Origin: Candidatus Peregrinibacteria bacterium
GTDB lineage: Bacteria > Patescibacteriota > Gracilibacteria > UBA1369 > LOWO2-01-FULL-3
Length of the DNA: 64,000 bases
Direction: 5' to 3'
Assembly: GCA_018654255.1 (NCBI GenBank)
Contig: JABILX010000001.1
Span: 145,695 to 209,694 of the forward strand
Shown here: positions 1 through 64,000 of the stretch, piece by piece
Numbering within the stretch: the first letter of the stretch is position 1
How the letters are laid out: each line of letters begins with the position of its first letter
Position numbers and translations under genes: made by a program
The notes under the pieces: generated by a model
Databases searched by the model: none
The model's input: the letters and a program-made list of their open reading frames with translations, nothing else
Told to the model about the DNA's origin: nothing

Positions 1-1
1 A

Positions 2-523
2 GTGGGATTATTTTTCCTAAAGGACCACCCAGTTTACCTAGCAATTTTAATAGTAGTAGCGATTGCTCTAGACGGGGCAGACGGATACGCGGCAAGAAAG
101 TACAGAAGCTCAAAAAGAGGAGCACTTATAGATATATTTGGTGATCGCATCGTGGAAATAACAATACTCTTCGCATACGCATACTGGGGATTAATTTCAT
201 ATGTTTTCCCAGTAATATTCCTCGTAAGAGGGATGACGACTGACTTTATAAGGGTATTAAATACAATATATCCATCAGAAAAATACAAACATCCCTTGGC
301 GCTCGGAGGAGCTATAAACAGGTTTATGAGAGGATTTTACGCAATTCTAAAAGCCTCAGCATTCGTAACCATCCTTCTTGTACCAAAAGTAGGATTCTGG
401 CTAATGGTGTTCGCAGTAGTCATAAATCTATATCGCGGAATTCCGGCTATATTCAATCAACGATCAAAAACACTTTTGAAAACCTTCTTCAAAAGAATAA
501 CAACTCCAGTCAAAGATCGATGA
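2..523 (+). CDS. CDP-alcohol phosphatidyltransferase family protein (5' partial)
   Basis: Integral membrane enzyme that transfers a phosphoalcohol from a CDP-alcohol, as in phospholipid head-group synthesis. The family signature is visible near residue 25 as DGYAAR, then GALIDIFGDR, giving the DG..AR...G...D...D metal and substrate site. The spacer between AR and G is 7 residues, where PgsA-type enzymes usually have 8. Several hydrophobic segments follow. The frame is open at the window edge, so the GTG at base 2 is probably internal and the N-terminus is missing. The gene ends in TGA and overlaps the 3' end of the convergent PHP gene by 67 bp. Substrate specificity (glycerol phosphate, inositol phosphate or other) cannot be read from this fragment. 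Confidence 0.85.
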   Translation: MGLFFLKDHPVYLAILIVVAIALDGADGYAARKYRSSKRGALIDIFGDRIVEITILFAYAYWGLISYVFPVIFLVRGMTTDFIRVLNTIYPSEKYKHPLALGGAINRFMRGFYAILKASAFVTILLVPKVGFWLMVFAVVINLYRGIPAIFNQRSKTLLKTFFKRITTPVKDR

Positions 524-1128
524 AAAAACGGAAATCGAGATTTCCCTCCACTCACTGTACGCCTGGCAAGCATAGCCTCTTTCAAAGATCCTTTGAAAGC
601 AGTGTAACCTGCCCCAATCTCAGCAGGAAAATGTCCATCAGAGCCACCTGTTTCAGCAAGACCAAGATCTCGAGCCAAGCCTTTGGCTAAACTATTGGAC
701 TCTTCCATAATTATTCTCGCATTAAAAGTCTCTATAGCATCTGGTAAATATTTCTTTGGTAATTTCAAAAAGAAATCAGGATTTATATTCTTTCGCCCGC
801 CTCCACTAAAAGGATGAGCAATACTGCAAACAGCTCCTTGCTTACGCACATTACGAATAACGTCTTCATACTTTCCGGGCTTGATTCGGCGCTTCAAATA
901 ATAGACCAATAGCTCACACCGATCAGTCATAACCTCTTCTCCAATAATAACTTCAAAATCCCTATCCTTGTTCAATCGCGCTACCTCTTTCGCCCCCTTT
1001 ATCTCATTATGATCAGTAATAGCTATACCATCTAAGCCTCTCTTTTTCGCCAACTTCAAAACCCTAGCAGGTTTATTTACGCTGCATCTAGAGTGCTTTG
1101 TATGAGAATGTAGATCGTATTTTTTCAT
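457..1128 (-). CDS. PHP-domain metal-dependent phosphoesterase
   Basis: A 223-residue PHP-family hydrolase, probably acting on a small phosphorylated or nucleotide substrate. Metal-binding motifs are visible in order: DLHSHTKHS at the N-terminus, ITDHN near residue 40, an acidic EEV near 65, AHPF near 105 and GSDGH near 165. The size fits stand-alone PHP proteins of the YciV/TrpH type rather than a polymerase domain or HisK. It is the last gene of a minus-strand cluster behind two PurP genes, 17 bp after the preceding stop, so a role in nucleotide metabolism is possible. The C-terminal tail is basic and hydrophobic (VVILLKKVFKSVFDR) and encoded in the overlap with the opposite gene. No Shine-Dalgarno is seen. 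The exact substrate is unknown. Confidence 0.85.
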   Translation of the reverse strand: MKKYDLHSHTKHSRCSVNKPARVLKLAKKRGLDGIAITDHNEIKGAKEVARLNKDRDFEVIIGEEVMTDRCELLVYYLKRRIKPGKYEDVIRNVRKQGAVCSIAHPFSGGGRKNINPDFFLKLPKKYLPDAIETFNARIIMEESNSLAKGLARDLGLAETGGSDGHFPAEIGAGYTAFKGSLKEAMLARRTVSGGKSRFPFFHRSLTGVVILLKKVFKSVFDR

Positions 1129-1145
1129 CTCGCCGTCGAGATTAT

Positions 1146-2354
1146 TTAAGTCACAACATCAAGCAATTTCTCCTCTTTCACAGCTTTTGCAAGCTCCATT
1201 GCAATTCTGTCTCCATAACTTACCGGTCGTCCATATTTATAAGTCGTTGATGGCGTAAAACGTGTCCCAGGCGATCCAGGAATTCTCATACTGACATCGA
1301 ATACCACAAACTCCTCTTTCCCTTCAAAAGAAGCGATAGCTCCCTGCAAAGCAAACGGTCCAATAATTCCAGGCTCAGCCTCCTTTTTCAACAATTCAAC
1401 AAACTTTTCCCCAGCCACAAACGCCTTTTCCAGAATAGATTCCTTTGTAGTACAAGCAATGTGTCCTGTCTCAATCATTGATGGTTTATATCCAGCATCC
1501 AGTAACGAAGTCTGGACTTTTGCATCCAACCGTAGGAATCCATCCAGGCTAGTTTGTCTTCTAGTATCAGTTCCCATTAGTTCCAATTCATCATCCAAAT
1601 TTGAATAAAAATAATTGAAATTAATCTGCGCTCCAATAATAAATTCTTCAATAACAGATCTCGCCAAATCATCTTCATTCACAGTCCCAGCTTCTATCAT
1701 CGCCCGTCCCTTTTCGAAGTAATCACCAGCTTTTGTTATCACAAAGAACGCCCTCTCGTATCCACGGATCGCTTCATTTACTTTGATCAAAAGTGGCCCC
1801 CCTCCTTCATCAAAATGCTCCTCAAGTCTTTTTCGAGTTTCACCTTCTGACAAAGTTTCTTCGCCAGTACGGACTATTTTTGGAATCCTAATATTAGCTT
1901 TTTCTAGTAAGACATATTGATTGTTCGGTTGATCTCTTTCTTCTAATTTAACGAGATTACGAGTTCCATAGATCGGAACTTTGAAGTCATTTTCAATCTG
2001 AGCAAAATCAAAATAAACCCAGAAATATCTATTGTGAATAAAGATCGTATTCATCTCGCGAAGCTTATCTTGAACCTCAAGTCGAACAACATCAGCGAAC
2101 TTTTCAACTTCAATAATCTCGTCAATACATCCCACAGTCCCATCATCTCTGAACGAATTTGCATCATCACGAGTACGATAATATTTTGCATAAGTTTCGC
2201 TGCGACCTTTTTGGACGATACAAACAGTTCGGAAGCCATATTTCTTTGCCCCTTCACAAACGTCCAGAGCCGAGTGTCCACCAAGCACACCTATTGTGAT
2301 TTTGGAAGGATCATAAGATTTGAGAATTTCTTTTATGTCTTTTTGGGTGATCAT
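1146..2354 (-). CDS. PurP-like ATP-grasp ligase, divergent paralogue
   Basis: A 402-residue member of the PurP family, ATP-grasp enzymes with DUF1246- and DUF1297-type regions. The family prototype makes FAICAR from AICAR, formate and ATP. The N-terminal nucleotide-binding region reads TIGVLGGHSALDVCEGAKK, followed by YGTRNLVKLEERD, an ATP-grasp core with LLIKVNEA, and the C-terminal FVVFDVSMRIPGSPGT. Compared with the gene immediately upstream, the conserved HGSF segment is replaced by HNRYF and the glycine-rich GAGGGKGYF loop is absent (VNEAIRGYERAFF). It therefore resembles the second PurP paralogue that many archaea carry, whose substrate is less certain. ATG start; 45 bp after the upstream purP, 17 bp before the PHP gene, presumably one transcript. 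Confidence 0.85.
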   Translation of the reverse strand: MITQKDIKEILKSYDPSKITIGVLGGHSALDVCEGAKKYGFRTVCIVQKGRSETYAKYYRTRDDANSFRDDGTVGCIDEIIEVEKFADVVRLEVQDKLREMNTIFIHNRYFWVYFDFAQIENDFKVPIYGTRNLVKLEERDQPNNQYVLLEKANIRIPKIVRTGEETLSEGETRKRLEEHFDEGGGPLLIKVNEAIRGYERAFFVITKAGDYFEKGRAMIEAGTVNEDDLARSVIEEFIIGAQINFNYFYSNLDDELELMGTDTRRQTSLDGFLRLDAKVQTSLLDAGYKPSMIETGHIACTTKESILEKAFVAGEKFVELLKKEAEPGIIGPFALQGAIASFEGKEEFVVFDVSMRIPGSPGTRFTPSTTYKYGRPVSYGDRIAMELAKAVKEEKLLDVVT

Positions 2355-2399
2355 ATGTTGAAAAGGTTATTATCAGAAAAAAGCGCCCCCATTCTAGCA

Positions 2400-3419
2400 T
2401 TAGCCTAGTACTTCCGGAAGCTTATCTTCCTCTATGGCCTCCTTGATATCCCGGGCCAGCCTTCGTCCCGTACTCATCGGCTCATCATAGCGAAGCCAAG
2501 TATAAGGCGATCCATGAACAAAAGGATTTGTGCCAGCTACAATTCGCGCACTAATCTCAAATACAAAGAAATCCAAATTTGGATCAACGATTGCTTCAAG
2601 GCAGAACGGTCCCCAAAGTCCGCCATCAACAATTTTCTTCGAAGCTTCAACCGCACCTTCTCCCATCTCAAATATCTTCGGCAACAACGATTCACGGACA
2701 ACAATAGGAACATTTCCAGTAATTGTATAAGTAGTCTGAATTCCAACATCGACCTGATCTTTCGCAGCGATTCGACCAACAGAATCAGCATTTGACTCAT
2801 ATCTTTTATCAAAACTCATGATCTCCAATTCGCCAGTCACAGGAGAGTGGAAATAATGTGTATAAATTGGAACACCAACTATATATTCCTGAATTACATA
2901 ACCTCTCTCAGCATCGGGATGCCCTTCCATTCTCTTGTGAAATTCCTCAGGATTATTCGCAATAAAATACCCCTTTCCACCTCCAGCACCATTAAACTTA
3001 ATAATCACAGGCCTATCAATATCTTCAGGCTTATCAAAAAGTTTCGGCATATTTAAGCCCGCATCCAAGAGCCATTTTCTCTCCATACTACGGTCAGATT
3101 CCCATTCAATAATGTTGCGATTTCCATAATGCATTGCTTTAATCTTTTTCACATTTTCAAATCCCAAATAACTAACAAAAGATCCGTGCGGAATAACGAT
3201 CGCCTTCTCATCGATCAATTGTTGTTCAATCTCGAAGTAATCTTCAAATTTCTCAATCTCAATAATCTTGTCCGCAACACCATAGCTCTCATAAGGTTTT
3301 CTCTTGCCCTTCTGGCAAATCGCTATTGTCTCAAAGCCCTCCTCCTTCGCTCCTTTCAGAATCTGCAGAGCGGTGTGGCTGGCTAATGTTGCTATCTTGT
3401 AATCTTTTGGGTTGGCCAT
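2400..3419 (-). CDS. purP: Formate-dependent AICAR ligase PurP (FAICAR synthetase)
   Basis: Catalyses ATP- and formate-dependent formylation of AICAR to FAICAR, the folate-free version of the ninth purine step best known from archaea. Visible blocks are ATLASHTALQILKGAKEEGF, a PHGSFVSYLG segment near residue 78, a glycine-rich ATP-grasp loop GAGGGKGYF, IQEYIVGVPIYTHYF, and a C-terminal FEISARIVAGTNPF. These match canonical PurP throughout. The ORF track starts at an upstream TTG; I prefer the ATG giving MANPKDYK (339 residues), which begins at the family's usual place and has a TAAAAT -10 eight bases upstream. It heads the purP-purP2-PHP cluster. A complete PurH is also encoded in this window at 10316-11854, so two routes for the same step may coexist. 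Confidence 0.9.
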   Translation of the reverse strand: MANPKDYKIATLASHTALQILKGAKEEGFETIAICQKGKRKPYESYGVADKIIEIEKFEDYFEIEQQLIDEKAIVIPHGSFVSYLGFENVKKIKAMHYGNRNIIEWESDRSMERKWLLDAGLNMPKLFDKPEDIDRPVIIKFNGAGGGKGYFIANNPEEFHKRMEGHPDAERGYVIQEYIVGVPIYTHYFHSPVTGELEIMSFDKRYESNADSVGRIAAKDQVDVGIQTTYTITGNVPIVVRESLLPKIFEMGEGAVEASKKIVDGGLWGPFCLEAIVDPNLDFFVFEISARIVAGTNPFVHGSPYTWLRYDEPMSTGRRLARDIKEAIEEDKLPEVLG

Positions 3420-3427
3420 AAATTTAA

Positions 3428-3433
3428 ATTTTA
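3428..3433 (-). promoter_or_regulatory. -10 element for the purP cluster
   Basis: On the minus strand TAAAAT lies 8 bases before the ATG of purP, so transcription would begin at or within a base or two of the start codon. The -35 is not convincing (TGTTGT at 17 bp). Predicted from spacing only. Confidence 0.4.
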
Positions 3434-3527
3434 GGTCTTTTGACAAACATACAACACAAATAAAGATTTGTCTAGCACTTTTAAAAATACCTTGTAATCA
3501 ATCCTAACCAAAAACCACCCTAACAGA

Positions 3528-3556
3528 TTGAAAAACAACTCGTTTTATGGTAGAAT
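3528..3556 (+). promoter_or_regulatory. Promoter of the HD-protein cluster
   Basis: TTGAAA, a 17-bp spacer, then TAGAAT. The -10 ends 6 bases before the ATG of the 107-residue gene, so the expected start site falls on or next to the A of ATG, predicting a leaderless mRNA. Confidence 0.65.
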
Positions 3557-3562
3557 ATTTAG

Positions 3563-3886
3563 ATGAAAATAAACAAAAAAATAAAAAATTTGATTCAAAC
3601 ATCGCTATTGATTTCGCCAAAAAACAGAAAAGAAATACTTTCTGGGCTTCCAGGAAAAACGCAAAAGCAAAAAGGGGAGCTATTAACAATTCTCGAATCT
3701 GAAAAAAAAGAATTAGGAACACATGTAAAAGAAGCGATCCAAAACGATGCAGAAGGAACAAAAACTATACTAAGAAGACTTGAATCAAGAGGGAAAAGAC
3801 GCTTGAACAATAAGATAGAATCAATAGACAGAGAAAAAGAGGGAAAAGACGCAGAAACATTACTGGATGAATTAAACCAAGTATAA
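3563..3886 (+). CDS. Small charged helical protein, unknown function
   Basis: A 107-residue, strongly basic and acidic protein with no recognised domain. It appears almost entirely helical, with heptad-like Lys/Glu stretches (GKTQKQKGELL, SRGKRRLNNK), no signal peptide and no membrane segment. It sits 3 bp before the 1594-residue HD protein and behind a good promoter, so the two are almost certainly co-transcribed and may act together. No Shine-Dalgarno is present. I do not recognise a family. That it is a real gene rather than a chance ORF rests on promoter placement, tight spacing and a codon composition like its neighbour's. Confidence 0.7.
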   Translation: MKINKKIKNLIQTSLLISPKNRKEILSGLPGKTQKQKGELLTILESEKKELGTHVKEAIQNDAEGTKTILRRLESRGKRRLNNKIESIDREKEGKDAETLLDELNQV

Positions 3887-3889
3887 GCA

Positions 3890-6800
3890 ATGCCAGAAAA
3901 ACTAAACAGAGAGCATGTAAGACAAGAAGCCGAGAGAATCGACATGCTTGACGAAAGCATAGATCACAAAGTCAAAGGTGTAGATGACAAGTTAGCAGGA
4001 AAATACACCTCAGACACAATTACACTAGCAGACAAGATTGAAAGATCAGAAATACACGAAGAAGACAAACAACAACTTCTGAAAGAGATCAAAACCGAAT
4101 TGTCAACGCTGAAAACAAAAAGATCTCTCAAAAAAAGAGAGAAAGATTTTAATAAAAAATTGGATTCTTGGATCAACGAAGTGGAAAGCGGCGAAAAACT
4201 CAGAGAAGAACTGCGAAAATATGTTAATGAAAATCAAAAATATCTTCCAATGGCAAAGATTGCCATTATAGGCTCAAAAGACATAACAACAGAAGAACTT
4301 AAAGCCATCAAAGAAGAAATTGAGGCTAATAAAAATGATTATAAAAAATTCCAAGAGATACAAAAAATGCTTCCAAAAGAACTAGATCAAGCATTTTTGG
4401 ATATCTGTTTTATTAAATATTTGGACGAGAACAAAGAGCCCAAAATAGAAGACATTATAAAAGGTCTAAAAGAAGTAAAAGTAAAGCAGGAAAAAATCTT
4501 AGAAGTTCAAAAAGAAACAATTCTTCTAACAAAGAAACTAAGAGACATTAAGCAATTAGAATCCGAAGAAACAATGTCTTTAGAACAGCAGGAATTAGTA
4601 ACGGTTTTAGTAGAAATGCTGAATACAAAAGATGTAGGATCGTCAATCAAAGAACTAGAATTGGACGAAGCACTTAAACAAGCAAAAAGAAATCAAGAAA
4701 AATTGAAAATGACGATTAAAATAATTGAAGCGGAAGAAGAAATGAGAGCTGCAAAAGAAAAAAAAGACATCTTAGAAAAACAATTAACATACTTTAAATT
4801 AATCAAAAAACAGCTTGAAGAAAACGTAAAGGATGCAGGAAAATCCTTTTCAAAGCTACTAAAAGAAACAAACGACAAAGGAGAACAAGAATTTTATTTA
4901 GCACAACTAATAGCAATCCAAGAGGATGCAAAAGCAAAATCTGGCACAATCCAAAAACAAATAGATAACGTTGACTTTGCATTAAATAACCTTGAAGCAG
5001 AAGATCAGTACATAAAAGAATTGATTGACGCAAATAAGGCATTTAGCAAGGAGGCAAAAGAATTTGCAAAAAGAAAATCAGAATTTTTAGGGGAAAAGAT
5101 AAAAGATTTAGAAGAAAGAGAAGAAAAAATAAAAAAAGAAACGAATAGAATCATTGCTCAGTTAAAAAAAGGCAATTTGACCGAGGAGAGAAAGGATGAA
5201 CTAAGAGGAAGAGATCACGAACTGCTTGTAGAAGAGATGAGAATAAAAGTTGAAAAAAAATATTTTGAACTCGAACAAAAAGCAGCGAAAAACAAATTCG
5301 ATCCAAGAGAATGGCTAGCATTTATCAAGGAAAATAAAAGAAGAAATCCAGACCTAGCGAAAACAGCAAGAATAGGTATTAGTTTATACACACCAAGATA
5401 TCTTAAAAGGCACGAAGCAATAAAAAAAGTTAATAATAACCTTCTTCCACTTCACCAAAATCTTGGAAGAATCTACGGGTTATTAGACTCAGCAGGTGAC
5501 AGGAACTTGAGCCAAGAAGTGCTTGATGATTGGAATAAAACTTTAGGAGATGCAAAGGATGAATTCCTAAAAGAAGAAATGTGGATCGATGTGCAAAATG
5601 GAGGTGCTGAAATTTTATCGTTGATTGAATTATTTAAAGCTAATGGACTCAACCAACTAGATCCGATTATGGGAACGCTGACACAAATGCAGTCAAATTA
5701 TAAATCGCTCCAATCACTATACGGCCATGACCAATCTGAACTTGTAAGAATAACAGACAAAATATCCCAATTAGAGGCAGATACGACATGGAACGGAATA
5801 AAACACTTCGCCAAGACAGAAGGATTGATAATTGGAGGAGCAGTTGTCGGCGCAACGCTATTTGCAATACCAGGAGGGCAGTTTGCAGGTGCTGTAGCGC
5901 TTGGAGGGGTGTCAAAATTTATACTTGTATCAGCTTGTGCAGGTGTTGGTATGACATTAGGTACCGAAATAGCAAAACCTTTTGCAGGGTTTACCCCAGA
6001 CTTCAGTATAGAAAATCTAGCATACAGCTCGGCAAGAAATACACTAATGTCAATGGCGTTTATGGGAGCAGGAAGATTTGTAGGTGGTGAACTAGGGGCG
6101 GTATTGAGATCAGGTACTGGGGGAAGAGTCGCAAACGGTGTTAATTGGGTAAAAAATGGAATTGATAAAGGTTTGGGTAAAATTGCTGGAGCAGGAGGAG
6201 GTGCTACAAATAGATGTGCAATGGGAAGATATATGGCTGGGCACATGTTTCAAGAAACGGGGGAAGAGTTAGCAGAGAATTGGGCTGAGAAAACCCACCC
6301 ACTTCTTGGAATAATGGCATCAACTTTTAACGCAATGGACGGTGTTAACGTCAACGTGGACGTGTCTTCTAGTCCAGCCTTAAGAGTTCTCTCACAAGAA
6401 GCAGAAGTATCTATCAAATCTGTAAAAAATAACAACGTAACATTCGAATACAATCCAGAAAACAAACAATTCATTTTAGACACCATTTCACAAAATGGAG
6501 GGACTTTAGTTAACCAAGGATCTGTATTGGTATGTGAATTTTACCAAGGAAGAGAAAAAATAACATACAAATTTCTACCATCAACAGTTCCATTTGAAGC
6601 ACGTCAATTTTTAGCAACGGATTTTGGAAAATCATTAAATGAAAAATTTAAAGTAAAATTTAAAAATAATTTAGAAGCAGAATTTGAAGGTAGTACAACA
6701 AGATTCCGCGCAATATTGGAAGCAGAGGGATATGTATGCCTAGAACTAGAAGGAAAAATAATTGCTGCTAAAAACAATCAAAGGATTCTCTTTCGTCCTG

Positions 6801-8674
6801 CGAAGAATCCAACAACAGAAATAGGAAGATATAAAAGAGACTTAGGAGAATTAGCACAAAGAGGGAGAAGGATGATTCTTAGCCCTGTGTCACAAACTAG
6901 GAATATGAGCAGAGCTCATAGTGGAAATGAAAATACTTTATTAAGTATAGCAGCTGAAGTCCCAGCAAGTGTGATGGAAGAGGCCCAAGTAGCAGCAGCC
7001 GCTGCAGTAGGAGGAATTGTTAACACGCCAGGAATAACAAATCAAAGAAAACAACAATTAATCAGAAGAGCGTTTGTCGCAGCGGAAACAGACACAACCG
7101 TAGATACAACCGCAGAAACAACAATTGACAGAAGTAAATTAGTAGCAAGAGCCCCAGCAATAACCCCAGACATGTCAGTAGGACAAATTAAAGCGATTGA
7201 ATTTGTCTACAACATAGATACCCAAAAGAAAATAGACAGAATATTTGAAGGTTTGGAAGGTGTCCCGGCAGAAACACAGACAGAATTAAGGGAATATATT
7301 GAAGAACTAGCTCTGGCACAACACGAAAAAAACCCTGAACAATATGTGAGCCACGGTTTTGATCATTCATTGAGTGTTATGGGTCACACAGAAAATGCAA
7401 TGGAAAGCGACCCAGAAATAGTTCAAACAATGATGTCAAAATACGGGATCACAGAAGTAGAATCAAAATTCATGATGAGGATGGTTGCAGTGTTCCATGA
7501 TTTTGGATACCCAGATGTTGGGGATTTAGGAAAAGCACTTCACGGAGTCACTGGTGCATTAATAGCGGCAAAGCCAAAATTCATAAAAATGATGGAAGAA
7601 ATATTAGTGAAAAATCCAGCTGATAAAGCAAAATTTGAGATTTTAATGCAAGACTTCCAGGACGCAATCTTGTATCACTCAGCAGATAAGGTAGAGATAC
7701 ACAGGGATACAAAGATCAAATTAAAACGCGGAGAATTTATCATTAATTCCGAAAACATTATTGAGATTGTAAGAGAATTAAAAAGGAACAAAGATTTTCC
7801 TACAGACGTTATTGAAATCCATTGTTCAGAGTCAAATATAGCAAAAATGCAAAAATTACTCGTTGAAGAGGGGCATAGTTTAGATAATATTAAATTTGTG
7901 CCAGTAGAGGAAGGTGCGAAGTTTAAAGGTAGAAGAGTTGATCTAGCTAAAAAGAATGACAAACTGCTTGGTATTGAGTTTAAGGAAGCGTCTCTACAAA
8001 ACGATCCTCTAAACTACATGATAAGAGTTGCTGATAATGTCGACATGGTAAAAGATAGGGTCTCGCCATTCCAAGCAACAGAAATATTTAAACAAATATA
8101 TAGAGATTTTGGACCAGGAACTGATACAGGATTAGTATTGGTCGAATTAGAAGACTGTAAAGATCTAAAAGCACTATTGAAAATCAAGACCATAAGAGAA
8201 AAACTAGCAGAATATGGCGTAAATACAAACCAAGATGCAAAAGGCATTATTAAAGATTTTAAAAGGGCAATGATTCAAAAAAGAATAAATGACCCTAAAT
8301 ATGCTAGCGAAGTAGAACAGTATCGTGATAAAATACCAAAAATAGGAATGATGACAAACAGTCAATCGGTACGACACTTCGGAGGTTGTGAAAGCGTGGT
8401 AGATGTAAGATTAAAGGGTGCCGTTCTGACTGTACAAGTAGATTTAGAAACATATAATGAGTTAAACAAAATTAAGGTCATCGAAGAGGCACTTGATGCT
8501 GATGGTGTTACAAACAAAGTTAGAGTTGGAGTTGGAGACTATCAAATATGGAGAGCATACGAAGCTTACAGAAGTCTTAAGAATAATGGAGAGAATATAT
8601 CAATTAGAATTGTAACAGGTGAAGGATCTAATCAAAGAGTATTAAACCAAAACTATAAACCAGAGTCAGTCTAA
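3890..8674 (+). CDS. Very large coiled-coil protein with membrane-like segment and HD phosphohydrolase domain
   Basis: A 1594-residue multidomain protein. Residues 1 to about 480 are Lys/Glu-rich helices, probably long coiled coils. Around residues 640-780 are Gly/Ala-rich hydrophobic stretches (GLIIGGAVVGATLFAIPGG, then VALGGVSKFILVSACAGVG) that could be membrane-inserting. A Thr/Ala-rich linker follows near 1020-1080. From about 1150 comes an HD hydrolase: FDHS (H1159), VFHDFGYPD (H1203-D1204), LHG (H1218), LYHSAD (H1263), and a final RVADNVD near 1382. About 110 residues are inserted between the last His and that Asp, more than in compact HD domains. Such domains hydrolyse nucleotides, (p)ppGpp or cyclic dinucleotides; the substrate here is unknown. 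No signal peptide. Flanked by two other ORFan genes on the same strand. Confidence 0.75.
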   Translation: MPEKLNREHVRQEAERIDMLDESIDHKVKGVDDKLAGKYTSDTITLADKIERSEIHEEDKQQLLKEIKTELSTLKTKRSLKKREKDFNKKLDSWINEVESGEKLREELRKYVNENQKYLPMAKIAIIGSKDITTEELKAIKEEIEANKNDYKKFQEIQKMLPKELDQAFLDICFIKYLDENKEPKIEDIIKGLKEVKVKQEKILEVQKETILLTKKLRDIKQLESEETMSLEQQELVTVLVEMLNTKDVGSSIKELELDEALKQAKRNQEKLKMTIKIIEAEEEMRAAKEKKDILEKQLTYFKLIKKQLEENVKDAGKSFSKLLKETNDKGEQEFYLAQLIAIQEDAKAKSGTIQKQIDNVDFALNNLEAEDQYIKELIDANKAFSKEAKEFAKRKSEFLGEKIKDLEEREEKIKKETNRIIAQLKKGNLTEERKDELRGRDHELLVEEMRIKVEKKYFELEQKAAKNKFDPREWLAFIKENKRRNPDLAKTARIGISLYTPRYLKRHEAIKKVNNNLLPLHQNLGRIYGLLDSAGDRNLSQEVLDDWNKTLGDAKDEFLKEEMWIDVQNGGAEILSLIELFKANGLNQLDPIMGTLTQMQSNYKSLQSLYGHDQSELVRITDKISQLEADTTWNGIKHFAKTEGLIIGGAVVGATLFAIPGGQFAGAVALGGVSKFILVSACAGVGMTLGTEIAKPFAGFTPDFSIENLAYSSARNTLMSMAFMGAGRFVGGELGAVLRSGTGGRVANGVNWVKNGIDKGLGKIAGAGGGATNRCAMGRYMAGHMFQETGEELAENWAEKTHPLLGIMASTFNAMDGVNVNVDVSSSPALRVLSQEAEVSIKSVKNNNVTFEYNPENKQFILDTISQNGGTLVNQGSVLVCEFYQGREKITYKFLPSTVPFEARQFLATDFGKSLNEKFKVKFKNNLEAEFEGSTTRFRAILEAEGYVCLELEGKIIAAKNNQRILFRPAKNPTTEIGRYKRDLGELAQRGRRMILSPVSQTRNMSRAHSGNENTLLSIAAEVPASVMEEAQVAAAAAVGGIVNTPGITNQRKQQLIRRAFVAAETDTTVDTTAETTIDRSKLVARAPAITPDMSVGQIKAIEFVYNIDTQKKIDRIFEGLEGVPAETQTELREYIEELALAQHEKNPEQYVSHGFDHSLSVMGHTENAMESDPEIVQTMMSKYGITEVESKFMMRMVAVFHDFGYPDVGDLGKALHGVTGALIAAKPKFIKMMEEILVKNPADKAKFEILMQDFQDAILYHSADKVEIHRDTKIKLKRGEFIINSENIIEIVRELKRNKDFPTDVIEIHCSESNIAKMQKLLVEEGHSLDNIKFVPVEEGAKFKGRRVDLAKKNDKLLGIEFKEASLQNDPLNYMIRVADNVDMVKDRVSPFQATEIFKQIYRDFGPGTDTGLVLVELEDCKDLKALLKIKTIREKLAEYGVNTNQDAKGIIKDFKRAMIQKRINDPKYASEVEQYRDKIPKIGMMTNSQSVRHFGGCESVVDVRLKGAVLTVQVDLETYNELNKIKVIEEALDADGVTNKVRVGVGDYQIWRAYEAYRSLKNNGENISIRIVTGEGSNQRVLNQNYKPESV

Positions 8675-8687
8675 GAAACACCAAAAA

Positions 8688-8716
8688 TTGATAAGGGCGG
8701 AAGTCGTCAGTTAATA
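8688..8716 (+). promoter_or_regulatory. Possible promoter of the 246-residue gene
   Basis: TTGATA, a 17-bp spacer, then TTAATA, ending 22 bases before the ATG. The -10 is weak. The downstream gene may instead be read from the upstream promoter. Confidence 0.35.
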
Positions 8717-8738
8717 ACAAAATAATAACCACAAAAAT

Positions 8739-9479
8739 ATGGGTGAAGAAAGTGCGGAAGAATTCCAACAAAGACTTGAAGAAGACCCTGATTGGCAAGT
8801 ATACCAAAAAGCAAAGCAAGAAAAAGAGTTTGAAGGAACCTCCCAAGGTATGATACTTAAATCATTAGAAGAACAAGCCCAAAAAGAAGGTACAGAAGCA
8901 AGCTTTAAAATGGGAGATCACGGTCGAAATGAATATAGATACGGCGACCAATCCGCAGTAGAACAGCTTCACTTAAGCCCAGGAGGAGTGGCCGTGGCAT
9001 ACACAAACATGTTAGATCTCCAAAAAGAATGGTGGAGAAAAGCTTTCTTAGAAGATAGATATGGAGGGGATATCAATAAGATCGGACTATTTGCCCCATC
9101 TTTACTAGAAACAATAGAGCTCAAGCTCGGCAAAGAAGGCGCAGAGCAATTTAGAATCGATAAATTGTTACAAGAAGCAGGCTTAGAAGGTGGAGAAGTT
9201 GAAGAATTTGCAGAATATGAGATGTATAGCGGGCAGCTAGGAAAAGCTGAGTACGAAATAATTACCAAAATTACACAAGTTCTAAGAGCGGCAGTCCAAC
9301 CCAATTTTGACATTAGATTCGATAATGGAGGAGGTGATATGTGGAGAAAAATAAGATTAGTACCATTAAATAGAGAAGCGCAACTAGCCTTAATAAATGG
9401 CGGTCCAATTTTAGACGCAGCACTTACAAACATCGTGGATAACCACACTCAACTAGTAGAGGCTTTAAAAGCAGCTTAA
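8739..9479 (+). CDS. Hypothetical soluble protein
   Basis: A 246-residue acidic protein with no recognised domain, signal peptide or membrane segment. The N-terminus is Glu/Gln-rich and helical (EEFQQRLEEDPDWQVYQ). The middle carries a compact-looking part with Trp and Tyr residues (KEWWRKAFLEDRYGGD), and the C-terminus looks alpha/beta (GGGDMWRKIRLVPLN). It lies 64 bp after the HD protein on the same strand, so the three genes from 3.5 to 9.5 kb may form one functional unit. The last 15 bp overlap the 3' end of the convergent uppP. No Shine-Dalgarno is visible before the ATG. Function unknown. Confidence 0.7.
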   Translation: MGEESAEEFQQRLEEDPDWQVYQKAKQEKEFEGTSQGMILKSLEEQAQKEGTEASFKMGDHGRNEYRYGDQSAVEQLHLSPGGVAVAYTNMLDLQKEWWRKAFLEDRYGGDINKIGLFAPSLLETIELKLGKEGAEQFRIDKLLQEAGLEGGEVEEFAEYEMYSGQLGKAEYEIITKITQVLRAAVQPNFDIRFDNGGGDMWRKIRLVPLNREAQLALINGGPILDAALTNIVDNHTQLVEALKAA

Positions 9480-10256
9480 ACCTAGGCTCACCCCACCCAC
9501 CACAAACAAATACCACGCGAACCATTTCAGTGAATGGTTTTTCAAAAACCGCATCAACCAATAAATAGAAAAATATCCGACAACAGCTGACATCAAAAAC
9601 CCTGCCAAAACAGGATGAAAATCAGGACTACCAATAGCAGACACATCGATATCCCCCAGCTGATCATAAATAATCAAAGCCGCCGCCCCAGCTATAGCAA
9701 CACCGCCCAACAAAAACGAAAATCTAGCAGCCTCTTCCCTCTTCACACCATTGATCAATCCACCCGAGATAGTAGATCCCGAACGAGAAACTCCAGGTAT
9801 CAAAGCAACAGATTGAAACAAACCAATTACCAAAGCATTCCACCACTTTAGATCACTGACAGGTACTTTCTTCTTTTTACGCTGGCCATACCATTCAGCG
9901 ACCAAAAACAAAATACCCACACAAATCATAAACACACCAACACTCATAGAATTCCGCATTGCAGGCCCCTCAAAAAAATCTTTCAAGCCAAAACCAATCG
10001 CAACGACAGGTAACGTTCCAACGACAAGCAAGACAGTGAGCCGCTTATTGCGAAGCAAACAAATGAAATCTCTCCAAAAATAAGCCAAAATTGCCACCAA
10101 TGTCCCAACATGAACGGCTACATCAAAACTCAGCAACGACTCAACCTCAAGCCCAAGTATTGACTCGCCCAAAACCAAGTGCCCGCTCGACGAAATAGGG
10201 AGAAACTCAGTTACTCCTTGCACGGCACCCAAAATTGCAGCGTCTAATATTTCCAT
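9465..10256 (-). CDS. uppP: Undecaprenyl-diphosphatase UppP (BacA type)
   Basis: Integral membrane phosphatase that converts undecaprenyl diphosphate to the monophosphate, recycling the lipid carrier for peptidoglycan and other cell-wall polymers; overproduction gives bacitracin resistance in other bacteria. Both catalytic motifs are intact: QGVTEFLPISSSGHLVL at the N-terminus and PGVSRSGSTISGGL near residue 160. About eight hydrophobic segments cover its 263 residues, the normal family size. The ORF-track start is a TTG; the ATG three codons later (MEILDAAILG) is the family's usual start. A TAGAAT hexamer lies 9 bases before that ATG. The gene supports the active envelope synthesis implied by the SLH proteins and the peptidase nearby. 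Confidence 0.95.
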   Translation of the reverse strand: MEILDAAILGAVQGVTEFLPISSSGHLVLGESILGLEVESLLSFDVAVHVGTLVAILAYFWRDFICLLRNKRLTVLLVVGTLPVVAIGFGLKDFFEGPAMRNSMSVGVFMICVGILFLVAEWYGQRKKKKVPVSDLKWWNALVIGLFQSVALIPGVSRSGSTISGGLINGVKREEAARFSFLLGGVAIAGAAALIIYDQLGDIDVSAIGSPDFHPVLAGFLMSAVVGYFSIYWLMRFLKNHSLKWFAWYLFVVGGVSLGLSCF

Positions 10257-10265
10257 ACGACACAA

Positions 10266-10271
10266 ATTCTA
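10266..10271 (-). promoter_or_regulatory. -10 element for uppP
   Basis: TAGAAT on the minus strand, 9 bases before the preferred ATG, again placing the predicted transcript start at most a few bases from the start codon. No good -35 is seen. Confidence 0.4.
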
Positions 10272-10315
10272 CCAAATCTCCCGAACTTAACCACCCCTTT
10301 TACTTAAGTCCGAAC

Positions 10316-11854
10316 TTAGTGCTTAAAATACCTCCTCCCACTAAACACCATCGCAATCCCAAGCTCATCCGCTCGTGCGATAACTTCATCATCACGAATA
10401 GATCCGCCAGGATGAATAATAGCTTTCACACCATACGATGCAGCCTGCTCCACCCCATCTGGGAAAGGGAAGAAAGCATCAGAAGACATCACAGCACCTT
10501 GCGCGCGGTCACCTGCCTTGTGACCTGCAATAAACACACTGTCAACACGAGACATCTGCCCAGCTCCAACTCCTACCGTCGTAAGACCCTTGGCCATCAC
10601 GACAGAATTTGAAACAACTCTTTTCACAACCTTAGTTGCAAAAAGCATATCAGCAATTTGCTCATCAGTTGGTTTAACTTTCGTCACGACTTTCAAGTCC
10701 TCAGGCGTAAGTTCGTGAGTATCTTTAGTCTGGATCAAAAGCCCACCTGTCACTTTCTTAATATCAGTCTTCATCAAATCTATTTTGAAATCTCCAATTC
10801 TCAAAATCCTCAAGTTTTTCCTAGTCATCAAACGCTTCAAAGCCTCGTCAGTATAAGAAGGCGCAATAATGATTTCCATAAACATCTTGCTCTCCTTCAT
10901 GTAGTCGACCATATCCGCAGTAAACTCACGATTCAAAGCAACCACGCATCCAAAAGCAGACAAAGGATCTGCCTTATGTGCAGCCACAAAAGCCTCCTCT
11001 ATAGATGAGCGAGTAGCGACTCCACACGGATTGTTGTGTTTGACGAAAACCGCTGTCGGCTCACCGAATTCCTTCACCAACTCAAGAGCACTATCTCCAT
11101 CCACGATATTATTAAACGACAATTCCTTTCCATGAAGGACTTCTGCATTTGTAATATTTGAATCACCGTTCTCAGGATTTCGGAAGAAAGCCGCTTTTTG
11201 CGTAGGATTTTCACCATATCTTAGGCTGCGAACTTTTTCGTAATGAAGGTCGAGAAGTTCAGGTTCGCCAGTTATTTCACGGAAATATTTATTAATAGCC
11301 TCATCATAATTGTAAGTAAGACTGAAGACCTTGCGAGCCAAAACTCTGCGAGTCTCCAGAGACGTGTCCCCATTTGTAGAAATCTCAGTCAAAACCTTCT
11401 CATAATCCGCAGGATCAGTAACCACAGTCACATATTTGTAATTCTTTGCGGCACTTCTGAGCATCGAAGGACCACCAATATCAATATTCTCAATTACTTC
11501 ATCTTCAGTCACACCTTCTTTGGCAACAGTCTCAGTAAAAGGATAAAGATTAACAATCACCAAATCGATCATTTCAATCTCATTGTCCGAAGCTTCTTTC
11601 ATATGTTCATCGGAATCGCGAACAGCCAACAAACCCCCGTGTACATTGGGATGCAGAGTCTTTACCCTACCCTCCATAATCTCAGGAAATCCAGTGACTT
11701 CACTCACATCAACAACAGGAACCCCGGCATCCTTAAGAACCTTCGAAGTTCCTCCAGTAGATATGATTTTCACACCTAGATCAGAAAGTTTTTTTGCGAC
11801 CTCTTCTATTCCAGTTTTGTCTGAAACGCTGATAAGAGCACGTTTTATTGTCAT
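10316..11854 (-). CDS. purH: Bifunctional AICAR formyltransferase / IMP cyclohydrolase PurH
   Basis: Carries out the last two steps of IMP synthesis: folate-dependent formylation of AICAR, then cyclisation to IMP. The N-terminal cyclohydrolase domain (about 1-195) has the MGS-like fold with STGGTSKVL, GRVKTLHP and NIDIGGPSMLRSAAKN. The formyltransferase domain follows with RYGENPTQ, FVKHNNPCG (the catalytic Lys-His pair), SSDAFFPFPDG, HPGGSIRDDE and a terminal GRRYFKH. Length 512 is normal. One deviation: the usual RYGENPHQ-type motif has Thr in place of His. The purP genes in this window encode a folate-free enzyme for the same formylation, so PurH may matter mainly for cyclisation. ATG start; a TATAAC -10 lies 10 bases upstream. 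Monocistronic or followed by uppP 59 bp later. Confidence 0.95.
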   Translation of the reverse strand: MTIKRALISVSDKTGIEEVAKKLSDLGVKIISTGGTSKVLKDAGVPVVDVSEVTGFPEIMEGRVKTLHPNVHGGLLAVRDSDEHMKEASDNEIEMIDLVIVNLYPFTETVAKEGVTEDEVIENIDIGGPSMLRSAAKNYKYVTVVTDPADYEKVLTEISTNGDTSLETRRVLARKVFSLTYNYDEAINKYFREITGEPELLDLHYEKVRSLRYGENPTQKAAFFRNPENGDSNITNAEVLHGKELSFNNIVDGDSALELVKEFGEPTAVFVKHNNPCGVATRSSIEEAFVAAHKADPLSAFGCVVALNREFTADMVDYMKESKMFMEIIIAPSYTDEALKRLMTRKNLRILRIGDFKIDLMKTDIKKVTGGLLIQTKDTHELTPEDLKVVTKVKPTDEQIADMLFATKVVKRVVSNSVVMAKGLTTVGVGAGQMSRVDSVFIAGHKAGDRAQGAVMSSDAFFPFPDGVEQAASYGVKAIIHPGGSIRDDEVIARADELGIAMVFSGRRYFKH

Positions 11855-11864
11855 GTGAAAGAGT

Positions 11865-11894
11865 GTTATACAAACCCCCTTGAGCCCCCCGCAA
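11865..11894 (-). promoter_or_regulatory. Promoter of purH
   Basis: On the minus strand TTGCGG, 18 bp, TATAAC. The -10 is 10 bases from the ATG, predicting a leader of only about 3 bases and leaving no room for a riboswitch or a Shine-Dalgarno. Confidence 0.5.
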
Positions 11895-11968
11895 AAATTG
11901 GCCCACTTCTTTGATAAAAGTCCGACCAGGGAGTCATTTTACAGATCACCACTCAAAAGTCAAGGCTA

Positions 11969-11997
11969 TTGTAAAAATACTCGATTTATTGTATAAT
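11969..11997 (+). promoter_or_regulatory. Promoter of the SLH/LamG surface protein gene
   Basis: TTGTAA, 17 bp, TATAAT. The ATG is 33 bases after the -10. The short leader is nearly all A, T and C, with no Shine-Dalgarno. Confidence 0.75.
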
Positions 11998-12030
11998 ATA
12001 ATTAACAAAACAAAAATTTAAACAAAAAAT

Positions 12031-15000
12031 ATGCAGGAAAATAAACTTCCAGAAGATGCTGATGCTCAAGAAGATAGTGTCCCGGGTACTGACAAAACGG
12101 ACAAAAAAACCGGTTCAAAATCTTGGAAAAAAGCAATTGTAGCTTTTGTAGTGTTAGCGATTTTAGGTGTTGTTTTTTATACAACAGACCTAAATAGATT
12201 TTTCAAAGGAATTATAGTTGATCCAATTGGAGATGAAGACCAACAGGAGCCTCTAGCTGATTGTGACGATGAAGGATTAGTCTCTTATTGGCCAATGGAC
12301 GAAGGATTCGGAAATACGCTAAACGATGTGGTAGGCGAAAACGACGGAACAATATATGGAGAATATGAATGGGTGGAGAACGCAGACGGGTCAGTAGCTC
12401 TCAGAATCAATGACGGATACATCGACTTCGGAAATGATGAATCTCTGAATGCAGGCATGGAAGATTTGAGTTTGGTTGCGAGGCTAAAAACTGTAGACCA
12501 AAATTCAATTGTCTTCGGAAAAGCAGTCCCAGAAAACAGTGGAAATCCCTATACGGGATATTTTTATTCGATGAGGCCATACAGTATTGTGGACAAAGAG
12601 GATGGGAGTCAAGGGAGTCCAGGCACATCATTATTTTGGTTTAAGGATGGAGGCTACCCATTTGTAGAGGGGAATGAATCATACGCATGCCCATTAGACC
12701 CAAAGCCAGAAGAATATCAAGGATATACATGTGGATATGGGGGACAATACACCTATATAGACGATGCAAAAGCAAGAGGGAATGATGGGAACTGGCACAT
12801 AGTCACAGGGACTTTAAATAGAGAGGAAGGAGGTGGAGGGACTATGAATTCATATGCGGACGGATTGAAAACAAGTGTCCCTGAAAGATTAGAACCAATA
12901 GACACAATCGACAACGAAGGAGAATTCAGAATCGGAGCACCACAAGTACCTACTTACAACTACGAAGGTCTAATATCAGACCTTGCTGTATACAAAAAAG
13001 AAATTTCACAAGAAGACGTCGAAGAAATTCACTCGCTGCCAAAAACGAGCAAATTCTGTTCGTACGAAGGCATGTACAAGCCAACACTAGACATCGAAGC
13101 AGGGTTAGTATCACATCAATCATTTGATGAATTAAAACCTGGGAATGTTATAGTGGATGAAGTGGAAGGGTTGCCTTTCGGCAGTATCAAAGACTCAGAT
13201 CTAGCAAATGAAGATGGGGACACCCCTCCAGAATTGGTAGAGGGTTTTATAGGGAATGCTTTTCAATTTGACGGTCTTGATGATGTGGCATCTGTAGGGA
13301 ATAATCCAGTAGAAGATGGGAGTTTAACACTCTCAACATGGATAAAAATAGATGGAGAACAGTTAGGGAAATTCTCGATGATAATGAGTACAAGCTCAAC
13401 GAAATACTACCTTGCATATAATACAAACAACGCAATCAGATTAAGGACAGGATACATGCTTGAGGAAGATGATGAGGGGTATGACTCTGAAAAAACGAAC
13501 TATAAGTTCTGTGACATAAAATCCGGAACAAACCTAATAATCCCAGGAGAATGGACTCATGTAGCAGCTACCCTCAATCACGCAAACGGAGAGCACGGCC
13601 TCTATGTCAACGGAGAAAATGTGAAAGAAAAAAATGAATATGAATTCCCAAAATGCCAAACTATTGGAGGTAGTGCGGCCCTAACTATAGGAGGGAGCAG
13701 TACTTCTTACCCATTTGATGGAGCTATCGACGAATCACGTGTATACAATCGTGCGCTCACAGACGCAGAAATAAAAGGACTTTACGACTATGAAGTTGCT
13801 ATATCTGAAGGTATAGAACCACAACCTTTAAATCCAGAACCAGTAACCTGCGAATACAACGAAACAGAATACGAAGTAGGTGAAACATACGACGCAGACG
13901 ACGACTGCAACACATGTACATGCGGCGAGGATGGACAAATATCATGTACCGCAGATTCATGCGAACCAGAACAACAAGAAGTAACAACTTACCACTGGAA
14001 TTTCAACGAAGGGGAGGGAGCAACTGCTCATGACTCAGGAGGAACTCAAAACGATGGAATGTTATTTGGTGACCAAGGATGGGTAGATGGAACTATAGAT
14101 GGAGCTTTTAATTTTACAAACGGACATTTTAGACTAGAAGAACCAATCACAATAAACGCAGACCAACCATTTACGATTTCAGCATGGGTGAAATTAGACG
14201 AAATCGAATCCACACAATACATCATGTCTAGCGAGACAAGTGTGGGTTTTGAAAATGGTAATTGGATTGCACCAATATTATGGAACAACAACAAGCAAAT
14301 TTTTGGAGCAAGCTTCATGGATGGAGGTCTGGGAGGAGGAACAGACAAACCCGCGTACCACAAGTACACTTACTCAGGTACAAGTCTCGAACCAGATAAT
14401 TGGTATAATTTGGTAGCAACATACGATGGTCAAGACAACGTGAATAGCATCAAGCTTTACGTCAATGGGATAGAAGAATTATCATACTCATTAAAGTCTT
14501 GGCAGGAAGGATGGACGGCAATTTCGAGCAAAACAACAATAGGTGTTAGAGCTGGTGATTTGTCTAGCAATAAACTTTTAGGATCGATTGACGATTTGAA
14601 AATGATACTTGGTGAGGCTATGGATTGGGCGCAGGTCAAAGAAGAATATGACGCAATAATGAATCCACCAGAACCAGACCCAGTCACATGCACAAACGAC
14701 GAAGCAGAATACGAAGTAGGAGAAACATTCGACGCAGGAGACGACTGCAACACATGTGCGTGCGGTGAAGACGGACAAATATCATGTACAGCAGATTCAT
14801 GCGAGCCAGAATCAATCACATGCACAAACGACGAAGCAGAATACGAAGTAGGTGAAACATTCGACGCAGGAGATGATTGCAACACATGTGCATGCGAAGG
14901 AGATGGACAAATCTTATGTACAGAAGAGGTTTGCGAGCCAGAACCAGAACCAGATCCAATCACATGCGAATACAACAGTGAAAACTATGCAGTAGGTGAA

Positions 15001-16011
15001 ACATTTGACGCAACAGACGATTGCAATATATGTGTTTGTGAATCAGATGGTGGAATAACATGTACGAACGTAACGTGCGATTCAGAACCAGATCCAGTTA
15101 CCGACCCAGACCCGGTAACAACCGATCCAGACCCAGATCCAGTAGAAGCAGGCGGAATAACAATCAACCCAAACCCAGATCCAATAAACTGTTTATACGA
15201 AAGCAAAACATACAGCCCAGGTGCAGCAATTTTTGTAGACGACTGCAACACATGTTTCTGCGGAAACAACGGCCAAATGTCTTGTACGCATAAAACTTGT
15301 GACGAAGCTGACGAAACTGACGAAACGCCAGCCCCAACTCCGACTCCAGGGCCAGTCGCATCAACTCCACTACCAACAACTTCTCCATACTGCATTTCAG
15401 GAACAGACAAAACGACTTTCGTAGACCTTGAAGAAGGAGAAATAAAAGCATCAGCAGAATATCTATCTCAATTAACAGTCGACGACATAAAAGTAGTTGG
15501 TGGATACGACACAGCATTTGGCCACGAATACAGACCAAACAACACAATCACCAGAGCAGAATTTGCAAAAATCCTTCTCTACTTAACAAGATGTGATGAT
15601 GTCAGACAATGCAACTCAGACTACAGCCAAGGACCTCTACCAAGTATACAAGTAGAGGACGTGGATACAGCAAGTTGGTACTACAACGTAGTTAGATGCG
15701 GGCTGAAAGAAGATATATTCTACCCAGACACAAATGACGAATTCAGACCAGAAGTGCCTATCACAAGAGCAGAAGCCACAGAAATGATAGTTAGGGCTGC
15801 AAATATAGACGCATCAGACGAAGACGGATCGACAGAATTCACAGATATACAAGAAGATTCATACTTCAACGAATTCATTGGAGCAGCTTCAAAAATCAAG
15901 ATTATTAATGGTTACTCAGACAGCACATTCAGACCAGATAATCCAATCTCAAGAGGCGAAGCAGCTTTGATCCTCACACGTTATCTGTACCAAAAAAGCC
16001 TGACGGAATAA
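12031..16011 (+). CDS. SLH-anchored surface protein with LamG domains and pacifastin/VWC-like cysteine repeats
   Basis: A 1326-residue surface protein. After a short charged cytoplasmic stretch there is one membrane anchor near residues 35-53 (AIVAFVVLAILGVVFYT). Three LamG/concanavalin-like modules follow at roughly 85-335, 356-590 and 651-885 (for example LVSYWPMDEGFG, ISAWVKLD, IDESRVYNRALTDAEI), typical of glycan or adhesive binding. Five cysteine-rich repeats start near residues 607, 887, 931, 979 and 1054, each with a CNTCxC core. A TDPDPVTTDPDPDP linker leads to three SLH modules (about 1126-1325: NNTITRAEFAKIL, EVPITRAEATEMI, DNPISRGEAALIL), which normally bind wall polymers. Having both an N-terminal anchor and C-terminal SLH modules could tether membrane to wall or S-layer. 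The gene has its own promoter and no linked partner. Role inferred: adhesion. Confidence 0.85.
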   Translation: MQENKLPEDADAQEDSVPGTDKTDKKTGSKSWKKAIVAFVVLAILGVVFYTTDLNRFFKGIIVDPIGDEDQQEPLADCDDEGLVSYWPMDEGFGNTLNDVVGENDGTIYGEYEWVENADGSVALRINDGYIDFGNDESLNAGMEDLSLVARLKTVDQNSIVFGKAVPENSGNPYTGYFYSMRPYSIVDKEDGSQGSPGTSLFWFKDGGYPFVEGNESYACPLDPKPEEYQGYTCGYGGQYTYIDDAKARGNDGNWHIVTGTLNREEGGGGTMNSYADGLKTSVPERLEPIDTIDNEGEFRIGAPQVPTYNYEGLISDLAVYKKEISQEDVEEIHSLPKTSKFCSYEGMYKPTLDIEAGLVSHQSFDELKPGNVIVDEVEGLPFGSIKDSDLANEDGDTPPELVEGFIGNAFQFDGLDDVASVGNNPVEDGSLTLSTWIKIDGEQLGKFSMIMSTSSTKYYLAYNTNNAIRLRTGYMLEEDDEGYDSEKTNYKFCDIKSGTNLIIPGEWTHVAATLNHANGEHGLYVNGENVKEKNEYEFPKCQTIGGSAALTIGGSSTSYPFDGAIDESRVYNRALTDAEIKGLYDYEVAISEGIEPQPLNPEPVTCEYNETEYEVGETYDADDDCNTCTCGEDGQISCTADSCEPEQQEVTTYHWNFNEGEGATAHDSGGTQNDGMLFGDQGWVDGTIDGAFNFTNGHFRLEEPITINADQPFTISAWVKLDEIESTQYIMSSETSVGFENGNWIAPILWNNNKQIFGASFMDGGLGGGTDKPAYHKYTYSGTSLEPDNWYNLVATYDGQDNVNSIKLYVNGIEELSYSLKSWQEGWTAISSKTTIGVRAGDLSSNKLLGSIDDLKMILGEAMDWAQVKEEYDAIMNPPEPDPVTCTNDEAEYEVGETFDAGDDCNTCACGEDGQISCTADSCEPESITCTNDEAEYEVGETFDAGDDCNTCACEGDGQILCTEEVCEPEPEPDPITCEYNSENYAVGETFDATDDCNICVCESDGGITCTNVTCDSEPDPVTDPDPVTTDPDPDPVEAGGITINPNPDPINCLYESKTYSPGAAIFVDDCNTCFCGNNGQMSCTHKTCDEADETDETPAPTPTPGPVASTPLPTTSPYCISGTDKTTFVDLEEGEIKASAEYLSQLTVDDIKVVGGYDTAFGHEYRPNNTITRAEFAKILLYLTRCDDVRQCNSDYSQGPLPSIQVEDVDTASWYYNVVRCGLKEDIFYPDTNDEFRPEVPITRAEATEMIVRAANIDASDEDGSTEFTDIQEDSYFNEFIGAASKIKIINGYSDSTFRPDNPISRGEAALILTRYLYQKSLTE
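13848..15303 (+). repeat. Five pacifastin/VWC-like cysteine repeats within the surface protein
   Basis: Each unit of about 40 codons follows C-x(17-19)-C-N-x-C-x-C-x(3)-G-x(3)-C-T-x(3)-C, seen for example as CNTCTCGEDGQISCTADSC. The part after the second Cys matches the pacifastin light-chain pattern; the upstream YEVGETY part resembles VWC-type modules. Unit 1 lies between LamG modules 2 and 3, units 2-4 are tandem, and unit 5 follows a proline-aspartate linker. Units 2 and 3 are nearly identical at DNA level over about 80 bases, suggesting recent duplication. Confidence 0.75.
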
Positions 16012-16054
16012 GCCAACTCGCGCACCCCGGACTTGCCCAAACACATCGAGAGCT

Positions 16055-16339
16055 CTAATCCACAGGATCATAACCACCCTTGCTCAAAGGGTTGCATCTT
16101 AAAACACGCCACAGAGCCTTCAATCCACCCCAAATAACACCATGTTTCTCTATCGACAAGGAAGCATATTCGCTACAACTAGGCTTATATCTACAGTACC
16201 CAAAAGGATATTTACGGCGCCCACCAGGACTATGATCAGGTGAAAAATTCACCCTATAAAACTTCAATAAAAAAAGCACGCCCCTCCTAGGCAACCTAAT
16301 TATTTTAGTAATAGTTTCCAGGATATTGTTTAATACCAT
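16055..16339 (-). CDS. yidD: Membrane protein insertion efficiency factor YidD
   Basis: Small amphipathic protein that assists YidC-dependent membrane protein insertion. The family core is intact: SPGGRRKYPFGYCRYKPSCSEYA, then a Gly-containing helix and RVLRCNPLSKGGYDPV at the end. Length 94 is slightly above the usual 70-90. The ATG lies inside the 3' end of the upstream LysM-M23 gene (35-bp overlap), so translation is probably coupled to it. In most bacteria yidD sits with rnpA and yidC near rpmH; here it is linked to a cell-wall hydrolase instead. It converges on the SLH/LamG gene with a 43-bp gap in which I see no clear terminator. Confidence 0.93.
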   Translation of the reverse strand: MVLNNILETITKIIRLPRRGVLFLLKFYRVNFSPDHSPGGRRKYPFGYCRYKPSCSEYASLSIEKHGVIWGGLKALWRVLRCNPLSKGGYDPVD

Positions 16340-17492
16340 TCTTAATTACTTCCCAGTGTAAGTGAATTCCAGTCGCACCATATACACGACCAGTATTACC
16401 CATTTGACCCAAAACTTGTCCTTGTTCAACCCATTGTCCCTCAGAAACAGTCAAATGATCCAAATGAGCATAAAGAGTCTCAAGTCCATTTCCGTGTGAA
16501 ACAATAACGTGATTACCATATCCACCACCCCATCCACCTGAAGAAGCTTTTGTAACTTGTCCAGCACCAGCTGACCAAACAGGAGGCATCGCTGTATCAG
16601 CGATATCAAGGGCGTAGTGACCAGAACGATAACCTTGGGTAACGTCACCTCTAGTAGGATATATAAAAGGTTTTGTACCAATTGGTATCTCATTTGAATT
16701 ACTCAAAGAAACAGTCGAAGAACCTACGTTCGTCGTCGAACCTGATCCTGCAACAACAGGCCTTCCAGGTCCCAGAGGCTTAGCTCCAGGCAAGAAAAGA
16801 TGCTGTCCAATAGCTAAAGTATCAGTTGTAAGGTTATTTTGAGCAATAATACCACTTGTATCTATAGTATACTTACCAGCCAATTTCTCTAAACTATCTC
16901 CTTCCATAGTTGTATAACTAACTCCATCAATAGGAGGAATTACCAGTTTTTGACCAGAAACAACCATATTAGCGTTCCCAATATTGTTTTCCCACATAAT
17001 AGTCTCCACACTCAAATCGTACCTTACAGCAATCTGAGACAAAGTTTGTCCTCCTTCAACACTATGAATCGCAAAATCAGTCATTCCGATCCTACTCGCA
17101 TTACCTGTTTGAGGGTTAATTTTCATCAAATAACCGTCAGTATCAGCTATTAACACGTCTCCAGGTAGAGAATAAGTATCTATATAGTCACTCGCATAAC
17201 TCATAGAAACAGTAGAAAAGCTCGAAATAGGCGAAATTCCGCTAAGTATAAAAAGAACCCCAGCAAAGATACTAATTTGAGACATAAGTCTCTTGTGGGG
17301 TGCTATTGGTAGGATATTGAAATCAAAAAGTCCCAGAGATCGAATATAATTAACAGGAGTACGCATAAACCCCAGAAGCTTCAGAATCCACTTCTTAAAT
17401 ACAAACCAAGGCGTAAAAACCTTCATATGGCGCTCTTTTTGAGCGAGTTTGTTTACCTGTTCTATATGGTACACATTTGTTTCCGTAGTCAT
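16305..17492 (-). CDS. Membrane-anchored LysM-M23 peptidoglycan endopeptidase
   Basis: A 395-residue cell-wall hydrolase of the LytM/NlpD type. A basic N-terminus precedes one membrane segment near residues 70-90 (ISIFAGVLFILSGISPIS). Two LysM domains follow near 142-187 (SVEGGQTLSQIAVRYDLS) and 192-236 (TTMEGDSLEKLAGKYTID). A Ser/Gly linker leads to the M23 domain with its zinc ligands: GHYALDIAD, then a long-range YAHLDHL and the GIHLHWEV motif. All key residues are present, so it should be an active zinc endopeptidase acting on cross-bridges. A TATAAT lies 8 bases before the ATG. It is the first gene of a pair with yidD. The LysM domains suggest binding to a GlcNAc-containing wall. Confidence 0.92.
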   Translation of the reverse strand: MTTETNVYHIEQVNKLAQKERHMKVFTPWFVFKKWILKLLGFMRTPVNYIRSLGLFDFNILPIAPHKRLMSQISIFAGVLFILSGISPISSFSTVSMSYASDYIDTYSLPGDVLIADTDGYLMKINPQTGNASRIGMTDFAIHSVEGGQTLSQIAVRYDLSVETIMWENNIGNANMVVSGQKLVIPPIDGVSYTTMEGDSLEKLAGKYTIDTSGIIAQNNLTTDTLAIGQHLFLPGAKPLGPGRPVVAGSGSTTNVGSSTVSLSNSNEIPIGTKPFIYPTRGDVTQGYRSGHYALDIADTAMPPVWSAGAGQVTKASSGGWGGGYGNHVIVSHGNGLETLYAHLDHLTVSEGQWVEQGQVLGQMGNTGRVYGATGIHLHWEVIKNGIKQYPGNYY

Positions 17493-17725
17493 ACTTTGAA
17501 ATTATACCTACTTTATTAAACAGACCTCAAAATCCGAAAATTGACAGTCGAAGAGGATTATGGTCTGAAAATATCAAAATGTCAATGCCAAGTAGGGTTT
17601 ATAACCTGTAAGCAGGGCATAAATGGACGTCAAAAATAAATCCAGCAATAAACCAATATTAAAAATTATACTTGACAGGCGGGGCAGAATAGTGTGCGAA
17701 AACATTGCCAACTATATAAATATCT
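17493..17725. other. Divergent intergenic region (peptidase / rpsF)
   Basis: The 309 bases between the M23 gene and rpsF contain no ORF. They hold the peptidase promoter, a perfect TTGACA at 17672-17677 that may be the rpsF -35 (no good -10 at 16-18 bp), a TATAAA at 17715-17720, and the rpsF leader structure described separately. Nothing else was recognised. Confidence 0.5.
17501..17530 (-). promoter_or_regulatory. Promoter of the LysM-M23 gene
   Basis: On the minus strand TTGAGG, 18 bp, TATAAT; the -10 ends 8 bases before the ATG. This is the clearest leaderless arrangement in the window. Confidence 0.6.
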
Positions 17726-17791
17726 GTTAGGTTTCTCCCGCTAAATTCTGCTCTAATTTTCTATGATTAGAGCTTAGGAAAATAACCTAAC
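17726..17791 (+). promoter_or_regulatory. Probable S6:S18-binding leader RNA of rpsF
   Basis: The leader folds into an outer stem GTTAGGTT (17726-17733) with AACCTAAC (17784-17791), then CTAA/TTAG (17741-17744 with 17774-17777) and a perfect inner stem GCTCTAAT/ATTAGAGC (17750-17757 with 17766-17773). An unpaired TTCTCCCG stretch between outer and inner helix contains the CCG trinucleotide typical of the autoregulatory leader bound by the ribosomal S6:S18 complex. The structure ends 10 bases before the rpsF ATG, and rpsR is in the same operon. Predicted by eye, no covariation test. Confidence 0.6.
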
Positions 17792-17801
17792 CCAAAGAAA
17801 C

Positions 17802-18587
17802 ATGACTGAAGAAGATCTTCTGCTATACGAATTAATGGTAATAATCAACCCTGACCTTGGGGAAGAAGCCACCACTAAACAGCTCGAAAAAATCAAAAAG
17901 TTCATCAAAGACCTCGGAGGGGAAATAACTCACGAGGATATTTGGGGAGTTCGTACTATGGCATACATAATCAAAAAACAGGAAAGAGGATTTTATGTAG
18001 TATTGAATTTCAAGATAGATCCAGGAAAAATCAAAGAGTTCAAAAGCGAATTAGCATTAGAACAAGACCTTCTCAGATACATGATTTTGAAAACACCAAA
18101 CTATTACGAAGTCACAACTCTGGACAAACTTGAACAGGAAGCCGAGCAATATAAAGCAGAAAAAGACAAACCTGAGGAAGAGAAAGAGGAAGAGAAACCA
18201 AAAGAAACTCCAAGACCTGAGCCTAAAAAAGAGGAACCAGTGAAGGAAGAGGAACCAGTGAAGGAAGAAGAACCAGTGAAGGAAGAAGCTGCTCCAGTCG
18301 AAGAAGCTGCTCCAGTCGAAGAAGAAGAACCAGTCAAGGAAGAAGAACCAGTCAAGGAAGAAGAACCAGTCAAAGAAGAAGAACCAGTGAAGGAAGAGGA
18401 GCCAGCTGAAGAAGCTGCTCCAGTCGAAGAAGAAACTCCTGAACCAGAAGCCCCAGCTCCAGAGCCTGAGCCAGATCCTGAACCAGAAGAGAAAAAAGAA
18501 GAAGTCAAAGTCGCAGACAGAAAAGAACTAGAAGACGTTGACGCTAAACTAAGATCAATTATTGACGATCCAGATATATCTCTATAA
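17802..18587 (+). CDS. rpsF: Ribosomal protein S6 with long acidic C-terminal extension
   Basis: Residues 1 to about 98 are a standard S6 (YELMVIINPDLGEEATTKQL at the start, RYMILKTPNYYEV at the end), the small-subunit protein that pairs with S18 on the platform. It is followed by a tail of about 160 residues that ordinary S6 lacks: Lys/Glu, then roughly seven PVKEEE units mixed with AAPVEE units, then a Pro/Glu stretch, and a less repetitive end (ADRKELEDVDAKLRSIIDD) that could form a helix. In E. coli, glutamates are added to S6 after translation by RimK; here a polyanionic tail is encoded in the gene. First gene of rpsF-ssb-rpsR. No Shine-Dalgarno before ATG; the RNA leader structure lies immediately upstream. 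Confidence 0.95.
   Translation: MTEEDLLLYELMVIINPDLGEEATTKQLEKIKKFIKDLGGEITHEDIWGVRTMAYIIKKQERGFYVVLNFKIDPGKIKEFKSELALEQDLLRYMILKTPNYYEVTTLDKLEQEAEQYKAEKDKPEEEKEEEKPKETPRPEPKKEEPVKEEEPVKEEEPVKEEAAPVEEAAPVEEEEPVKEEEPVKEEEPVKEEEPVKEEEPAEEAAPVEEETPEPEAPAPEPEPDPEPEEKKEEVKVADRKELEDVDAKLRSIIDDPDISL
18231..18432 (+). repeat. 18-bp tandem repeats encoding PVKEEE in rpsF
   Basis: Imperfect 18-bp units of the form GAACCAGTSAAGGAAGAA recur in frame about seven times, interrupted by AAPVEE-coding units. Such repeats are prone to length change by slippage, and every change would keep the frame. Confidence 0.85.
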
Positions 18588-18597
18588 CCAATAAAAA

Positions 18598-19038
18598 ATG
18601 AGATCAATCAACAAGGTTATCCTCATTGGGAACCTAACAAGAGACCCAGAAATGAGAGAAACACCAAACGGCCAAAAAGTCACCACTTTTGGAATTGCTA
18701 CAAATAGAGAATGGGTGACAAAAGAAGGAGACAGGAAACAATCTGCAGAATTCCACGAGTGTGTTGCATGGGCAAAACTTGCTGAAATTTGCGAAAAATA
18801 CCTTAAAAAAAGCAAACTAGTTTATGTGGAAGGATACTTGAAAACTAGAAACTGGGATACAGAAGAAGGTGTAAAGAAATTCAAAACAGAAGTCATAATT
18901 CAAGACATGGTTATGTTAGACAAAAGACCACAAGGAGATGGTGGAGACGCAGATCTAACAGAAAGCACTCCAGCAGAAGCAGTTGATACAGACGCACCCG
19001 CACCAGAGGCTTCTGAACCTGAAGAAAATATCTTTTAA
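18598..19038 (+). CDS. ssb: Single-stranded DNA-binding protein
   Basis: A 146-residue SSB that coats single-stranded DNA in replication, recombination and repair. The OB fold is clear over residues 1-108: SINKVILIGNLTRDPEMR, then FHECVAWAKLAEICEKYLKK and VYVEGYLKTRNW. A short acidic linker follows. The C-terminal tip reads EPEENIF rather than the common DDDIPF: the acidic run and final Phe are kept but the Pro is replaced. This tip recruits partner enzymes in other bacteria. The gene starts 10 bp after rpsF and ends 11 bp before rpsR, the common rpsF-ssb-rpsR order. ATG start without Shine-Dalgarno. Confidence 0.95.
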   Translation: MRSINKVILIGNLTRDPEMRETPNGQKVTTFGIATNREWVTKEGDRKQSAEFHECVAWAKLAEICEKYLKKSKLVYVEGYLKTRNWDTEEGVKKFKTEVIIQDMVMLDKRPQGDGGDADLTESTPAEAVDTDAPAPEASEPEENIF

Positions 19039-19049
19039 TTTAAATAATA

Positions 19050-19262
19050 ATGCCAACATATAAAGGAAGAAGATGCCGATTCTGCCAAGAAAAAGTTCAG
19101 TTTGTTGACTACAAAAATGTAGCTTCAATCTCACGATTTCTTACTAAATTTGGCAAAATTGTCCCAAAATACTACAGTGGAAACTGCATCAAGCACCAAA
19201 AAATGGCATCAAACGCCATAAAAAGAGCTAGAGAAATGGCTTTGATTCCATACATTAAGTAG
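19050..19262 (+). CDS. rpsR: Ribosomal protein S18
   Basis: A 70-residue S18, which binds 16S rRNA together with S6. Core motifs are present: RRCRFCQEK, FVDYKN, LTKFGKIVP, KHQKMASNAIKRAREMALIPY. Two Cys in CRFC together with Cys and His in GNCIKHQ could form a zinc site, as in zinc-binding S18 variants. It is the last gene of the operon, directly followed by a strong terminator. The usual next gene, rplI (L9), is absent here, in line with the reported lack of L9 in several CPR groups. Confidence 0.96.
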   Translation: MPTYKGRRCRFCQEKVQFVDYKNVASISRFLTKFGKIVPKYYSGNCIKHQKMASNAIKRAREMALIPYIK

Positions 19263-19294
19263 AAAAAAAGCAGAAAAAATGAAAAAAACGCAAG

Positions 19295-19320
19295 AACCCT
19301 AATTTTTTAGGGTTTTTGTT
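19295..19320 (+). terminator. Rho-independent terminator of rpsF-ssb-rpsR
   Basis: Stem AACCCTAA/TTAGGGTT with a TTTT loop, followed by TTTGTTTTGA. The T tract runs directly into the next gene's -35 (TTGATA). Confidence 0.85.
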
Positions 19321-19349
19321 TTGATAAAAGTACCAAAAAATGATATAAT
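19321..19349 (+). promoter_or_regulatory. Promoter of the VirB6-like operon
   Basis: TTGATA, 17 bp, TATAAT, abutting the preceding terminator. The ATG is 24 bases after the -10; the leader has no Shine-Dalgarno (GATAAAAAACAAAAAATAT). Confidence 0.8.
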
Positions 19350-19373
19350 GTTAAGATAAAAAACAAAAAATAT

Positions 19374-19961
19374 ATGGTTAAAAAAATCAAAAACAAAAGA
19401 AGCTTTAGAAAAGCAAAAAAAGCAGAAAAAGTTCTGCAAAAAGCTTTGAAAAAAGAATCGAAACGTCTAAGCAAAACGTCTCAAGAAACAGCGTATGACG
19501 TAGGGAAATTAACCTGGAGCGCACCAGAATTTGTCAAAATCAAACGAGGGTGGTTATGGTACGCAATTTTCGTAATTATTTTCATAGGAGGAGGAATCTT
19601 AGCCTACTTGCTGGACTCATGGTCATTTGGATTAGCACTGATAGTATTTGGTGCAGTCTACCTAGTGGCAGACAAACCACACCCAAAAAATGTAAAAATA
19701 ATTTTGTCAGACCTAGGGGTAAAAGTCGGAAACAAGGTTTATCAATACAACAGAATAAAAGCATTTTGGATCGTATACAATCCACCATTCAATCAAGTGT
19801 TGAACATAAAAGTATACAACGAATTTCTCGAGGAAATTGAAATCCAACTTGGCAAACAAGATCCAACAGAAGTATATGAATTCCTATCTCGAAGACTTCC
19901 AGAATTGGAAGGAAAAGAACCAGGATTTGTAGACAATTTATCTAAACTATTAAGACTATAA
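19374..19961 (+). CDS. Small two-TM membrane protein with C-terminal PH-like region
   Basis: A 195-residue protein with a very basic N-terminus (about 45 residues of Lys/Arg), two membrane segments near 63-80 and 84-100 (LWYAIFVIIFIGGGILAYLL and FGLALIVFGAVYLVA) and a C-terminal cytoplasmic domain of alternating strands ending in a helix (VKVGNKVYQYNRIKAFWIV, VYEFLSRRLPEL). This layout resembles small PH-like membrane proteins and, loosely, the PrgI-type proteins near T4SS genes; neither identity is certain. First gene of a five-gene operon with gaps of 1, 14, 2 and 14 bp, preceded by a clear promoter. The topology suggests a membrane accessory of the VirB6-like protein encoded downstream. 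Confidence 0.7.
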   Translation: MVKKIKNKRSFRKAKKAEKVLQKALKKESKRLSKTSQETAYDVGKLTWSAPEFVKIKRGWLWYAIFVIIFIGGGILAYLLDSWSFGLALIVFGAVYLVADKPHPKNVKIILSDLGVKVGNKVYQYNRIKAFWIVYNPPFNQVLNIKVYNEFLEEIEIQLGKQDPTEVYEFLSRRLPELEGKEPGFVDNLSKLLRL

Positions 19962-19962
19962 A

Positions 19963-21492
19963 ATGGCAAACACACCCGATCAAACACCAGAAGAAAGAGA
20001 AGCTCAACATCTTGCAGAGACGACAGATGAACTTGCTTTAGCAGGTCAAAAAAAGGACCTAGCAAAGGAGTCAGAAAAGATTTGGCGCAAAGCTATAAGA
20101 GATGTGACAAAAAAAGTAAGAAAGAAAAGAACAGGAGAACGAGGGAAAAACTACAGATTCCCTCTCGGCCGAATGACGGCAAGGCTTCTCAAGCCAATCA
20201 ACAAAAGCTGGGAGAAATATTCGCATAAGAAAAAAGAGATAAATCAATCAAATACAAGCCCACAAGAAAAAATAAAAGCTCTTCAAGGACTTAGGGATGA
20301 ACTGAGGGAAGAAACAACTTTGGGTGTGGATAATGCAGTAGCACTCATAGATAACATGACCGAGAAAGAACGCCTAGTCACAAGAAAATCTTTGGCTCAA
20401 CTCGAAGTATATTCAGTGTTTTTTGAGGATCTGATGGAGCAAGAAAAAGCAAAACCTCTGATAACAATATTCGATGAATTCATAAAGTTAAGAGAACTTC
20501 CTAATTCAAAAGTTAAAGACCTGGGCAAAACATATGCAGAAGTAATAGAAGAAGCATTGCTAGATTCACAATTAGCACCTTCGGCATTTTTTGTACTAGC
20601 TCTAGCACACAAAGGAGTGAGAAAAGAATTTGCACGTCAATTCATCAAGAAAAATCCAGAAAAAACAATTTGGTTAATAGACACGGGAAACAGATACGGA
20701 TGTTTTGAGCCATCTGAAATGAAATTACTTTTCAACTACGCGAAACAAGAACACCCAGAATTAGAAGAAAAAATCGACAAAGAATTAGGAAACTTCCATT
20801 ACTACCAAAGAGTGTATGAGCTCAGATACAACTCACAACAGCAAATGGCTCAAAGAGCAAAAGGCATGCGTTTAAACGCATCGGGGAACAGGGCCCTTCA
20901 AGCGTTGACATTCAAAGGAACAGGAAGGTTTGTAGGTAGTTTATGTGCGGTAATGACAATCGTAGCAAACTTAATAGCAAACAGAAAAGTAATACTAGAA
21001 AATCCATCAAAAGTACTAAAAAACCCATACATCCTTGGATCAGTAGGTCTATTAACATACCTACATAAAACAGGCAAAGGCGAAAGAGTTGGAGACCTGC
21101 TAACAGGAAAAGCAGAAAGAGAAAAACAAAAGAAAATTACAGCAATGACTCAACTAAGAGAAGTCCTAACTTCAAACGAAGAATGGGGAAGATTCTACGC
21201 TATGGGAGGAACAGAACTTTTAATGAAACACCAAAACGAAACACAAAACAAAGCAAGTTCCCTAGACAGATTGCCAGACATGAAAGCATTCATAGAATTC
21301 TGCAAAAAGAATGAAACAGAGACAGAAGAAAGCAAGAAACCATCGAAACAATTGGAACGTATAGCCGAAACATCAGGAGATATGGCTACTGTGGAATTAG
21401 GAGCATGTATGTCTATATTCAGAGATCTATCAATAACTTCATCTAGAACTTACAAATCAATGCTTATAAAAGCTGACCAAACTCTCAGCTAA
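19963..21492 (+). CDS. Hypothetical operon protein with central hydrophobic segment
   Basis: A 509-residue protein of no recognised family. The first 330 residues are helical and charged with no signal peptide. A more hydrophobic part near 325-370 (FVGSLCAVMTIVANLIA, then NPYILGSVGLLTYL) may contact or cross the membrane. The C-terminus is again charged and helical. It starts 1 bp after the stop of the preceding gene (TAAATG), so translation is probably coupled. A GRFVG motif next to the hydrophobic part also occurs in the 1594-residue HD protein (MGAGRFVGGELGA), a weak hint of relatedness. It probably works with its operon partners at the inner face of the membrane. Confidence 0.65.
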   Translation: MANTPDQTPEEREAQHLAETTDELALAGQKKDLAKESEKIWRKAIRDVTKKVRKKRTGERGKNYRFPLGRMTARLLKPINKSWEKYSHKKKEINQSNTSPQEKIKALQGLRDELREETTLGVDNAVALIDNMTEKERLVTRKSLAQLEVYSVFFEDLMEQEKAKPLITIFDEFIKLRELPNSKVKDLGKTYAEVIEEALLDSQLAPSAFFVLALAHKGVRKEFARQFIKKNPEKTIWLIDTGNRYGCFEPSEMKLLFNYAKQEHPELEEKIDKELGNFHYYQRVYELRYNSQQQMAQRAKGMRLNASGNRALQALTFKGTGRFVGSLCAVMTIVANLIANRKVILENPSKVLKNPYILGSVGLLTYLHKTGKGERVGDLLTGKAEREKQKKITAMTQLREVLTSNEEWGRFYAMGGTELLMKHQNETQNKASSLDRLPDMKAFIEFCKKNETETEESKKPSKQLERIAETSGDMATVELGACMSIFRDLSITSSRTYKSMLIKADQTLS

Positions 21493-21506
21493 AAAAATAA
21501 AAACAA

Positions 21507-22760
21507 ATGCAAAACAAATACAACAGATTAGTCCCATTCCTAGAAGATTTATACAGAGAAGTAACAACCTCTGAAAAATCTTTTGACGAATTTTTCGAAT
21601 TGATAGAAGAGAATATAGAAGCTTTCAAAGATACAGACCTCTTCAAAAAATATTTGAAACAATACCCACAACATGACGAGATAATTAATACGCTTTTCTC
21701 ACAGATGAGCAAAGATTTCGGCGATGGGAAAGTATACATATATCTCCCTAATGAAGACGGAGACTACGACCAAGAACAAATCACTATATTTTATAAGTTA
21801 GTAGACTTCTTGACGCTAAAATCAGGTGCAGAAACAACTCCACCTTCAGCGAAAACAACGATGGAAAAGACAACGAAATTAATGAAAGAAGCCGGTAACT
21901 TGGAAGTAATTGAACCATTAAAATTAAACAAGAAAGGCACAATGATCGTCGGAAAAGTAAGAAACCCGAACGATCCTACAGGTAAAGCCCTACGAGTATT
22001 TATAGATCCAAATATGCCAGAAGAGATCGGATTTATAGATGCAAACGGCAAAATGTTCAAAGTAGAAGCTTCACAAGGAGGTCTCGGGATTTTCATAGGA
22101 GCTTCAAGTGAAGACATCTTAGAATTCACAGGCCAATCAAAAACAGACGTAAGCGCTGAAGTAACGTTGAGTGATACAACTCTCCCAACGACAACAATAG
22201 CAACAGCAGGTATTCCAACGGAACCTGCAGCCAGAACCCAAGAAAACGAGGACGATGATAGAGGAGAGGACCCAATCCAAAATTCAACAGGCATGCCAAC
22301 AGGCATGTCATCTACTTCAAAAGGAAAAACCAAACAAGGCGAAATCAAACAAGACAAACCCAAACAAGACGAAGAGCAACAAACGACAGATCCACAACAA
22401 GAATATCAAACACAACAACAACAAAGAGTAATATCTCCAAAAAGAATAGTTAGCGGAAACCAACCAATATTCAAACAAGGAACGGAACAAGGAATGAATC
22501 TTCGCATGCCAAACTACGTGTCAAATATGGAAGGGAGCAATAAAGGTAGAAAAACCGAGAAACAGATGAAAGAAGAAGGTCCACGAGAACAAACAGAGGC
22601 TCCGCAACAAAAACCAAGACCAAAAAAATCGACAGATACGGGCCATCAATCAGACCAAGCCCAGAAGAAAAAAGGAAATGGAGGAAAGATCTTGGCAGCA
22701 GCGGCAGGTTTTGCGGGAGTATCAATCCCAGGAATATTAGTAATCACTGACATAGTTTAA
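21507..22760 (+). CDS. Hypothetical protein with Gln/Lys/Pro-rich linker and C-terminal hydrophobic tail
   Basis: A 417-residue protein. Residues 1 to about 110 are acidic and helical; about 125-215 look like a compact beta-rich domain (GTMIVGKVRNPNDPTGKALR). Residues about 225-390 are low complexity, dominated by Gln, Lys, Thr, Pro and Glu, with alternating GEIKQDKPKQDEEQ-type units. It ends in a hydrophobic segment (ILAAAAGFAGVSIPGILVI) that could be a tail anchor. No family recognised. It is translated between two operon genes with gaps of 14 and 2 bp. The long flexible linker with a terminal anchor suggests a membrane-tethered reach domain; this is inference from layout only. Confidence 0.65.
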   Translation: MQNKYNRLVPFLEDLYREVTTSEKSFDEFFELIEENIEAFKDTDLFKKYLKQYPQHDEIINTLFSQMSKDFGDGKVYIYLPNEDGDYDQEQITIFYKLVDFLTLKSGAETTPPSAKTTMEKTTKLMKEAGNLEVIEPLKLNKKGTMIVGKVRNPNDPTGKALRVFIDPNMPEEIGFIDANGKMFKVEASQGGLGIFIGASSEDILEFTGQSKTDVSAEVTLSDTTLPTTTIATAGIPTEPAARTQENEDDDRGEDPIQNSTGMPTGMSSTSKGKTKQGEIKQDKPKQDEEQQTTDPQQEYQTQQQQRVISPKRIVSGNQPIFKQGTEQGMNLRMPNYVSNMEGSNKGRKTEKQMKEEGPREQTEAPQQKPRPKKSTDTGHQSDQAQKKKGNGGKILAAAAGFAGVSIPGILVITDIV

Positions 22761-22762
22761 AT

Positions 22763-25270
22763 ATGAAAAAACAATTCAAAAAAATAGCGTTAATATTACT
22801 CGCCTATCTAGCGATCACTTCGATCGCAGGGCCAATTTATTCAGCTTTTGCTTTTTCTCCTGCAGGTGCTGATGGGAAATGTGCAGACCCTTTGGTTAGA
22901 GTAGTAGGAGCTCCGACAGACGAGCCATGTCTTGAAAATACATCTGCAAACAACCTGACAGTCTGCGAATCGAATCCAAATCTATACTATTTGAACGATA
23001 ACAAAGAGATGTGTCCAGCAGCAGGAGGGGACGTAGGAGAATCGTTGACAGCACAACAAACTATTGAGAAATTCCTTGCACTAATCATAACATTAGAAAA
23101 ACTTCTAAATAAATTACTCTGGCCAATATTATTCCTTATAGGTGACTTGCTAAAAACAGACATCCTTTTTGGATCCGGAATGGAGGACAGATTGTACAAC
23201 ATATGGGTCCCAGTAAGAAATTTGGTAAACATAATTTTTGTACTGGGACTAGTAGGTCTCGCACTATATAGTGTGCTTGGTATCAGTGGCGAGCAAAGCA
23301 ATTATTCGATCAAAACAATGCTCCCAAAACTGATTGCAGGGATTATTGCAGTCAATTTCTCGTTTATTGCAATCAAAGTCTTTTTGGATGTGGTGAATGT
23401 TTTCACAACTTCCATATTCGCAATACCGACCCAAATTGAATCGATGGAAGGAACAAACTTGGGATCAAAAGATCATGAGGAATTAGATACTAAACAACAA
23501 GGAGTGGTATCAGCATTCTGTAAGCAGGTCTATTCAGTACAAGATTACGACAGCTTTGGAGAGTCACTGGAAGGGACAGCTCTACAAAAATTAGCCCAAG
23601 AATTCAAACTACCAATGCTAACAGACACAAAACAAATCACAGCAGTAGCCGCAAAGTTTGATGACACCAAAAAAGGGGAATGGAACGCAAGACTTTTAGA
23701 ATTGAAGGAATTCTCGATGTGCGAAGGAGTATTAGACACCGGATTCAAACTGACGGACACCGGTCAAAAATTCTTTGCAAAATACGCCTCGAACAACGCA
23801 GCCCTAGCAATGGCTATAAATATGGGAGAGATAGTCTTCTATGACAAAGCTGCGACAGGCGCAATGGGTAGTAATAAGTACGAATCTCTAGCCATAAACG
23901 CAATATTCTCACTATTACTATACTTAGTATATGTAGTTTCATTTGTTGTCTTATTCATAGTTCTACTAGCACGTCTGGTAGTCTTATGGCTTGGAATAGC
24001 AATATCCCCGGTTATGGCTTTGATACTCACAGTTCCAATCGCAAAAGAGAAATTAAGCAGCGTAGAGCCATTGATAGGGAAATTCGTTTCACACGCAATC
24101 GCTCCAATACCAATCGCACTCTCAATGACTGTAGGTTGGATAATGCTGAACGGAATAAAAAGCACAATGCTAACTAACACAGGGTCTGCTATGGCATCAG
24201 GTGTATTAATCCCATCTATACCAATACCTGGATTAGAAACACTACAAGGATTGATGATCAGTCTAGCAACAGTAGCTGTCGTATGGCTCGGTGTATTTGC
24301 AGCAGCAAACGAAACAATCGCAGGTGGCATGACAAAAGTAGTACAAGATAAACTTCAAAGTTTCGGAAAATTTGTTGCAACAGCACCAATCAAGTACACA
24401 CCTTGGGTGCCTGTTGAAGTACAGGGAAGCGAAGATCCTGAACGCTTGAGTATATCTGGAATCTCACAAGTAATTGGTAATGCATCTGGCATGCTTGACA
24501 GTAAAGCCAGAGATAAAGCAAAGAGAGTATTAAATATGAACACGCCTGACGGAGCTGAAGCCATTGTCGCTGGAATGGGGCACAAGAAACTAGAGAAAGT
24601 ATTGGGAGGTATGACAAAGGAGAAGGCAAAAGAAGAAGAAACTTGGAAAAGAGTGAGGGGATTGAAAAATGACTCAACAGTAATGGATGCATTGCAAGCT
24701 GGAGAGGGTTGGGAACAAGATCTATACAAGGCAATAAAAAATGATGATAAAGAAGCTTGGGAAAAAGCAATGGACGATCACCACAACAAACGCCTTAAAA
24801 AGATATACGACGATACCAAGAAGAAAACAACACCTGAGGAAAAAGCCAAAGATCAAGCAAAAGCAGCCGAAGAGGCCAAAGAAGCAGAAAAAGCATTAGA
24901 AGCCAGCCCAACATACAAAGCCATAGCTGAAATCACAAATAACAAAGCTGAGGAAGGAGCCACAGAAATACAGAAAAAAGCAACAGCGAAAAAAGCCCTA
25001 GACGTAGTTGAAGCAGCAGCAACATTGGAAAATCACGAGGGGACAGCAGGTAAAGCAGCTTTTGAAAACCAAATAGCCATAATGAAGAGGGACTTGCAGG
25101 AACCATTCGGTGTTGACGGAGCAAAGGCAAAAGAATTACTAACAGCACGAATCGAAGAAACATATAAAGGAGACGACAAGGCAGGTAGAATAGCGATAGC
25201 CACAGCCTGGATCGAAAAAAACTGGGACCCACCAGCATCAGACACAACCCCACCAGCACCGAGTGCCTAA
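22763..25270 (+). CDS. VirB6/TrbL-like polytopic membrane protein
   Basis: An 835-residue membrane protein with a cleavable-looking signal (KKIALILLAYLAITSIAGPIY, then AFA) and about seven further membrane segments near 115-133, 153-172, 188-212, two at 375-425, 437-463 and 495-518. The pair LVNIIFVLGLVGLALYSVLG and LIAGIIAVNFSFIAIKVFLD, spaced by KTMLPK, resembles the VirB6/TrbL-like proteins widespread in CPR genomes next to conjugation or secretion genes. A soluble loop of about 150 residues lies between membrane segments, and about 300 charged, Ala/Lys/Glu-rich residues form the C-terminus. VirB6 proteins are inner-membrane channel parts of type IV secretion systems. No VirB4 or VirD4 ATPase is present in this window, so the assignment is structural. 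Confidence 0.7.
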   Translation: MKKQFKKIALILLAYLAITSIAGPIYSAFAFSPAGADGKCADPLVRVVGAPTDEPCLENTSANNLTVCESNPNLYYLNDNKEMCPAAGGDVGESLTAQQTIEKFLALIITLEKLLNKLLWPILFLIGDLLKTDILFGSGMEDRLYNIWVPVRNLVNIIFVLGLVGLALYSVLGISGEQSNYSIKTMLPKLIAGIIAVNFSFIAIKVFLDVVNVFTTSIFAIPTQIESMEGTNLGSKDHEELDTKQQGVVSAFCKQVYSVQDYDSFGESLEGTALQKLAQEFKLPMLTDTKQITAVAAKFDDTKKGEWNARLLELKEFSMCEGVLDTGFKLTDTGQKFFAKYASNNAALAMAINMGEIVFYDKAATGAMGSNKYESLAINAIFSLLLYLVYVVSFVVLFIVLLARLVVLWLGIAISPVMALILTVPIAKEKLSSVEPLIGKFVSHAIAPIPIALSMTVGWIMLNGIKSTMLTNTGSAMASGVLIPSIPIPGLETLQGLMISLATVAVVWLGVFAAANETIAGGMTKVVQDKLQSFGKFVATAPIKYTPWVPVEVQGSEDPERLSISGISQVIGNASGMLDSKARDKAKRVLNMNTPDGAEAIVAGMGHKKLEKVLGGMTKEKAKEEETWKRVRGLKNDSTVMDALQAGEGWEQDLYKAIKNDDKEAWEKAMDDHHNKRLKKIYDDTKKKTTPEEKAKDQAKAAEEAKEAEKALEASPTYKAIAEITNNKAEEGATEIQKKATAKKALDVVEAAATLENHEGTAGKAAFENQIAIMKRDLQEPFGVDGAKAKELLTARIEETYKGDDKAGRIAIATAWIEKNWDPPASDTTPPAPSA

Positions 25271-25284
25271 CAACTCAAATCTAA

Positions 25285-28200
25285 ATGCCAGACAAATCTA
25301 ACAACAAAAAGATAGCCGAAATGCAGCAGCTAGAAGAAAGAAGATCTCTAGAGACTTTTCATGAAGCTAGGGAAAGGAAAAAAGAAGAACAAAGAGTAGA
25401 GGCATTTGGAGGACAGAGATACATTCTGGAATGGTTTGAAAATAACAAATCACGCCAAGAATCAAGAATAGGAAAAATCTTTTCAAAATACAAAGCAGGG
25501 ACCCTCCGCAAAGAGGCCCTCATAGCAATATACGAACAATTCAAAGAAGGAAACAGATGGGACAAAGACGATTACAAAAAAGTAATCAGACACATATCCG
25601 AAGGATCTTTAGCAAGTTTCGGAGAGAAAGTCCCTCTAATTCTAGAATTGATGGACGACAAAGATGATGAAATCCGTGAAAGAGCACTCGCCTTCATTAG
25701 ACAAAAAAACCTGCAAGGCGAAAAAACATTCCTAGAAAAAATAAAAGAAATCAAGCTACAAAACTTAAGCCCAAAAAACTTAACGGACCAAACGCAAGCA
25801 ATGCTTGCACTACTGAATCAAGGTCCAGAAACAGGCGTGAGACAAGAAACAAAAGAAGTTGTGAAAACAACTGATCTTGGACTTCTTCCACCTCCACCAG
25901 AACAAGAAAAATACGCAGAAAAAGTCAGAGCATTGACAGGCTACCTCGAAGAATCAACCAAACGTCTGAACGAACTAGAATCTCTAGTCGAAAAATCAGG
26001 CCAATTGGCAGCTTCAAAAGACGTACTTCAAAAAAAGCTAGAAAGTGATCCTGGATACGTAGAAAAAGTAATAGAACAACTAGTAGGAGACTACGACCTA
26101 TTAAAAAGAACAGCAGAAGTAATAGCAAAAACTGACAAAAACGAGGGGCTCAAAAAAGCACTTCAATCATTCAACGCACAAAGACGCGGCCACCAATACG
26201 AAGAAGGCCCAGTCACACTAAAGGAAGACGAAACCCTCCATACAAGATTCTTGAAAGCAAAAGAAGGAGCTCAAGCAAAAGAAGAACTTCTCAAAGCAGC
26301 TAAAAAAGAAATTCCAAATGGCCTGCTCAAAGCAGCATTAGAAATCGAAGTCAAAAGAGCTGTAGACGAAGAAGTCTTTGATGCGGCTGACAATGACAGG
26401 GATTTTGAGGAAGGAGCGGTTACAAAAAATGTACAAACAGTTCAAAACAAATACGAATTAGAAGCTGAAGTACTAGAACCAGAAATGGTCGAAAAAGTAA
26501 AAGCAGCTTCACTACAAGCAGTGGAATACGAACGCAAAAACAAAGCAACAAGAAAAGAATATCTCGACCAAGGAATCAAGATTAATCAATGGCAGGCTGT
26601 TTGTATAGACATAGCGAATCACATCGACAATATTCAACAAAAAGCCGGGATTAAACTAGTTGAAACCCAAGACGGACTCAGCGTTTATCCACGCCAAATC
26701 ACAGTTACATACAAAGACGCACAAAGAAAAAGCTTGGCTCAAAGAGCAGAACAAGATGAGCTAGATCCAGCAACAGACCAGACCGCAGAATTTGTGAAAA
26801 ACGAGGCAGGTCAGGTGAAATATGTAAGAAGAAAAGCAAAAATCGCAAATATACAATACATCCAACAAGAGATTGGAGAAGACGAGCCAGAAGCAAAGGC
26901 AGACTACGAAGCAACTCAATCTTGGAGGAAAGACAAGCAATACAAAGGGGTATTGAAAATCACAGTAGAAAGAGAAGATGAAGATGGGAAAAAACGTACT
27001 GACGTAATGTCACAAAGAGATTTCTTGGCATGGGTAGCAACTGAGGATGTTATCGAAGAAATCACTGACCCAAAGCAAGTTGAAAAAATGTATGAAGATC
27101 AAACAGGAATGTCTATGAAAGTAGAAGCAGGAGCGGTATTCATGGCAGAATCAACATCTGGTGAACCACGTACATACGACTTGGTGGAAATAAAATCAGT
27201 AGATAACGGAGTAGTGACTTTTAACATCAACGATCAAGCCCCCCCGATAACATATAGGTCAATAAAAGAAGTGCCAGAATGTTCTTCAATAAAAATAAAT
27301 CAAACAGCTAAACATCTGCCACTCGGGGCTTTCTACAGCATGCTAACTCGTAGAGACATGATCCCTGCTGGAGACGATGTGGATCCATCAAATCTATCAG
27401 AACAAGACCAACCATTCTGGTACAGCAAAGGTCCAAAAACAGACGGAGAAATGAGATGGCTGAAAATGGACGGAACAATGGCAGACTTAGTAGAAACTCA
27501 CGGAGACAAGCTTTTTGCAGGCGGTGTTGGAGCTTTGACAGCAGGTCAGCTCGATGCATTCAAGAAAACACCAATCTTCCAAGAGCGATTCCTCGACCCA
27601 GCAAAACGCCACATTGTAAGGCAAAACATCCCAGGCAAACGCCTGATGCAATATCAAGGCAAAAACCTTCTCCAAAATCCAATGACAGGTGAGCCTGCAA
27701 TTCCAGGAGGACAAATGCCAGGAGATGAAGAACCAGAAAACCCAAACCTATCAGACGAAGAAAAAGAAATACTCAAAAAAACAGACGAGGACCAGCAGAA
27801 AGAAGTCAAAGACACAGGACAAGGTGAACGTCACTATAGGCAAGAAGCCCTTAATTTAAGCGAGACAGGCTCAGTAGGAGAAGCGTACGTATCACAAATT
27901 GGATATTTGGGAGGTCTCTGGAGGAGAAGTACGATTCTAGCTACAGATGATTTCTGGGGTTTGATGAAAGCTTGTTATGAGCACTATGAAAGACGATGGA
28001 ACAGACGTTCAAAAGATAAATTTTCAAAAGTTGGTAAAGGATTGCCTTGGGGCTATGGAACAGAAATGAATCGTATCGGACAACAGGCAGAAAACGAAGA
28101 AGTAAATCAAAATATGGAAGCTATGGAGGACTGGGGTGTCTGGGAAATCCACGAGACACTTAGGAATGCAGGAAACAAAGACCAACTCAAAGCATGTTTT

Positions 28201-29628
28201 CAAATTTTAGCGAAAAAAGGACATTTGAGATGGGACGATATTGAAATGTGGAAAAAGTTAAATGAATACATTCCTCAAAGTTTGATTATTCCACTTCCAC
28301 CAAATGATAACCCGAATTTCCTCGACACAAAGACAGGCCGAACAGGTTTCGATTATTTAGAAGGAGCTGTCGATTATCTTTGGGGAGAAGGACAGTACCA
28401 AGGTTGGATGTCGGAAAATGATGGTACATACAATTCAGAATTCAAAAAATATTGGGAAAAAGGTAAGCGACTAGAAGGAGATGCAAAGAATACAGATAGT
28501 GTGAATGGTGAGTTGAGGATTTTGCTTACAAAACACAAAAACGGCGAATGGGTAGACCCACATGAATATGAAGGATTGATACACTTTATGATCGACGCCG
28601 GAAAAGGAAATATGGAAGCAAAACTATATTATATATTGGAAGGAGTTTGTATACCAAGTCCATCTACAGGAAAAACCTTGATGTCATTAGACCGTATTGG
28701 TTCAATCAATGGTGACTATCTAAACAAGTTGCCATGGATGGATTATCTGGTTCGTCGAGACGTGCCAAGACCAGATGGGACTAGTAATCCATGGACGATC
28801 GCTGATATGAGAAGATGGTGTGCTGGATGGGATGCTAAATCCCCAGTAGGCAAGGAAAACAAACCAAATCAATCGGTAATCGATTTTATATGGACGAATG
28901 TATTAACAGACGAAAGAGCCATTATCCGAAACAACAAAGGACTTAGAAACGCGCAAGACATGGATCACGACGATGCCCATTTTATCATCCCGCTTGCGGA
29001 CGAAGAATTAGCAACAAATATCTGTCAAAATGCCGGTGGACAAAGAAAATATTTCACAACAGAGGGATACGCAAATGCCTATCCAGGATATAATCAATAC
29101 ATAAAAACTCTTACATCTCTTGGTCAAAAAGCCAAAGTCCTAAATTGCGTAAGAGCATTTGCAAGATTCAACTCAATTATGGACAGACGCTATGCAAAAG
29201 AATCAGACGCATTAGCTCGTTTGGGCCCAAGTTTCTGGAATAGACCATCTGTAGTAGACGATCGTTATACAGGCTTCCACAAAGCCCAGCTTGAAAAACT
29301 ACTATTCGAAATAGCAGAATCATACAGAGGCGAGCCAGGTGGAGATAGATTGGTGCAGTTAACGGAAACAATGCACGTTCACACGGAAGCTGGTGAAAAA
29401 GACAAACAAAAAGAGGTAGAAAACGCAATTCTCAACTATGGAAAACAATTAGAAAAAGTTGTGAAATCAGATGGAGGAGACAAGATGATGTCTACTATTA
29501 GTGGATTTAATCTGACAGGAATGTCAGAGTATGTGTCTGAAGAAGAGAAAACAATGAGGAGCAATCTATACGCAGAAGAAGACGATCTTAGCAAAACCTT
29601 CACGGATTTTGGTAACGAATCTAACTAA
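25285..29628 (+). CDS. Very large cytoplasmic ORFan, last gene of the VirB6-like operon
   Basis: A 1447-residue protein without signal peptide or membrane segment. Residues 1-150 are helical and may contain short HEAT-like repeats (LILELMDDKDDEIRERALAF). The region to about 470 is long charged coiled coil. About 590-680 looks beta-rich (YKGVLKITVEREDEDGKK). The region from about 850 to the end is Trp/Tyr/Gly-rich and globular, with conserved-looking stretches (GYLGGLWRRSTILATDDFWG, MDHDDAHFIIPLADEE, ARFNSIMDRRYAKE). No catalytic motif was recognised. It starts 14 bp after the VirB6-like gene and ends 12 bp before the convergent thrS, with no terminator visible. Size and position suggest a cytoplasmic scaffold or effector of the membrane complex. 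Confidence 0.7.
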   Translation: MPDKSNNKKIAEMQQLEERRSLETFHEARERKKEEQRVEAFGGQRYILEWFENNKSRQESRIGKIFSKYKAGTLRKEALIAIYEQFKEGNRWDKDDYKKVIRHISEGSLASFGEKVPLILELMDDKDDEIRERALAFIRQKNLQGEKTFLEKIKEIKLQNLSPKNLTDQTQAMLALLNQGPETGVRQETKEVVKTTDLGLLPPPPEQEKYAEKVRALTGYLEESTKRLNELESLVEKSGQLAASKDVLQKKLESDPGYVEKVIEQLVGDYDLLKRTAEVIAKTDKNEGLKKALQSFNAQRRGHQYEEGPVTLKEDETLHTRFLKAKEGAQAKEELLKAAKKEIPNGLLKAALEIEVKRAVDEEVFDAADNDRDFEEGAVTKNVQTVQNKYELEAEVLEPEMVEKVKAASLQAVEYERKNKATRKEYLDQGIKINQWQAVCIDIANHIDNIQQKAGIKLVETQDGLSVYPRQITVTYKDAQRKSLAQRAEQDELDPATDQTAEFVKNEAGQVKYVRRKAKIANIQYIQQEIGEDEPEAKADYEATQSWRKDKQYKGVLKITVEREDEDGKKRTDVMSQRDFLAWVATEDVIEEITDPKQVEKMYEDQTGMSMKVEAGAVFMAESTSGEPRTYDLVEIKSVDNGVVTFNINDQAPPITYRSIKEVPECSSIKINQTAKHLPLGAFYSMLTRRDMIPAGDDVDPSNLSEQDQPFWYSKGPKTDGEMRWLKMDGTMADLVETHGDKLFAGGVGALTAGQLDAFKKTPIFQERFLDPAKRHIVRQNIPGKRLMQYQGKNLLQNPMTGEPAIPGGQMPGDEEPENPNLSDEEKEILKKTDEDQQKEVKDTGQGERHYRQEALNLSETGSVGEAYVSQIGYLGGLWRRSTILATDDFWGLMKACYEHYERRWNRRSKDKFSKVGKGLPWGYGTEMNRIGQQAENEEVNQNMEAMEDWGVWEIHETLRNAGNKDQLKACFQILAKKGHLRWDDIEMWKKLNEYIPQSLIIPLPPNDNPNFLDTKTGRTGFDYLEGAVDYLWGEGQYQGWMSENDGTYNSEFKKYWEKGKRLEGDAKNTDSVNGELRILLTKHKNGEWVDPHEYEGLIHFMIDAGKGNMEAKLYYILEGVCIPSPSTGKTLMSLDRIGSINGDYLNKLPWMDYLVRRDVPRPDGTSNPWTIADMRRWCAGWDAKSPVGKENKPNQSVIDFIWTNVLTDERAIIRNNKGLRNAQDMDHDDAHFIIPLADEELATNICQNAGGQRKYFTTEGYANAYPGYNQYIKTLTSLGQKAKVLNCVRAFARFNSIMDRRYAKESDALARLGPSFWNRPSVVDDRYTGFHKAQLEKLLFEIAESYRGEPGGDRLVQLTETMHVHTEAGEKDKQKEVENAILNYGKQLEKVVKSDGGDKMMSTISGFNLTGMSEYVSEEEKTMRSNLYAEEDDLSKTFTDFGNESN

Positions 29629-29640
29629 CAAAGGCACGGC

Positions 29641-31395
29641 CTAGGCCGCCGATTCCTTCGCAAGCTTTTTCACGAAAGCCTCCACCTTTTGATCATCCTG
29701 TTTTTTGGTTGCAAAGTCACGAACAGCAATTGTTTTGTCTTTAACTTCCTTCTCACCGACCACTAACATATAAGGAATTTTTTGTAATTCTGCATTTCGG
29801 ATTTTCTTGCCGAGCGATTCGTTGGAGTCATCAATTTCAAATCGCAAACCAGCCTCGTTTAGCTTCTCGCCAACCTCCTTTGCATACTTATTGAACTTCT
29901 CGCTCACAGACAAAATTCTCGCTTGCACAGGCGCCAACCATACAGGGAAAGCCCCTCCATAATTTTCGACAACTATGCCTAGGAATCTCTCTAGCGATCC
30001 ATAACAAGCGCGATGAATCATCACAGGCTGTTTGTCTTTTCCATCCTTATCAACATAAGATATCTCAAATCTTTGAGGCATCGAAAAGTCGAGTTGGATT
30101 GTTCCACATTGCCAAGTTCGTCCCAAACAATCATCCAAATGGAAATCGAATTTCGGTCCATAAAAAGCTCCATCACCCTCATTCAATTCATACTCCAATT
30201 CAACTTCTTCCAAAACTTCTTTCATAACTTTCTCAGAAGTCTCCCAAACTTTATCCGACCCGATAGATTTGTCAGGACGAGTAGAAAGTTCAACTTTATA
30301 AGTAAATCCATAATGCTCATAAACTTCTTGAAACAACGCAATGACACGCTTCAATTCATCCTTCATTTGATCTTCGCGGCAGAAGACATGTGCATCATCC
30401 TGAGTGAAGCTGCGAACACGGAACAAGCCATGCAAAACCCCAGCCATTTCATGCCTATGAACCAACCCAAGCTCTGCCCATCGATAAGGTAAATCACGAT
30501 ACGAATGAACAGTATTCTTATATATAAGTATATGTCCCGGGCAGTTCATTGGTTTCACAGCGAAGTCTCCTTCATCAATTTTTGTGAAGTACATATTCTC
30601 TTTATAATTTTCATAGTGCCCACTTCGATGCCACAAATCTTCATTCAAAATTATCGGAGTCTCAACGAAATCATAGCCATATTTTTTGTGCACTTGGAAC
30701 CAATATTCCATCATCTGATTTTTGAGTCTCATCCCCTTCGGGTGGAAGAATGGGAAGCCAGGTCCTTCTTCATGAAAGCTAAATAAATCCTGATCTTTTC
30801 CAATCCTTCTGTGGTCACGTTTTTTTGCTTCTTCAAACAATCTCAAATGCTCATCCAGCTCTTCACGAGTTGGAAAACAAACTCCATAAATTCGTTGTAA
30901 CATTTTATTTTTTTCATCTCCTTTCCAATAAGCACCAGCTATCGAAGTCAGTTTGAAAACACCCACTTTTCCAGTCGACTCAACGTGGGGGCCTCGACAC
31001 ATATCGACGAACATAGTTTTCTCATCCGCCGGCCTAACATTTTCATAAAAATCAATTTCTTTTTCGCCTTCAACTTTGAGGTCAGAAGCCATCTCAGCTT
31101 TATAAATTTCACCAGCTTTTTTCAGCATCTTAATAGACTCGTCAATTGGCTCTGAGCGTTTAACGAATTTTTGATTCTGCTTGAAAATTTGTTTCATCTT
31201 TTTTTCAATCAATGGTAGATCCTCAGGGATCAACGTTCGTGGCAAATCGAAGTCATAATAAAATCCATTTTCAATTGAAGGTCCTATCGCGAGTTTGGCC
31301 TCCGGAAACATTTCCAAGACAGCCTGTGCAAGCACATGAGAACATGAATGCCTCATTGCTTCTACATCGATTTTTTGGTCTGTTTTTTTTGCCAT
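29641..31395 (-). CDS. thrS: Threonyl-tRNA synthetase lacking the TGS domain
   Basis: Charges tRNA-Thr with threonine. The editing domain comes first, with both zinc-like motifs intact (RHSCSH and DMCRGPH). It is followed by the class II catalytic core (MNCPGH, the motif 2 region HGLFRVRSFTQDDAHVF, and MIHRACYGSLERF) and an anticodon-binding domain (PVWLAPVQARIL, VPYMLVVGEKEV-like). The usual N-terminal TGS domain of about 60 residues is missing: only about 14 residues precede the editing domain. The ORF track extends to a farther ATG, but MAKKTDQK fits better; even the longer form (597) would not add a TGS domain. Stop TAG lies 12 bp from the end of the convergent ORFan; divergent from recF. 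No T-box-like leader fits in the 59-bp gap. Confidence 0.95.
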   Translation of the reverse strand: MAKKTDQKIDVEAMRHSCSHVLAQAVLEMFPEAKLAIGPSIENGFYYDFDLPRTLIPEDLPLIEKKMKQIFKQNQKFVKRSEPIDESIKMLKKAGEIYKAEMASDLKVEGEKEIDFYENVRPADEKTMFVDMCRGPHVESTGKVGVFKLTSIAGAYWKGDEKNKMLQRIYGVCFPTREELDEHLRLFEEAKKRDHRRIGKDQDLFSFHEEGPGFPFFHPKGMRLKNQMMEYWFQVHKKYGYDFVETPIILNEDLWHRSGHYENYKENMYFTKIDEGDFAVKPMNCPGHILIYKNTVHSYRDLPYRWAELGLVHRHEMAGVLHGLFRVRSFTQDDAHVFCREDQMKDELKRVIALFQEVYEHYGFTYKVELSTRPDKSIGSDKVWETSEKVMKEVLEEVELEYELNEGDGAFYGPKFDFHLDDCLGRTWQCGTIQLDFSMPQRFEISYVDKDGKDKQPVMIHRACYGSLERFLGIVVENYGGAFPVWLAPVQARILSVSEKFNKYAKEVGEKLNEAGLRFEIDDSNESLGKKIRNAELQKIPYMLVVGEKEVKDKTIAVRDFATKKQDDQKVEAFVKKLAKESAA

Positions 31396-31403
31396 TGTAT
31401 ACT
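31375..31403 (+). promoter_or_regulatory. Probable recF promoter
   Basis: TTGGTC, 17 bp, TATACT, ending 51 bases before the recF ATG and overlapping the first codons of the divergent thrS. The TATAC element is nearly palindromic and also lies directly before the thrS ATG on the other strand. Confidence 0.45.
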
Positions 31404-31454
31404 TTGTTAGATGTCGCATGTGCATACCCCGCACTGTGCGACCACAAGCCTACT

Positions 31455-32534
31455 ATGAAAATAACCAAACTTCAACTCAATTCGTTCCGTAATTACGCTT
31501 CAAAAGAGCTAGAATTCGACGCATCAAAAACAAACATTTTGATCACCGGCGAAAACGGAAAAGGCAAAACAAACATACTTGAGGCAGTTTATTTGCTCTC
31601 AGTCGGCAAGGCTTTTCGCGGAGCGCATCAAGAAGATTTGATTCAATGGGGAATGGATTATTTCACCGTAAAAGGAGACGTCCAAACGGACGATTCTCAT
31701 CCAGAAGATCTTGCAAAATTTGAAGTCGGATTTTCAACCTATCCACGCAAAACAAAAACCTTCCGTATCAACGATGTCAAAAAAAATCACGCAGAATATT
31801 TAGGTGAATTCGTCACAGTTTTGTTTCACCCAAAAGACTTGAATATGCTCTACCTTGAGCCAAGTCTGCGACGCAAGTACCTCAATCTTTTGCTGAGCCA
31901 AACAGATAAATATTATTTTGAAGCACTGTCCAAATACACAAAAACTCTCAAACAAAGAAACGCACTTCTCGACGAAATCCAGGAAGGAAATCACTCAAGA
32001 AATGACTTGGAAACTTGGGACGAAAAGATCGTAGAGTCAGGCACTGTTTTGATAGAAAAACGAAAAGAACTAATTGAATATTTGAACGGAAAATTACAAC
32101 CTCTATATAGAAAAATCTCAGGCAAAAAAGAGACGTTGGAAATAAAATACAAAACCCCAATCCAAGACACCGGCCTCTACCTTCAAAAACTCAGACTAAA
32201 ACACGACAAAGACATTCGCTACGGAACGACGTCGGTAGGTCCACACAGAGACGACATCAAATTCATCCTAGAAGGAAAACCAATCGAAGAATTCGCATCG
32301 CGTGGCGAATTTCGCACAATCCTCATCGCCCTGAAGATTGCAGAAATAAGCTACATAAAGCTCAAACGCAAATTCTATCCAGTCCTACTCCTAGACGACG
32401 TTTTCTCAGAATTAGACGAAAATAGGCAATTTCACTTGCTCAAAGCTATAGAATCTTGCCAAACAATAATCACTACAACGGAAAAACCTCCAAAACCGCT
32501 TGAAGAAGCGAAAACTCAAGAAGTCAAAATTTAG
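31455..32534 (+). CDS. recF: DNA replication and repair protein RecF
   Basis: An SMC/ABC-type ATPase that binds single/double-strand junctions and helps load RecA through RecOR at gaps. The N-terminus MKITKLQLNSFRNY is the family's usual start, so I trim the ORF track's long upstream extension to this ATG (359 residues, normal length). Walker A is GENGKGKTNILEAVYLLS; an SVGKAFRG segment follows; the Walker B/D-loop region is VLLLDDVFSELDENRQ, with the signature-like SRGEFRTILIALK before it. In many bacteria recF sits in dnaA-dnaN-recF-gyrB; here it stands alone, divergent from thrS and upstream of the giant surface protein gene. Confidence 0.95.
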   Translation: MKITKLQLNSFRNYASKELEFDASKTNILITGENGKGKTNILEAVYLLSVGKAFRGAHQEDLIQWGMDYFTVKGDVQTDDSHPEDLAKFEVGFSTYPRKTKTFRINDVKKNHAEYLGEFVTVLFHPKDLNMLYLEPSLRRKYLNLLLSQTDKYYFEALSKYTKTLKQRNALLDEIQEGNHSRNDLETWDEKIVESGTVLIEKRKELIEYLNGKLQPLYRKISGKKETLEIKYKTPIQDTGLYLQKLRLKHDKDIRYGTTSVGPHRDDIKFILEGKPIEEFASRGEFRTILIALKIAEISYIKLKRKFYPVLLLDDVFSELDENRQFHLLKAIESCQTIITTTEKPPKPLEEAKTQEVKI

Positions 32535-32564
32535 ATTAGGAATCTGTCAAACGTTAATGCCCCT

Positions 32565-32587
32565 CATCAGGTTGTATGAACCTGGTG
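32565..32587 (+). terminator. Hairpin after recF, overlapping the next promoter
   Basis: CATCAGGTT, loop GTATG, AACCTGGTG: a 9-bp stem with one G-U pair. It lacks a T tract, so it is a weak terminator at best. The right arm overlaps the -35 to -10 spacer of the giant gene's promoter, so it could equally be an operator. Confidence 0.4.
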
Positions 32588-32600
32588 CAAGCTCTATAAT
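32572..32600 (+). promoter_or_regulatory. Promoter of the 5040-residue surface protein gene
   Basis: TTGTAT, 17 bp, TATAAT, with a leader of about 60 bases before the ATG containing an alternating TATATATA tract and no Shine-Dalgarno. The -35 lies within the inverted repeat at 32565-32587. Confidence 0.75.
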
Positions 32601-32667
32601 TCCAAATTAAAGAACACATTAATATATATATATACCTCAAACCTGTAAGTTAATAACCTCACTTCAT

Positions 32668-35600
32668 ATGAAAACAATCAAAAAACTACTCGCATCAATC
32701 TCATGTATGGCGATCCTTTTTGGGATGGTGCCAGACCTCGAAATGCCAGTTGCATTTGCGGGGCCACCTACCCAGGTGGTAGCGACAGAAGGAGCTGGTG
32801 GTGGTCAATCAGATTATGCATTAACTATAGCATTTGACATGCCAGTAGATGCCTTAGGGCCTCCTACTGCAACATTTAAAATCGATCAAAGCCCTGAGAC
32901 ATGTCTTGCAAGTGGAGGACCAAGCGTTATTGATGCTACAACTCAGGCGGGATTGCCGGGAGGAGGACTGTTGTATGTAGTGGAATTTCCAGCAGACCCA
33001 GCTTGTTTACTTGTAGACCAAGGATCGCCGGCAGCTGTAACAATCACAATGTATGACGACCAAGGTGGTCCTATGCCATTCGCTACAAGTTTACCTTTAG
33101 GAGCTTTCCAACCCGACATGTTTGATTTTATAGGGGTGTTGCAAGGACTTTATGGAGGAGGCGGTGGAGGGAATGTACAACCTCTATTATTCTCGAAATC
33201 ATTTCCTGGTGGGGTAGGCATTAATCCAGACAGCCCGCCGAGCGACTACAACATAGGTACAAACGGAGATATTCTCCTCGGGGTTGATATCGATGAAGAT
33301 CCAGCTACATGTGCGAATGCTGTTAGCTTCGTCCCAATCAACATGTCCATATTAAGTTTGCCATCATGTATACAGAGTTCACTAGATCCAAACGACAAAT
33401 GGGATATCAATAATATTGTAATGGGCGAAAATAACAGCGACGCAACTTTTGACTTAACACCGTATCCAGCAGGAAGTCCGGTTACAACAGTATCGAACCT
33501 AATACCGGCTCTAGATCTATGGGGATACCAGCAAGACCCGCCAACACCAAGCGATACAGAGTTGTACAAGAATGAAGGATATGAATTAGTACCAGGTTTA
33601 TACATCTGGTACGGAGGTGAGTTTGATTTAGACGCTTTGGAGAGAGGCGGTGGAGATCCAGTAGGAGGCGTGATGACTTGGGTAGGAACGCCAGGAGCTA
33701 GTAATATGACTTTATCAAATGTGGGTGTAGATCAGGAATTTGTAGATCCGGGGATATATGACAGTGAATATGCGGTATGGGGTGATCCAGTTAACGGACA
33801 ACCTCAATACAAGCAGGATGGTCCGGGTGAATACTATGTGTTCTTAATCGTGGAAAAAGAAGAGTACTTGATATCAAATACCCCATATGGAGGAGAAGGA
33901 GTGGAACTAATGTATCTTGATCAAGGACCTGACCCCTCTGATCCAACCGGAGATTATATGTGGGATCCAGGAGGAGCAGAAGGAGAAGGTGAAGGTGAAG
34001 GAGAAACGTTCGGAATAGAACAGGGAATGATAACAGTAAACAATCAGGAGGCAGGCAATCCACCAAACAAAGTTAGATACTTCGTCGAGCCACAAACCTC
34101 ATACTTTGATGCCGAGTCAGGGGCGGACTCAACAACAAACTATAAGTTATTGGATGGAGAACAAGACTGGGGATATGGCGTTGTAAGTGCAGCGCTTGGC
34201 TGTGAGGATGAACTACCGGAGAATGCAGGACAGTTTCATTGTGCAGAAGTTGTGTATGAAAAATCATTAATATTCGGAGGTGGTATATATGGGGCGGTAA
34301 TTAATGCACAAAACATAAAGGATGCATCTACTGGGAATATAGAGACTCTTGGGCAAGGTTCAATTGAACCTGAAATATCATTCTCAGCACCAGGAGGTAT
34401 AGACCTTTTGGCGGCTATTCACAATTATCAAACTGAGACTGATTGTGCAGGATCTACAGGTGATACATTCGAATTATTCTTAGGTTCACAGCTAAACGCA
34501 GAAACAATTGTAGAAGAAAATTTCATTGTCAAATATGATGGTGTCCCTCAAGAAGGGAGGCCTCAAGAGGAGGATCCTCAAGATAGAATATTTCCAAGTA
34601 CTGCAGAACCAAAAGGAGCAGGGTATGTCATATTGACATACGATACGTCGCTAGATATCTGTAGCGACGAGCCACCTCTAGAAATTTCAGTAGTAATCAA
34701 TCCAGGAAACCCAGCGAATCCTGTGGCAGATCAAGGAGCGACTGCGATACCTAACGACACGGAGTTTGTATTCAACAACGGAACTTATTATGAAGAAGAC
34801 GGCGGTTTAGTTGCTTGGGATTTTGGATGGGGTGGGGGCGAAGGAGAGGGTGAGCCATCAACAGCTACATTGACATGGGATGGAACTCCACTAAGCAGTA
34901 CTTTAACTCTTGCGGAAAATGTTCAAGGAGCAAACCCTGATGCATACGGAACATACGCGGAAGAAGGAGTTCACAATGATGAACCATACTTCAAACATTC
35001 AGCAAATGAATTTTACATATTCTCGGACGGAGGGGATCAATGGCATATATCAATAGAGCTAGGTGGTGGTGTAGAGATGAGTGGCCCAGGGACAGGCGCA
35101 GGAAACCCAGAAGGAGACTACAACGCACCAGAACCACAAGGCCCATCATTCAACCTAAGCGGAGCTGAAATCCAAATGATTGACAACCCAGACACCACAA
35201 GAAGTCCACGACGTGTAAGATACTACTTCCAAAACGGAACAGTATATGATGAATCAGGAGCCGATGGGTCTGGACCAGAAGACCCAAACAACTATGCTCT
35301 TCAAAATGGAGAATGGGGACAGTCTGTAGAATCGGTTAATTTCCCAGAAGATTGTACTGTGGATTTTATAAACTACACATGTGTAGACACAGTATATAGC
35401 AACTCACTGCTATACAACGGAGAAATATATAACACAAAGGTAAAGGGAGCTTCAATATCAAACACAGGAGACTCTGCAACGTTAGAGCAAGATTTGTTCC
35501 CAGAAACAAACGCATCAATAAACGCCTTAGGAGTGGAGCCTTTGTTCATAAATCACTCTTATATAGGGAATCCTTGTGAAAGTGGAGAGATAGACGTTTT

Positions 35601-38600
35601 GGATTTGTATTTTGGTGAGCGGCTAGACATAGACTCTGCGCAAGCCACAGGAAACTACAGCCTAACATACAATGAGACTTCACATATCGAACCTCAAGCA
35701 GCGCAATTAATCAACAGCTTTGGATCAAGAGTTAGATTAGACTTCGGAACCGGTCTAGGAATTTGTTCAGGTGGAGAACCAAATCTTTCGTTAAATGTAG
35801 ATGGAGTTCAGAACGACGTGCAAGACGCAATTGTCGTAGATACAAATTATCCATTTAACAACGTTACTTGGTATCAAGATGACAGTGTAAATGCGAATAT
35901 AAGCTGGGACTATGGATGGGTAGGAGGAGAAGGTGAAGGAGAAGGTGAGCCAGAAGGTGGTCTAACCATTCTACCATTAGGGTCGCCAAGGGTCGGAGTA
36001 GATATACCACTAGATATCCAAGGGACTTTGTGTGACGGAGTACTTGGATGTGATGTATATATATCAGATCCAACTATGACAGGATTAACGCCATCTTATT
36101 CAATTACAGATGCAGATTTGCCATTTACAATTCAATTAGCAGATACATCCGGAATAGGTTCAGGAGAAAAAATTCTATTTATCCATGACAAAGACGCGGA
36201 CACCTATTCTCCTGTGGTAAACCTTCTTCTAATGGTACAGAATTACAACGAGCCATTAATCTTCAATCCAGGAGATATAGGAGGACCAACTAATACTGTC
36301 AATATACAATATGATAGTCCTGCCACAGCAACAGACTTGTCGGATACTGATGCTTTCACATTAAAAAATGGTGGAGCAGACCCAACAGCTACAGCAACAG
36401 ATATCTCAGGAGGGATGATGATAGTTTGGTCAGTAGTATTCGACGGAGAGGACATTACTGCAAACCTTCCAGGATGGACGCTTGATTCAGGATACTTTGG
36501 AGACGTTCCTATTCTGACAGGAGCAGATTTTCAAGTTATAGCTACGTCAGCAATAAATCCAAACGATATTAATCTAGATGGACCAGGTAGAGAGGTTCAG
36601 ACCCTAACATCGTTCACAGTAGAAGCTCCTCAGTTATGTAAAGGAATAACTGGTTGTATGACATACCTTTATGATAGTGCTAGTCTCGCAGCGGGAACAC
36701 CGATATATGCAGGAAATCCATGGAATGGTTTAGAGGTATTAGACGTATCTGGACTTGGGCTGACTCCTGATGCAAAGTACGGTATTGCAGTTTTAGATTT
36801 AGATACAGCAGCTTGGTCTGGGTTTGGAAGCTTGACCTACGCACCACCAGATCCATACCTGAATGTTACAGTAACAGGTCCAGTTGCAGAGGATGGTGGA
36901 GTAGGAACAATAACTTTTGCAGCAGGGCCTTCAGTAGATAGCGATATTACTATAGATATCTCTCTGTTGGGTAGTGCAACCGTAGGTGTTGACTACACAT
37001 TAGATCCAGGTACTCAAGTTACGATCCCGGCAAATCCAGGAAGTCCAGAAGAGGTACAAATATCTGTCACAATGATCGGCGACGAAGACGTAGAAGAAAA
37101 TGAGTTCCTTTCCTTCAACATGCAGGTCTCAGATCCGTCATACGCGGTAAGCAATCCTTATCCATTTATGTTCATTGCAGATGGAGCAGCCCCTGCCCCA
37201 GAAGGATACGTAGTTAATATATTCCCAGTCGACAATAATGGATTAGAGAACGGAGGATTCTTCAATGCTTTTGATGTAGTAGTAGATTCAGAAGTTACAG
37301 ACGAAGATCTAACAGTTTTCTTGAATCTATCTGGGGATGCGGATCCCGGTGCTGGTGGTGATTATGAGCCAGTTGCATTAGCAATAGTTCCAATTGGGCA
37401 AACTAGCCAATTAGTACAACTAAATATAATAAATGATGAAAATGTAGAGGGAGACGAAATGATTACCATGACAATAGCTCCAAGCGCGACATATAATATA
37501 GGGAGTAACGACTTTGCGAGCTTCACAATTATAGATGATGACTTCGCGCCACCGCCAACCTATGAAGTGAATGTAACACCATACGGAGCAGGAACAGGTG
37601 TAGAAGGCGGCGGAGCAGGCGGAGCATTCGACATGTTTGAAATAGCTTTGGACAGACCAGTTGAAGGAGACCAATTCGACGTGTATTTCAATTTTATGAA
37701 CAGCACGGCGATCGAAGGGAATGACTTTGCACCATATACTTACACAGTAACCTTCATTCTAGGAGAACAGAGCAAACTTATTAACATTCCAACCATTGAC
37801 GACGAAGATGTCGAAGACGATGAGTTCATAACTCTAAAACTCGATTCAGACCCAGAAGACCCAGATGTTTATGTAGTTGGACAAAACAACTCAGCGAACT
37901 TCACCCTCACAGACAATGACGTAGGTGAGGAAATAGTAGTAAATTGGGCGGCTGATTATGCTGCAAGCAAGCCGTACCTTGATGACATAGTGGGAATAGA
38001 TATAACATCAGAGACCTGTGTGGACAAAGTTTTCCAAATAACAATCGGTGACAAAAACACTTTTGATGGTGCAGTTTTCACTACAGGTTCGACAGTGGAG
38101 ATATCAGAATTGCATGATTTTGCGCAGGAACTCGGAATGATTGAGGCAGGAACCTACTACGCAAGAGCAGAATGTGCCAACACAGGAACCCCTTCAGCTC
38201 CAATTTCTATAGACTTTAAAGCATCTTGTCCAGGCGGAGAAGCTTGCTTCTCGACCGCTCCTAACGGAGATGGATCGCGGGCTTTCTTAGCAAATGATGA
38301 AGTGGTGACGATCGATGATGGAACGGTTAGCGCATCATTAACAGTACCAGCAGGATCAAGCATAGTCACTCAAGAAGTGTGGAGTGGAGATCTTCTAGTT
38401 ACAGGAGCCGACATGGTTCCACTAGGGGCAGGATTGTCGTCAGGAGTAGTTGTAAGCGTAATACCGACAGAAAACTGGAATCCATTATCAACTTCGGCAA
38501 TGCTGACAGATCCAGCATTAGTAATAATAAACCTGGATGGGCCTCTAGCAACTCCAAAAGCAGTATCAATAAGACCTGACGCAAGTGTAGATATCTTAGC

Positions 38601-41600
38601 ACCATGTGGAACATCATTTTTGGGAGGAGACCTTACGAAGCCAGGCAATTATTCTCTAGATCCAGATTCAGCATGCTTCATATATGACGGAGCAAATGAC
38701 AGAGGAATAATAGCAACAAACCACTTCACAGACTTCGCAATAGGTGAAGGAGAGTCTATAACTCTTGGTTGGACAGGTGATCCTGGAACTCCAGACCAAT
38801 TAGTAGATGTCCCTCTAGAGGTCTCAATAGTAGACGGAGCCTGTATGGATGGAGATTACGTGTACAAGTTGACAGAGGCTGGTGGGCCAGCAAATTATAT
38901 CTCTGAGCCAACACAATCTGTTGACTGGACATTCACTCCATCAGAAGATTTCGTGCGAGGAACCACAACCTATAATATGCGAGCCGTTTGTCCGGGGACA
39001 GGGGTTCTATCCAATGAGATACAAATATACTTAGTAGGACTTGGGAATGAGGTGACAATAACACCAATGCAAGACGGAGTGGAGGACCCCTCTTCTCCAG
39101 TATCATTAGAGATACTGTTTGCAATGGAGGAAATAAATCCAGGACCAGGGGCAATCCCAGTATATTTTGACATTGATAATACTCCAGGTCCAGGAATCGC
39201 ACTTCCTGGAGTTGATTACGACGACACAGGAATCTTATTTGATGGTAATCACTATCGTGTAGAAATCCCAGAAGGACAAGACATGACAAGCCTTTTCATA
39301 CCAGTATTCGATGATCTAGATGTAGAAGGACTTGAGGAAATATTGATATTCCCACAAGCAAGCCCAACCGGGGACTACCTAATTATGAACACTGGGATGC
39401 CGGCTGAAGAACCAATCCGTGGAGCGATCACTGACGACGAAGGTCCAGAAGAAATAATTATCTCATTTAAAGAAAACCCAACCGGTCAATATGTGAACAG
39501 GCCAGTAAAAGTAAACGTAGACGCTGCAAACTGTTCAGGGTTAGGAAATTATTACTTAAACATAGGAAACGACAAGAACTTCGCTGACGTAACCTACTCA
39601 ATCCCTGCAGGGCAAGAAGCATCATGGACAGTAAACCCAGGAGGATTACTCGGCCTAACCGACGCAGGATTCTATTACTTTATGGCATCCTGTGAGGAAT
39701 CCGAAGTCACATCAAATGGTCTGACAGCAGACCTAGCAGCAGCGTGTGCCGCAGGAGTCTGTATGACCCCAGCCACCGAAGATACAGCGACATCGAATAC
39801 ATTGGCTCACCAGGTTATGGTGGAAGATACCCCAGTCGGAAAAGTCTATTTTGAAGGTGTTACAACAGCTACAGCAAGTGCCGCATGGGGAGGAGATCTT
39901 TTATTACTATCATCAATTGGAAACACACTTAGCCTCGCAAACGCTATAAGGATAGGGCTTGCAGCCCCTCAATCACTTCCTTTGTCTGAGACAATAACAA
40001 CGGACATGCCAGTAGTGATTAAATTCGCCTCAGCAGGATTCCCTGCAGCATCGATTGCAGAGCAGAAAAATATGGATACCAATGAAACGACTGCAGTCCC
40101 AAAATGTACAGGCGTACAGTACGACCCAGCCAATAACCCGACTGCACCATCGTCATATGCTGTCAACCCGGGCGAATCTTGTTACTATTTTAATCATGGC
40201 AACGACCCAAAGGCTATATTCGTAGCAACAACATACCTACAAACAATGTATAGCGTAGGAGCGCCAGAATTCATTTTTGCAGGTTGGGGACCAGGTGGAA
40301 AGACAGACCCATACTCAGTAGAAGTAGACACAGAAGCAACCTTAGGAATAAAAGGAGGAGCATGTATAGGACAAGAACCAGTATACTGGGTCAGTGATTC
40401 TGTGAATTTTGATAGTCCAAACACAAACAATCTAAGTCCAATGGGAGGAGAGACTTTCGCAGAATTTATGATCCCGGCCCCAGATTACACTCCAGGAGAC
40501 ACTCTCTATGGAAAGATAGTGTGTCCAGGTAGTGGCGCTGAATCAAATGTAGTAACGGCAGCAATCTTGGCAGAAGAAATGCTAATGGCTGATTTTGCAC
40601 AAGACTACAATGGGACATCAATCAACACAGCTATAACAATGGTTGTTGAGGATCAAGCAAGTGTGTGTAATAGCGGAAAATATATCTATTCCCTTTCAGA
40701 TGATTGGGATCAGGGCACTCAACTCCCGATGGGAAACATAATTTCTTCAGGAGAAACCTCAAATACCTCATTCACATTCAACGATCCATCAAAAACATTC
40801 CCATACGTGGAATTCATGACTGTTTACGCGACAGCTGAATGTAGCGAATCAGGAACGATGATGGAAGGTATGTACATGATGTACCAACCTACCCCACCTT
40901 GCTCGACAGACCTCTGCGTAGTTGTAGACACACAAACATACACAGGCACAGTTATGTCTCCAATGGGGTCAACCTATGTAGATGCAGAAACAATCCCGTC
41001 AGACCCAGTAAGCGTATACCTCCCAAATAATTTCCAAACTTTAAGTAGCCAGGAGCCGGCTTGGAATGGGGGAATCACAGTGACGGTTGCAAGCGCAGCC
41101 CAAATGATGCCAGAAGATTATGATTCAGGAGCTGTTGCTACCATCGCGCCAGACGAATCCCCAGAAGTCTTCATAAACGACTCTACATATTTGGTAATAA
41201 TGAATAATGAAGGATTTGAATCACTAGAGAATCCAGCAGTAACGTACATAAATAAATTTGATAATTCTTTCAATGTCACTCAATGTGACGAAAATCAATT
41301 CATGGGTAACGAAGACGATCCAATAGAGCCTTTCGACCCATCAAGGTATAACATAGCTTTAGGTGAAAGATGTTACATCTACTCAGAAGCAGCTTTCCAA
41401 GGAGAAACAGGGAATGTAATCATCGCGACCAAACAATTCGGTAAGTACATCTCAGGTAACAGCATAGGTGGAGGAGAAGCAATCCAGTACTACCACCCAA
41501 AGAACAATGATACAGTTGGAGTATGGCCAGGAATAAGTATCGAATTGTCAGCAGACTTGAGCGAAAATTTCGGTCAAGTGGTGTTCCCAAATACAGCTGT

Positions 41601-44600
41601 AGGCGAGATAAGATTAATGAACGATACGACAGGACTAGCAGTAATAGGTGATTGGGAGCTATTTGCTGAACCATGGGGATACTTCGTGAATTTCCCGGTG
41701 CAAGACCCACTAGACCCAAATACTAGCTACACAGTTTATATAAACAAAACAGTAGCAGATACAAATAATTCCCCAGTTCCTGCACTAGATGACAACGGGG
41801 ATTCATTTAGCTTCACTTTCACAACATTTGATGAAGGAAATGATGACCTAGGAGGAACTACATTCGGACCTCTTTGTGAACCAGAATGGCCACCTCACAT
41901 GGATACAATTGGTCCAATAGATTCAATGAACATCCCAATCTCTTGTGACAAACCAGTCAAAATATCAACACTTGGAGGGAATGTCACAGTTGTTGAAGTC
42001 CATCCAAATACACTAGAAGAAATTGGACCAGCTAGTGAAGCATTCATAATTAATTATGACGATTATGAAGATGACGGCAAAGTAGATATGTTCTCAGTAT
42101 CAGGATTTTCAGCGGAGAGCCAAAAAGCCTACAAAATAATTCTGTCAGACCAGATAACAGGAAATACTCCGATAGCAGGACTGGATGGTATGACCTACCC
42201 ATACACGAACGCAAATAAAACTTTCGTTTGGTGGGGAGATGATAGGACGGACTACTACTCAATCTTCTTCGTAGATGGACAAGACACAGGAGGGTATCAA
42301 TCAGATTTTGAAATGACATGGACAAACTTAACGAATTACTCAGAGCAGGATTACATAGCTACTGCTGTTCCAACAACAGAAAAGATCGAATTCAGTGTAA
42401 ACCAACCATACAACATGGCCACTGCAGTCGCTAGTAACATCAAAATTATAGACTCAGGGGAACAGACAGTGTCAGCAACAATATTTCATGAAGATATGGC
42501 GGGAGGACTGATAGCGATCAGGCCAGACACACCTCTGACAGAAGGTGAAACATACCAATTAGTGATAGGCCAAGGATTGAAGAGTTTAGAAACCCAAGAA
42601 TCACTGCCGGAGACGGTATATTGGACTTTCACAGTTGGGAGTACAGACGCGCAGGCACCAAGAATTGATTGGGCTATGTTTACAGAAATTGGAGGAAGGA
42701 TCTTCTTCAATGAGCATATGCATGAGATAGCGGCGGCAACAAAGACAAACTATACTTTATACACATGTTCAAGTTGGGTAGAGAGTGATTATACATGTTC
42801 AGATGGTGGAAGTCCCGCAGAGGAAGTAACCCTCACAACCCCTAATATTGAATTCAACTACTACGACTACAATTCAACCAATGGCGAAAACAATTACGTA
42901 GAAATTTCAGGTTTAGATTTGACGCCAGGGAATGGGTATAGAATCGCAGTCACCGGTCTCACAGATGTAGCAGGAGTTGCAATAGAATCAACTGCTGATG
43001 AATGGGCGGACTTTGTGGAAGAATACACAAATGTAAATAATGACGGTGAATATGATGGTGAAACAAATCTATTCTCACCAGTACAAGTGACGCCACTTAA
43101 CAGAACGGCAGGACAGATCTCAACATACTACGTAGACTGGCCTGTTGATGTTAAGATCCCACAGGGCGGTAGAGTAGAGTACATCTTCCCAGATGGATTC
43201 GATGTAACAAGCGTCAAGGATATGCCAGAACAAAGTGGTGTAAACGCAGATCTAAATGGATACCACAACGGAAATACAGTTACATTTGCATCAGAAAGTC
43301 TGCAAGCAGGATGGACCGCAGGTGGGGATGGATCAGATGGAATAATGGTAAAAGGTACAAGGACAATTACCTACAGATTGTCAGCAGCAACAGAGCCATC
43401 TGACTACATCTCGTCCGACATGTTCCAAGTATTGAATACAACCATGCCTGGCGAATACAACATCCAAATCAAGACATTCGATTCAAATGGGCTGCTCCTT
43501 GAAAATAAGTACTCACAAATGTTCGACATAGAAAAATCAGGAGACAATAGTCTTAGCGGACGAGTAACCATCGCAAATACCAACACAGGAGTCGCAGGAG
43601 TCATGCTAGAAATTGACAAATGGGATGGTAAGAGATGGGAGGTCACCACCGACGCAAGCGGTGACTATGAAGTTACAGGTCTAGGAGAAGGAGACTACAC
43701 AATCTCTACAGAAAGAGCAGTGATTAAACTAAATGGCGGAGTACTAGAAGGAGTAAATGACGAATGGGTGTATGTCAATGAAGATACGACTCTCAACTTA
43801 GAACTTCACAAGAGAGACTCAAGCAATGGTGCGCTTACTAATATAACCGTAAACGTAGGCGGAAACGGGCTAGATGACATCGATAACCTCGGGGCAGGAG
43901 ACGCAATCCACCTATGGGCATGGGGTCCAGGAGGAGGATTCTTTGAAGAAATAAAGAGAAGTGACTTCACTAACAATTCATACACTACAAGCACTTACTT
44001 TGACGTAGGAAGTGAGTACTCGGTAGGTATGGGGCCAGCTCTAAATGAGAATCAAAATCTATCAAAGATAGACTGGATAGCCCCAGAGGAAGAATGGTTC
44101 TATATAGAGAACACTTCGGATACTGCAAGCGTAACGCTAACAATGACACCGGCAACGACAGATATCACAGGTACAGTCTACATGGCTGATGGTGACACAG
44201 CATCAAACATGGAGGTATCAGCATTCAACAACAATGGATACCATACCTTCACGACCACCGACGCAAACGGTGACTTTACACTTGCTGTTGTCGACAACAT
44301 GAAATGGAAAGTCGAAGCTATGAAATGGGGAATGGCTCCATCGCAAGAGATACCTGTCGTCATTAAAAACGGAACCACATACAAAGGAGGCGAAGAAATA
44401 GAATCTCTGGATATCTATATGAAGACCTCTGCGACAATAACAGTGCAAGGTGCAGTATCAATAGATGGTACGGCAATCCCATGGGCATCAGTGGAATGGT
44501 GGAGAACAGATGAACCATTCCAGCCAATATGGGGATATACAGATGCAAATGGTAACTACACCGTAAATCTGATCGAAGGTGATTGGCAGGCAAAAGTCCA

Positions 44601-47600
44601 CGTATATGAATACGGAGAATTTGATCCAGTGACAATTAATAACATAACTGAGTCTCTTGAGAACCAGGACTTCAACCTCTCAACAAGTGGTAACTACGCT
44701 ACGATAAACGTCACAGTATCAGGATTTGACGACAATAGTGGCATAGAAATCTGGGCAGAAAAAACCGACAACGCTAGTTATACAGACTTCTTTGGTAAGA
44801 GTGGTTGGACCAATTCAGATGGTGTAGTTCAGATGTACGTAAAACCTGGTACATACAAGCTTAGAGCTCACAAACCAGGCTCTGGAGATATTGGTGTCAC
44901 AACAGCTGTAGGAACAGCAGACCAAACAACAAACGTTGCCATCACCGCACCAGACCTACAACAGTTCACTGTAACAGTGAAAAACAAAGGTGGATCTGTA
45001 GAGACAATGAACCAGCCTATCCATATCGACTTATGGGATGAAACAAACGGAACAGGTCAATACGGGTCTGTCCCAGCAGGACAATCACAAATCGTGATGA
45101 ACGCGATGGAAGGAACAAAATTCATCAACATAGGTATGCCAGGTATCCCACCAGATAGCGTGATGATATCAGGAGCAGCATACAACGCAACCAACAGGAC
45201 TGTTACAATTAACGGATCAAGCAACGACATCACAGTCACAATCCCGCAGCTTTACTCAGTTTCAGGACAGGTCGTAGACCAAGATGGAAATGGAATTGAC
45301 GCGTGGGTAAACTTCATGAACGAAGAGGAAGGTAAATTCATGGGAACACCTTCTTACTACGACGCAGCAGGCGGAGGTGAGAGCGGTGAATTTTCAACCT
45401 CTATACCATCAGGTACATACGAAGTATTTACAGAGTCAGGTGAAGGAGGGTCTATACCAGCAACCCTAACGGTTAACGCCGATCTCTCAGATTATGAGCT
45501 CGAAATCACTCTATACGACTACACAATCACAGGAACGTTGACAGATCCAAGCGGTACTGCGGTAACAGAAGGACATGTATGGGGACAAAATGAAACAGGA
45601 CAAGTATCAGCAACTCCTCTTAATTACGACGGTACATTCACACTCCCTGTTAATGAAGGAACATGGTCATTCCAAGGACACTCTTGGGGATACGGTGAAT
45701 CAGCAGAAAAAGAAGTCTCAATAACAGGGAACACCGCAACCACTCTTCAATTAACAACGATAACTGAAGCATTGAAAGAACCAGTAGCGTCAGTAATTGA
45801 TGAAAATGGTGGGACTATCTCGGACAGCGGTACAGGTACAGAAATCCAATTCCCATCTTCAGCACTACCAGACGGTAACAACAATATTACCACGCGTGAA
45901 GACAACGCAGTCTTTGATGGTCAAAGTAGTGGTCCTGTAGGAAATGGACAGGCGATAGAAGCAACCGACTCAACAGGTAGCTCAATTACAACCCCAGATG
46001 ACGAAGTTAAAATAGTTCTAAAGACAACATATGAGGAGCTAACAGACGAAAGTATCACAACGGTTGAAGAAGCAAATCAAATGATTAATGCATCTTGGGA
46101 CTCAAGTACAAATAATTGGGAAACAGTAACTACCACCAACGCATTCTACGACAGTGCTGACCAGACTATCTCATATACATCAATTTCTGACTTAACTCTG
46201 GCTCAATCAGTGACGAACTACGACCTCAGTTACGTCAAGTCAACATCATGGGTAGATCATTTCACCACCTTCGCCCCAGTAGTTCCAATAGGTGGAGATG
46301 CAGCCCCATCAGCACCATCAGGATTCTCAATAGTAGCTGGAGACACAGAAGCAGCTCTAACCTGGACCGCAAACTCAGAAGGAGACATGGACTACTACAA
46401 TATCTGGGAAGCTGAAGTTACAGAGGGAGTGCACTCAACATTCAGCCAAGCTAGTTGTGGAGCAACTTGTTCTACAACAATCACAGGCCTCACGAACGAT
46501 ACTGAATACATCTTCCAGATATTAGCCGTAGATGACGGAGCCAACCAATCAGCAGGAAGCTCATCAATCTCAGTAACTCCAGTTGCAGAGCCAACAGGAG
46601 AAGTATTGACTCCGGCTACGTCTCCAGGAGCAGGAGTAGTTCTACCATCTGGAGGTAGCGGAAGATCACCTTCAAGACAGCAAGAACAAGAAGATATAGC
46701 AGAATTCATAATAGAAACTGCAAAAGACATAGTAGATATCTCAGCAGTAGGTGTAATCAAAACCGCAACAACGGTTATCTCAGCAGATCAATTAGTTAAC
46801 GTCACATTCGAGAAAAATACAACCATCCTTGATGGCGATGCAGACTTCTCTGCAGGACTCCCAGCACCAGAGATTGTTGAAGTATCAACACCAGCTCCAG
46901 AAAACACAGCTCTAGTCGGAAACGTATACGAAATCGGATTGTCTGACACTGCCCTCATACTAAGCAAACCTGTAGCAATCAGGATCCAAGTTCCACAAGG
47001 ATTCAACGAAAACGACAACCTCAAGATCCACTATCTAGACGAAGAAAATGACGAATGGGTCATGGTAGAGGATGGAGGTGACTTCGTTGACATTGATGAT
47101 GATCTGTTTGTAGAAGTTGAAGCGTATCACCTAACGAAGTTCTCGATCATCAAGCTTATCGAAGCGATTGTGGAAGACGAAGACGACTTTGACGAAACAC
47201 CAGTAGTAGTCACCCCTCCAACAGCAGTAAGCTTCTCAGACATCGCTACGCACTGGGCGAAAGAATACATCGAATCGCTATACGCAGCAGGTGTCATAAA
47301 AGGTAAGACTTCAACAGAGTTCGCACCTGAAGCTGAGGTTCTAAGAGCAGAAATGGTCAAGCTCGCAATCGAAGGATTCAACATCCTACTAACTACCACA
47401 GGACCAACTCCATACACAGATGTAGGTGTAAATGATTGGTACATAGACTACTTCAGGACAACTGACGAATACGATATAACAGAAGCGAACGAGGATGGAT
47501 CAATCCTTCCTGCAGAACCACTAACAAGAGCGGAAACAATCGAGATACTATTGAAATCATCTGGATTAAACATAGAAAATCCAACGACGAGCAGTTTCAG

Positions 47601-47790
47601 TGACGTATCTGTAGATCATTGGGGACTACAATACATCGAAACAGCTGCCTCACTAGGAATAGTATCAGGATACGCAGACGGTTCATTCGGACCAGAGGAC
47701 CCAGTAACTCGTGCCGAAGCGACTAAGATGTTGTCTAAGACAATGAAACTCAAAAAGTTGCGGGACCTGTTGTTAAGATGGAAATTTTGA
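32668..47790 (+). CDS. Giant secreted SLH-anchored surface protein (5040 residues)
   Basis: One uninterrupted 15.1-kb gene. A signal peptide (KKLLASISCMAILFGMV, cleavage near AFA-GPP) precedes two related modules of about 400 residues (from about 339 and 735) separated by GEGEGE linkers. Calx-beta domains lie near 1397-1505, 1513-1626, 1632-1751 and 2128-2258 (for example DEDVEENEFLSF, DDEDVEDDEFITL). Repeated Cys-paired modules of several hundred residues, related to each other, fill about 1757-2935. Ig-like Big_5-type domains follow at about 2941-3330, and at least six carboxypeptidase-regulatory-like beta-sandwiches at about 3627-4367 (TTDASGDYEVTGLGEGDYTI). An FN3 domain (4545-4638) and three SLH modules (4852-5031) end the protein with a basic tail (KKLRDLLLRWKF). 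Calx-beta domains usually bind calcium. Probable S-layer-like or adhesive fibre; own promoter and terminator. Stop is TGA. Confidence 0.88.
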   Translation: MKTIKKLLASISCMAILFGMVPDLEMPVAFAGPPTQVVATEGAGGGQSDYALTIAFDMPVDALGPPTATFKIDQSPETCLASGGPSVIDATTQAGLPGGGLLYVVEFPADPACLLVDQGSPAAVTITMYDDQGGPMPFATSLPLGAFQPDMFDFIGVLQGLYGGGGGGNVQPLLFSKSFPGGVGINPDSPPSDYNIGTNGDILLGVDIDEDPATCANAVSFVPINMSILSLPSCIQSSLDPNDKWDINNIVMGENNSDATFDLTPYPAGSPVTTVSNLIPALDLWGYQQDPPTPSDTELYKNEGYELVPGLYIWYGGEFDLDALERGGGDPVGGVMTWVGTPGASNMTLSNVGVDQEFVDPGIYDSEYAVWGDPVNGQPQYKQDGPGEYYVFLIVEKEEYLISNTPYGGEGVELMYLDQGPDPSDPTGDYMWDPGGAEGEGEGEGETFGIEQGMITVNNQEAGNPPNKVRYFVEPQTSYFDAESGADSTTNYKLLDGEQDWGYGVVSAALGCEDELPENAGQFHCAEVVYEKSLIFGGGIYGAVINAQNIKDASTGNIETLGQGSIEPEISFSAPGGIDLLAAIHNYQTETDCAGSTGDTFELFLGSQLNAETIVEENFIVKYDGVPQEGRPQEEDPQDRIFPSTAEPKGAGYVILTYDTSLDICSDEPPLEISVVINPGNPANPVADQGATAIPNDTEFVFNNGTYYEEDGGLVAWDFGWGGGEGEGEPSTATLTWDGTPLSSTLTLAENVQGANPDAYGTYAEEGVHNDEPYFKHSANEFYIFSDGGDQWHISIELGGGVEMSGPGTGAGNPEGDYNAPEPQGPSFNLSGAEIQMIDNPDTTRSPRRVRYYFQNGTVYDESGADGSGPEDPNNYALQNGEWGQSVESVNFPEDCTVDFINYTCVDTVYSNSLLYNGEIYNTKVKGASISNTGDSATLEQDLFPETNASINALGVEPLFINHSYIGNPCESGEIDVLDLYFGERLDIDSAQATGNYSLTYNETSHIEPQAAQLINSFGSRVRLDFGTGLGICSGGEPNLSLNVDGVQNDVQDAIVVDTNYPFNNVTWYQDDSVNANISWDYGWVGGEGEGEGEPEGGLTILPLGSPRVGVDIPLDIQGTLCDGVLGCDVYISDPTMTGLTPSYSITDADLPFTIQLADTSGIGSGEKILFIHDKDADTYSPVVNLLLMVQNYNEPLIFNPGDIGGPTNTVNIQYDSPATATDLSDTDAFTLKNGGADPTATATDISGGMMIVWSVVFDGEDITANLPGWTLDSGYFGDVPILTGADFQVIATSAINPNDINLDGPGREVQTLTSFTVEAPQLCKGITGCMTYLYDSASLAAGTPIYAGNPWNGLEVLDVSGLGLTPDAKYGIAVLDLDTAAWSGFGSLTYAPPDPYLNVTVTGPVAEDGGVGTITFAAGPSVDSDITIDISLLGSATVGVDYTLDPGTQVTIPANPGSPEEVQISVTMIGDEDVEENEFLSFNMQVSDPSYAVSNPYPFMFIADGAAPAPEGYVVNIFPVDNNGLENGGFFNAFDVVVDSEVTDEDLTVFLNLSGDADPGAGGDYEPVALAIVPIGQTSQLVQLNIINDENVEGDEMITMTIAPSATYNIGSNDFASFTIIDDDFAPPPTYEVNVTPYGAGTGVEGGGAGGAFDMFEIALDRPVEGDQFDVYFNFMNSTAIEGNDFAPYTYTVTFILGEQSKLINIPTIDDEDVEDDEFITLKLDSDPEDPDVYVVGQNNSANFTLTDNDVGEEIVVNWAADYAASKPYLDDIVGIDITSETCVDKVFQITIGDKNTFDGAVFTTGSTVEISELHDFAQELGMIEAGTYYARAECANTGTPSAPISIDFKASCPGGEACFSTAPNGDGSRAFLANDEVVTIDDGTVSASLTVPAGSSIVTQEVWSGDLLVTGADMVPLGAGLSSGVVVSVIPTENWNPLSTSAMLTDPALVIINLDGPLATPKAVSIRPDASVDILAPCGTSFLGGDLTKPGNYSLDPDSACFIYDGANDRGIIATNHFTDFAIGEGESITLGWTGDPGTPDQLVDVPLEVSIVDGACMDGDYVYKLTEAGGPANYISEPTQSVDWTFTPSEDFVRGTTTYNMRAVCPGTGVLSNEIQIYLVGLGNEVTITPMQDGVEDPSSPVSLEILFAMEEINPGPGAIPVYFDIDNTPGPGIALPGVDYDDTGILFDGNHYRVEIPEGQDMTSLFIPVFDDLDVEGLEEILIFPQASPTGDYLIMNTGMPAEEPIRGAITDDEGPEEIIISFKENPTGQYVNRPVKVNVDAANCSGLGNYYLNIGNDKNFADVTYSIPAGQEASWTVNPGGLLGLTDAGFYYFMASCEESEVTSNGLTADLAAACAAGVCMTPATEDTATSNTLAHQVMVEDTPVGKVYFEGVTTATASAAWGGDLLLLSSIGNTLSLANAIRIGLAAPQSLPLSETITTDMPVVIKFASAGFPAASIAEQKNMDTNETTAVPKCTGVQYDPANNPTAPSSYAVNPGESCYYFNHGNDPKAIFVATTYLQTMYSVGAPEFIFAGWGPGGKTDPYSVEVDTEATLGIKGGACIGQEPVYWVSDSVNFDSPNTNNLSPMGGETFAEFMIPAPDYTPGDTLYGKIVCPGSGAESNVVTAAILAEEMLMADFAQDYNGTSINTAITMVVEDQASVCNSGKYIYSLSDDWDQGTQLPMGNIISSGETSNTSFTFNDPSKTFPYVEFMTVYATAECSESGTMMEGMYMMYQPTPPCSTDLCVVVDTQTYTGTVMSPMGSTYVDAETIPSDPVSVYLPNNFQTLSSQEPAWNGGITVTVASAAQMMPEDYDSGAVATIAPDESPEVFINDSTYLVIMNNEGFESLENPAVTYINKFDNSFNVTQCDENQFMGNEDDPIEPFDPSRYNIALGERCYIYSEAAFQGETGNVIIATKQFGKYISGNSIGGGEAIQYYHPKNNDTVGVWPGISIELSADLSENFGQVVFPNTAVGEIRLMNDTTGLAVIGDWELFAEPWGYFVNFPVQDPLDPNTSYTVYINKTVADTNNSPVPALDDNGDSFSFTFTTFDEGNDDLGGTTFGPLCEPEWPPHMDTIGPIDSMNIPISCDKPVKISTLGGNVTVVEVHPNTLEEIGPASEAFIINYDDYEDDGKVDMFSVSGFSAESQKAYKIILSDQITGNTPIAGLDGMTYPYTNANKTFVWWGDDRTDYYSIFFVDGQDTGGYQSDFEMTWTNLTNYSEQDYIATAVPTTEKIEFSVNQPYNMATAVASNIKIIDSGEQTVSATIFHEDMAGGLIAIRPDTPLTEGETYQLVIGQGLKSLETQESLPETVYWTFTVGSTDAQAPRIDWAMFTEIGGRIFFNEHMHEIAAATKTNYTLYTCSSWVESDYTCSDGGSPAEEVTLTTPNIEFNYYDYNSTNGENNYVEISGLDLTPGNGYRIAVTGLTDVAGVAIESTADEWADFVEEYTNVNNDGEYDGETNLFSPVQVTPLNRTAGQISTYYVDWPVDVKIPQGGRVEYIFPDGFDVTSVKDMPEQSGVNADLNGYHNGNTVTFASESLQAGWTAGGDGSDGIMVKGTRTITYRLSAATEPSDYISSDMFQVLNTTMPGEYNIQIKTFDSNGLLLENKYSQMFDIEKSGDNSLSGRVTIANTNTGVAGVMLEIDKWDGKRWEVTTDASGDYEVTGLGEGDYTISTERAVIKLNGGVLEGVNDEWVYVNEDTTLNLELHKRDSSNGALTNITVNVGGNGLDDIDNLGAGDAIHLWAWGPGGGFFEEIKRSDFTNNSYTTSTYFDVGSEYSVGMGPALNENQNLSKIDWIAPEEEWFYIENTSDTASVTLTMTPATTDITGTVYMADGDTASNMEVSAFNNNGYHTFTTTDANGDFTLAVVDNMKWKVEAMKWGMAPSQEIPVVIKNGTTYKGGEEIESLDIYMKTSATITVQGAVSIDGTAIPWASVEWWRTDEPFQPIWGYTDANGNYTVNLIEGDWQAKVHVYEYGEFDPVTINNITESLENQDFNLSTSGNYATINVTVSGFDDNSGIEIWAEKTDNASYTDFFGKSGWTNSDGVVQMYVKPGTYKLRAHKPGSGDIGVTTAVGTADQTTNVAITAPDLQQFTVTVKNKGGSVETMNQPIHIDLWDETNGTGQYGSVPAGQSQIVMNAMEGTKFINIGMPGIPPDSVMISGAAYNATNRTVTINGSSNDITVTIPQLYSVSGQVVDQDGNGIDAWVNFMNEEEGKFMGTPSYYDAAGGGESGEFSTSIPSGTYEVFTESGEGGSIPATLTVNADLSDYELEITLYDYTITGTLTDPSGTAVTEGHVWGQNETGQVSATPLNYDGTFTLPVNEGTWSFQGHSWGYGESAEKEVSITGNTATTLQLTTITEALKEPVASVIDENGGTISDSGTGTEIQFPSSALPDGNNNITTREDNAVFDGQSSGPVGNGQAIEATDSTGSSITTPDDEVKIVLKTTYEELTDESITTVEEANQMINASWDSSTNNWETVTTTNAFYDSADQTISYTSISDLTLAQSVTNYDLSYVKSTSWVDHFTTFAPVVPIGGDAAPSAPSGFSIVAGDTEAALTWTANSEGDMDYYNIWEAEVTEGVHSTFSQASCGATCSTTITGLTNDTEYIFQILAVDDGANQSAGSSSISVTPVAEPTGEVLTPATSPGAGVVLPSGGSGRSPSRQQEQEDIAEFIIETAKDIVDISAVGVIKTATTVISADQLVNVTFEKNTTILDGDADFSAGLPAPEIVEVSTPAPENTALVGNVYEIGLSDTALILSKPVAIRIQVPQGFNENDNLKIHYLDEENDEWVMVEDGGDFVDIDDDLFVEVEAYHLTKFSIIKLIEAIVEDEDDFDETPVVVTPPTAVSFSDIATHWAKEYIESLYAAGVIKGKTSTEFAPEAEVLRAEMVKLAIEGFNILLTTTGPTPYTDVGVNDWYIDYFRTTDEYDITEANEDGSILPAEPLTRAETIEILLKSSGLNIENPTTSSFSDVSVDHWGLQYIETAASLGIVSGYADGSFGPEDPVTRAEATKMLSKTMKLKKLRDLLLRWKF
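33681..35954 (+). repeat. Two tandem ~1.2-kb modules with GEGEGE linkers in the giant gene
   Basis: Corresponding landmarks recur about 395 codons apart: WVGTPGASNMTLSNVGV and WDGTPLSSTLTLAENVQ; NKVRYFVEPQTSYFDAESGAD and RRVRYYFQNGTVYDESGAD. GEGEGE-coding stretches occur at about 33979, 34838 and 35935. The copies are diverged at DNA level, so the duplication is old. Confidence 0.7.
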
Positions 47791-47811
47791 CGCCGCATAA
47801 CATGTAGGTAA

Positions 47812-47850
47812 AGGCGCGGGTTCGCTAACCAGGATCCGCGCCTCTTTCTT
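47812..47850 (+). terminator. Terminator of the giant surface protein gene
   Basis: AGGCGCGG (47812-47819) pairs with CCGCGCCT (47836-47843), with a nested GGTT/AACC, followed by CTTTCTT. A strong GC stem in an AT-rich context, 22 bases after the stop. Confidence 0.8.
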
Positions 47851-47867
47851 AAAACCGCCCCACCTGT

Positions 47868-47873
47868 TATAAT
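47868..47873 (+). promoter_or_regulatory. -10 element for the PrsW-like gene
   Basis: TATAAT ending 22 bases before the ATG; the 17-bp upstream hexamer (TTTCTT) is a poor -35. The leader is C-rich (CCTCACCCCCCCT) with no Shine-Dalgarno. Confidence 0.45.
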
Positions 47874-47895
47874 CACCAAGAACCTCACCCCCCCT

Positions 47896-48798
47896 ATGGA
47901 AAACCCCATACAACTAGTAGGATCGATCACACTCGCCCTCATCCCAGCCATAATTTGGGGCGTACTTTTTTACCTCAAGCGTCCAGAAAACCGCAAGCTC
48001 TCAACCTGGACATTCCTAGCTGGGGCAATTTCAGTCTTCCCAATACTCCTATATAAGCTCTCTTGGCAATATTTTCCACAACTAAACGCATTCCGCCTCG
48101 CAGAAAACTACAAATACGACTTCATAGGCTTCACAACCTTCACAGTCCTTCCTTTGAGCGTAATAATCACTTTCATGTTAGTAGGTGTGATAGAAGAGAT
48201 TATGAAGTACGTAGCGGTCAAAGTAGGGAATTCAGACAACCTTCTCACGGTTGACGACGCAATAATGTTCTTCATCATAGCAGCCCTCGGTTTCTCCTTC
48301 ACAGAAAACATCCTGTATTTCTATAATATCTGGGTAGAGGAAGGCTTAGATAAACTGATGATTCCATTCATGTTCCGATCACTCTTCTCCACATTTGCCC
48401 ACATAATGTTCTCAGGAATCATGGGCTACTACTACGGCGTCGCTCACTTCGCGAAACCATTCCTCCAGAAAGAAATCAGAGCTCATCGCAAACACTGGAC
48501 CATTCTGTTCCACAAGATTTTATCGATAAAAAAAGAACGCTTATTCCACCAAGAAAAATTCGCAGAAGGACTTCTCATAGCAGTAGGTCTTCACGCAATA
48601 TTCAACATCTTCCTCGAGATGAATCTCACCTTCCTAACAGTTCCATTCCTAGTAGGAGGCTACATCTCGTTGACCTATCTATTCGCAAAAAAGGAGAACC
48701 ACAAAAGATATGGCCATCTCTTTATAGGAGAACGCAATCACGAAGTAAACCCCCACAAAAACTACTTCAAATCCCTCCTTCGATTTTTCGGCAGGTAA
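47896..48798 (+). CDS. PrsW-family intramembrane protease
   Basis: A 300-residue polytopic protein of the PrsW (M82, Abi-related) group, membrane proteases that cleave anti-sigma factors or other membrane proteins. Key motifs are present: GVIEEIMKY (the EExxK element) near residue 100, GFSFTENILYF near 137, STFAHIMFSGIMGYYYG near 170 with its His, and GLHAIFNIF near 235 with the last His. Seven to eight membrane segments surround them. A basic cytoplasmic loop lies between the second and third motif (KEIRAHRKHW). The gene is single, between the giant surface gene's terminator and uvrA. No anti-sigma factor gene was recognised in the window, so its substrate is unknown. Confidence 0.85.
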   Translation: MENPIQLVGSITLALIPAIIWGVLFYLKRPENRKLSTWTFLAGAISVFPILLYKLSWQYFPQLNAFRLAENYKYDFIGFTTFTVLPLSVIITFMLVGVIEEIMKYVAVKVGNSDNLLTVDDAIMFFIIAALGFSFTENILYFYNIWVEEGLDKLMIPFMFRSLFSTFAHIMFSGIMGYYYGVAHFAKPFLQKEIRAHRKHWTILFHKILSIKKERLFHQEKFAEGLLIAVGLHAIFNIFLEMNLTFLTVPFLVGGYISLTYLFAKKENHKRYGHLFIGERNHEVNPHKNYFKSLLRFFGR

Positions 48799-48855
48799 TT
48801 TTCCACAGCACAGATGACAAGAAAAAGATTTATCAAACATCTAAACCTCAAAGAC

Positions 48856-48884
48856 TTGCGCAATAACTGATTAGGTGCTAGAAT
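48856..48884 (+). promoter_or_regulatory. Promoter of uvrA
   Basis: TTGCGC, 17 bp, TAGAAT, with a leader of about 22 bases and no Shine-Dalgarno. No LexA-like palindrome was seen next to it. Confidence 0.6.
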
Positions 48885-48912
48885 ATCGGCTACTTATTTC
48901 AAGATACAAAAG

Positions 48913-51804
48913 ATGCAAAAAGACAAGATCATAGTGAGGGGTGCAAGAATGCACAACCTCAAAAACATCACGGTCGAAATTCCTAGAGACAAGCTGACGG
49001 TTATCACCGGTCTATCAGGTTCAGGGAAGTCAACTTTGGCATTCGATACCATCTACGCAGAGGGCCAACGCCGCTACGTAGAAAGTTTATCTACATACGC
49101 CAGACAGTTCCTACAGATGACAGAAAAACCAGATGTAGACGCAATAGAAGGACTTTCTCCAGCAATCTCAATAGATCAGAAAACAGCCTCAAGAAACCCA
49201 CGTTCAACAGTAGGAACAGTTACCGAAATATATGACTACCTAAGACTTCTTTTCGCAAAAATAGGAACCCCACATTGTCCAGAATGCGGAGACCCAATAA
49301 AGAGACAATCACCAACTCAAATCACAGAAGAAATAGCCAAAATGAAAGAAGGGACAAAGATTTTGATCCTTTCTCCAGTCATAAGAGGCAAAAAAGGACG
49401 CCACGAACAGGCTATAGAAAAAGTTAGAAAAGAAGGATTCGTAAGGGTAAAAATAGACGGAGAAGTCTACCCAATAACAGAACAATTTGATCTGGATGAA
49501 AACAAGAAACATTCAATAGAAATAGTCGTAGATCGTATATCTGTAAAAGACCTCGGACAACAAACAAAAAAACTATCATCAGGAGAAGAAATCCAACTTC
49601 CAAATCCAGCCAGAACAAGGTTGGCGGATTCAGTAGAGACAGCCTTGAAGTATGGGGATGGAATCTTGATCATTCAAGACGCAGATACCAAGAAAGAAAA
49701 GGTCTACTCAGAACAATTTGCATGTGCAAAATGTAATATTTCAATTCTAGAAATATCTCCTAGAAGTTTTTCTTTCAACAATCCGCACGGAGCTTGTCCA
49801 GAATGTCACGGACTCGGTACAAAGTTAGAAATAGATCCAGAACTTGTTATTCCAAACAAGAAATTAACTCTAGCAGAAGGAGCGATAATGCCTTGGTCAG
49901 CGACTACGTCTCATTTGACCTGGTATAACAGAATTCTAGAATCAGTTGCAAAAAGGCACGGATTCTCAATGGACAAAAAAATCGAAAAACTATCAGAAGA
50001 ACAAATCAATTTAATCCTAAACGGACCTGGTAACGGAGAAAAATACAAAGTAGTAATGGGGGAACACGACACAAAAAGCAAATTCACCGGCGAATACGAA
50101 ACAGAATTCGAAGGAGTTATTCCAAATCTAGAAAGAAGATATCTAGAAACAGACTCAGACTACATAAGAAGAAAGATAGAAGAATACATGCGTATTCTGG
50201 AATGCCCCGTTTGTCATGGCAAAAGACTCAAGCCAGAAATCCTTTCAATCACAATAAATGACACCTCTATAATAGATGTGACCGAATTATCGATAAAAGA
50301 TGCGATACACTTTTTCCAAAACTTGAAGCTGACGGAAACCGAGCAACAAATAGCTCGCCAAATTCTACAAGAAATCACAAACCGATTAGGATTCTTAGAA
50401 AAAGTTGGACTTTCATACATAACGTTGGATCGAAAGGCAAATACACTGTCCGGCGGAGAAGCACAGCGAACTCGTCTTGCAACCCAAATTGGATCGAAGC
50501 TCTCAGGCGTTATTTACGTCTTAGATGAACCTTCGATCGGTTTGCACCAGAACGACAACGCCAAGCTCATTGAAACGCTAAAATCGCTCAGAGACATCGG
50601 AAACACAGTAATTGTGGTCGAACATGACGTGGATACGATGATGGTTGCGGATCACATCCTAGACATAGGGCCCGGCGCAGGAAAAAGGGGAGGAGAAGTT
50701 GTAGCCAGGGGATCGCCAGAAGAAATAATGAAAGACAAGAATTCAGTCACAGGACAATACCTCGCTGGCAAAAAGAAAATAGAAGTCCCAGAAAAAAGAA
50801 GAAAAGGAAATGGAAAATATATAAAAATAGTAGACGCAGAGGAACACAATTTAAAAAAGATATCAGTTGAACTTCCATTAGGTACTTTCATCGGAATTAG
50901 TGGAGTGTCGGGTTCTGGTAAATCAACATTGATCAACGATATTTTGGTAAAGAGAGTCTATAAAGAACTCCACGGGTCAAAAACACACCCAGGAAAACAC
51001 GAAAGAATCGAAAACATCAACCACATCGATAAAATAATAAACATAGATCAGTCTCCCATAGGAAGAACCCCAAGATCAAACACAGCTACCTATACCGGAG
51101 TTTTCACAGACATAAGGGACATCTTCTCTCAAACCCCAGAGTCACGTCTGAGAGGATACAAACCAGGTCGCTTCAGCTTCAATGTAAAAGGAGGACGATG
51201 TGAGGATTGTAAGGGCGACGGAATCAAAAAAATAGAAATGCACTTCCTTCCAGATATATACGTGCCTTGTGAAACCTGTAAGGGCAAAAGATACAACCTA
51301 GAAGCATTAGAAGTTAAATACAGAAGCAAGAACATATCAGAAGTACTCGAAATGACAGTAGACGAGGCTTTGGAATTTTTTGCAGCCATACCTTCAATCA
51401 AGACCAAGCTAAAGATTTTAAGTGAAGTCGGATTAGGATATATATGCCTAGGGCAATCAGCCCCAACCTTATCAGGTGGGGAAGCGCAAAGAATCAAACT
51501 ATCAACCGAGCTCGCAAAACGTTCTACAGGTCAAACTCTCTACATATTGGACGAACCAACCGTCGGTCTACACTTTGACGACGTCAAACGTCTACTAAAA
51601 GTCCTTCAAAAACTTGTAGATAAGGGAAACACAGTTCTGACAATAGAACACAACCTCGACGTGATTAAATCAGTAGATTACGTGATAGACTTGGGGCCTG
51701 AAGGAGGTGATGAAGGAGGTGAAGTCATAGCAAAAGGAACTCCAGAAGAAATAATAAAGGTAAAGGAGTCGTACACAGGTCAATGGTTAAAGAGAATGCT
51801 CTAA
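48913..51804 (+). CDS. uvrA: Excinuclease ABC subunit A
   Basis: DNA damage-recognition ATPase of nucleotide excision repair; forms UvrA2-UvrB and hands the lesion to UvrB. At 963 residues it is full length. First ABC half: [20 protein letters not shown], zinc site CPECGDP and a second CxxC pair (CAKC with CPEC), [16 protein letters not shown] and [14 protein letters not shown]. Second half: [16 protein letters not shown], the [16 protein letters not shown] zinc module, [18 protein letters not shown] and [13 protein letters not shown]. Nothing appears degraded. No uvrB or uvrC is adjacent. ATG start without Shine-Dalgarno, own promoter. The stop precedes the 10-bp periodic array by about 40 bases, with no convincing terminator between. 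Confidence 0.98.
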
Positions 51805-51842
51805 ACCAACCGAGGTAGACAACAATCGTACACCTGGGAACC

Positions 51843-52052
51843 TTTAACAAACTTTAATAAAGTTTAATCATCTTTATTAGAATTTAATCAAATTAAGCCA
51901 AGTTAAATCAACTTTACAAAAGTATTGTAAAATTATGTAAATTATGGTAAATTTGCTCACGCTTTTGTAGGATTTAATCAAATTAAATAAACATTGATCA
52001 AATTCGCTCAAATGTGGTAGGATTTGTTCCAATTTAATTAAGTTTAATGAGA
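51843..52052 (+). repeat. 21-unit, 10-bp periodic direct-repeat array upstream of the HTH gene
   Basis: Read in steps of exactly 10 from 51843, the sequence is a continuous head-to-tail series: tttaacaaac, tttaataaag, tttaatcatc, tttattagaa, tttaatcaaa and so on, to tttaattaag and tttaatgaga, which includes the A of the start codon. The consensus is TTTAATCAAA. Unit position 6 is T in about 17 of 21 units, and the first two positions are mostly T and the last three mostly A or G. A few central units are degenerate (ttgctcacgc) but stay in phase. The period equals one helical turn, so all sites face the same side of the DNA. It contains a candidate promoter. Confidence 0.85.
51994..52023 (+). 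promoter_or_regulatory. Candidate promoter inside the 10-bp array
   Basis: TTGATC, 18 bp, TAGGAT, with the start site expected about 20 bases before the ATG. Its place inside the repeats would let a protein bound to the array block transcription. Confidence 0.4.
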
Positions 52053-52333
52053 TGGAACAATACCTAACCTCCGAGCAGGTAGCAAAGCTGCTTCAGGTTC
52101 ACCAGTTCACAGTTCTGAAATACTTGAAAGACGGTCGAATCAAAGGAGTTAAAATCGGAAGAGTGTACAGAATTAAAGAAAGCGAAGTAGAAAATTTCTT
52201 AAATAGAGTATCTACGACCAAAGAAGAGCCAAAGGCAGAAGAACCAAAAGTAGAAAAACCAGTGACGGTTAAAGAGAAGATAGAAGAACCAAGACCAACC
52301 AAGCTCGAAGACGAATACTTCAAACTGTTATAA
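52052..52333 (+). CDS. BldC/excisionase-like single-domain HTH protein
   Basis: A 93-residue DNA-binding protein. Residues 1-52 form a MerR-type winged helix-turn-helix of the excisionase/BldC kind: YLTSEQVAKLLQVHQFTVLKYLKDGRIKGVKIGRVYRI followed by ESEVENFL. The rest is a Lys/Glu/Pro linker (KAEEPKVEKPVTVKEKIEE) ending in a short hydrophobic tip, DEYFKLL, which may be a protein-binding peptide. There is no effector or dimerisation helix. BldC of Streptomyces, with the same single domain, binds AT-rich direct repeats as head-to-tail multimers; the array before this gene has just that layout, so autoregulation is likely. No integrase or phage genes are nearby, so a recombination role is less likely. 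Followed 45 bp later by a zinc-ribbon gene. Confidence 0.88.
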   Translation: MEQYLTSEQVAKLLQVHQFTVLKYLKDGRIKGVKIGRVYRIKESEVENFLNRVSTTKEEPKAEEPKVEKPVTVKEKIEEPRPTKLEDEYFKLL

Positions 52334-52378
52334 AAATAGACCCTGGGTCCTCACCCAAAACCTTACCTTAAAATTCCT

Positions 52379-52552
52379 ATGATCATCAGTTGTTTAAAAT
52401 GCGGCAAATCTGTATCAAGTCATCAAATGGATTGTCCATACTGCAAAGCCGTTATTTGTGATTACACGAGACAAGCGAACGGACTAAAAGCCAACATGAG
52501 ACCAAAAGAAGGATTAAGGTTGAACTTTCTTCAGACTTTTGCAAAAAGATAA
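52379..52552 (+). CDS. Small zinc-ribbon protein
   Basis: A 57-residue ORF below the ORF-track length limit. It begins MIISCLKCGKSVSS and continues DCPYCKAVICDYT, giving two CxxC pairs (CLKC, CPYC) 11 residues apart, the layout of a zinc ribbon. The C-terminal half is basic (KANMRPKEGLRLNFLQTF). It lies 45 bp after the HTH gene on the same strand and is followed by a terminator about 50 bases later, so the two are likely co-transcribed. Coding is supported by the ordered Cys pairs, the ATG start and the terminator position. Function unknown; zinc ribbons often bind nucleic acids or proteins, so it could be a partner of the HTH protein. Confidence 0.7.
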   Translation: MIISCLKCGKSVSSHQMDCPYCKAVICDYTRQANGLKANMRPKEGLRLNFLQTFAKR

Positions 52553-52602
52553 ATTATATCTATTAAAAAACTTCAGCCCATATAAGCCCTAGAAAAGCCC
52601 TA

Positions 52603-52642
52603 AAAACTCCCCCTTAAGAAAAAATCTTCTGGGGAGTTTTTT
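52603..52642. terminator. Bidirectional terminator between convergent operons
   Basis: AAAACTCCCC (52603-52612) pairs with GGGGAGTTTT (52631-52640), with a nested AAGA/TCTT. T runs on the plus strand follow the stem, and the A run before it gives a T run on the minus strand. It can serve both the zinc-ribbon gene and the minus-strand operon. Confidence 0.85.
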
Positions 52643-52661
52643 ACTTTCCAAACCAAAAGGT

Positions 52662-53798
52662 TTACTTCGGACATTGTTTATCAAGCATATGCTCAACGCA
52701 ATCTTCAACCTGTCCAATTGTGGCAATTCCCTTGATCACATAAAACTTAAACTCATCCACGGCTTTTATAAACGCTCTAACATGAGCATCGGTGTTGTGT
52801 TTATAAAGTGCTTCGTATCTGGCCTCTAATTTTGCTTTCTGGACCTTAGCTTCATATTCTACTCTAGCAGAGCCCATAGCGTTCAAAAGGGTTCCTTGAT
52901 CGATAGTATCACCACCACTACTCCAGAAATCATTACCTTTGACCCCCTCCAAGATCTCTTCAAATCCCTTCTGTGGATCCAAACCATTCAACTTCACATC
53001 AAACATATTTTTTATAAATCCTCCAGAGTTAGATGAGCCAATCTTCTTGAGGTCTTCAGCAGATTCTCGTATTGCTTCAGCCCCACTGAGAGCAGCATCC
53101 TCTATTGCTTCAGCTCCTTCACGAAGACCACCCAAGTTATCAATAAACTCAACAAATTTATCCTTAACTCTCTGCCAACCATTTTCATCACAGTCGACAT
53201 ATTTAAACTTACGAGACTCATATTTAGTTTTAATTCTTTCCATTACAATATTAAATTCATCAGGACCATATTTCCCAAAAACCTTCTCATATTTCTCCAC
53301 CATCTTGCCATGAAGAATCTCCGGATCTTCAAGCTCAACATTCTTTTTTTCTCCAATATCAACAGTCCCCATAGATGCAGTATCAAGAAGCTCTCCCATA
53401 GCAGATCCAAATTTCAACTTAACAAGATTCCTCACATAATAAAGTTCGGCATCCACCTCGTAATAAGCCTTTTCAATAGAAGGAATCTCCTCACGATCAC
53501 ACATCAAGAAAGCTTGCTGTATTGCTTTTCTAGCAGCATCGAGCTCAGAATCCAAAGCCATGATATCCAAGACCTGACACGTGTTTCTGAAAAGATCTAA
53601 TATTGGGTTCAGGAGCTCCATATAACTCTGATTCCCAAGTATAGACTGCAAGAACGCACCAAGTTCCAAGTCTCCCTGCTTACACTCAGTTACAGTATGA
53701 GCATTTTCACTAGCCGCAAACCCCTTATCAGAAAAAACAAATATACCGCTTCCAACTAGGAATACTCCAGTAAATAAAATCAATGATATTTTTTTCAT
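52662..53798 (-). CDS. Secreted or membrane-anchored helical protein, last gene of the minus-strand surface operon
   Basis: A 378-residue exported protein with an N-terminal signal or anchor (KKISLILFTGVFLVGSGIFVF, then AASENA). The remainder is mostly helical and charged, with a few Cys (TECKQGD near the start, CEHMLDKQCP at the end) that could pair outside the cell. No family recognised. I start it at MKKISL, whose ATG overlaps the upstream stop as TAATG, rather than three codons earlier as in the ORF track; this coupling also occurs at 56414. It ends next to a bidirectional terminator, closing a five-gene operon whose first known gene is the giant surface protein. Probably an extracytoplasmic partner of that protein. 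Confidence 0.7.
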   Translation of the reverse strand: MKKISLILFTGVFLVGSGIFVFSDKGFAASENAHTVTECKQGDLELGAFLQSILGNQSYMELLNPILDLFRNTCQVLDIMALDSELDAARKAIQQAFLMCDREEIPSIEKAYYEVDAELYYVRNLVKLKFGSAMGELLDTASMGTVDIGEKKNVELEDPEILHGKMVEKYEKVFGKYGPDEFNIVMERIKTKYESRKFKYVDCDENGWQRVKDKFVEFIDNLGGLREGAEAIEDAALSGAEAIRESAEDLKKIGSSNSGGFIKNMFDVKLNGLDPQKGFEEILEGVKGNDFWSSGGDTIDQGTLLNAMGSARVEYEAKVQKAKLEARYEALYKHNTDAHVRAFIKAVDEFKFYVIKGIATIGQVEDCVEHMLDKQCPK

Positions 53799-55729
53799 TA
53801 TTGGCATGTTTCTTTAGTTTTTATTGTTTTACAGATTTCTCCTGAAATCTTTTCAAAATGGCTAACAAACGCTTTGAAATACTCGGTCATCTGACCTACT
53901 TCCAACAAAATACTCTCAGAATACGCAGCATAATCCTGTGCGATAGATTGTAACGCATACTGCTCAACTTCATCAGCTGCATCCATTGTCATCTGTTGTT
54001 GCATCAACGAAATTTCACTCACGTAATCTGAAATATTATTACTATCAATATTCTGCTCCACCCAGGCAGCCGCCCTAGAATTGTTATATTCCTCTATCAT
54101 CGAATGTCCGAGTGGCTCACCATCTTCATTTTCAAGAAAAAGAGGGTGATTTTTATTAACAAAATTTTCCCACTCTTCAAAAACGCTTTTCCCAAAAATA
54201 GCATCGTTGCCAGGAGGCGTTTCTACAGGCGCATAAACAGTATGAAAATTAATATTAATATTACTTAAAGCATCAATAAGGCCTCTCTTGCAAAGCGAAC
54301 TTTCCAACAAATTCCCGGTCAATTTGTTTGGCAACAATGAAGAAGAAATAGTCTTATTCATATAAGCCAAGATCTTCTCAAACTCACAAGAAAAACAAGG
54401 ATCATCAGGAACAAAGGATTTATAAACCTCCCATTTCTCAGAATAATCCAAGCAGATATAAAACTCAGCATCCGCCAGAGGAATTCCAGATTCGGTTGTA
54501 AGAGAAATTCCAGATTCGGTTGTAGGAGGGGTCTCAGCAGATCCACCTGTACCAACAGGCTCAGTATAACTTTCCGTCGCCAAGGGGTCACTAAGATCAG
54601 TAAAATCAATCGATCCATTCTCCGCAAGATTCTTTATATTATCAAAAGAAAAGAATATCAATCCATCACATTCATCATTTTTCTTCCAATCTGCAGGTTC
54701 TTCAGGGATCAATTTCTCTTCCAAAGTCTTCTCTTCCTCTGGTTTCTCAACATCGACCTCTTCAACATCAGAATCAGGTTCAGGTTCATTCTCCTCAAAA
54801 TATTCTTCAATCTCCTCATCGTAATCATCCAAAGCATCAGCCAAAGGATCATCCTCTTCTGTAGGACAAACATCTTCTTCTATGTATTCAACCAAATCTT
54901 TCGCATCAAATTCTTCGAGCTCTTCGTCTTCTGCATCACCACCCTCCTCATCCAGATTCAAAACATAATATGCGTGCGAAATTTCAGGAGCGAGAGGCCC
55001 TTCCTCGTGGTAAGTAGTATCCTCCATCCCAAGATCATCAACAGAAGTATCATCATCACTTCCAAGATCAACGCTTTCCACAGGAGTACTTATATCAAAC
55101 AATACTTTCTCTATTTCAGACAAATCAAAGACAAGGTCAAACCCAGAATCATCAAGATCACCATTTGAAAAGATCTCAGACAATTGACTAGACGACATAA
55201 GCTCCTGCTTCAATTGATATATCTCATACACATCGTTAAATTCACGGCGAAACCCTGCCGCAGCAGCGAGAATCTCGCCTTGAGTCATATTGTTTCCCAA
55301 TCCAGGAAGCAGTCGTTTAACAGGCCCTAAGGAACCATTCATGAGATCGGCAGCTTCTAGGGGAGTGATGTTATAACTATTAGCAATTTCAACAAGAGCT
55401 CCCTCCTCAGGATCCTTGACCCCAACCCAAAGCATCATGCCGTATAGATTTTGATAATTAGCCTCACCAGGATTTCCACCAGTAAGCATAGTCTTCAAAT
55501 TCCCACTAAAGACCTTTAGCTCCTTCCCGAAATCAGCAGTATACCCTTTATGCCAAGAACCTTCACTAATCTCATTATACAAAGCAGAATTCAAGAAAGG
55601 ATCCTCCTCAATAGACTCAGCAATAGCTCTATGTTGATATTGATAAACCAAAGGTTGCAAAACAATCAGCGAAACGAACGCGAGAGCGCCTACTAGTATT
55701 CCTATCAATATGTCTTTTTTAGTTTTCAT
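53798..55729 (-). CDS. Membrane-anchored acidic extracytoplasmic protein
   Basis: A 643-residue protein with one N-terminal membrane segment (ILIGILVGALAFVSLIVLQPL) and a large, very acidic outer part. Residues of the middle third are dominated by Asp and Glu (DDYDEEIEEYFEENEPEPD), suggesting calcium binding or an extended polyanionic region. A few Cys occur in pairs (FSCEFEK, SLCKRG, ICKTIKTKETC). A short internal duplication encodes TESGISL and TESGIPL. The ORF track starts 11 codons earlier, but MKTKKDIL begins 4 bases after the upstream stop and leads straight into the membrane segment. No family recognised. Its position suggests a structural role in the same envelope complex as the neighbouring genes. 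Confidence 0.7.
   Translation of the reverse strand: MKTKKDILIGILVGALAFVSLIVLQPLVYQYQHRAIAESIEEDPFLNSALYNEISEGSWHKGYTADFGKELKVFSGNLKTMLTGGNPGEANYQNLYGMMLWVGVKDPEEGALVEIANSYNITPLEAADLMNGSLGPVKRLLPGLGNNMTQGEILAAAAGFRREFNDVYEIYQLKQELMSSSQLSEIFSNGDLDDSGFDLVFDLSEIEKVLFDISTPVESVDLGSDDDTSVDDLGMEDTTYHEEGPLAPEISHAYYVLNLDEEGGDAEDEELEEFDAKDLVEYIEEDVCPTEEDDPLADALDDYDEEIEEYFEENEPEPDSDVEEVDVEKPEEEKTLEEKLIPEEPADWKKNDECDGLIFFSFDNIKNLAENGSIDFTDLSDPLATESYTEPVGTGGSAETPPTTESGISLTTESGIPLADAEFYICLDYSEKWEVYKSFVPDDPCFSCEFEKILAYMNKTISSSLLPNKLTGNLLESSLCKRGLIDALSNININFHTVYAPVETPPGNDAIFGKSVFEEWENFVNKNHPLFLENEDGEPLGHSMIEEYNNSRAAAWVEQNIDSNNISDYVSEISLMQQQMTMDAADEVEQYALQSIAQDYAAYSESILLEVGQMTEYFKAFVSHFEKISGEICKTIKTKETCQ
54482..54524 (-). 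repeat. 24-bp tandem duplication in the acidic membrane protein gene
   Basis: A 19-base identical core (aattccagattcggttgta) occurs twice with a period of 24 bp at 54482 and 54506, keeping the reading frame and duplicating eight residues. Confidence 0.8.
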
Positions 55730-55733
55730 AAAA

Positions 55734-56414
55734 TTATTCACAACCTTTTTTACTTGTTGCATCTACGTATTTTGTTGGGAGTCTCATAGCATCTCTACGG
55801 ACCCAACGAACCGCATTTCTATATTTATAAAGCAAATCAATAGTCTCCTCATATTTCTTATGCATAGGGTAAGCGACGCGGAGCTCATTATAAGCTGCAA
55901 TAGTTGCATCCATCACCGCATAAGCACTGTCTTTTTCTCTTGCAACAGCATCATTCAACAAAGAAGAAAGCCCGAGGACTTGTGAAATGGAAGTCTCCCC
56001 AAGACCAGTCAAACCGAGAGTCAGGTACTTCATAAGAGTAGGCTCTGTTTCCAGATCAAAAGGACCAAAAAGAGCTTTCACTCGATCCAAAGTATCAAGA
56101 TAAGCCATATATCTATCCAGCGCTCCCATCGCAACACAATATGTACTGATATTATTAGGAGGACATTCCTCTCCAGTAGGGGGCAACTGATTAGGATCAT
56201 CCAATTTCATGGCAAGCATCTTCTCAATCTTCTCATTGAAATACATACTCATTTCGATATGGTACGTATACTTAACCAACCCAAAACCCAACTTCGGACT
56301 TTCAAATTTATAAGAATCTCCCGACGCCAACATCACATACCCAGAATAGAGCATGAAATATGTCGCAAACGCGGTCACAAGTAATCTAATTGTCCATTTA
56401 AATTTGAGCTTCAT
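55734..56414 (-). CDS. Hypothetical membrane-anchored protein
   Basis: A 226-residue protein with an N-terminal membrane segment (LLVTAFATYFMLYSGYVML) and an outer helical part. Two Cys flank a Pro-rich loop (EECPPNNISTYC) and one more is near the C-terminus. The final third is helical and charged (EKDSAYAVMDATIAAYNELR). No family recognised. Its ATG overlaps the stop of the preceding gene as TAATG, implying coupled translation, and its own stop is 4 bases before the next start. The compact arrangement and shared topology with both neighbours suggest that the four small genes encode subunits of one envelope complex. Confidence 0.7.
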   Translation of the reverse strand: MKLKFKWTIRLLVTAFATYFMLYSGYVMLASGDSYKFESPKLGFGLVKYTYHIEMSMYFNEKIEKMLAMKLDDPNQLPPTGEECPPNNISTYCVAMGALDRYMAYLDTLDRVKALFGPFDLETEPTLMKYLTLGLTGLGETSISQVLGLSSLLNDAVAREKDSAYAVMDATIAAYNELRVAYPMHKKYEETIDLLYKYRNAVRWVRRDAMRLPTKYVDATSKKGCE

Positions 56415-56959
56415 TAGTCAGACATAAAACAATTATCGATATAACAAACTATACGGTTATTAAACGTCGCAAACGCAGCAACTATCTGTGCAATCAAGAA
56501 ATTCAAGTCAGAAAGCTTGGAATTAATAGCCTTATATTTATCTAATAAAATAGATGACGTTTTAAATAAAGTTGTGGTTCTCACATGATTTTTCAACATG
56601 TCCTTTGCTTGTACAACCATTTTCTCAGTTATACGGATACAAGCATCCAATTGGCTGATTTGATCGGTAGTACTTTGGTTGCCAGATTTATACTTCGAAA
56701 ACTCGTCATATGCCGAAGTCCGCAGGGCTTTGTATCCATCAACAGCCTGATCCACCAAGGCAGAATTCAACTTATCGCTCTTGAAATGTTTGTCCAAAAA
56801 TCCTTGAAAAATAGCATTTTGCTCAGTCATAAAAACCGTCATGCCCTGAACGCAATTCTCATAACCATATATCTCGGTAATAGGAGCCGCAAAAGCACCA
56901 GCCATACTCTGGAAAATTAAAACCACAACTATTATCAGGCTATTGAACCTGTTCTTCAT
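56414..56959 (-). CDS. Small secreted helical protein
   Basis: A 181-residue exported protein with a clear signal peptide (LIIVVVLIFQSMAGAFA-AP). The mature part is helical, with four Cys placed as two near the start and middle (YENCVQG, LDACIRI) and two at the end (RIVCYIDNCFMSD), likely disulfide-bonded outside. I start it at MKNRFNSL; the ORF track begins four codons earlier. Either start lies inside the 3' end of the giant gene (20-bp overlap), and its stop overlaps the next ATG. No family recognised. The size, helical content and signal fit a small structural or chaperone-like partner of the giant surface protein. Confidence 0.7.
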   Translation of the reverse strand: MKNRFNSLIIVVVLIFQSMAGAFAAPITEIYGYENCVQGMTVFMTEQNAIFQGFLDKHFKSDKLNSALVDQAVDGYKALRTSAYDEFSKYKSGNQSTTDQISQLDACIRITEKMVVQAKDMLKNHVRTTTLFKTSSILLDKYKAINSKLSDLNFLIAQIVAAFATFNNRIVCYIDNCFMSD

Positions 56960-59900
56960 TACTTTTCGCATATATTTTAGGATTTATTGGGTCGTTATTA
57001 ACTATTATTGTATAGAGAACGTCTCCAGTTCTCAAATCTGATTTATATTTGAATGTACTTAGACATGGACAAGTTACGCACGCAGGAGGAACTAGATAGA
57101 TTCCAGGCTCAGTCTCATATATTTGCCCCGTGCCATCATCACCATCTGAATCTCCGTCTCCAGAACCATCAGAGCCACCATCTCCACCATCAGGAGCATC
57201 ATCTTCCTTTTCCAAAGGATCCAACTGAGCCAAAACCTCATCTCCATCACCAACACCACCACCATCAGTATCAAACAGATTTGGATCAGTACCATAAATT
57301 GTAGTCTCAGCGATGTCAGTCAAACCATCCCCATCAGTATCAGGATAATCATCAATTGCGTAGATAGGATTTGTTCCGTGAATCAAAACTTCATCTCCAT
57401 CAGTCTGTCCGCCATCATCAGTATCAGGATCAAATGGATCAGATCCATACAGACATTCCAGGCTGTTTATCAAGCCATCATCATCCTCATCAGCATCCGG
57501 ATCATCGATACCCCATTTCTCTTCACAATAATCAGACATTCCATCATTGTCAGCATCTATATCGTGACAATTGAACGCATCCAAAACTCGGAAAGTTAAT
57601 TCAATCAAATCTTCTTTAGTTAGAAGTTTTCCTGGATCTTGTGCTTCTTCTGATGTAATCAAAGTGGCGCTCTTCAATGCAACACCATCCGCTGTATAAG
57701 CAGTAAGATTCTGTGCAGCATCAAGCAAAGGATCAAACCAAACTTCATCTGCCTCAGGCACAGCTGTTGATAGATCAAGGACACCTTTCATCTCAAGCCC
57801 TCTCAAGATAACAGCAACAGTCTCAGCAAGATTGATTGTTTCTCCAGGTTTGAACGGGGTCTTGCCAGTAAATGGATCGGCCTCTCCTCCATAACCAAAC
57901 ACGAGCTCAAGCAATGATCCCTCCTTCACAAATGGATAATAATAAGGAAGATCCTCTTCTGTATAAGGAATATCAGAGAATGGAGAAGGGCCTTTGTATG
58001 CCTCAGGCCGAGGAACAATACAAAGCATCTTCAGCAGCATGATCACAAACTCAGAACGAGTAGCAAGCATATCTGGATTCAATTTAGTATCTCCACCAAT
58101 AATTCCCATGTAGTACAAGCTCATTGCATAGTCTTTCAACCTACCTGCAATATCAGTATAAATTGGGATAGGTGGTTCCAATATATTTCCTTCCTTCACA
58201 TCTCCAAAAGGTGATTCAACAAACTCTTCTCCATCTTCAGTGTTCATATAACTATCGATAACATATTGTGGGCTTATTCCACTTGGGAACTTGCGAGGGA
58301 CATCATCAGGACCGACGATTTGAACCTTATCAAAAAGTCCCTTCGGCGAAACATAAATAGAAGCAATCTTCATCTCCCCTAAGTCCGAAGCAAACCACAA
58401 TTCATACACAAAAGGATCAAAATCAAATTGATTATCTTTCTTTTTGATACTCATCCTTTCGTCTAATAGATCAATATTTCCCGCACTATCAATAGCAGTC
58501 ATCACAATTCCCTCAGTAACATAATACAAGTATGCGCCTCCAGGATAGTTTGGATCTGTAGCAGGGAAAGACATAAATTCAAACTCATCTTCAGCATCAT
58601 CATCACTAATATCAACTCCACTTAAATTCTCTACAGACGTAGTCGTAAATTCAAACTCATCATAAATATCGACAGCTATATTTCCATCAGACACAAAATA
58701 CAGAGTTGCCATAGTATTTCCGTCAGGACCAATTATCTGAGCGTTAGTAGATTCATTTGGAGGAGAAGCTTCAACAATTTCATAAGTGTAACCTTTCTCT
58801 TCATATACATAGAAATTACCCGTCTTCTCGTCGATTTCAGCTATGATTTCACCTGCAGCATTGATAACCAAAATAACATCATCCATCACAAAATCAGAAA
58901 TAACATAAGTTCCATCCATACTAGTAACATACTGTCCAGCATCATTTGCAGAATCAGTGACGACGGTTTCTTTATCTACAAACAACTTCAACTTGCCATC
59001 AATTACACGAGGGATAGCACGTTCACGAATTAATTTGTAAAGCATATTTCCTGTTGGAGGCTCAGTGTCTCCAGAAACAACTCCAACTTCAACAAAAACA
59101 GGATCCAGATTAATTTTCGGCACATACACATGGATATTCACAATCTGGCTAGATATATGATGAGCTGTATCCATAATATTCAAAGCAACCTGGTGGTCAC
59201 CAATTTCATCAAAAGGCCCAACATTAAATCTAGGATTTGTCATATCATTATCAACCACATCATCTGCGTCAGGCCCATCAGTAAGATTGTCATCATCAGA
59301 CCAGTAATCAATATCGTTCAAAGTATCTCCATCTCCATCTTCATCGACAGCAGTATCCAAATCCAGGTAATAAGCTTCAATCTCTCCACCCGGATCAAAT
59401 GAAGCACTAGCGTCCAAAGTCAAAGTTTCCATTACAGAAATATATATGTCAGTACTAGAAAGTGCAGGGAGCGGAGGAGTGTCATCCGAACAAACATTCG
59501 GAGCCAACGCTACTCCAGATGAAACCAAACTCCTACCACCATTATCTGACAAAGCATAAATACGAGAATAGTAATTTCCATTCGCAATACTCAATTCCAC
59601 AGAAGGATTCTCTTCATCCTGAATATCAAGAATTTCAAATTCTTCACCACCACTCAAAACCATAGAAGCACCATTTGAGAATTCCAAATCAGCTCCTCCA
59701 CTTTCACCAAGAATCATTCTGTCCCCAATCATAAAGGCATTTCCTTCTTGTAGTGGTTTATCTATATTTTCACCTTGTTTCATCTTTTCCAAAGTGCCAC
59801 TAAATATCTGAATAGTAGCATTACCAACAGATGGAGTTGCGGTATAAAACTCTCCTTCTTCCAGCTCCATCTCAATGACAGAGAAACCGCTAGAATTCTT

Positions 59901-62900
59901 TATTACAAAAACGGTGTCATCTCGCGCATAGACAGTTTCTTCTTCAGAGATAGAGAATGAGCTCAATGAAGTGTAAACATCGCGCTCAGGGGCATTCAAG
60001 ATGTTACTGAAGCCATCAACATCTCCTACTGCTCCAAACGCATCGTTTGCTTCAACTTCAGCATAGAATCGATAACTTCCTGCCTCACTTAGCAAAGAAG
60101 GATAGACGAAGATCTCATACCCAACAACCGAAGGATCTAGAGAAGGAATGAAACCAACAGACGCAACACCATTATTTTCTCCACTCACAGAATATCCTTG
60201 AACAGACAAAATCTCACCCTCACTATATGAGCTCAAAGACTCAGGATTGTGAAGTACAGGATAGTCAGATGGATTGTCTGGCTCAAACTCATAATTCTCC
60301 TTCAAATACAAATCTCCACCAAGCGTGTAAATCAAATCCATATCACTATCAGAATCAGCATCAATAAACATCAATTGAGTATCATTGCTAATTTCTTGGT
60401 TGTAATTCAAAACATCCTCTTTTTCATCACCTGTAAATATAGACAACGTGTCGTCAGTTACAATATTGCCAGCTGAAGAAACATCTCCAGTATCAGTATT
60501 TCCCATAGTATCCAAAGATTGTTCCAACGCGATAAGCATCCTCGTCATCTCAGTTCGATCACTAGCAGTATCAGCAGCAGCAATCAGAGGTATTTCAATT
60601 ACAGGATCATAGTTTCTTTCAAACTCTCTGATCTCGGCAGGGGAAACCTCGGTCAAACTAGAGGAAGCAATCAAGTTTTTCTTCTCAGCAACCAAAGTAT
60701 CATAAGCATCAAAACTATTTATATTTTCAAAACTAGAAACATTATTTGCATAAGCAAGTACGGAATTTCTCAAATTAGCCATTTCAGACATTCCTTCATA
60801 TCCATAATTTCCAGCATCAAGATAATCTATTTCATCCAAAGTTTTATTGTACGGCGCCCATTTAGGATCATTCATATTGAATTCCTGTTCATAAGCGATC
60901 AAATGCGTAAAGTCTGCATCAGTTTCAACCTCAACATCTATCCAATCAGGAGAATCAGGCAAATTGATACCTTTCTCTTTCAACTTTTTATCTATAGCAT
61001 CTTTCGCCTTATTGTATTGTTCCTCAACAAAATCTTTACCATACTCATCGTATAAAGCCTCAACATCTGTCACCGAAGCTGCCATATCTTCAACAATACT
61101 CATTCCTTCATTAACCTTGCCAACGTATTTCTCTACTTGATCATTCCACCACATAGCGGCCTTCTCAACGACATAATATATCGCGGCAGTATTTACTCCA
61201 TATTTCTGATGCAAAGTCCATCTGTACTCAACAGGAGCTTTGTACTCAATCTCTGGCCAATTAATAGCGAGCGCGAGTGAAATAGGGAAGACGGGAGTCA
61301 CTCCAGGATTTGTTAGCGTTTCAATCTCAGTCTTCAAATTAGCAGACAAAGGAGTAACCTCGTTTATTGGTATCAAAGCTTGTTTGATCAAACAAAGAAG
61401 TTTCAAAATAGCTTTTATAGTAGCGACAATATCAACAACCAACTTCGGCAAAGTCGGAACGGTAAATGGTTTCGGCAAATCAGGCAACGTAGGAAGCATC
61501 AGAGGCGGTAGATCAGGCAGATCGAAATCAAAAGTGAATTCAGGAATAACATCAATCTCAGGGATTTGAACAAACACCTCGGGAATAATTTCAGGAAGAG
61601 TTAGGGTAGGTAGGTCGGGCAGAATGATAGGCTCACCATCAAATGTAATGTCAGGCCAAAGAACAGTCGCTCCCATCTTTATCTTCGAAATATCAAAAAC
61701 TATATCAGGAATCTTCGGAAACGGAATAATAGGTGGTTCAGGAATTACTACAAATAATTGTAACAAAAATCCAAGCATACCATGTCTCTCACTCTTACAA
61801 TCGTCACAACTTTCTTGATATTCAAGAACCAATTTCAAAATAGCTTTCCAACTCTTAATAGCATCAATCATATCGCGAATTGCTTTCATCCAATCATTGA
61901 TAATCTTGGCCTGTCTCTTCATATATCCACCAACCAACTCCATAATTGCATCCATATAACAAATGAGTTGAGTCGCATATTTCTGTTCCATAGTTCTCCA
62001 TTTTTGGAGCATCGCAGGAATTTTCTTGTAGGATTCGATGGCATTTAGATTCTGTTGAACGCTATTTGCAAACTTAGTCGCATCAAGAATAAATTTGTCA
62101 CAAATAGTCTTGTGCTTTGCCGTGTCATCACAAGTCCAGAACTCTTTGATATTTTTAATTTGATTCTCAATATTCTTTTTAAATGTCTTGGCTTGTCTCT
62201 CATATTTCAAGATCTGTTCTTTCTGAATAATAGGTATTTTGAATTGAATATCTTCACCCTTGATCTGGATGAAAGGAATCTTGCTGACGTATCGAAGGAA
62301 GTCATGAACACTCTTCATATTCCCAAAGTTCTTCATAGAAGCGATACTATCTTTTATAAGTGATCCGAAGTCAGGAAGTATCAAATAAATATTGAGTCCG
62401 CCCAAAATCTTGCTATAGATTTCATCAATCTGTTTGTCGATCCAATTGGTGAAGACAGAAGGGAATCCAGGGATCTTGATGTTTGATTTCATATCAAAAA
62501 CCAAAGGAGACGTCGAGCCACCATAGTTACCATTACTTCCGTTCTCAGAACTGTCCTGACCAACACCACTTCCAGAAGCTGAGACAACTCCTTGAGTGGC
62601 TTCTTCAATGCCTTCATTGATGTAATCCATAGCCTCATTGATCAACTCAACAGCTTTATTTATCAATTTCTGGAAAAGTTTATCTATCATTGCGCACATT
62701 TCTGCGATTCCTGGAATCATCCCCATTGGTAATGCAAAGGCGTAACAAGCAGCCGCCTGCACAGGCCCAAGACACAGAGCCATCCCAACCCCCATTGTCA
62801 AAGTAGGTGATAAATAAATCCTTCCAGAAGAAACAGAATTTGAAGGATAAAGCCCAGACACAAAAGGAGGATTTGGAGTTCCCCAAGCAAACATGGCTAC

Positions 62901-64000
62901 ACCTCCAGATCCAGATATATCCATAGGGACAAGGAAAGCGTGATTATATGGAATCGGCAAGCATCCGGCACCAGAACATTTAAAAGCTTTGATTGCGTCA
63001 GTGACATAACCAACAGCAGCATCAGCCAAATCATTCACCATATTAACGGTAGCTCCAGCAAAATCCCCAACAGCCTGAAGTCCATTCTGAACAGAATCCC
63101 AAGAATTAGGTAATCCATCGAAATCGGCATCAAAAGACAAACTATCAAATACATTTTTTGCCTTTTGACCAACAGGTCCAAGGGAAGTCATATCAACTTC
63201 CATATCCTCAGGAAGTTCAAACGACTTTTGACACACACACTCAGGATCCCCAGCAAACAAGGCATCTCCATCAGCATTTTCATACTCACAGAAGCTTCCC
63301 TTATTCTCAAACAAACATACACACGCAGGATCCTCTGCGAAAGCAGGGTCACCACAATTAAAATCAGGATTTTCTGCCAACGCAGACTCTATTTTATAAT
63401 AACAACCATGCTCATAAAGGGACTTTTTATCTTCATCATCATCACTTACATCTGGATACCCAGAAGGTTTCTCTTCATTCTCTTTCCAATCAGTACAAAC
63501 ACATTCAAGAGAGTCTATATGGACTTCAATCAGGTCATCCTCATCACTTTCAGGGTCTGAGTCAAATTCATAAGTACAATAATTATCAACAGTTAGCTCA
63601 TCTTCACCATCTTCTAGGTTGGCATTGTAATCATCCACAGCCTCTTTCAACGCCTCCGCACAATCCACATCAGCAAAACAAACACTAGTAGGTTCGTCTT
63701 CGTCACAAGTAACTTCCTGACAGCTCACAGCGTCGTCCTCAACAGCCCCAAACTCACTATCAAATTCTTCCGTAGCAGCATCTACATCCTCACTAGCAGC
63801 GCTAGTCTTGCTCGCAGCTTCATCACCAGACCAACCCTTGAATTCTTCCTCCAAAGGATTCTCAGTTACGCCAGCAAACACATCCACCATCTCATATTCC
63901 ACACGCCCATCACTATCCAACTCATCCCCAGATTTGAAATAAGTAATAAGTTCAGCTTGATTAACATCAGGCCTCACCAAAATATCGAAATATAAATCAT
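56940..64000 (-). CDS. Giant surface protein with FecR-like, PKD-like, SLH and calcium-binding repeat regions (5' partial)
   Basis: At least 2353 residues; the frame is open to the window edge, so the listed TTG start is artificial and the signal sequence lies outside. In order: an acidic Cys-rich part; a hydrophobic stretch (LTMGVGMALCLGPVQAAACY) and amphipathic helices; a coiled-coil region; a Pro-rich hydrophobic stretch of the form LPDLPTLTLPEI; an FG-GAP-like segment (DADSDSDMDLIYTLGGDLYL); a FecR-like segment (MILGESGGADLEFSNGASM); a PKD-like region (ASFDPGGEIEAYYLDLD); SLH-like modules near 1946-2060 (MLATRSEFVIMLLKML, GETINLAETVAVIL); then thrombospondin type 3-like calcium repeats (DADNDGMSDYCEEKWG, DTDGDGLTDIAET) and a short Cys-containing C-terminal domain. 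First known gene of a five-gene operon. Probably a calcium-stabilised cell-surface fibre or adhesin. Confidence 0.82.
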   Translation of the reverse strand, partial: DLYFDILVRPDVNQAELITYFKSGDELDSDGRVEYEMVDVFAGVTENPLEEEFKGWSGDEAASKTSAASEDVDAATEEFDSEFGAVEDDAVSCQEVTCDEDEPTSVCFADVDCAEALKEAVDDYNANLEDGEDELTVDNYCTYEFDSDPESDEDDLIEVHIDSLECVCTDWKENEEKPSGYPDVSDDDEDKKSLYEHGCYYKIESALAENPDFNCGDPAFAEDPACVCLFENKGSFCEYENADGDALFAGDPECVCQKSFELPEDMEVDMTSLGPVGQKAKNVFDSLSFDADFDGLPNSWDSVQNGLQAVGDFAGATVNMVNDLADAAVGYVTDAIKAFKCSGAGCLPIPYNHAFLVPMDISGSGGVAMFAWGTPNPPFVSGLYPSNSVSSGRIYLSPTLTMGVGMALCLGPVQAAACYAFALPMGMIPGIAEMCAMIDKLFQKLINKAVELINEAMDYINEGIEEATQGVVSASGSGVGQDSSENGSNGNYGGSTSPLVFDMKSNIKIPGFPSVFTNWIDKQIDEIYSKILGGLNIYLILPDFGSLIKDSIASMKNFGNMKSVHDFLRYVSKIPFIQIKGEDIQFKIPIIQKEQILKYERQAKTFKKNIENQIKNIKEFWTCDDTAKHKTICDKFILDATKFANSVQQNLNAIESYKKIPAMLQKWRTMEQKYATQLICYMDAIMELVGGYMKRQAKIINDWMKAIRDMIDAIKSWKAILKLVLEYQESCDDCKSERHGMLGFLLQLFVVIPEPPIIPFPKIPDIVFDISKIKMGATVLWPDITFDGEPIILPDLPTLTLPEIIPEVFVQIPEIDVIPEFTFDFDLPDLPPLMLPTLPDLPKPFTVPTLPKLVVDIVATIKAILKLLCLIKQALIPINEVTPLSANLKTEIETLTNPGVTPVFPISLALAINWPEIEYKAPVEYRWTLHQKYGVNTAAIYYVVEKAAMWWNDQVEKYVGKVNEGMSIVEDMAASVTDVEALYDEYGKDFVEEQYNKAKDAIDKKLKEKGINLPDSPDWIDVEVETDADFTHLIAYEQEFNMNDPKWAPYNKTLDEIDYLDAGNYGYEGMSEMANLRNSVLAYANNVSSFENINSFDAYDTLVAEKKNLIASSSLTEVSPAEIREFERNYDPVIEIPLIAAADTASDRTEMTRMLIALEQSLDTMGNTDTGDVSSAGNIVTDDTLSIFTGDEKEDVLNYNQEISNDTQLMFIDADSDSDMDLIYTLGGDLYLKENYEFEPDNPSDYPVLHNPESLSSYSEGEILSVQGYSVSGENNGVASVGFIPSLDPSVVGYEIFVYPSLLSEAGSYRFYAEVEANDAFGAVGDVDGFSNILNAPERDVYTSLSSFSISEEETVYARDDTVFVIKNSSGFSVIEMELEEGEFYTATPSVGNATIQIFSGTLEKMKQGENIDKPLQEGNAFMIGDRMILGESGGADLEFSNGASMVLSGGEEFEILDIQDEENPSVELSIANGNYYSRIYALSDNGGRSLVSSGVALAPNVCSDDTPPLPALSSTDIYISVMETLTLDASASFDPGGEIEAYYLDLDTAVDEDGDGDTLNDIDYWSDDDNLTDGPDADDVVDNDMTNPRFNVGPFDEIGDHQVALNIMDTAHHISSQIVNIHVYVPKINLDPVFVEVGVVSGDTEPPTGNMLYKLIRERAIPRVIDGKLKLFVDKETVVTDSANDAGQYVTSMDGTYVISDFVMDDVILVINAAGEIIAEIDEKTGNFYVYEEKGYTYEIVEASPPNESTNAQIIGPDGNTMATLYFVSDGNIAVDIYDEFEFTTTSVENLSGVDISDDDAEDEFEFMSFPATDPNYPGGAYLYYVTEGIVMTAIDSAGNIDLLDERMSIKKKDNQFDFDPFVYELWFASDLGEMKIASIYVSPKGLFDKVQIVGPDDVPRKFPSGISPQYVIDSYMNTEDGEEFVESPFGDVKEGNILEPPIPIYTDIAGRLKDYAMSLYYMGIIGGDTKLNPDMLATRSEFVIMLLKMLCIVPRPEAYKGPSPFSDIPYTEEDLPYYYPFVKEGSLLELVFGYGGEADPFTGKTPFKPGETINLAETVAVILRGLEMKGVLDLSTAVPEADEVWFDPLLDAAQNLTAYTADGVALKSATLITSEEAQDPGKLLTKEDLIELTFRVLDAFNCHDIDADNDGMSDYCEEKWGIDDPDADEDDDGLINSLECLYGSDPFDPDTDDGGQTDGDEVLIHGTNPIYAIDDYPDTDGDGLTDIAETTIYGTDPNLFDTDGGGVGDGDEVLAQLDPLEKEDDAPDGGDGGSDGSGDGDSDGDDGTGQIYETEPGIYLVPPACVTCPCLSTFKYKSDLRTGDVLYTIIVNNDPINPKIYAKSNEEQVQ

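Follow-up and report, generated by a model that had tools for sequence, protein, structure and literature searches.

The closest described system is BldC of Streptomyces, which multimerizes head to tail on direct repeats and counts its own gene among its targets (PMC5859096, PMC6428758). The BldC sites studied contain two to four repeats with a 9-bp step and the consensus AATT(N3–4)(C/G), and the regulon is wide (PMC5859096, PMC6428758). RdfS likewise binds and represses its own promoter and forms head-to-tail filaments, with no clear base consensus (PMC11963761). Among the papers searched, none reports a regulatory site of this kind for the class described here.

We analyzed a window of 64,000 nucleotides (the whole stretch of DNA under study), which belongs to contig C2 of a 1.24-Mb genome from a Peregrinibacteria-type member of the candidate phyla radiation. 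Peregrinibacteria are a lineage of tiny uncultured bacteria. At 51,843–52,052 on the forward strand, the window contains 21 decamers in one 10-bp register (210 bp; consensus TTTAATCAAA), which we propose to be an operator. T occupies position 1 in 20 of the 21 units, position 2 in 18 and position 6 in 17, while A is found at positions 8 and 9 in 16 units each. The unit at 51,953 (TTGCTCACGC) is off consensus, and the final base of the last unit is the A of an ATG (52,052) that starts the gene of a 93-aa HTH protein (52,052–52,333, forward strand). With these two corrections, the exact register over 210 bp described in an earlier, sequence-only reading of this DNA was borne out.

That reading called for the autocorrelation at lag 10 to be compared with shuffles and AT-rich stretches, and by this measure the array is unique in the window. 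Identity within the array fell from 0.575 at lag 10 to 0.54 and 0.52 at lags 20 and 30, and was ~0.2–0.4 at most other lags. Shuffling the same 210 bp with a first-order Markov model gave a lag-10 identity of 0.327 ± 0.036, with 0 of 5,000 exceeding 0.49 (z = 6.9), and the maximum among 224 other AT-rich 210-bp stretches of the 64 kb was 0.405. The pattern (TTNNNTNAAN)x3, with two or fewer mismatches, matched 22 times in the window compared to 1.3 expected, and all matches fell within the array. Pattern count, lag identities, shuffles and AT-rich controls together rule out chance or AT-richness as the source of the array.

Periodicity upstream of orthologues, the second check put forward in that reading, was scored by contrasting lags 10, 20 and 30 with other lags, using stretches of the same locus as controls. 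Decamer arrays stand 5' of 59 of the 60 Peregrinibacteria-type orthologues (window included), each scoring above all of its own-locus control stretches. With few exceptions, the relatives carrying the HTH gene are annotated as Candidatus Peregrinibacteria, Peribacteria, Gracilibacteria or Patescibacteria. For other orders of the class, an array was found at 15 of 15 assessable homologues (some of these genomes may already have been counted). None was found at the eight assessable homologues from the phylum outside the class or at six paralogues within the class, and one of eight HTH homologues from other phyla scored marginally above controls. Two genomes had an array and no HTH match; in these, the contig stops just past the array. 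Two orthologues count against our best explanation, that of L120 having only a marginal array and a further one, in G047, having no significant array.

A profile built from 60 loci gave the lineage consensus TTTAATAAA[A/G] and a median of 15 units per array (range 8–24); masked bases produced an artefactual figure for L141 and ~20 spurious units in the total of 947. When loci were folded at period 10 with no prior motif, much the same consensus emerged in subgroups, and it is specific bases that are kept across loci, beyond mere A/T content. Covariation was sought between recognition helix and repeat, and the repeat consensus hardly varies. Unit identity was 0.587 between species versus 0.590 within a locus, an equality that rules out recent tandem duplication and indicates that the array is old, with each unit held by selection.

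By pattern searches and sampled stretches, the array occupies one locus per genome. Three-unit patterns searched in 60 relatives matched in 41 genomes, nearly always adjoining the HTH gene, with few matches to the reversed pattern; a two-unit pattern had the same outcome, matches elsewhere being at the reversed-pattern control level. Across 160 kb sampled from genome G004, all stretches scored 0.089 or less for periodicity, compared to 0.163 for the array of that genome, and a strict pattern applied to 287 phylum genomes returned same-order genomes plus two chance-like matches. Pattern searches of the 60 genomes revealed no array in trans, which counts against our best explanation, and the pilus promoter that was examined has no array. 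A regulon of similar arrays was rejected because matches elsewhere reach only the control level and the recurring TTTAAGAAAATTTAATAAA is an 11-bp Pho-box-like repeat at other genes. Such 11-bp direct repeats around TTTAAGAAAATTTAATAAA (L185, L187, L205, L206, L207 and L208), distinct from the 10-bp array, stand 5' of ComM-like, secreted-protein and other genes in the relatives.

The HTH protein consists of a single HTH_17/MerR-like winged HTH (residues 4–52; Pfam HTH_17, E = 4e-13, sole domain), with no coiled coil or effector domain, and a tail of low model confidence that is probably disordered. In the structure model of an orthologue, the winged HTH is confident and the tail is again of low confidence. 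The HTH is strongly conserved, and orthologues share roughly TxEQVAxILQVHPFTVLKFIKxGKLKGIKLGRVYRIKESDV. About 40 of 62 orthologues are tailed, most of them ending in DHYYII or similar, and ~20 are bare domains of 53–59 aa. The C-terminal motif reads EDEYFKLL/DEYFKLL in the window (52,304–52,330) and DHYYII or HYFII in orthologues (L075–L121); placed after a probably disordered tail, it is possibly a docking motif or degron.

The top Foldseek matches were BldC–DNA structures (TM score of 0.77–0.87 by target length, 32–35% identity), and BldC was also the best match in a PDB profile search. Like Streptomyces BldC (PDB 6AMA, 6AMK), which has the closest fold, the protein is a lone MerR-like winged HTH lacking a coiled coil, and its array, like BldC sites, is made of AT-rich direct repeats in variable number. 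Unlike BldC, there are 8–24 units at one array locus per genome, and many orthologues have an extra C-terminal tail. The step is 10 bp rather than 9 bp, a value also favored by the lineage profile model, and although AATT fits, the C/G place is taken by A (0.65) or T (0.23) in the lineage profile, with C in 8 of the 21 window units. The score against the NCBIfam BldC model NF033787 was 20.5 bits, under its cut-off of 77. Because model score, base consensus and 9-bp step were all missed, we did not file the protein as a BldC-family member: the likeness drawn in the sequence-only reading holds at the level of fold, but not as strict family membership. By analogy, the array may work like a greatly extended BldC-type operator.

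The best NCBIfam match was TIGR01764, a broad model of the excisionase domain (50.8 bits versus a cut-off of 28.8), and the RdfS and Xis excisionases (HTH_17 group; PDB 8DGL, 4J2N) share the same domain family. RdfS and Xis, however, serve an integrase at att sites, whereas no conserved integrase lies nearby here and the unit consensus is clear. No recombinase was recognized among the conserved neighbor clusters. The feature of an excisionase or recombination directionality factor that is lacking, despite the TIGR01764 match, is a linked integrase on a mobile element.

Two promoter sequences lie within the array on the forward strand: P1 (51,925–51,953; TTGTAA-N17-(TGG)TAAATT) and P2 (51,994–52,023; TTGATC-N18-(TGG)TAGGAT), the latter with a predicted transcription start ~20–25 nt 5' of the ATG. 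P2 had been recognized from the sequence earlier; P1, a second conserved promoter that also falls inside the array, lies 69 bp upstream of it. P1-type elements are similarly placed in many relatives (for example, L102, L087, L091, L089 and L080). Of 59 loci, 42 have a promoter of the form TTG-N(16–19)-TGnTAnn[AT]T no farther than 300 bp away, compared to 1.9 expected from shuffles, and many loci have two promoters ~69 bp apart. In most species inspected, the −35, −10 and start regions of both coincide in part with array units. That two conserved promoters lie inside the array points to BldC-like negative autoregulation by cooperative head-to-tail binding, and the coverage of both promoters and the start region by array units fits repression.

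Directly downstream, a 57-aa zinc-ribbon-like protein (52,379–52,552, forward strand; CxxC...CPYC; sub-threshold Pfam zinc-ribbon matches) is encoded by the second gene of a predicted operon, and at 51 of 62 loci the ORF immediately 3' of the HTH gene is a similar one, mostly of 56–60 aa. A terminator-like hairpin between convergent operons (52,602–52,643; AAAACTCCCC...GGGGAGTTTTTT) was read directly from the sequence. The 3' part of the convergent operon (52,662–63,980, reverse strand) encodes four secreted unknowns (381, 654, 226 and 185 aa) and a giant surface protein of 5,138 aa in all, which extends past the window; the genes farther out include those for pilin, PilC, PilB and PilN-like proteins. 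The HTH gene faces the 3' end of this ~22-kb type IV pilus operon, for which domain searches covered the window's own genome. In genomes that were read further, the operon includes PilN-like, PilB, PilC, pilins, a 3,915- to 5,495-aa protein and four secreted unknowns, and it adjoins rplJ–rplL.

All 46 loci for which 5 kb or more of downstream sequence was available have the convergent operon of secreted proteins. The upstream neighbor varies, being uvrA in 41 loci (48,913–51,804 in the window, forward strand; NCBIfam UvrA equivalog; context only) and other genes elsewhere, which leaves the pilus operon as the constant partner of the locus. Conserved neighbors are uvrA, PrsW, RecF-like and the pilus operon, and no motor gene was recognized among them. 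In this lineage-wide pilus operon with its giant surface protein, the four secreted proteins have no Pfam match (window 52,662–63,980; L157–L158). A single ORF at 32,668–47,790, just 5' of the PrsW and uvrA genes, encodes a predicted surface protein of 5,040 aa with S-layer-like repeats near its C-terminus.

The array probably serves as operator for both promoters of the HTH gene, whose product, by cooperative binding, would give steep negative autoregulation. The HTH protein would recognize the TTTAATAAA-type decamer, and its copies would bind cooperatively in head-to-tail order at 10-bp intervals, thus on one face of the DNA, covering P1, P2 and the transcript start. Given enough HTH protein, the operon of HTH and zinc-ribbon genes, adjoining the type IV pilus genes, would be shut off. 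The HTH protein is the candidate binder because the array tracks its orthologues, the HTH is strongly conserved and the fold is BldC-like. We infer that it polymerizes on the array and represses, the latter from the geometry of units and promoters, and that the operon serves the pilus; activation from an upstream block is possible. An autoregulatory operator for the adjacent lone HTH, the main proposal of the sequence-only reading, survived both computational refutation tests, while its landmark and architectural parts, and BldC membership in a strict sense, were not supported.

The same protein and array could instead form an autoactivating switch, in which an upstream block recruits RNA polymerase and makes the operon and, via the operon, the pilus bistable. 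Many species have a separate block of 4–9 units well upstream of P1, and long cooperative arrays could give steep responses. We consider this switch unlikely, however, since in most species inspected units extend over the promoter −35, −10 and start regions as well and should block polymerase there. Comparably small odds attach to the idea that the array-bound filament is the functional output: as a single nucleoprotein switch per genome, it would store the on/off state of the neighboring pilus/attachment locus, with the conserved C-terminal tail and the zinc-ribbon protein relaying that state to the pilus without another DNA target.

Less probable still is a different occupant of the array that binds direct repeats and controls the HTH gene, for instance a response regulator of the OmpR/PhoB type or a nucleoid protein that binds AT-rich DNA. 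OmpR/PhoB-type regulators use 10- to 11-bp direct repeats, and the Pho-box-like repeats occur at other promoters of these genomes. Such a binder would be expected to have arrays at other genes, but none were found beyond the control level, and the array stays with the HTH orthologue despite changes of upstream neighbor.

A centromere-like or landmark site for segregation or anchoring, with one array per genome beside the gene of its binder, has parallels in the pSK1 Par, TubR and RacA systems. pSK1 Par (PDB 8CSH) and RacA (PDB 5I44) have a related winged HTH, and the pSK1 Par repeats likewise adjoin the gene of their binder. The single array locus per genome, this kinship of fold, the 15 lineage genomes without a ParB match above the curated cut-off and the conserved C-terminal motif of tailed orthologues, a possible partner-binding site, are all in its favor. 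Unlike pSK1 Par and RacA, which have plasmid or origin-region functions and coiled-coil or pole-binding parts, the present locus is chromosomal, far from dnaA and beside pilus genes. On the 998-kb single contig of relative G004, the array lies ~464 kb from dnaA (one genome, with dnaA taken as the origin marker), and a centromere or partition site was not supported, the locus there lying far from the origin and no motor gene being recognized among the conserved neighbors. Approximately 20 orthologues lack the tail entirely, and the embedded promoters argue for regulation, leaving the landmark role, raised in the sequence-only reading, very improbable.

Among the 15 lineage genomes searched for ParB, weak matches were seen only in G000, G058 and G036, and much of the lineage may lack a chromosomal ParB. 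GC skew in G004 (L252–L271; twenty 8-kb samples taken around the 998-kb contig) was negative in every sample, from −0.15 to −0.44, on genes of both strands, with no origin/terminus switch seen, as if replication were unidirectional.

A purely architectural role, in which phased A/T tracts bend the promoter DNA without a specific protein, is similarly improbable: AAATTT-type tracts recur in phase in the window, whose predicted bend has z = 2.3, but no conservation of predicted curvature was seen across loci (median z = 0.95, only 24% above 2), the common unit TTTAATAAAG has TpA steps, which break A-tracts, and specific bases rather than A/T content alone are conserved in an array that tracks one protein family. 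Unconserved curvature and the distance from dnaA in G004 thus make the architectural and landmark readings weak.

If bound as proposed, the array would be an unusually long bacterial operator, several times the two to four repeats characterized for BldC, and it is conserved through much of an uncultured bacterial class. Its 8- to 24-unit versions form a natural series for how filament length sets the promoter response. The HTH protein is a candidate regulator tied to a type IV pilus locus, and this pilus may serve attachment to other cells.
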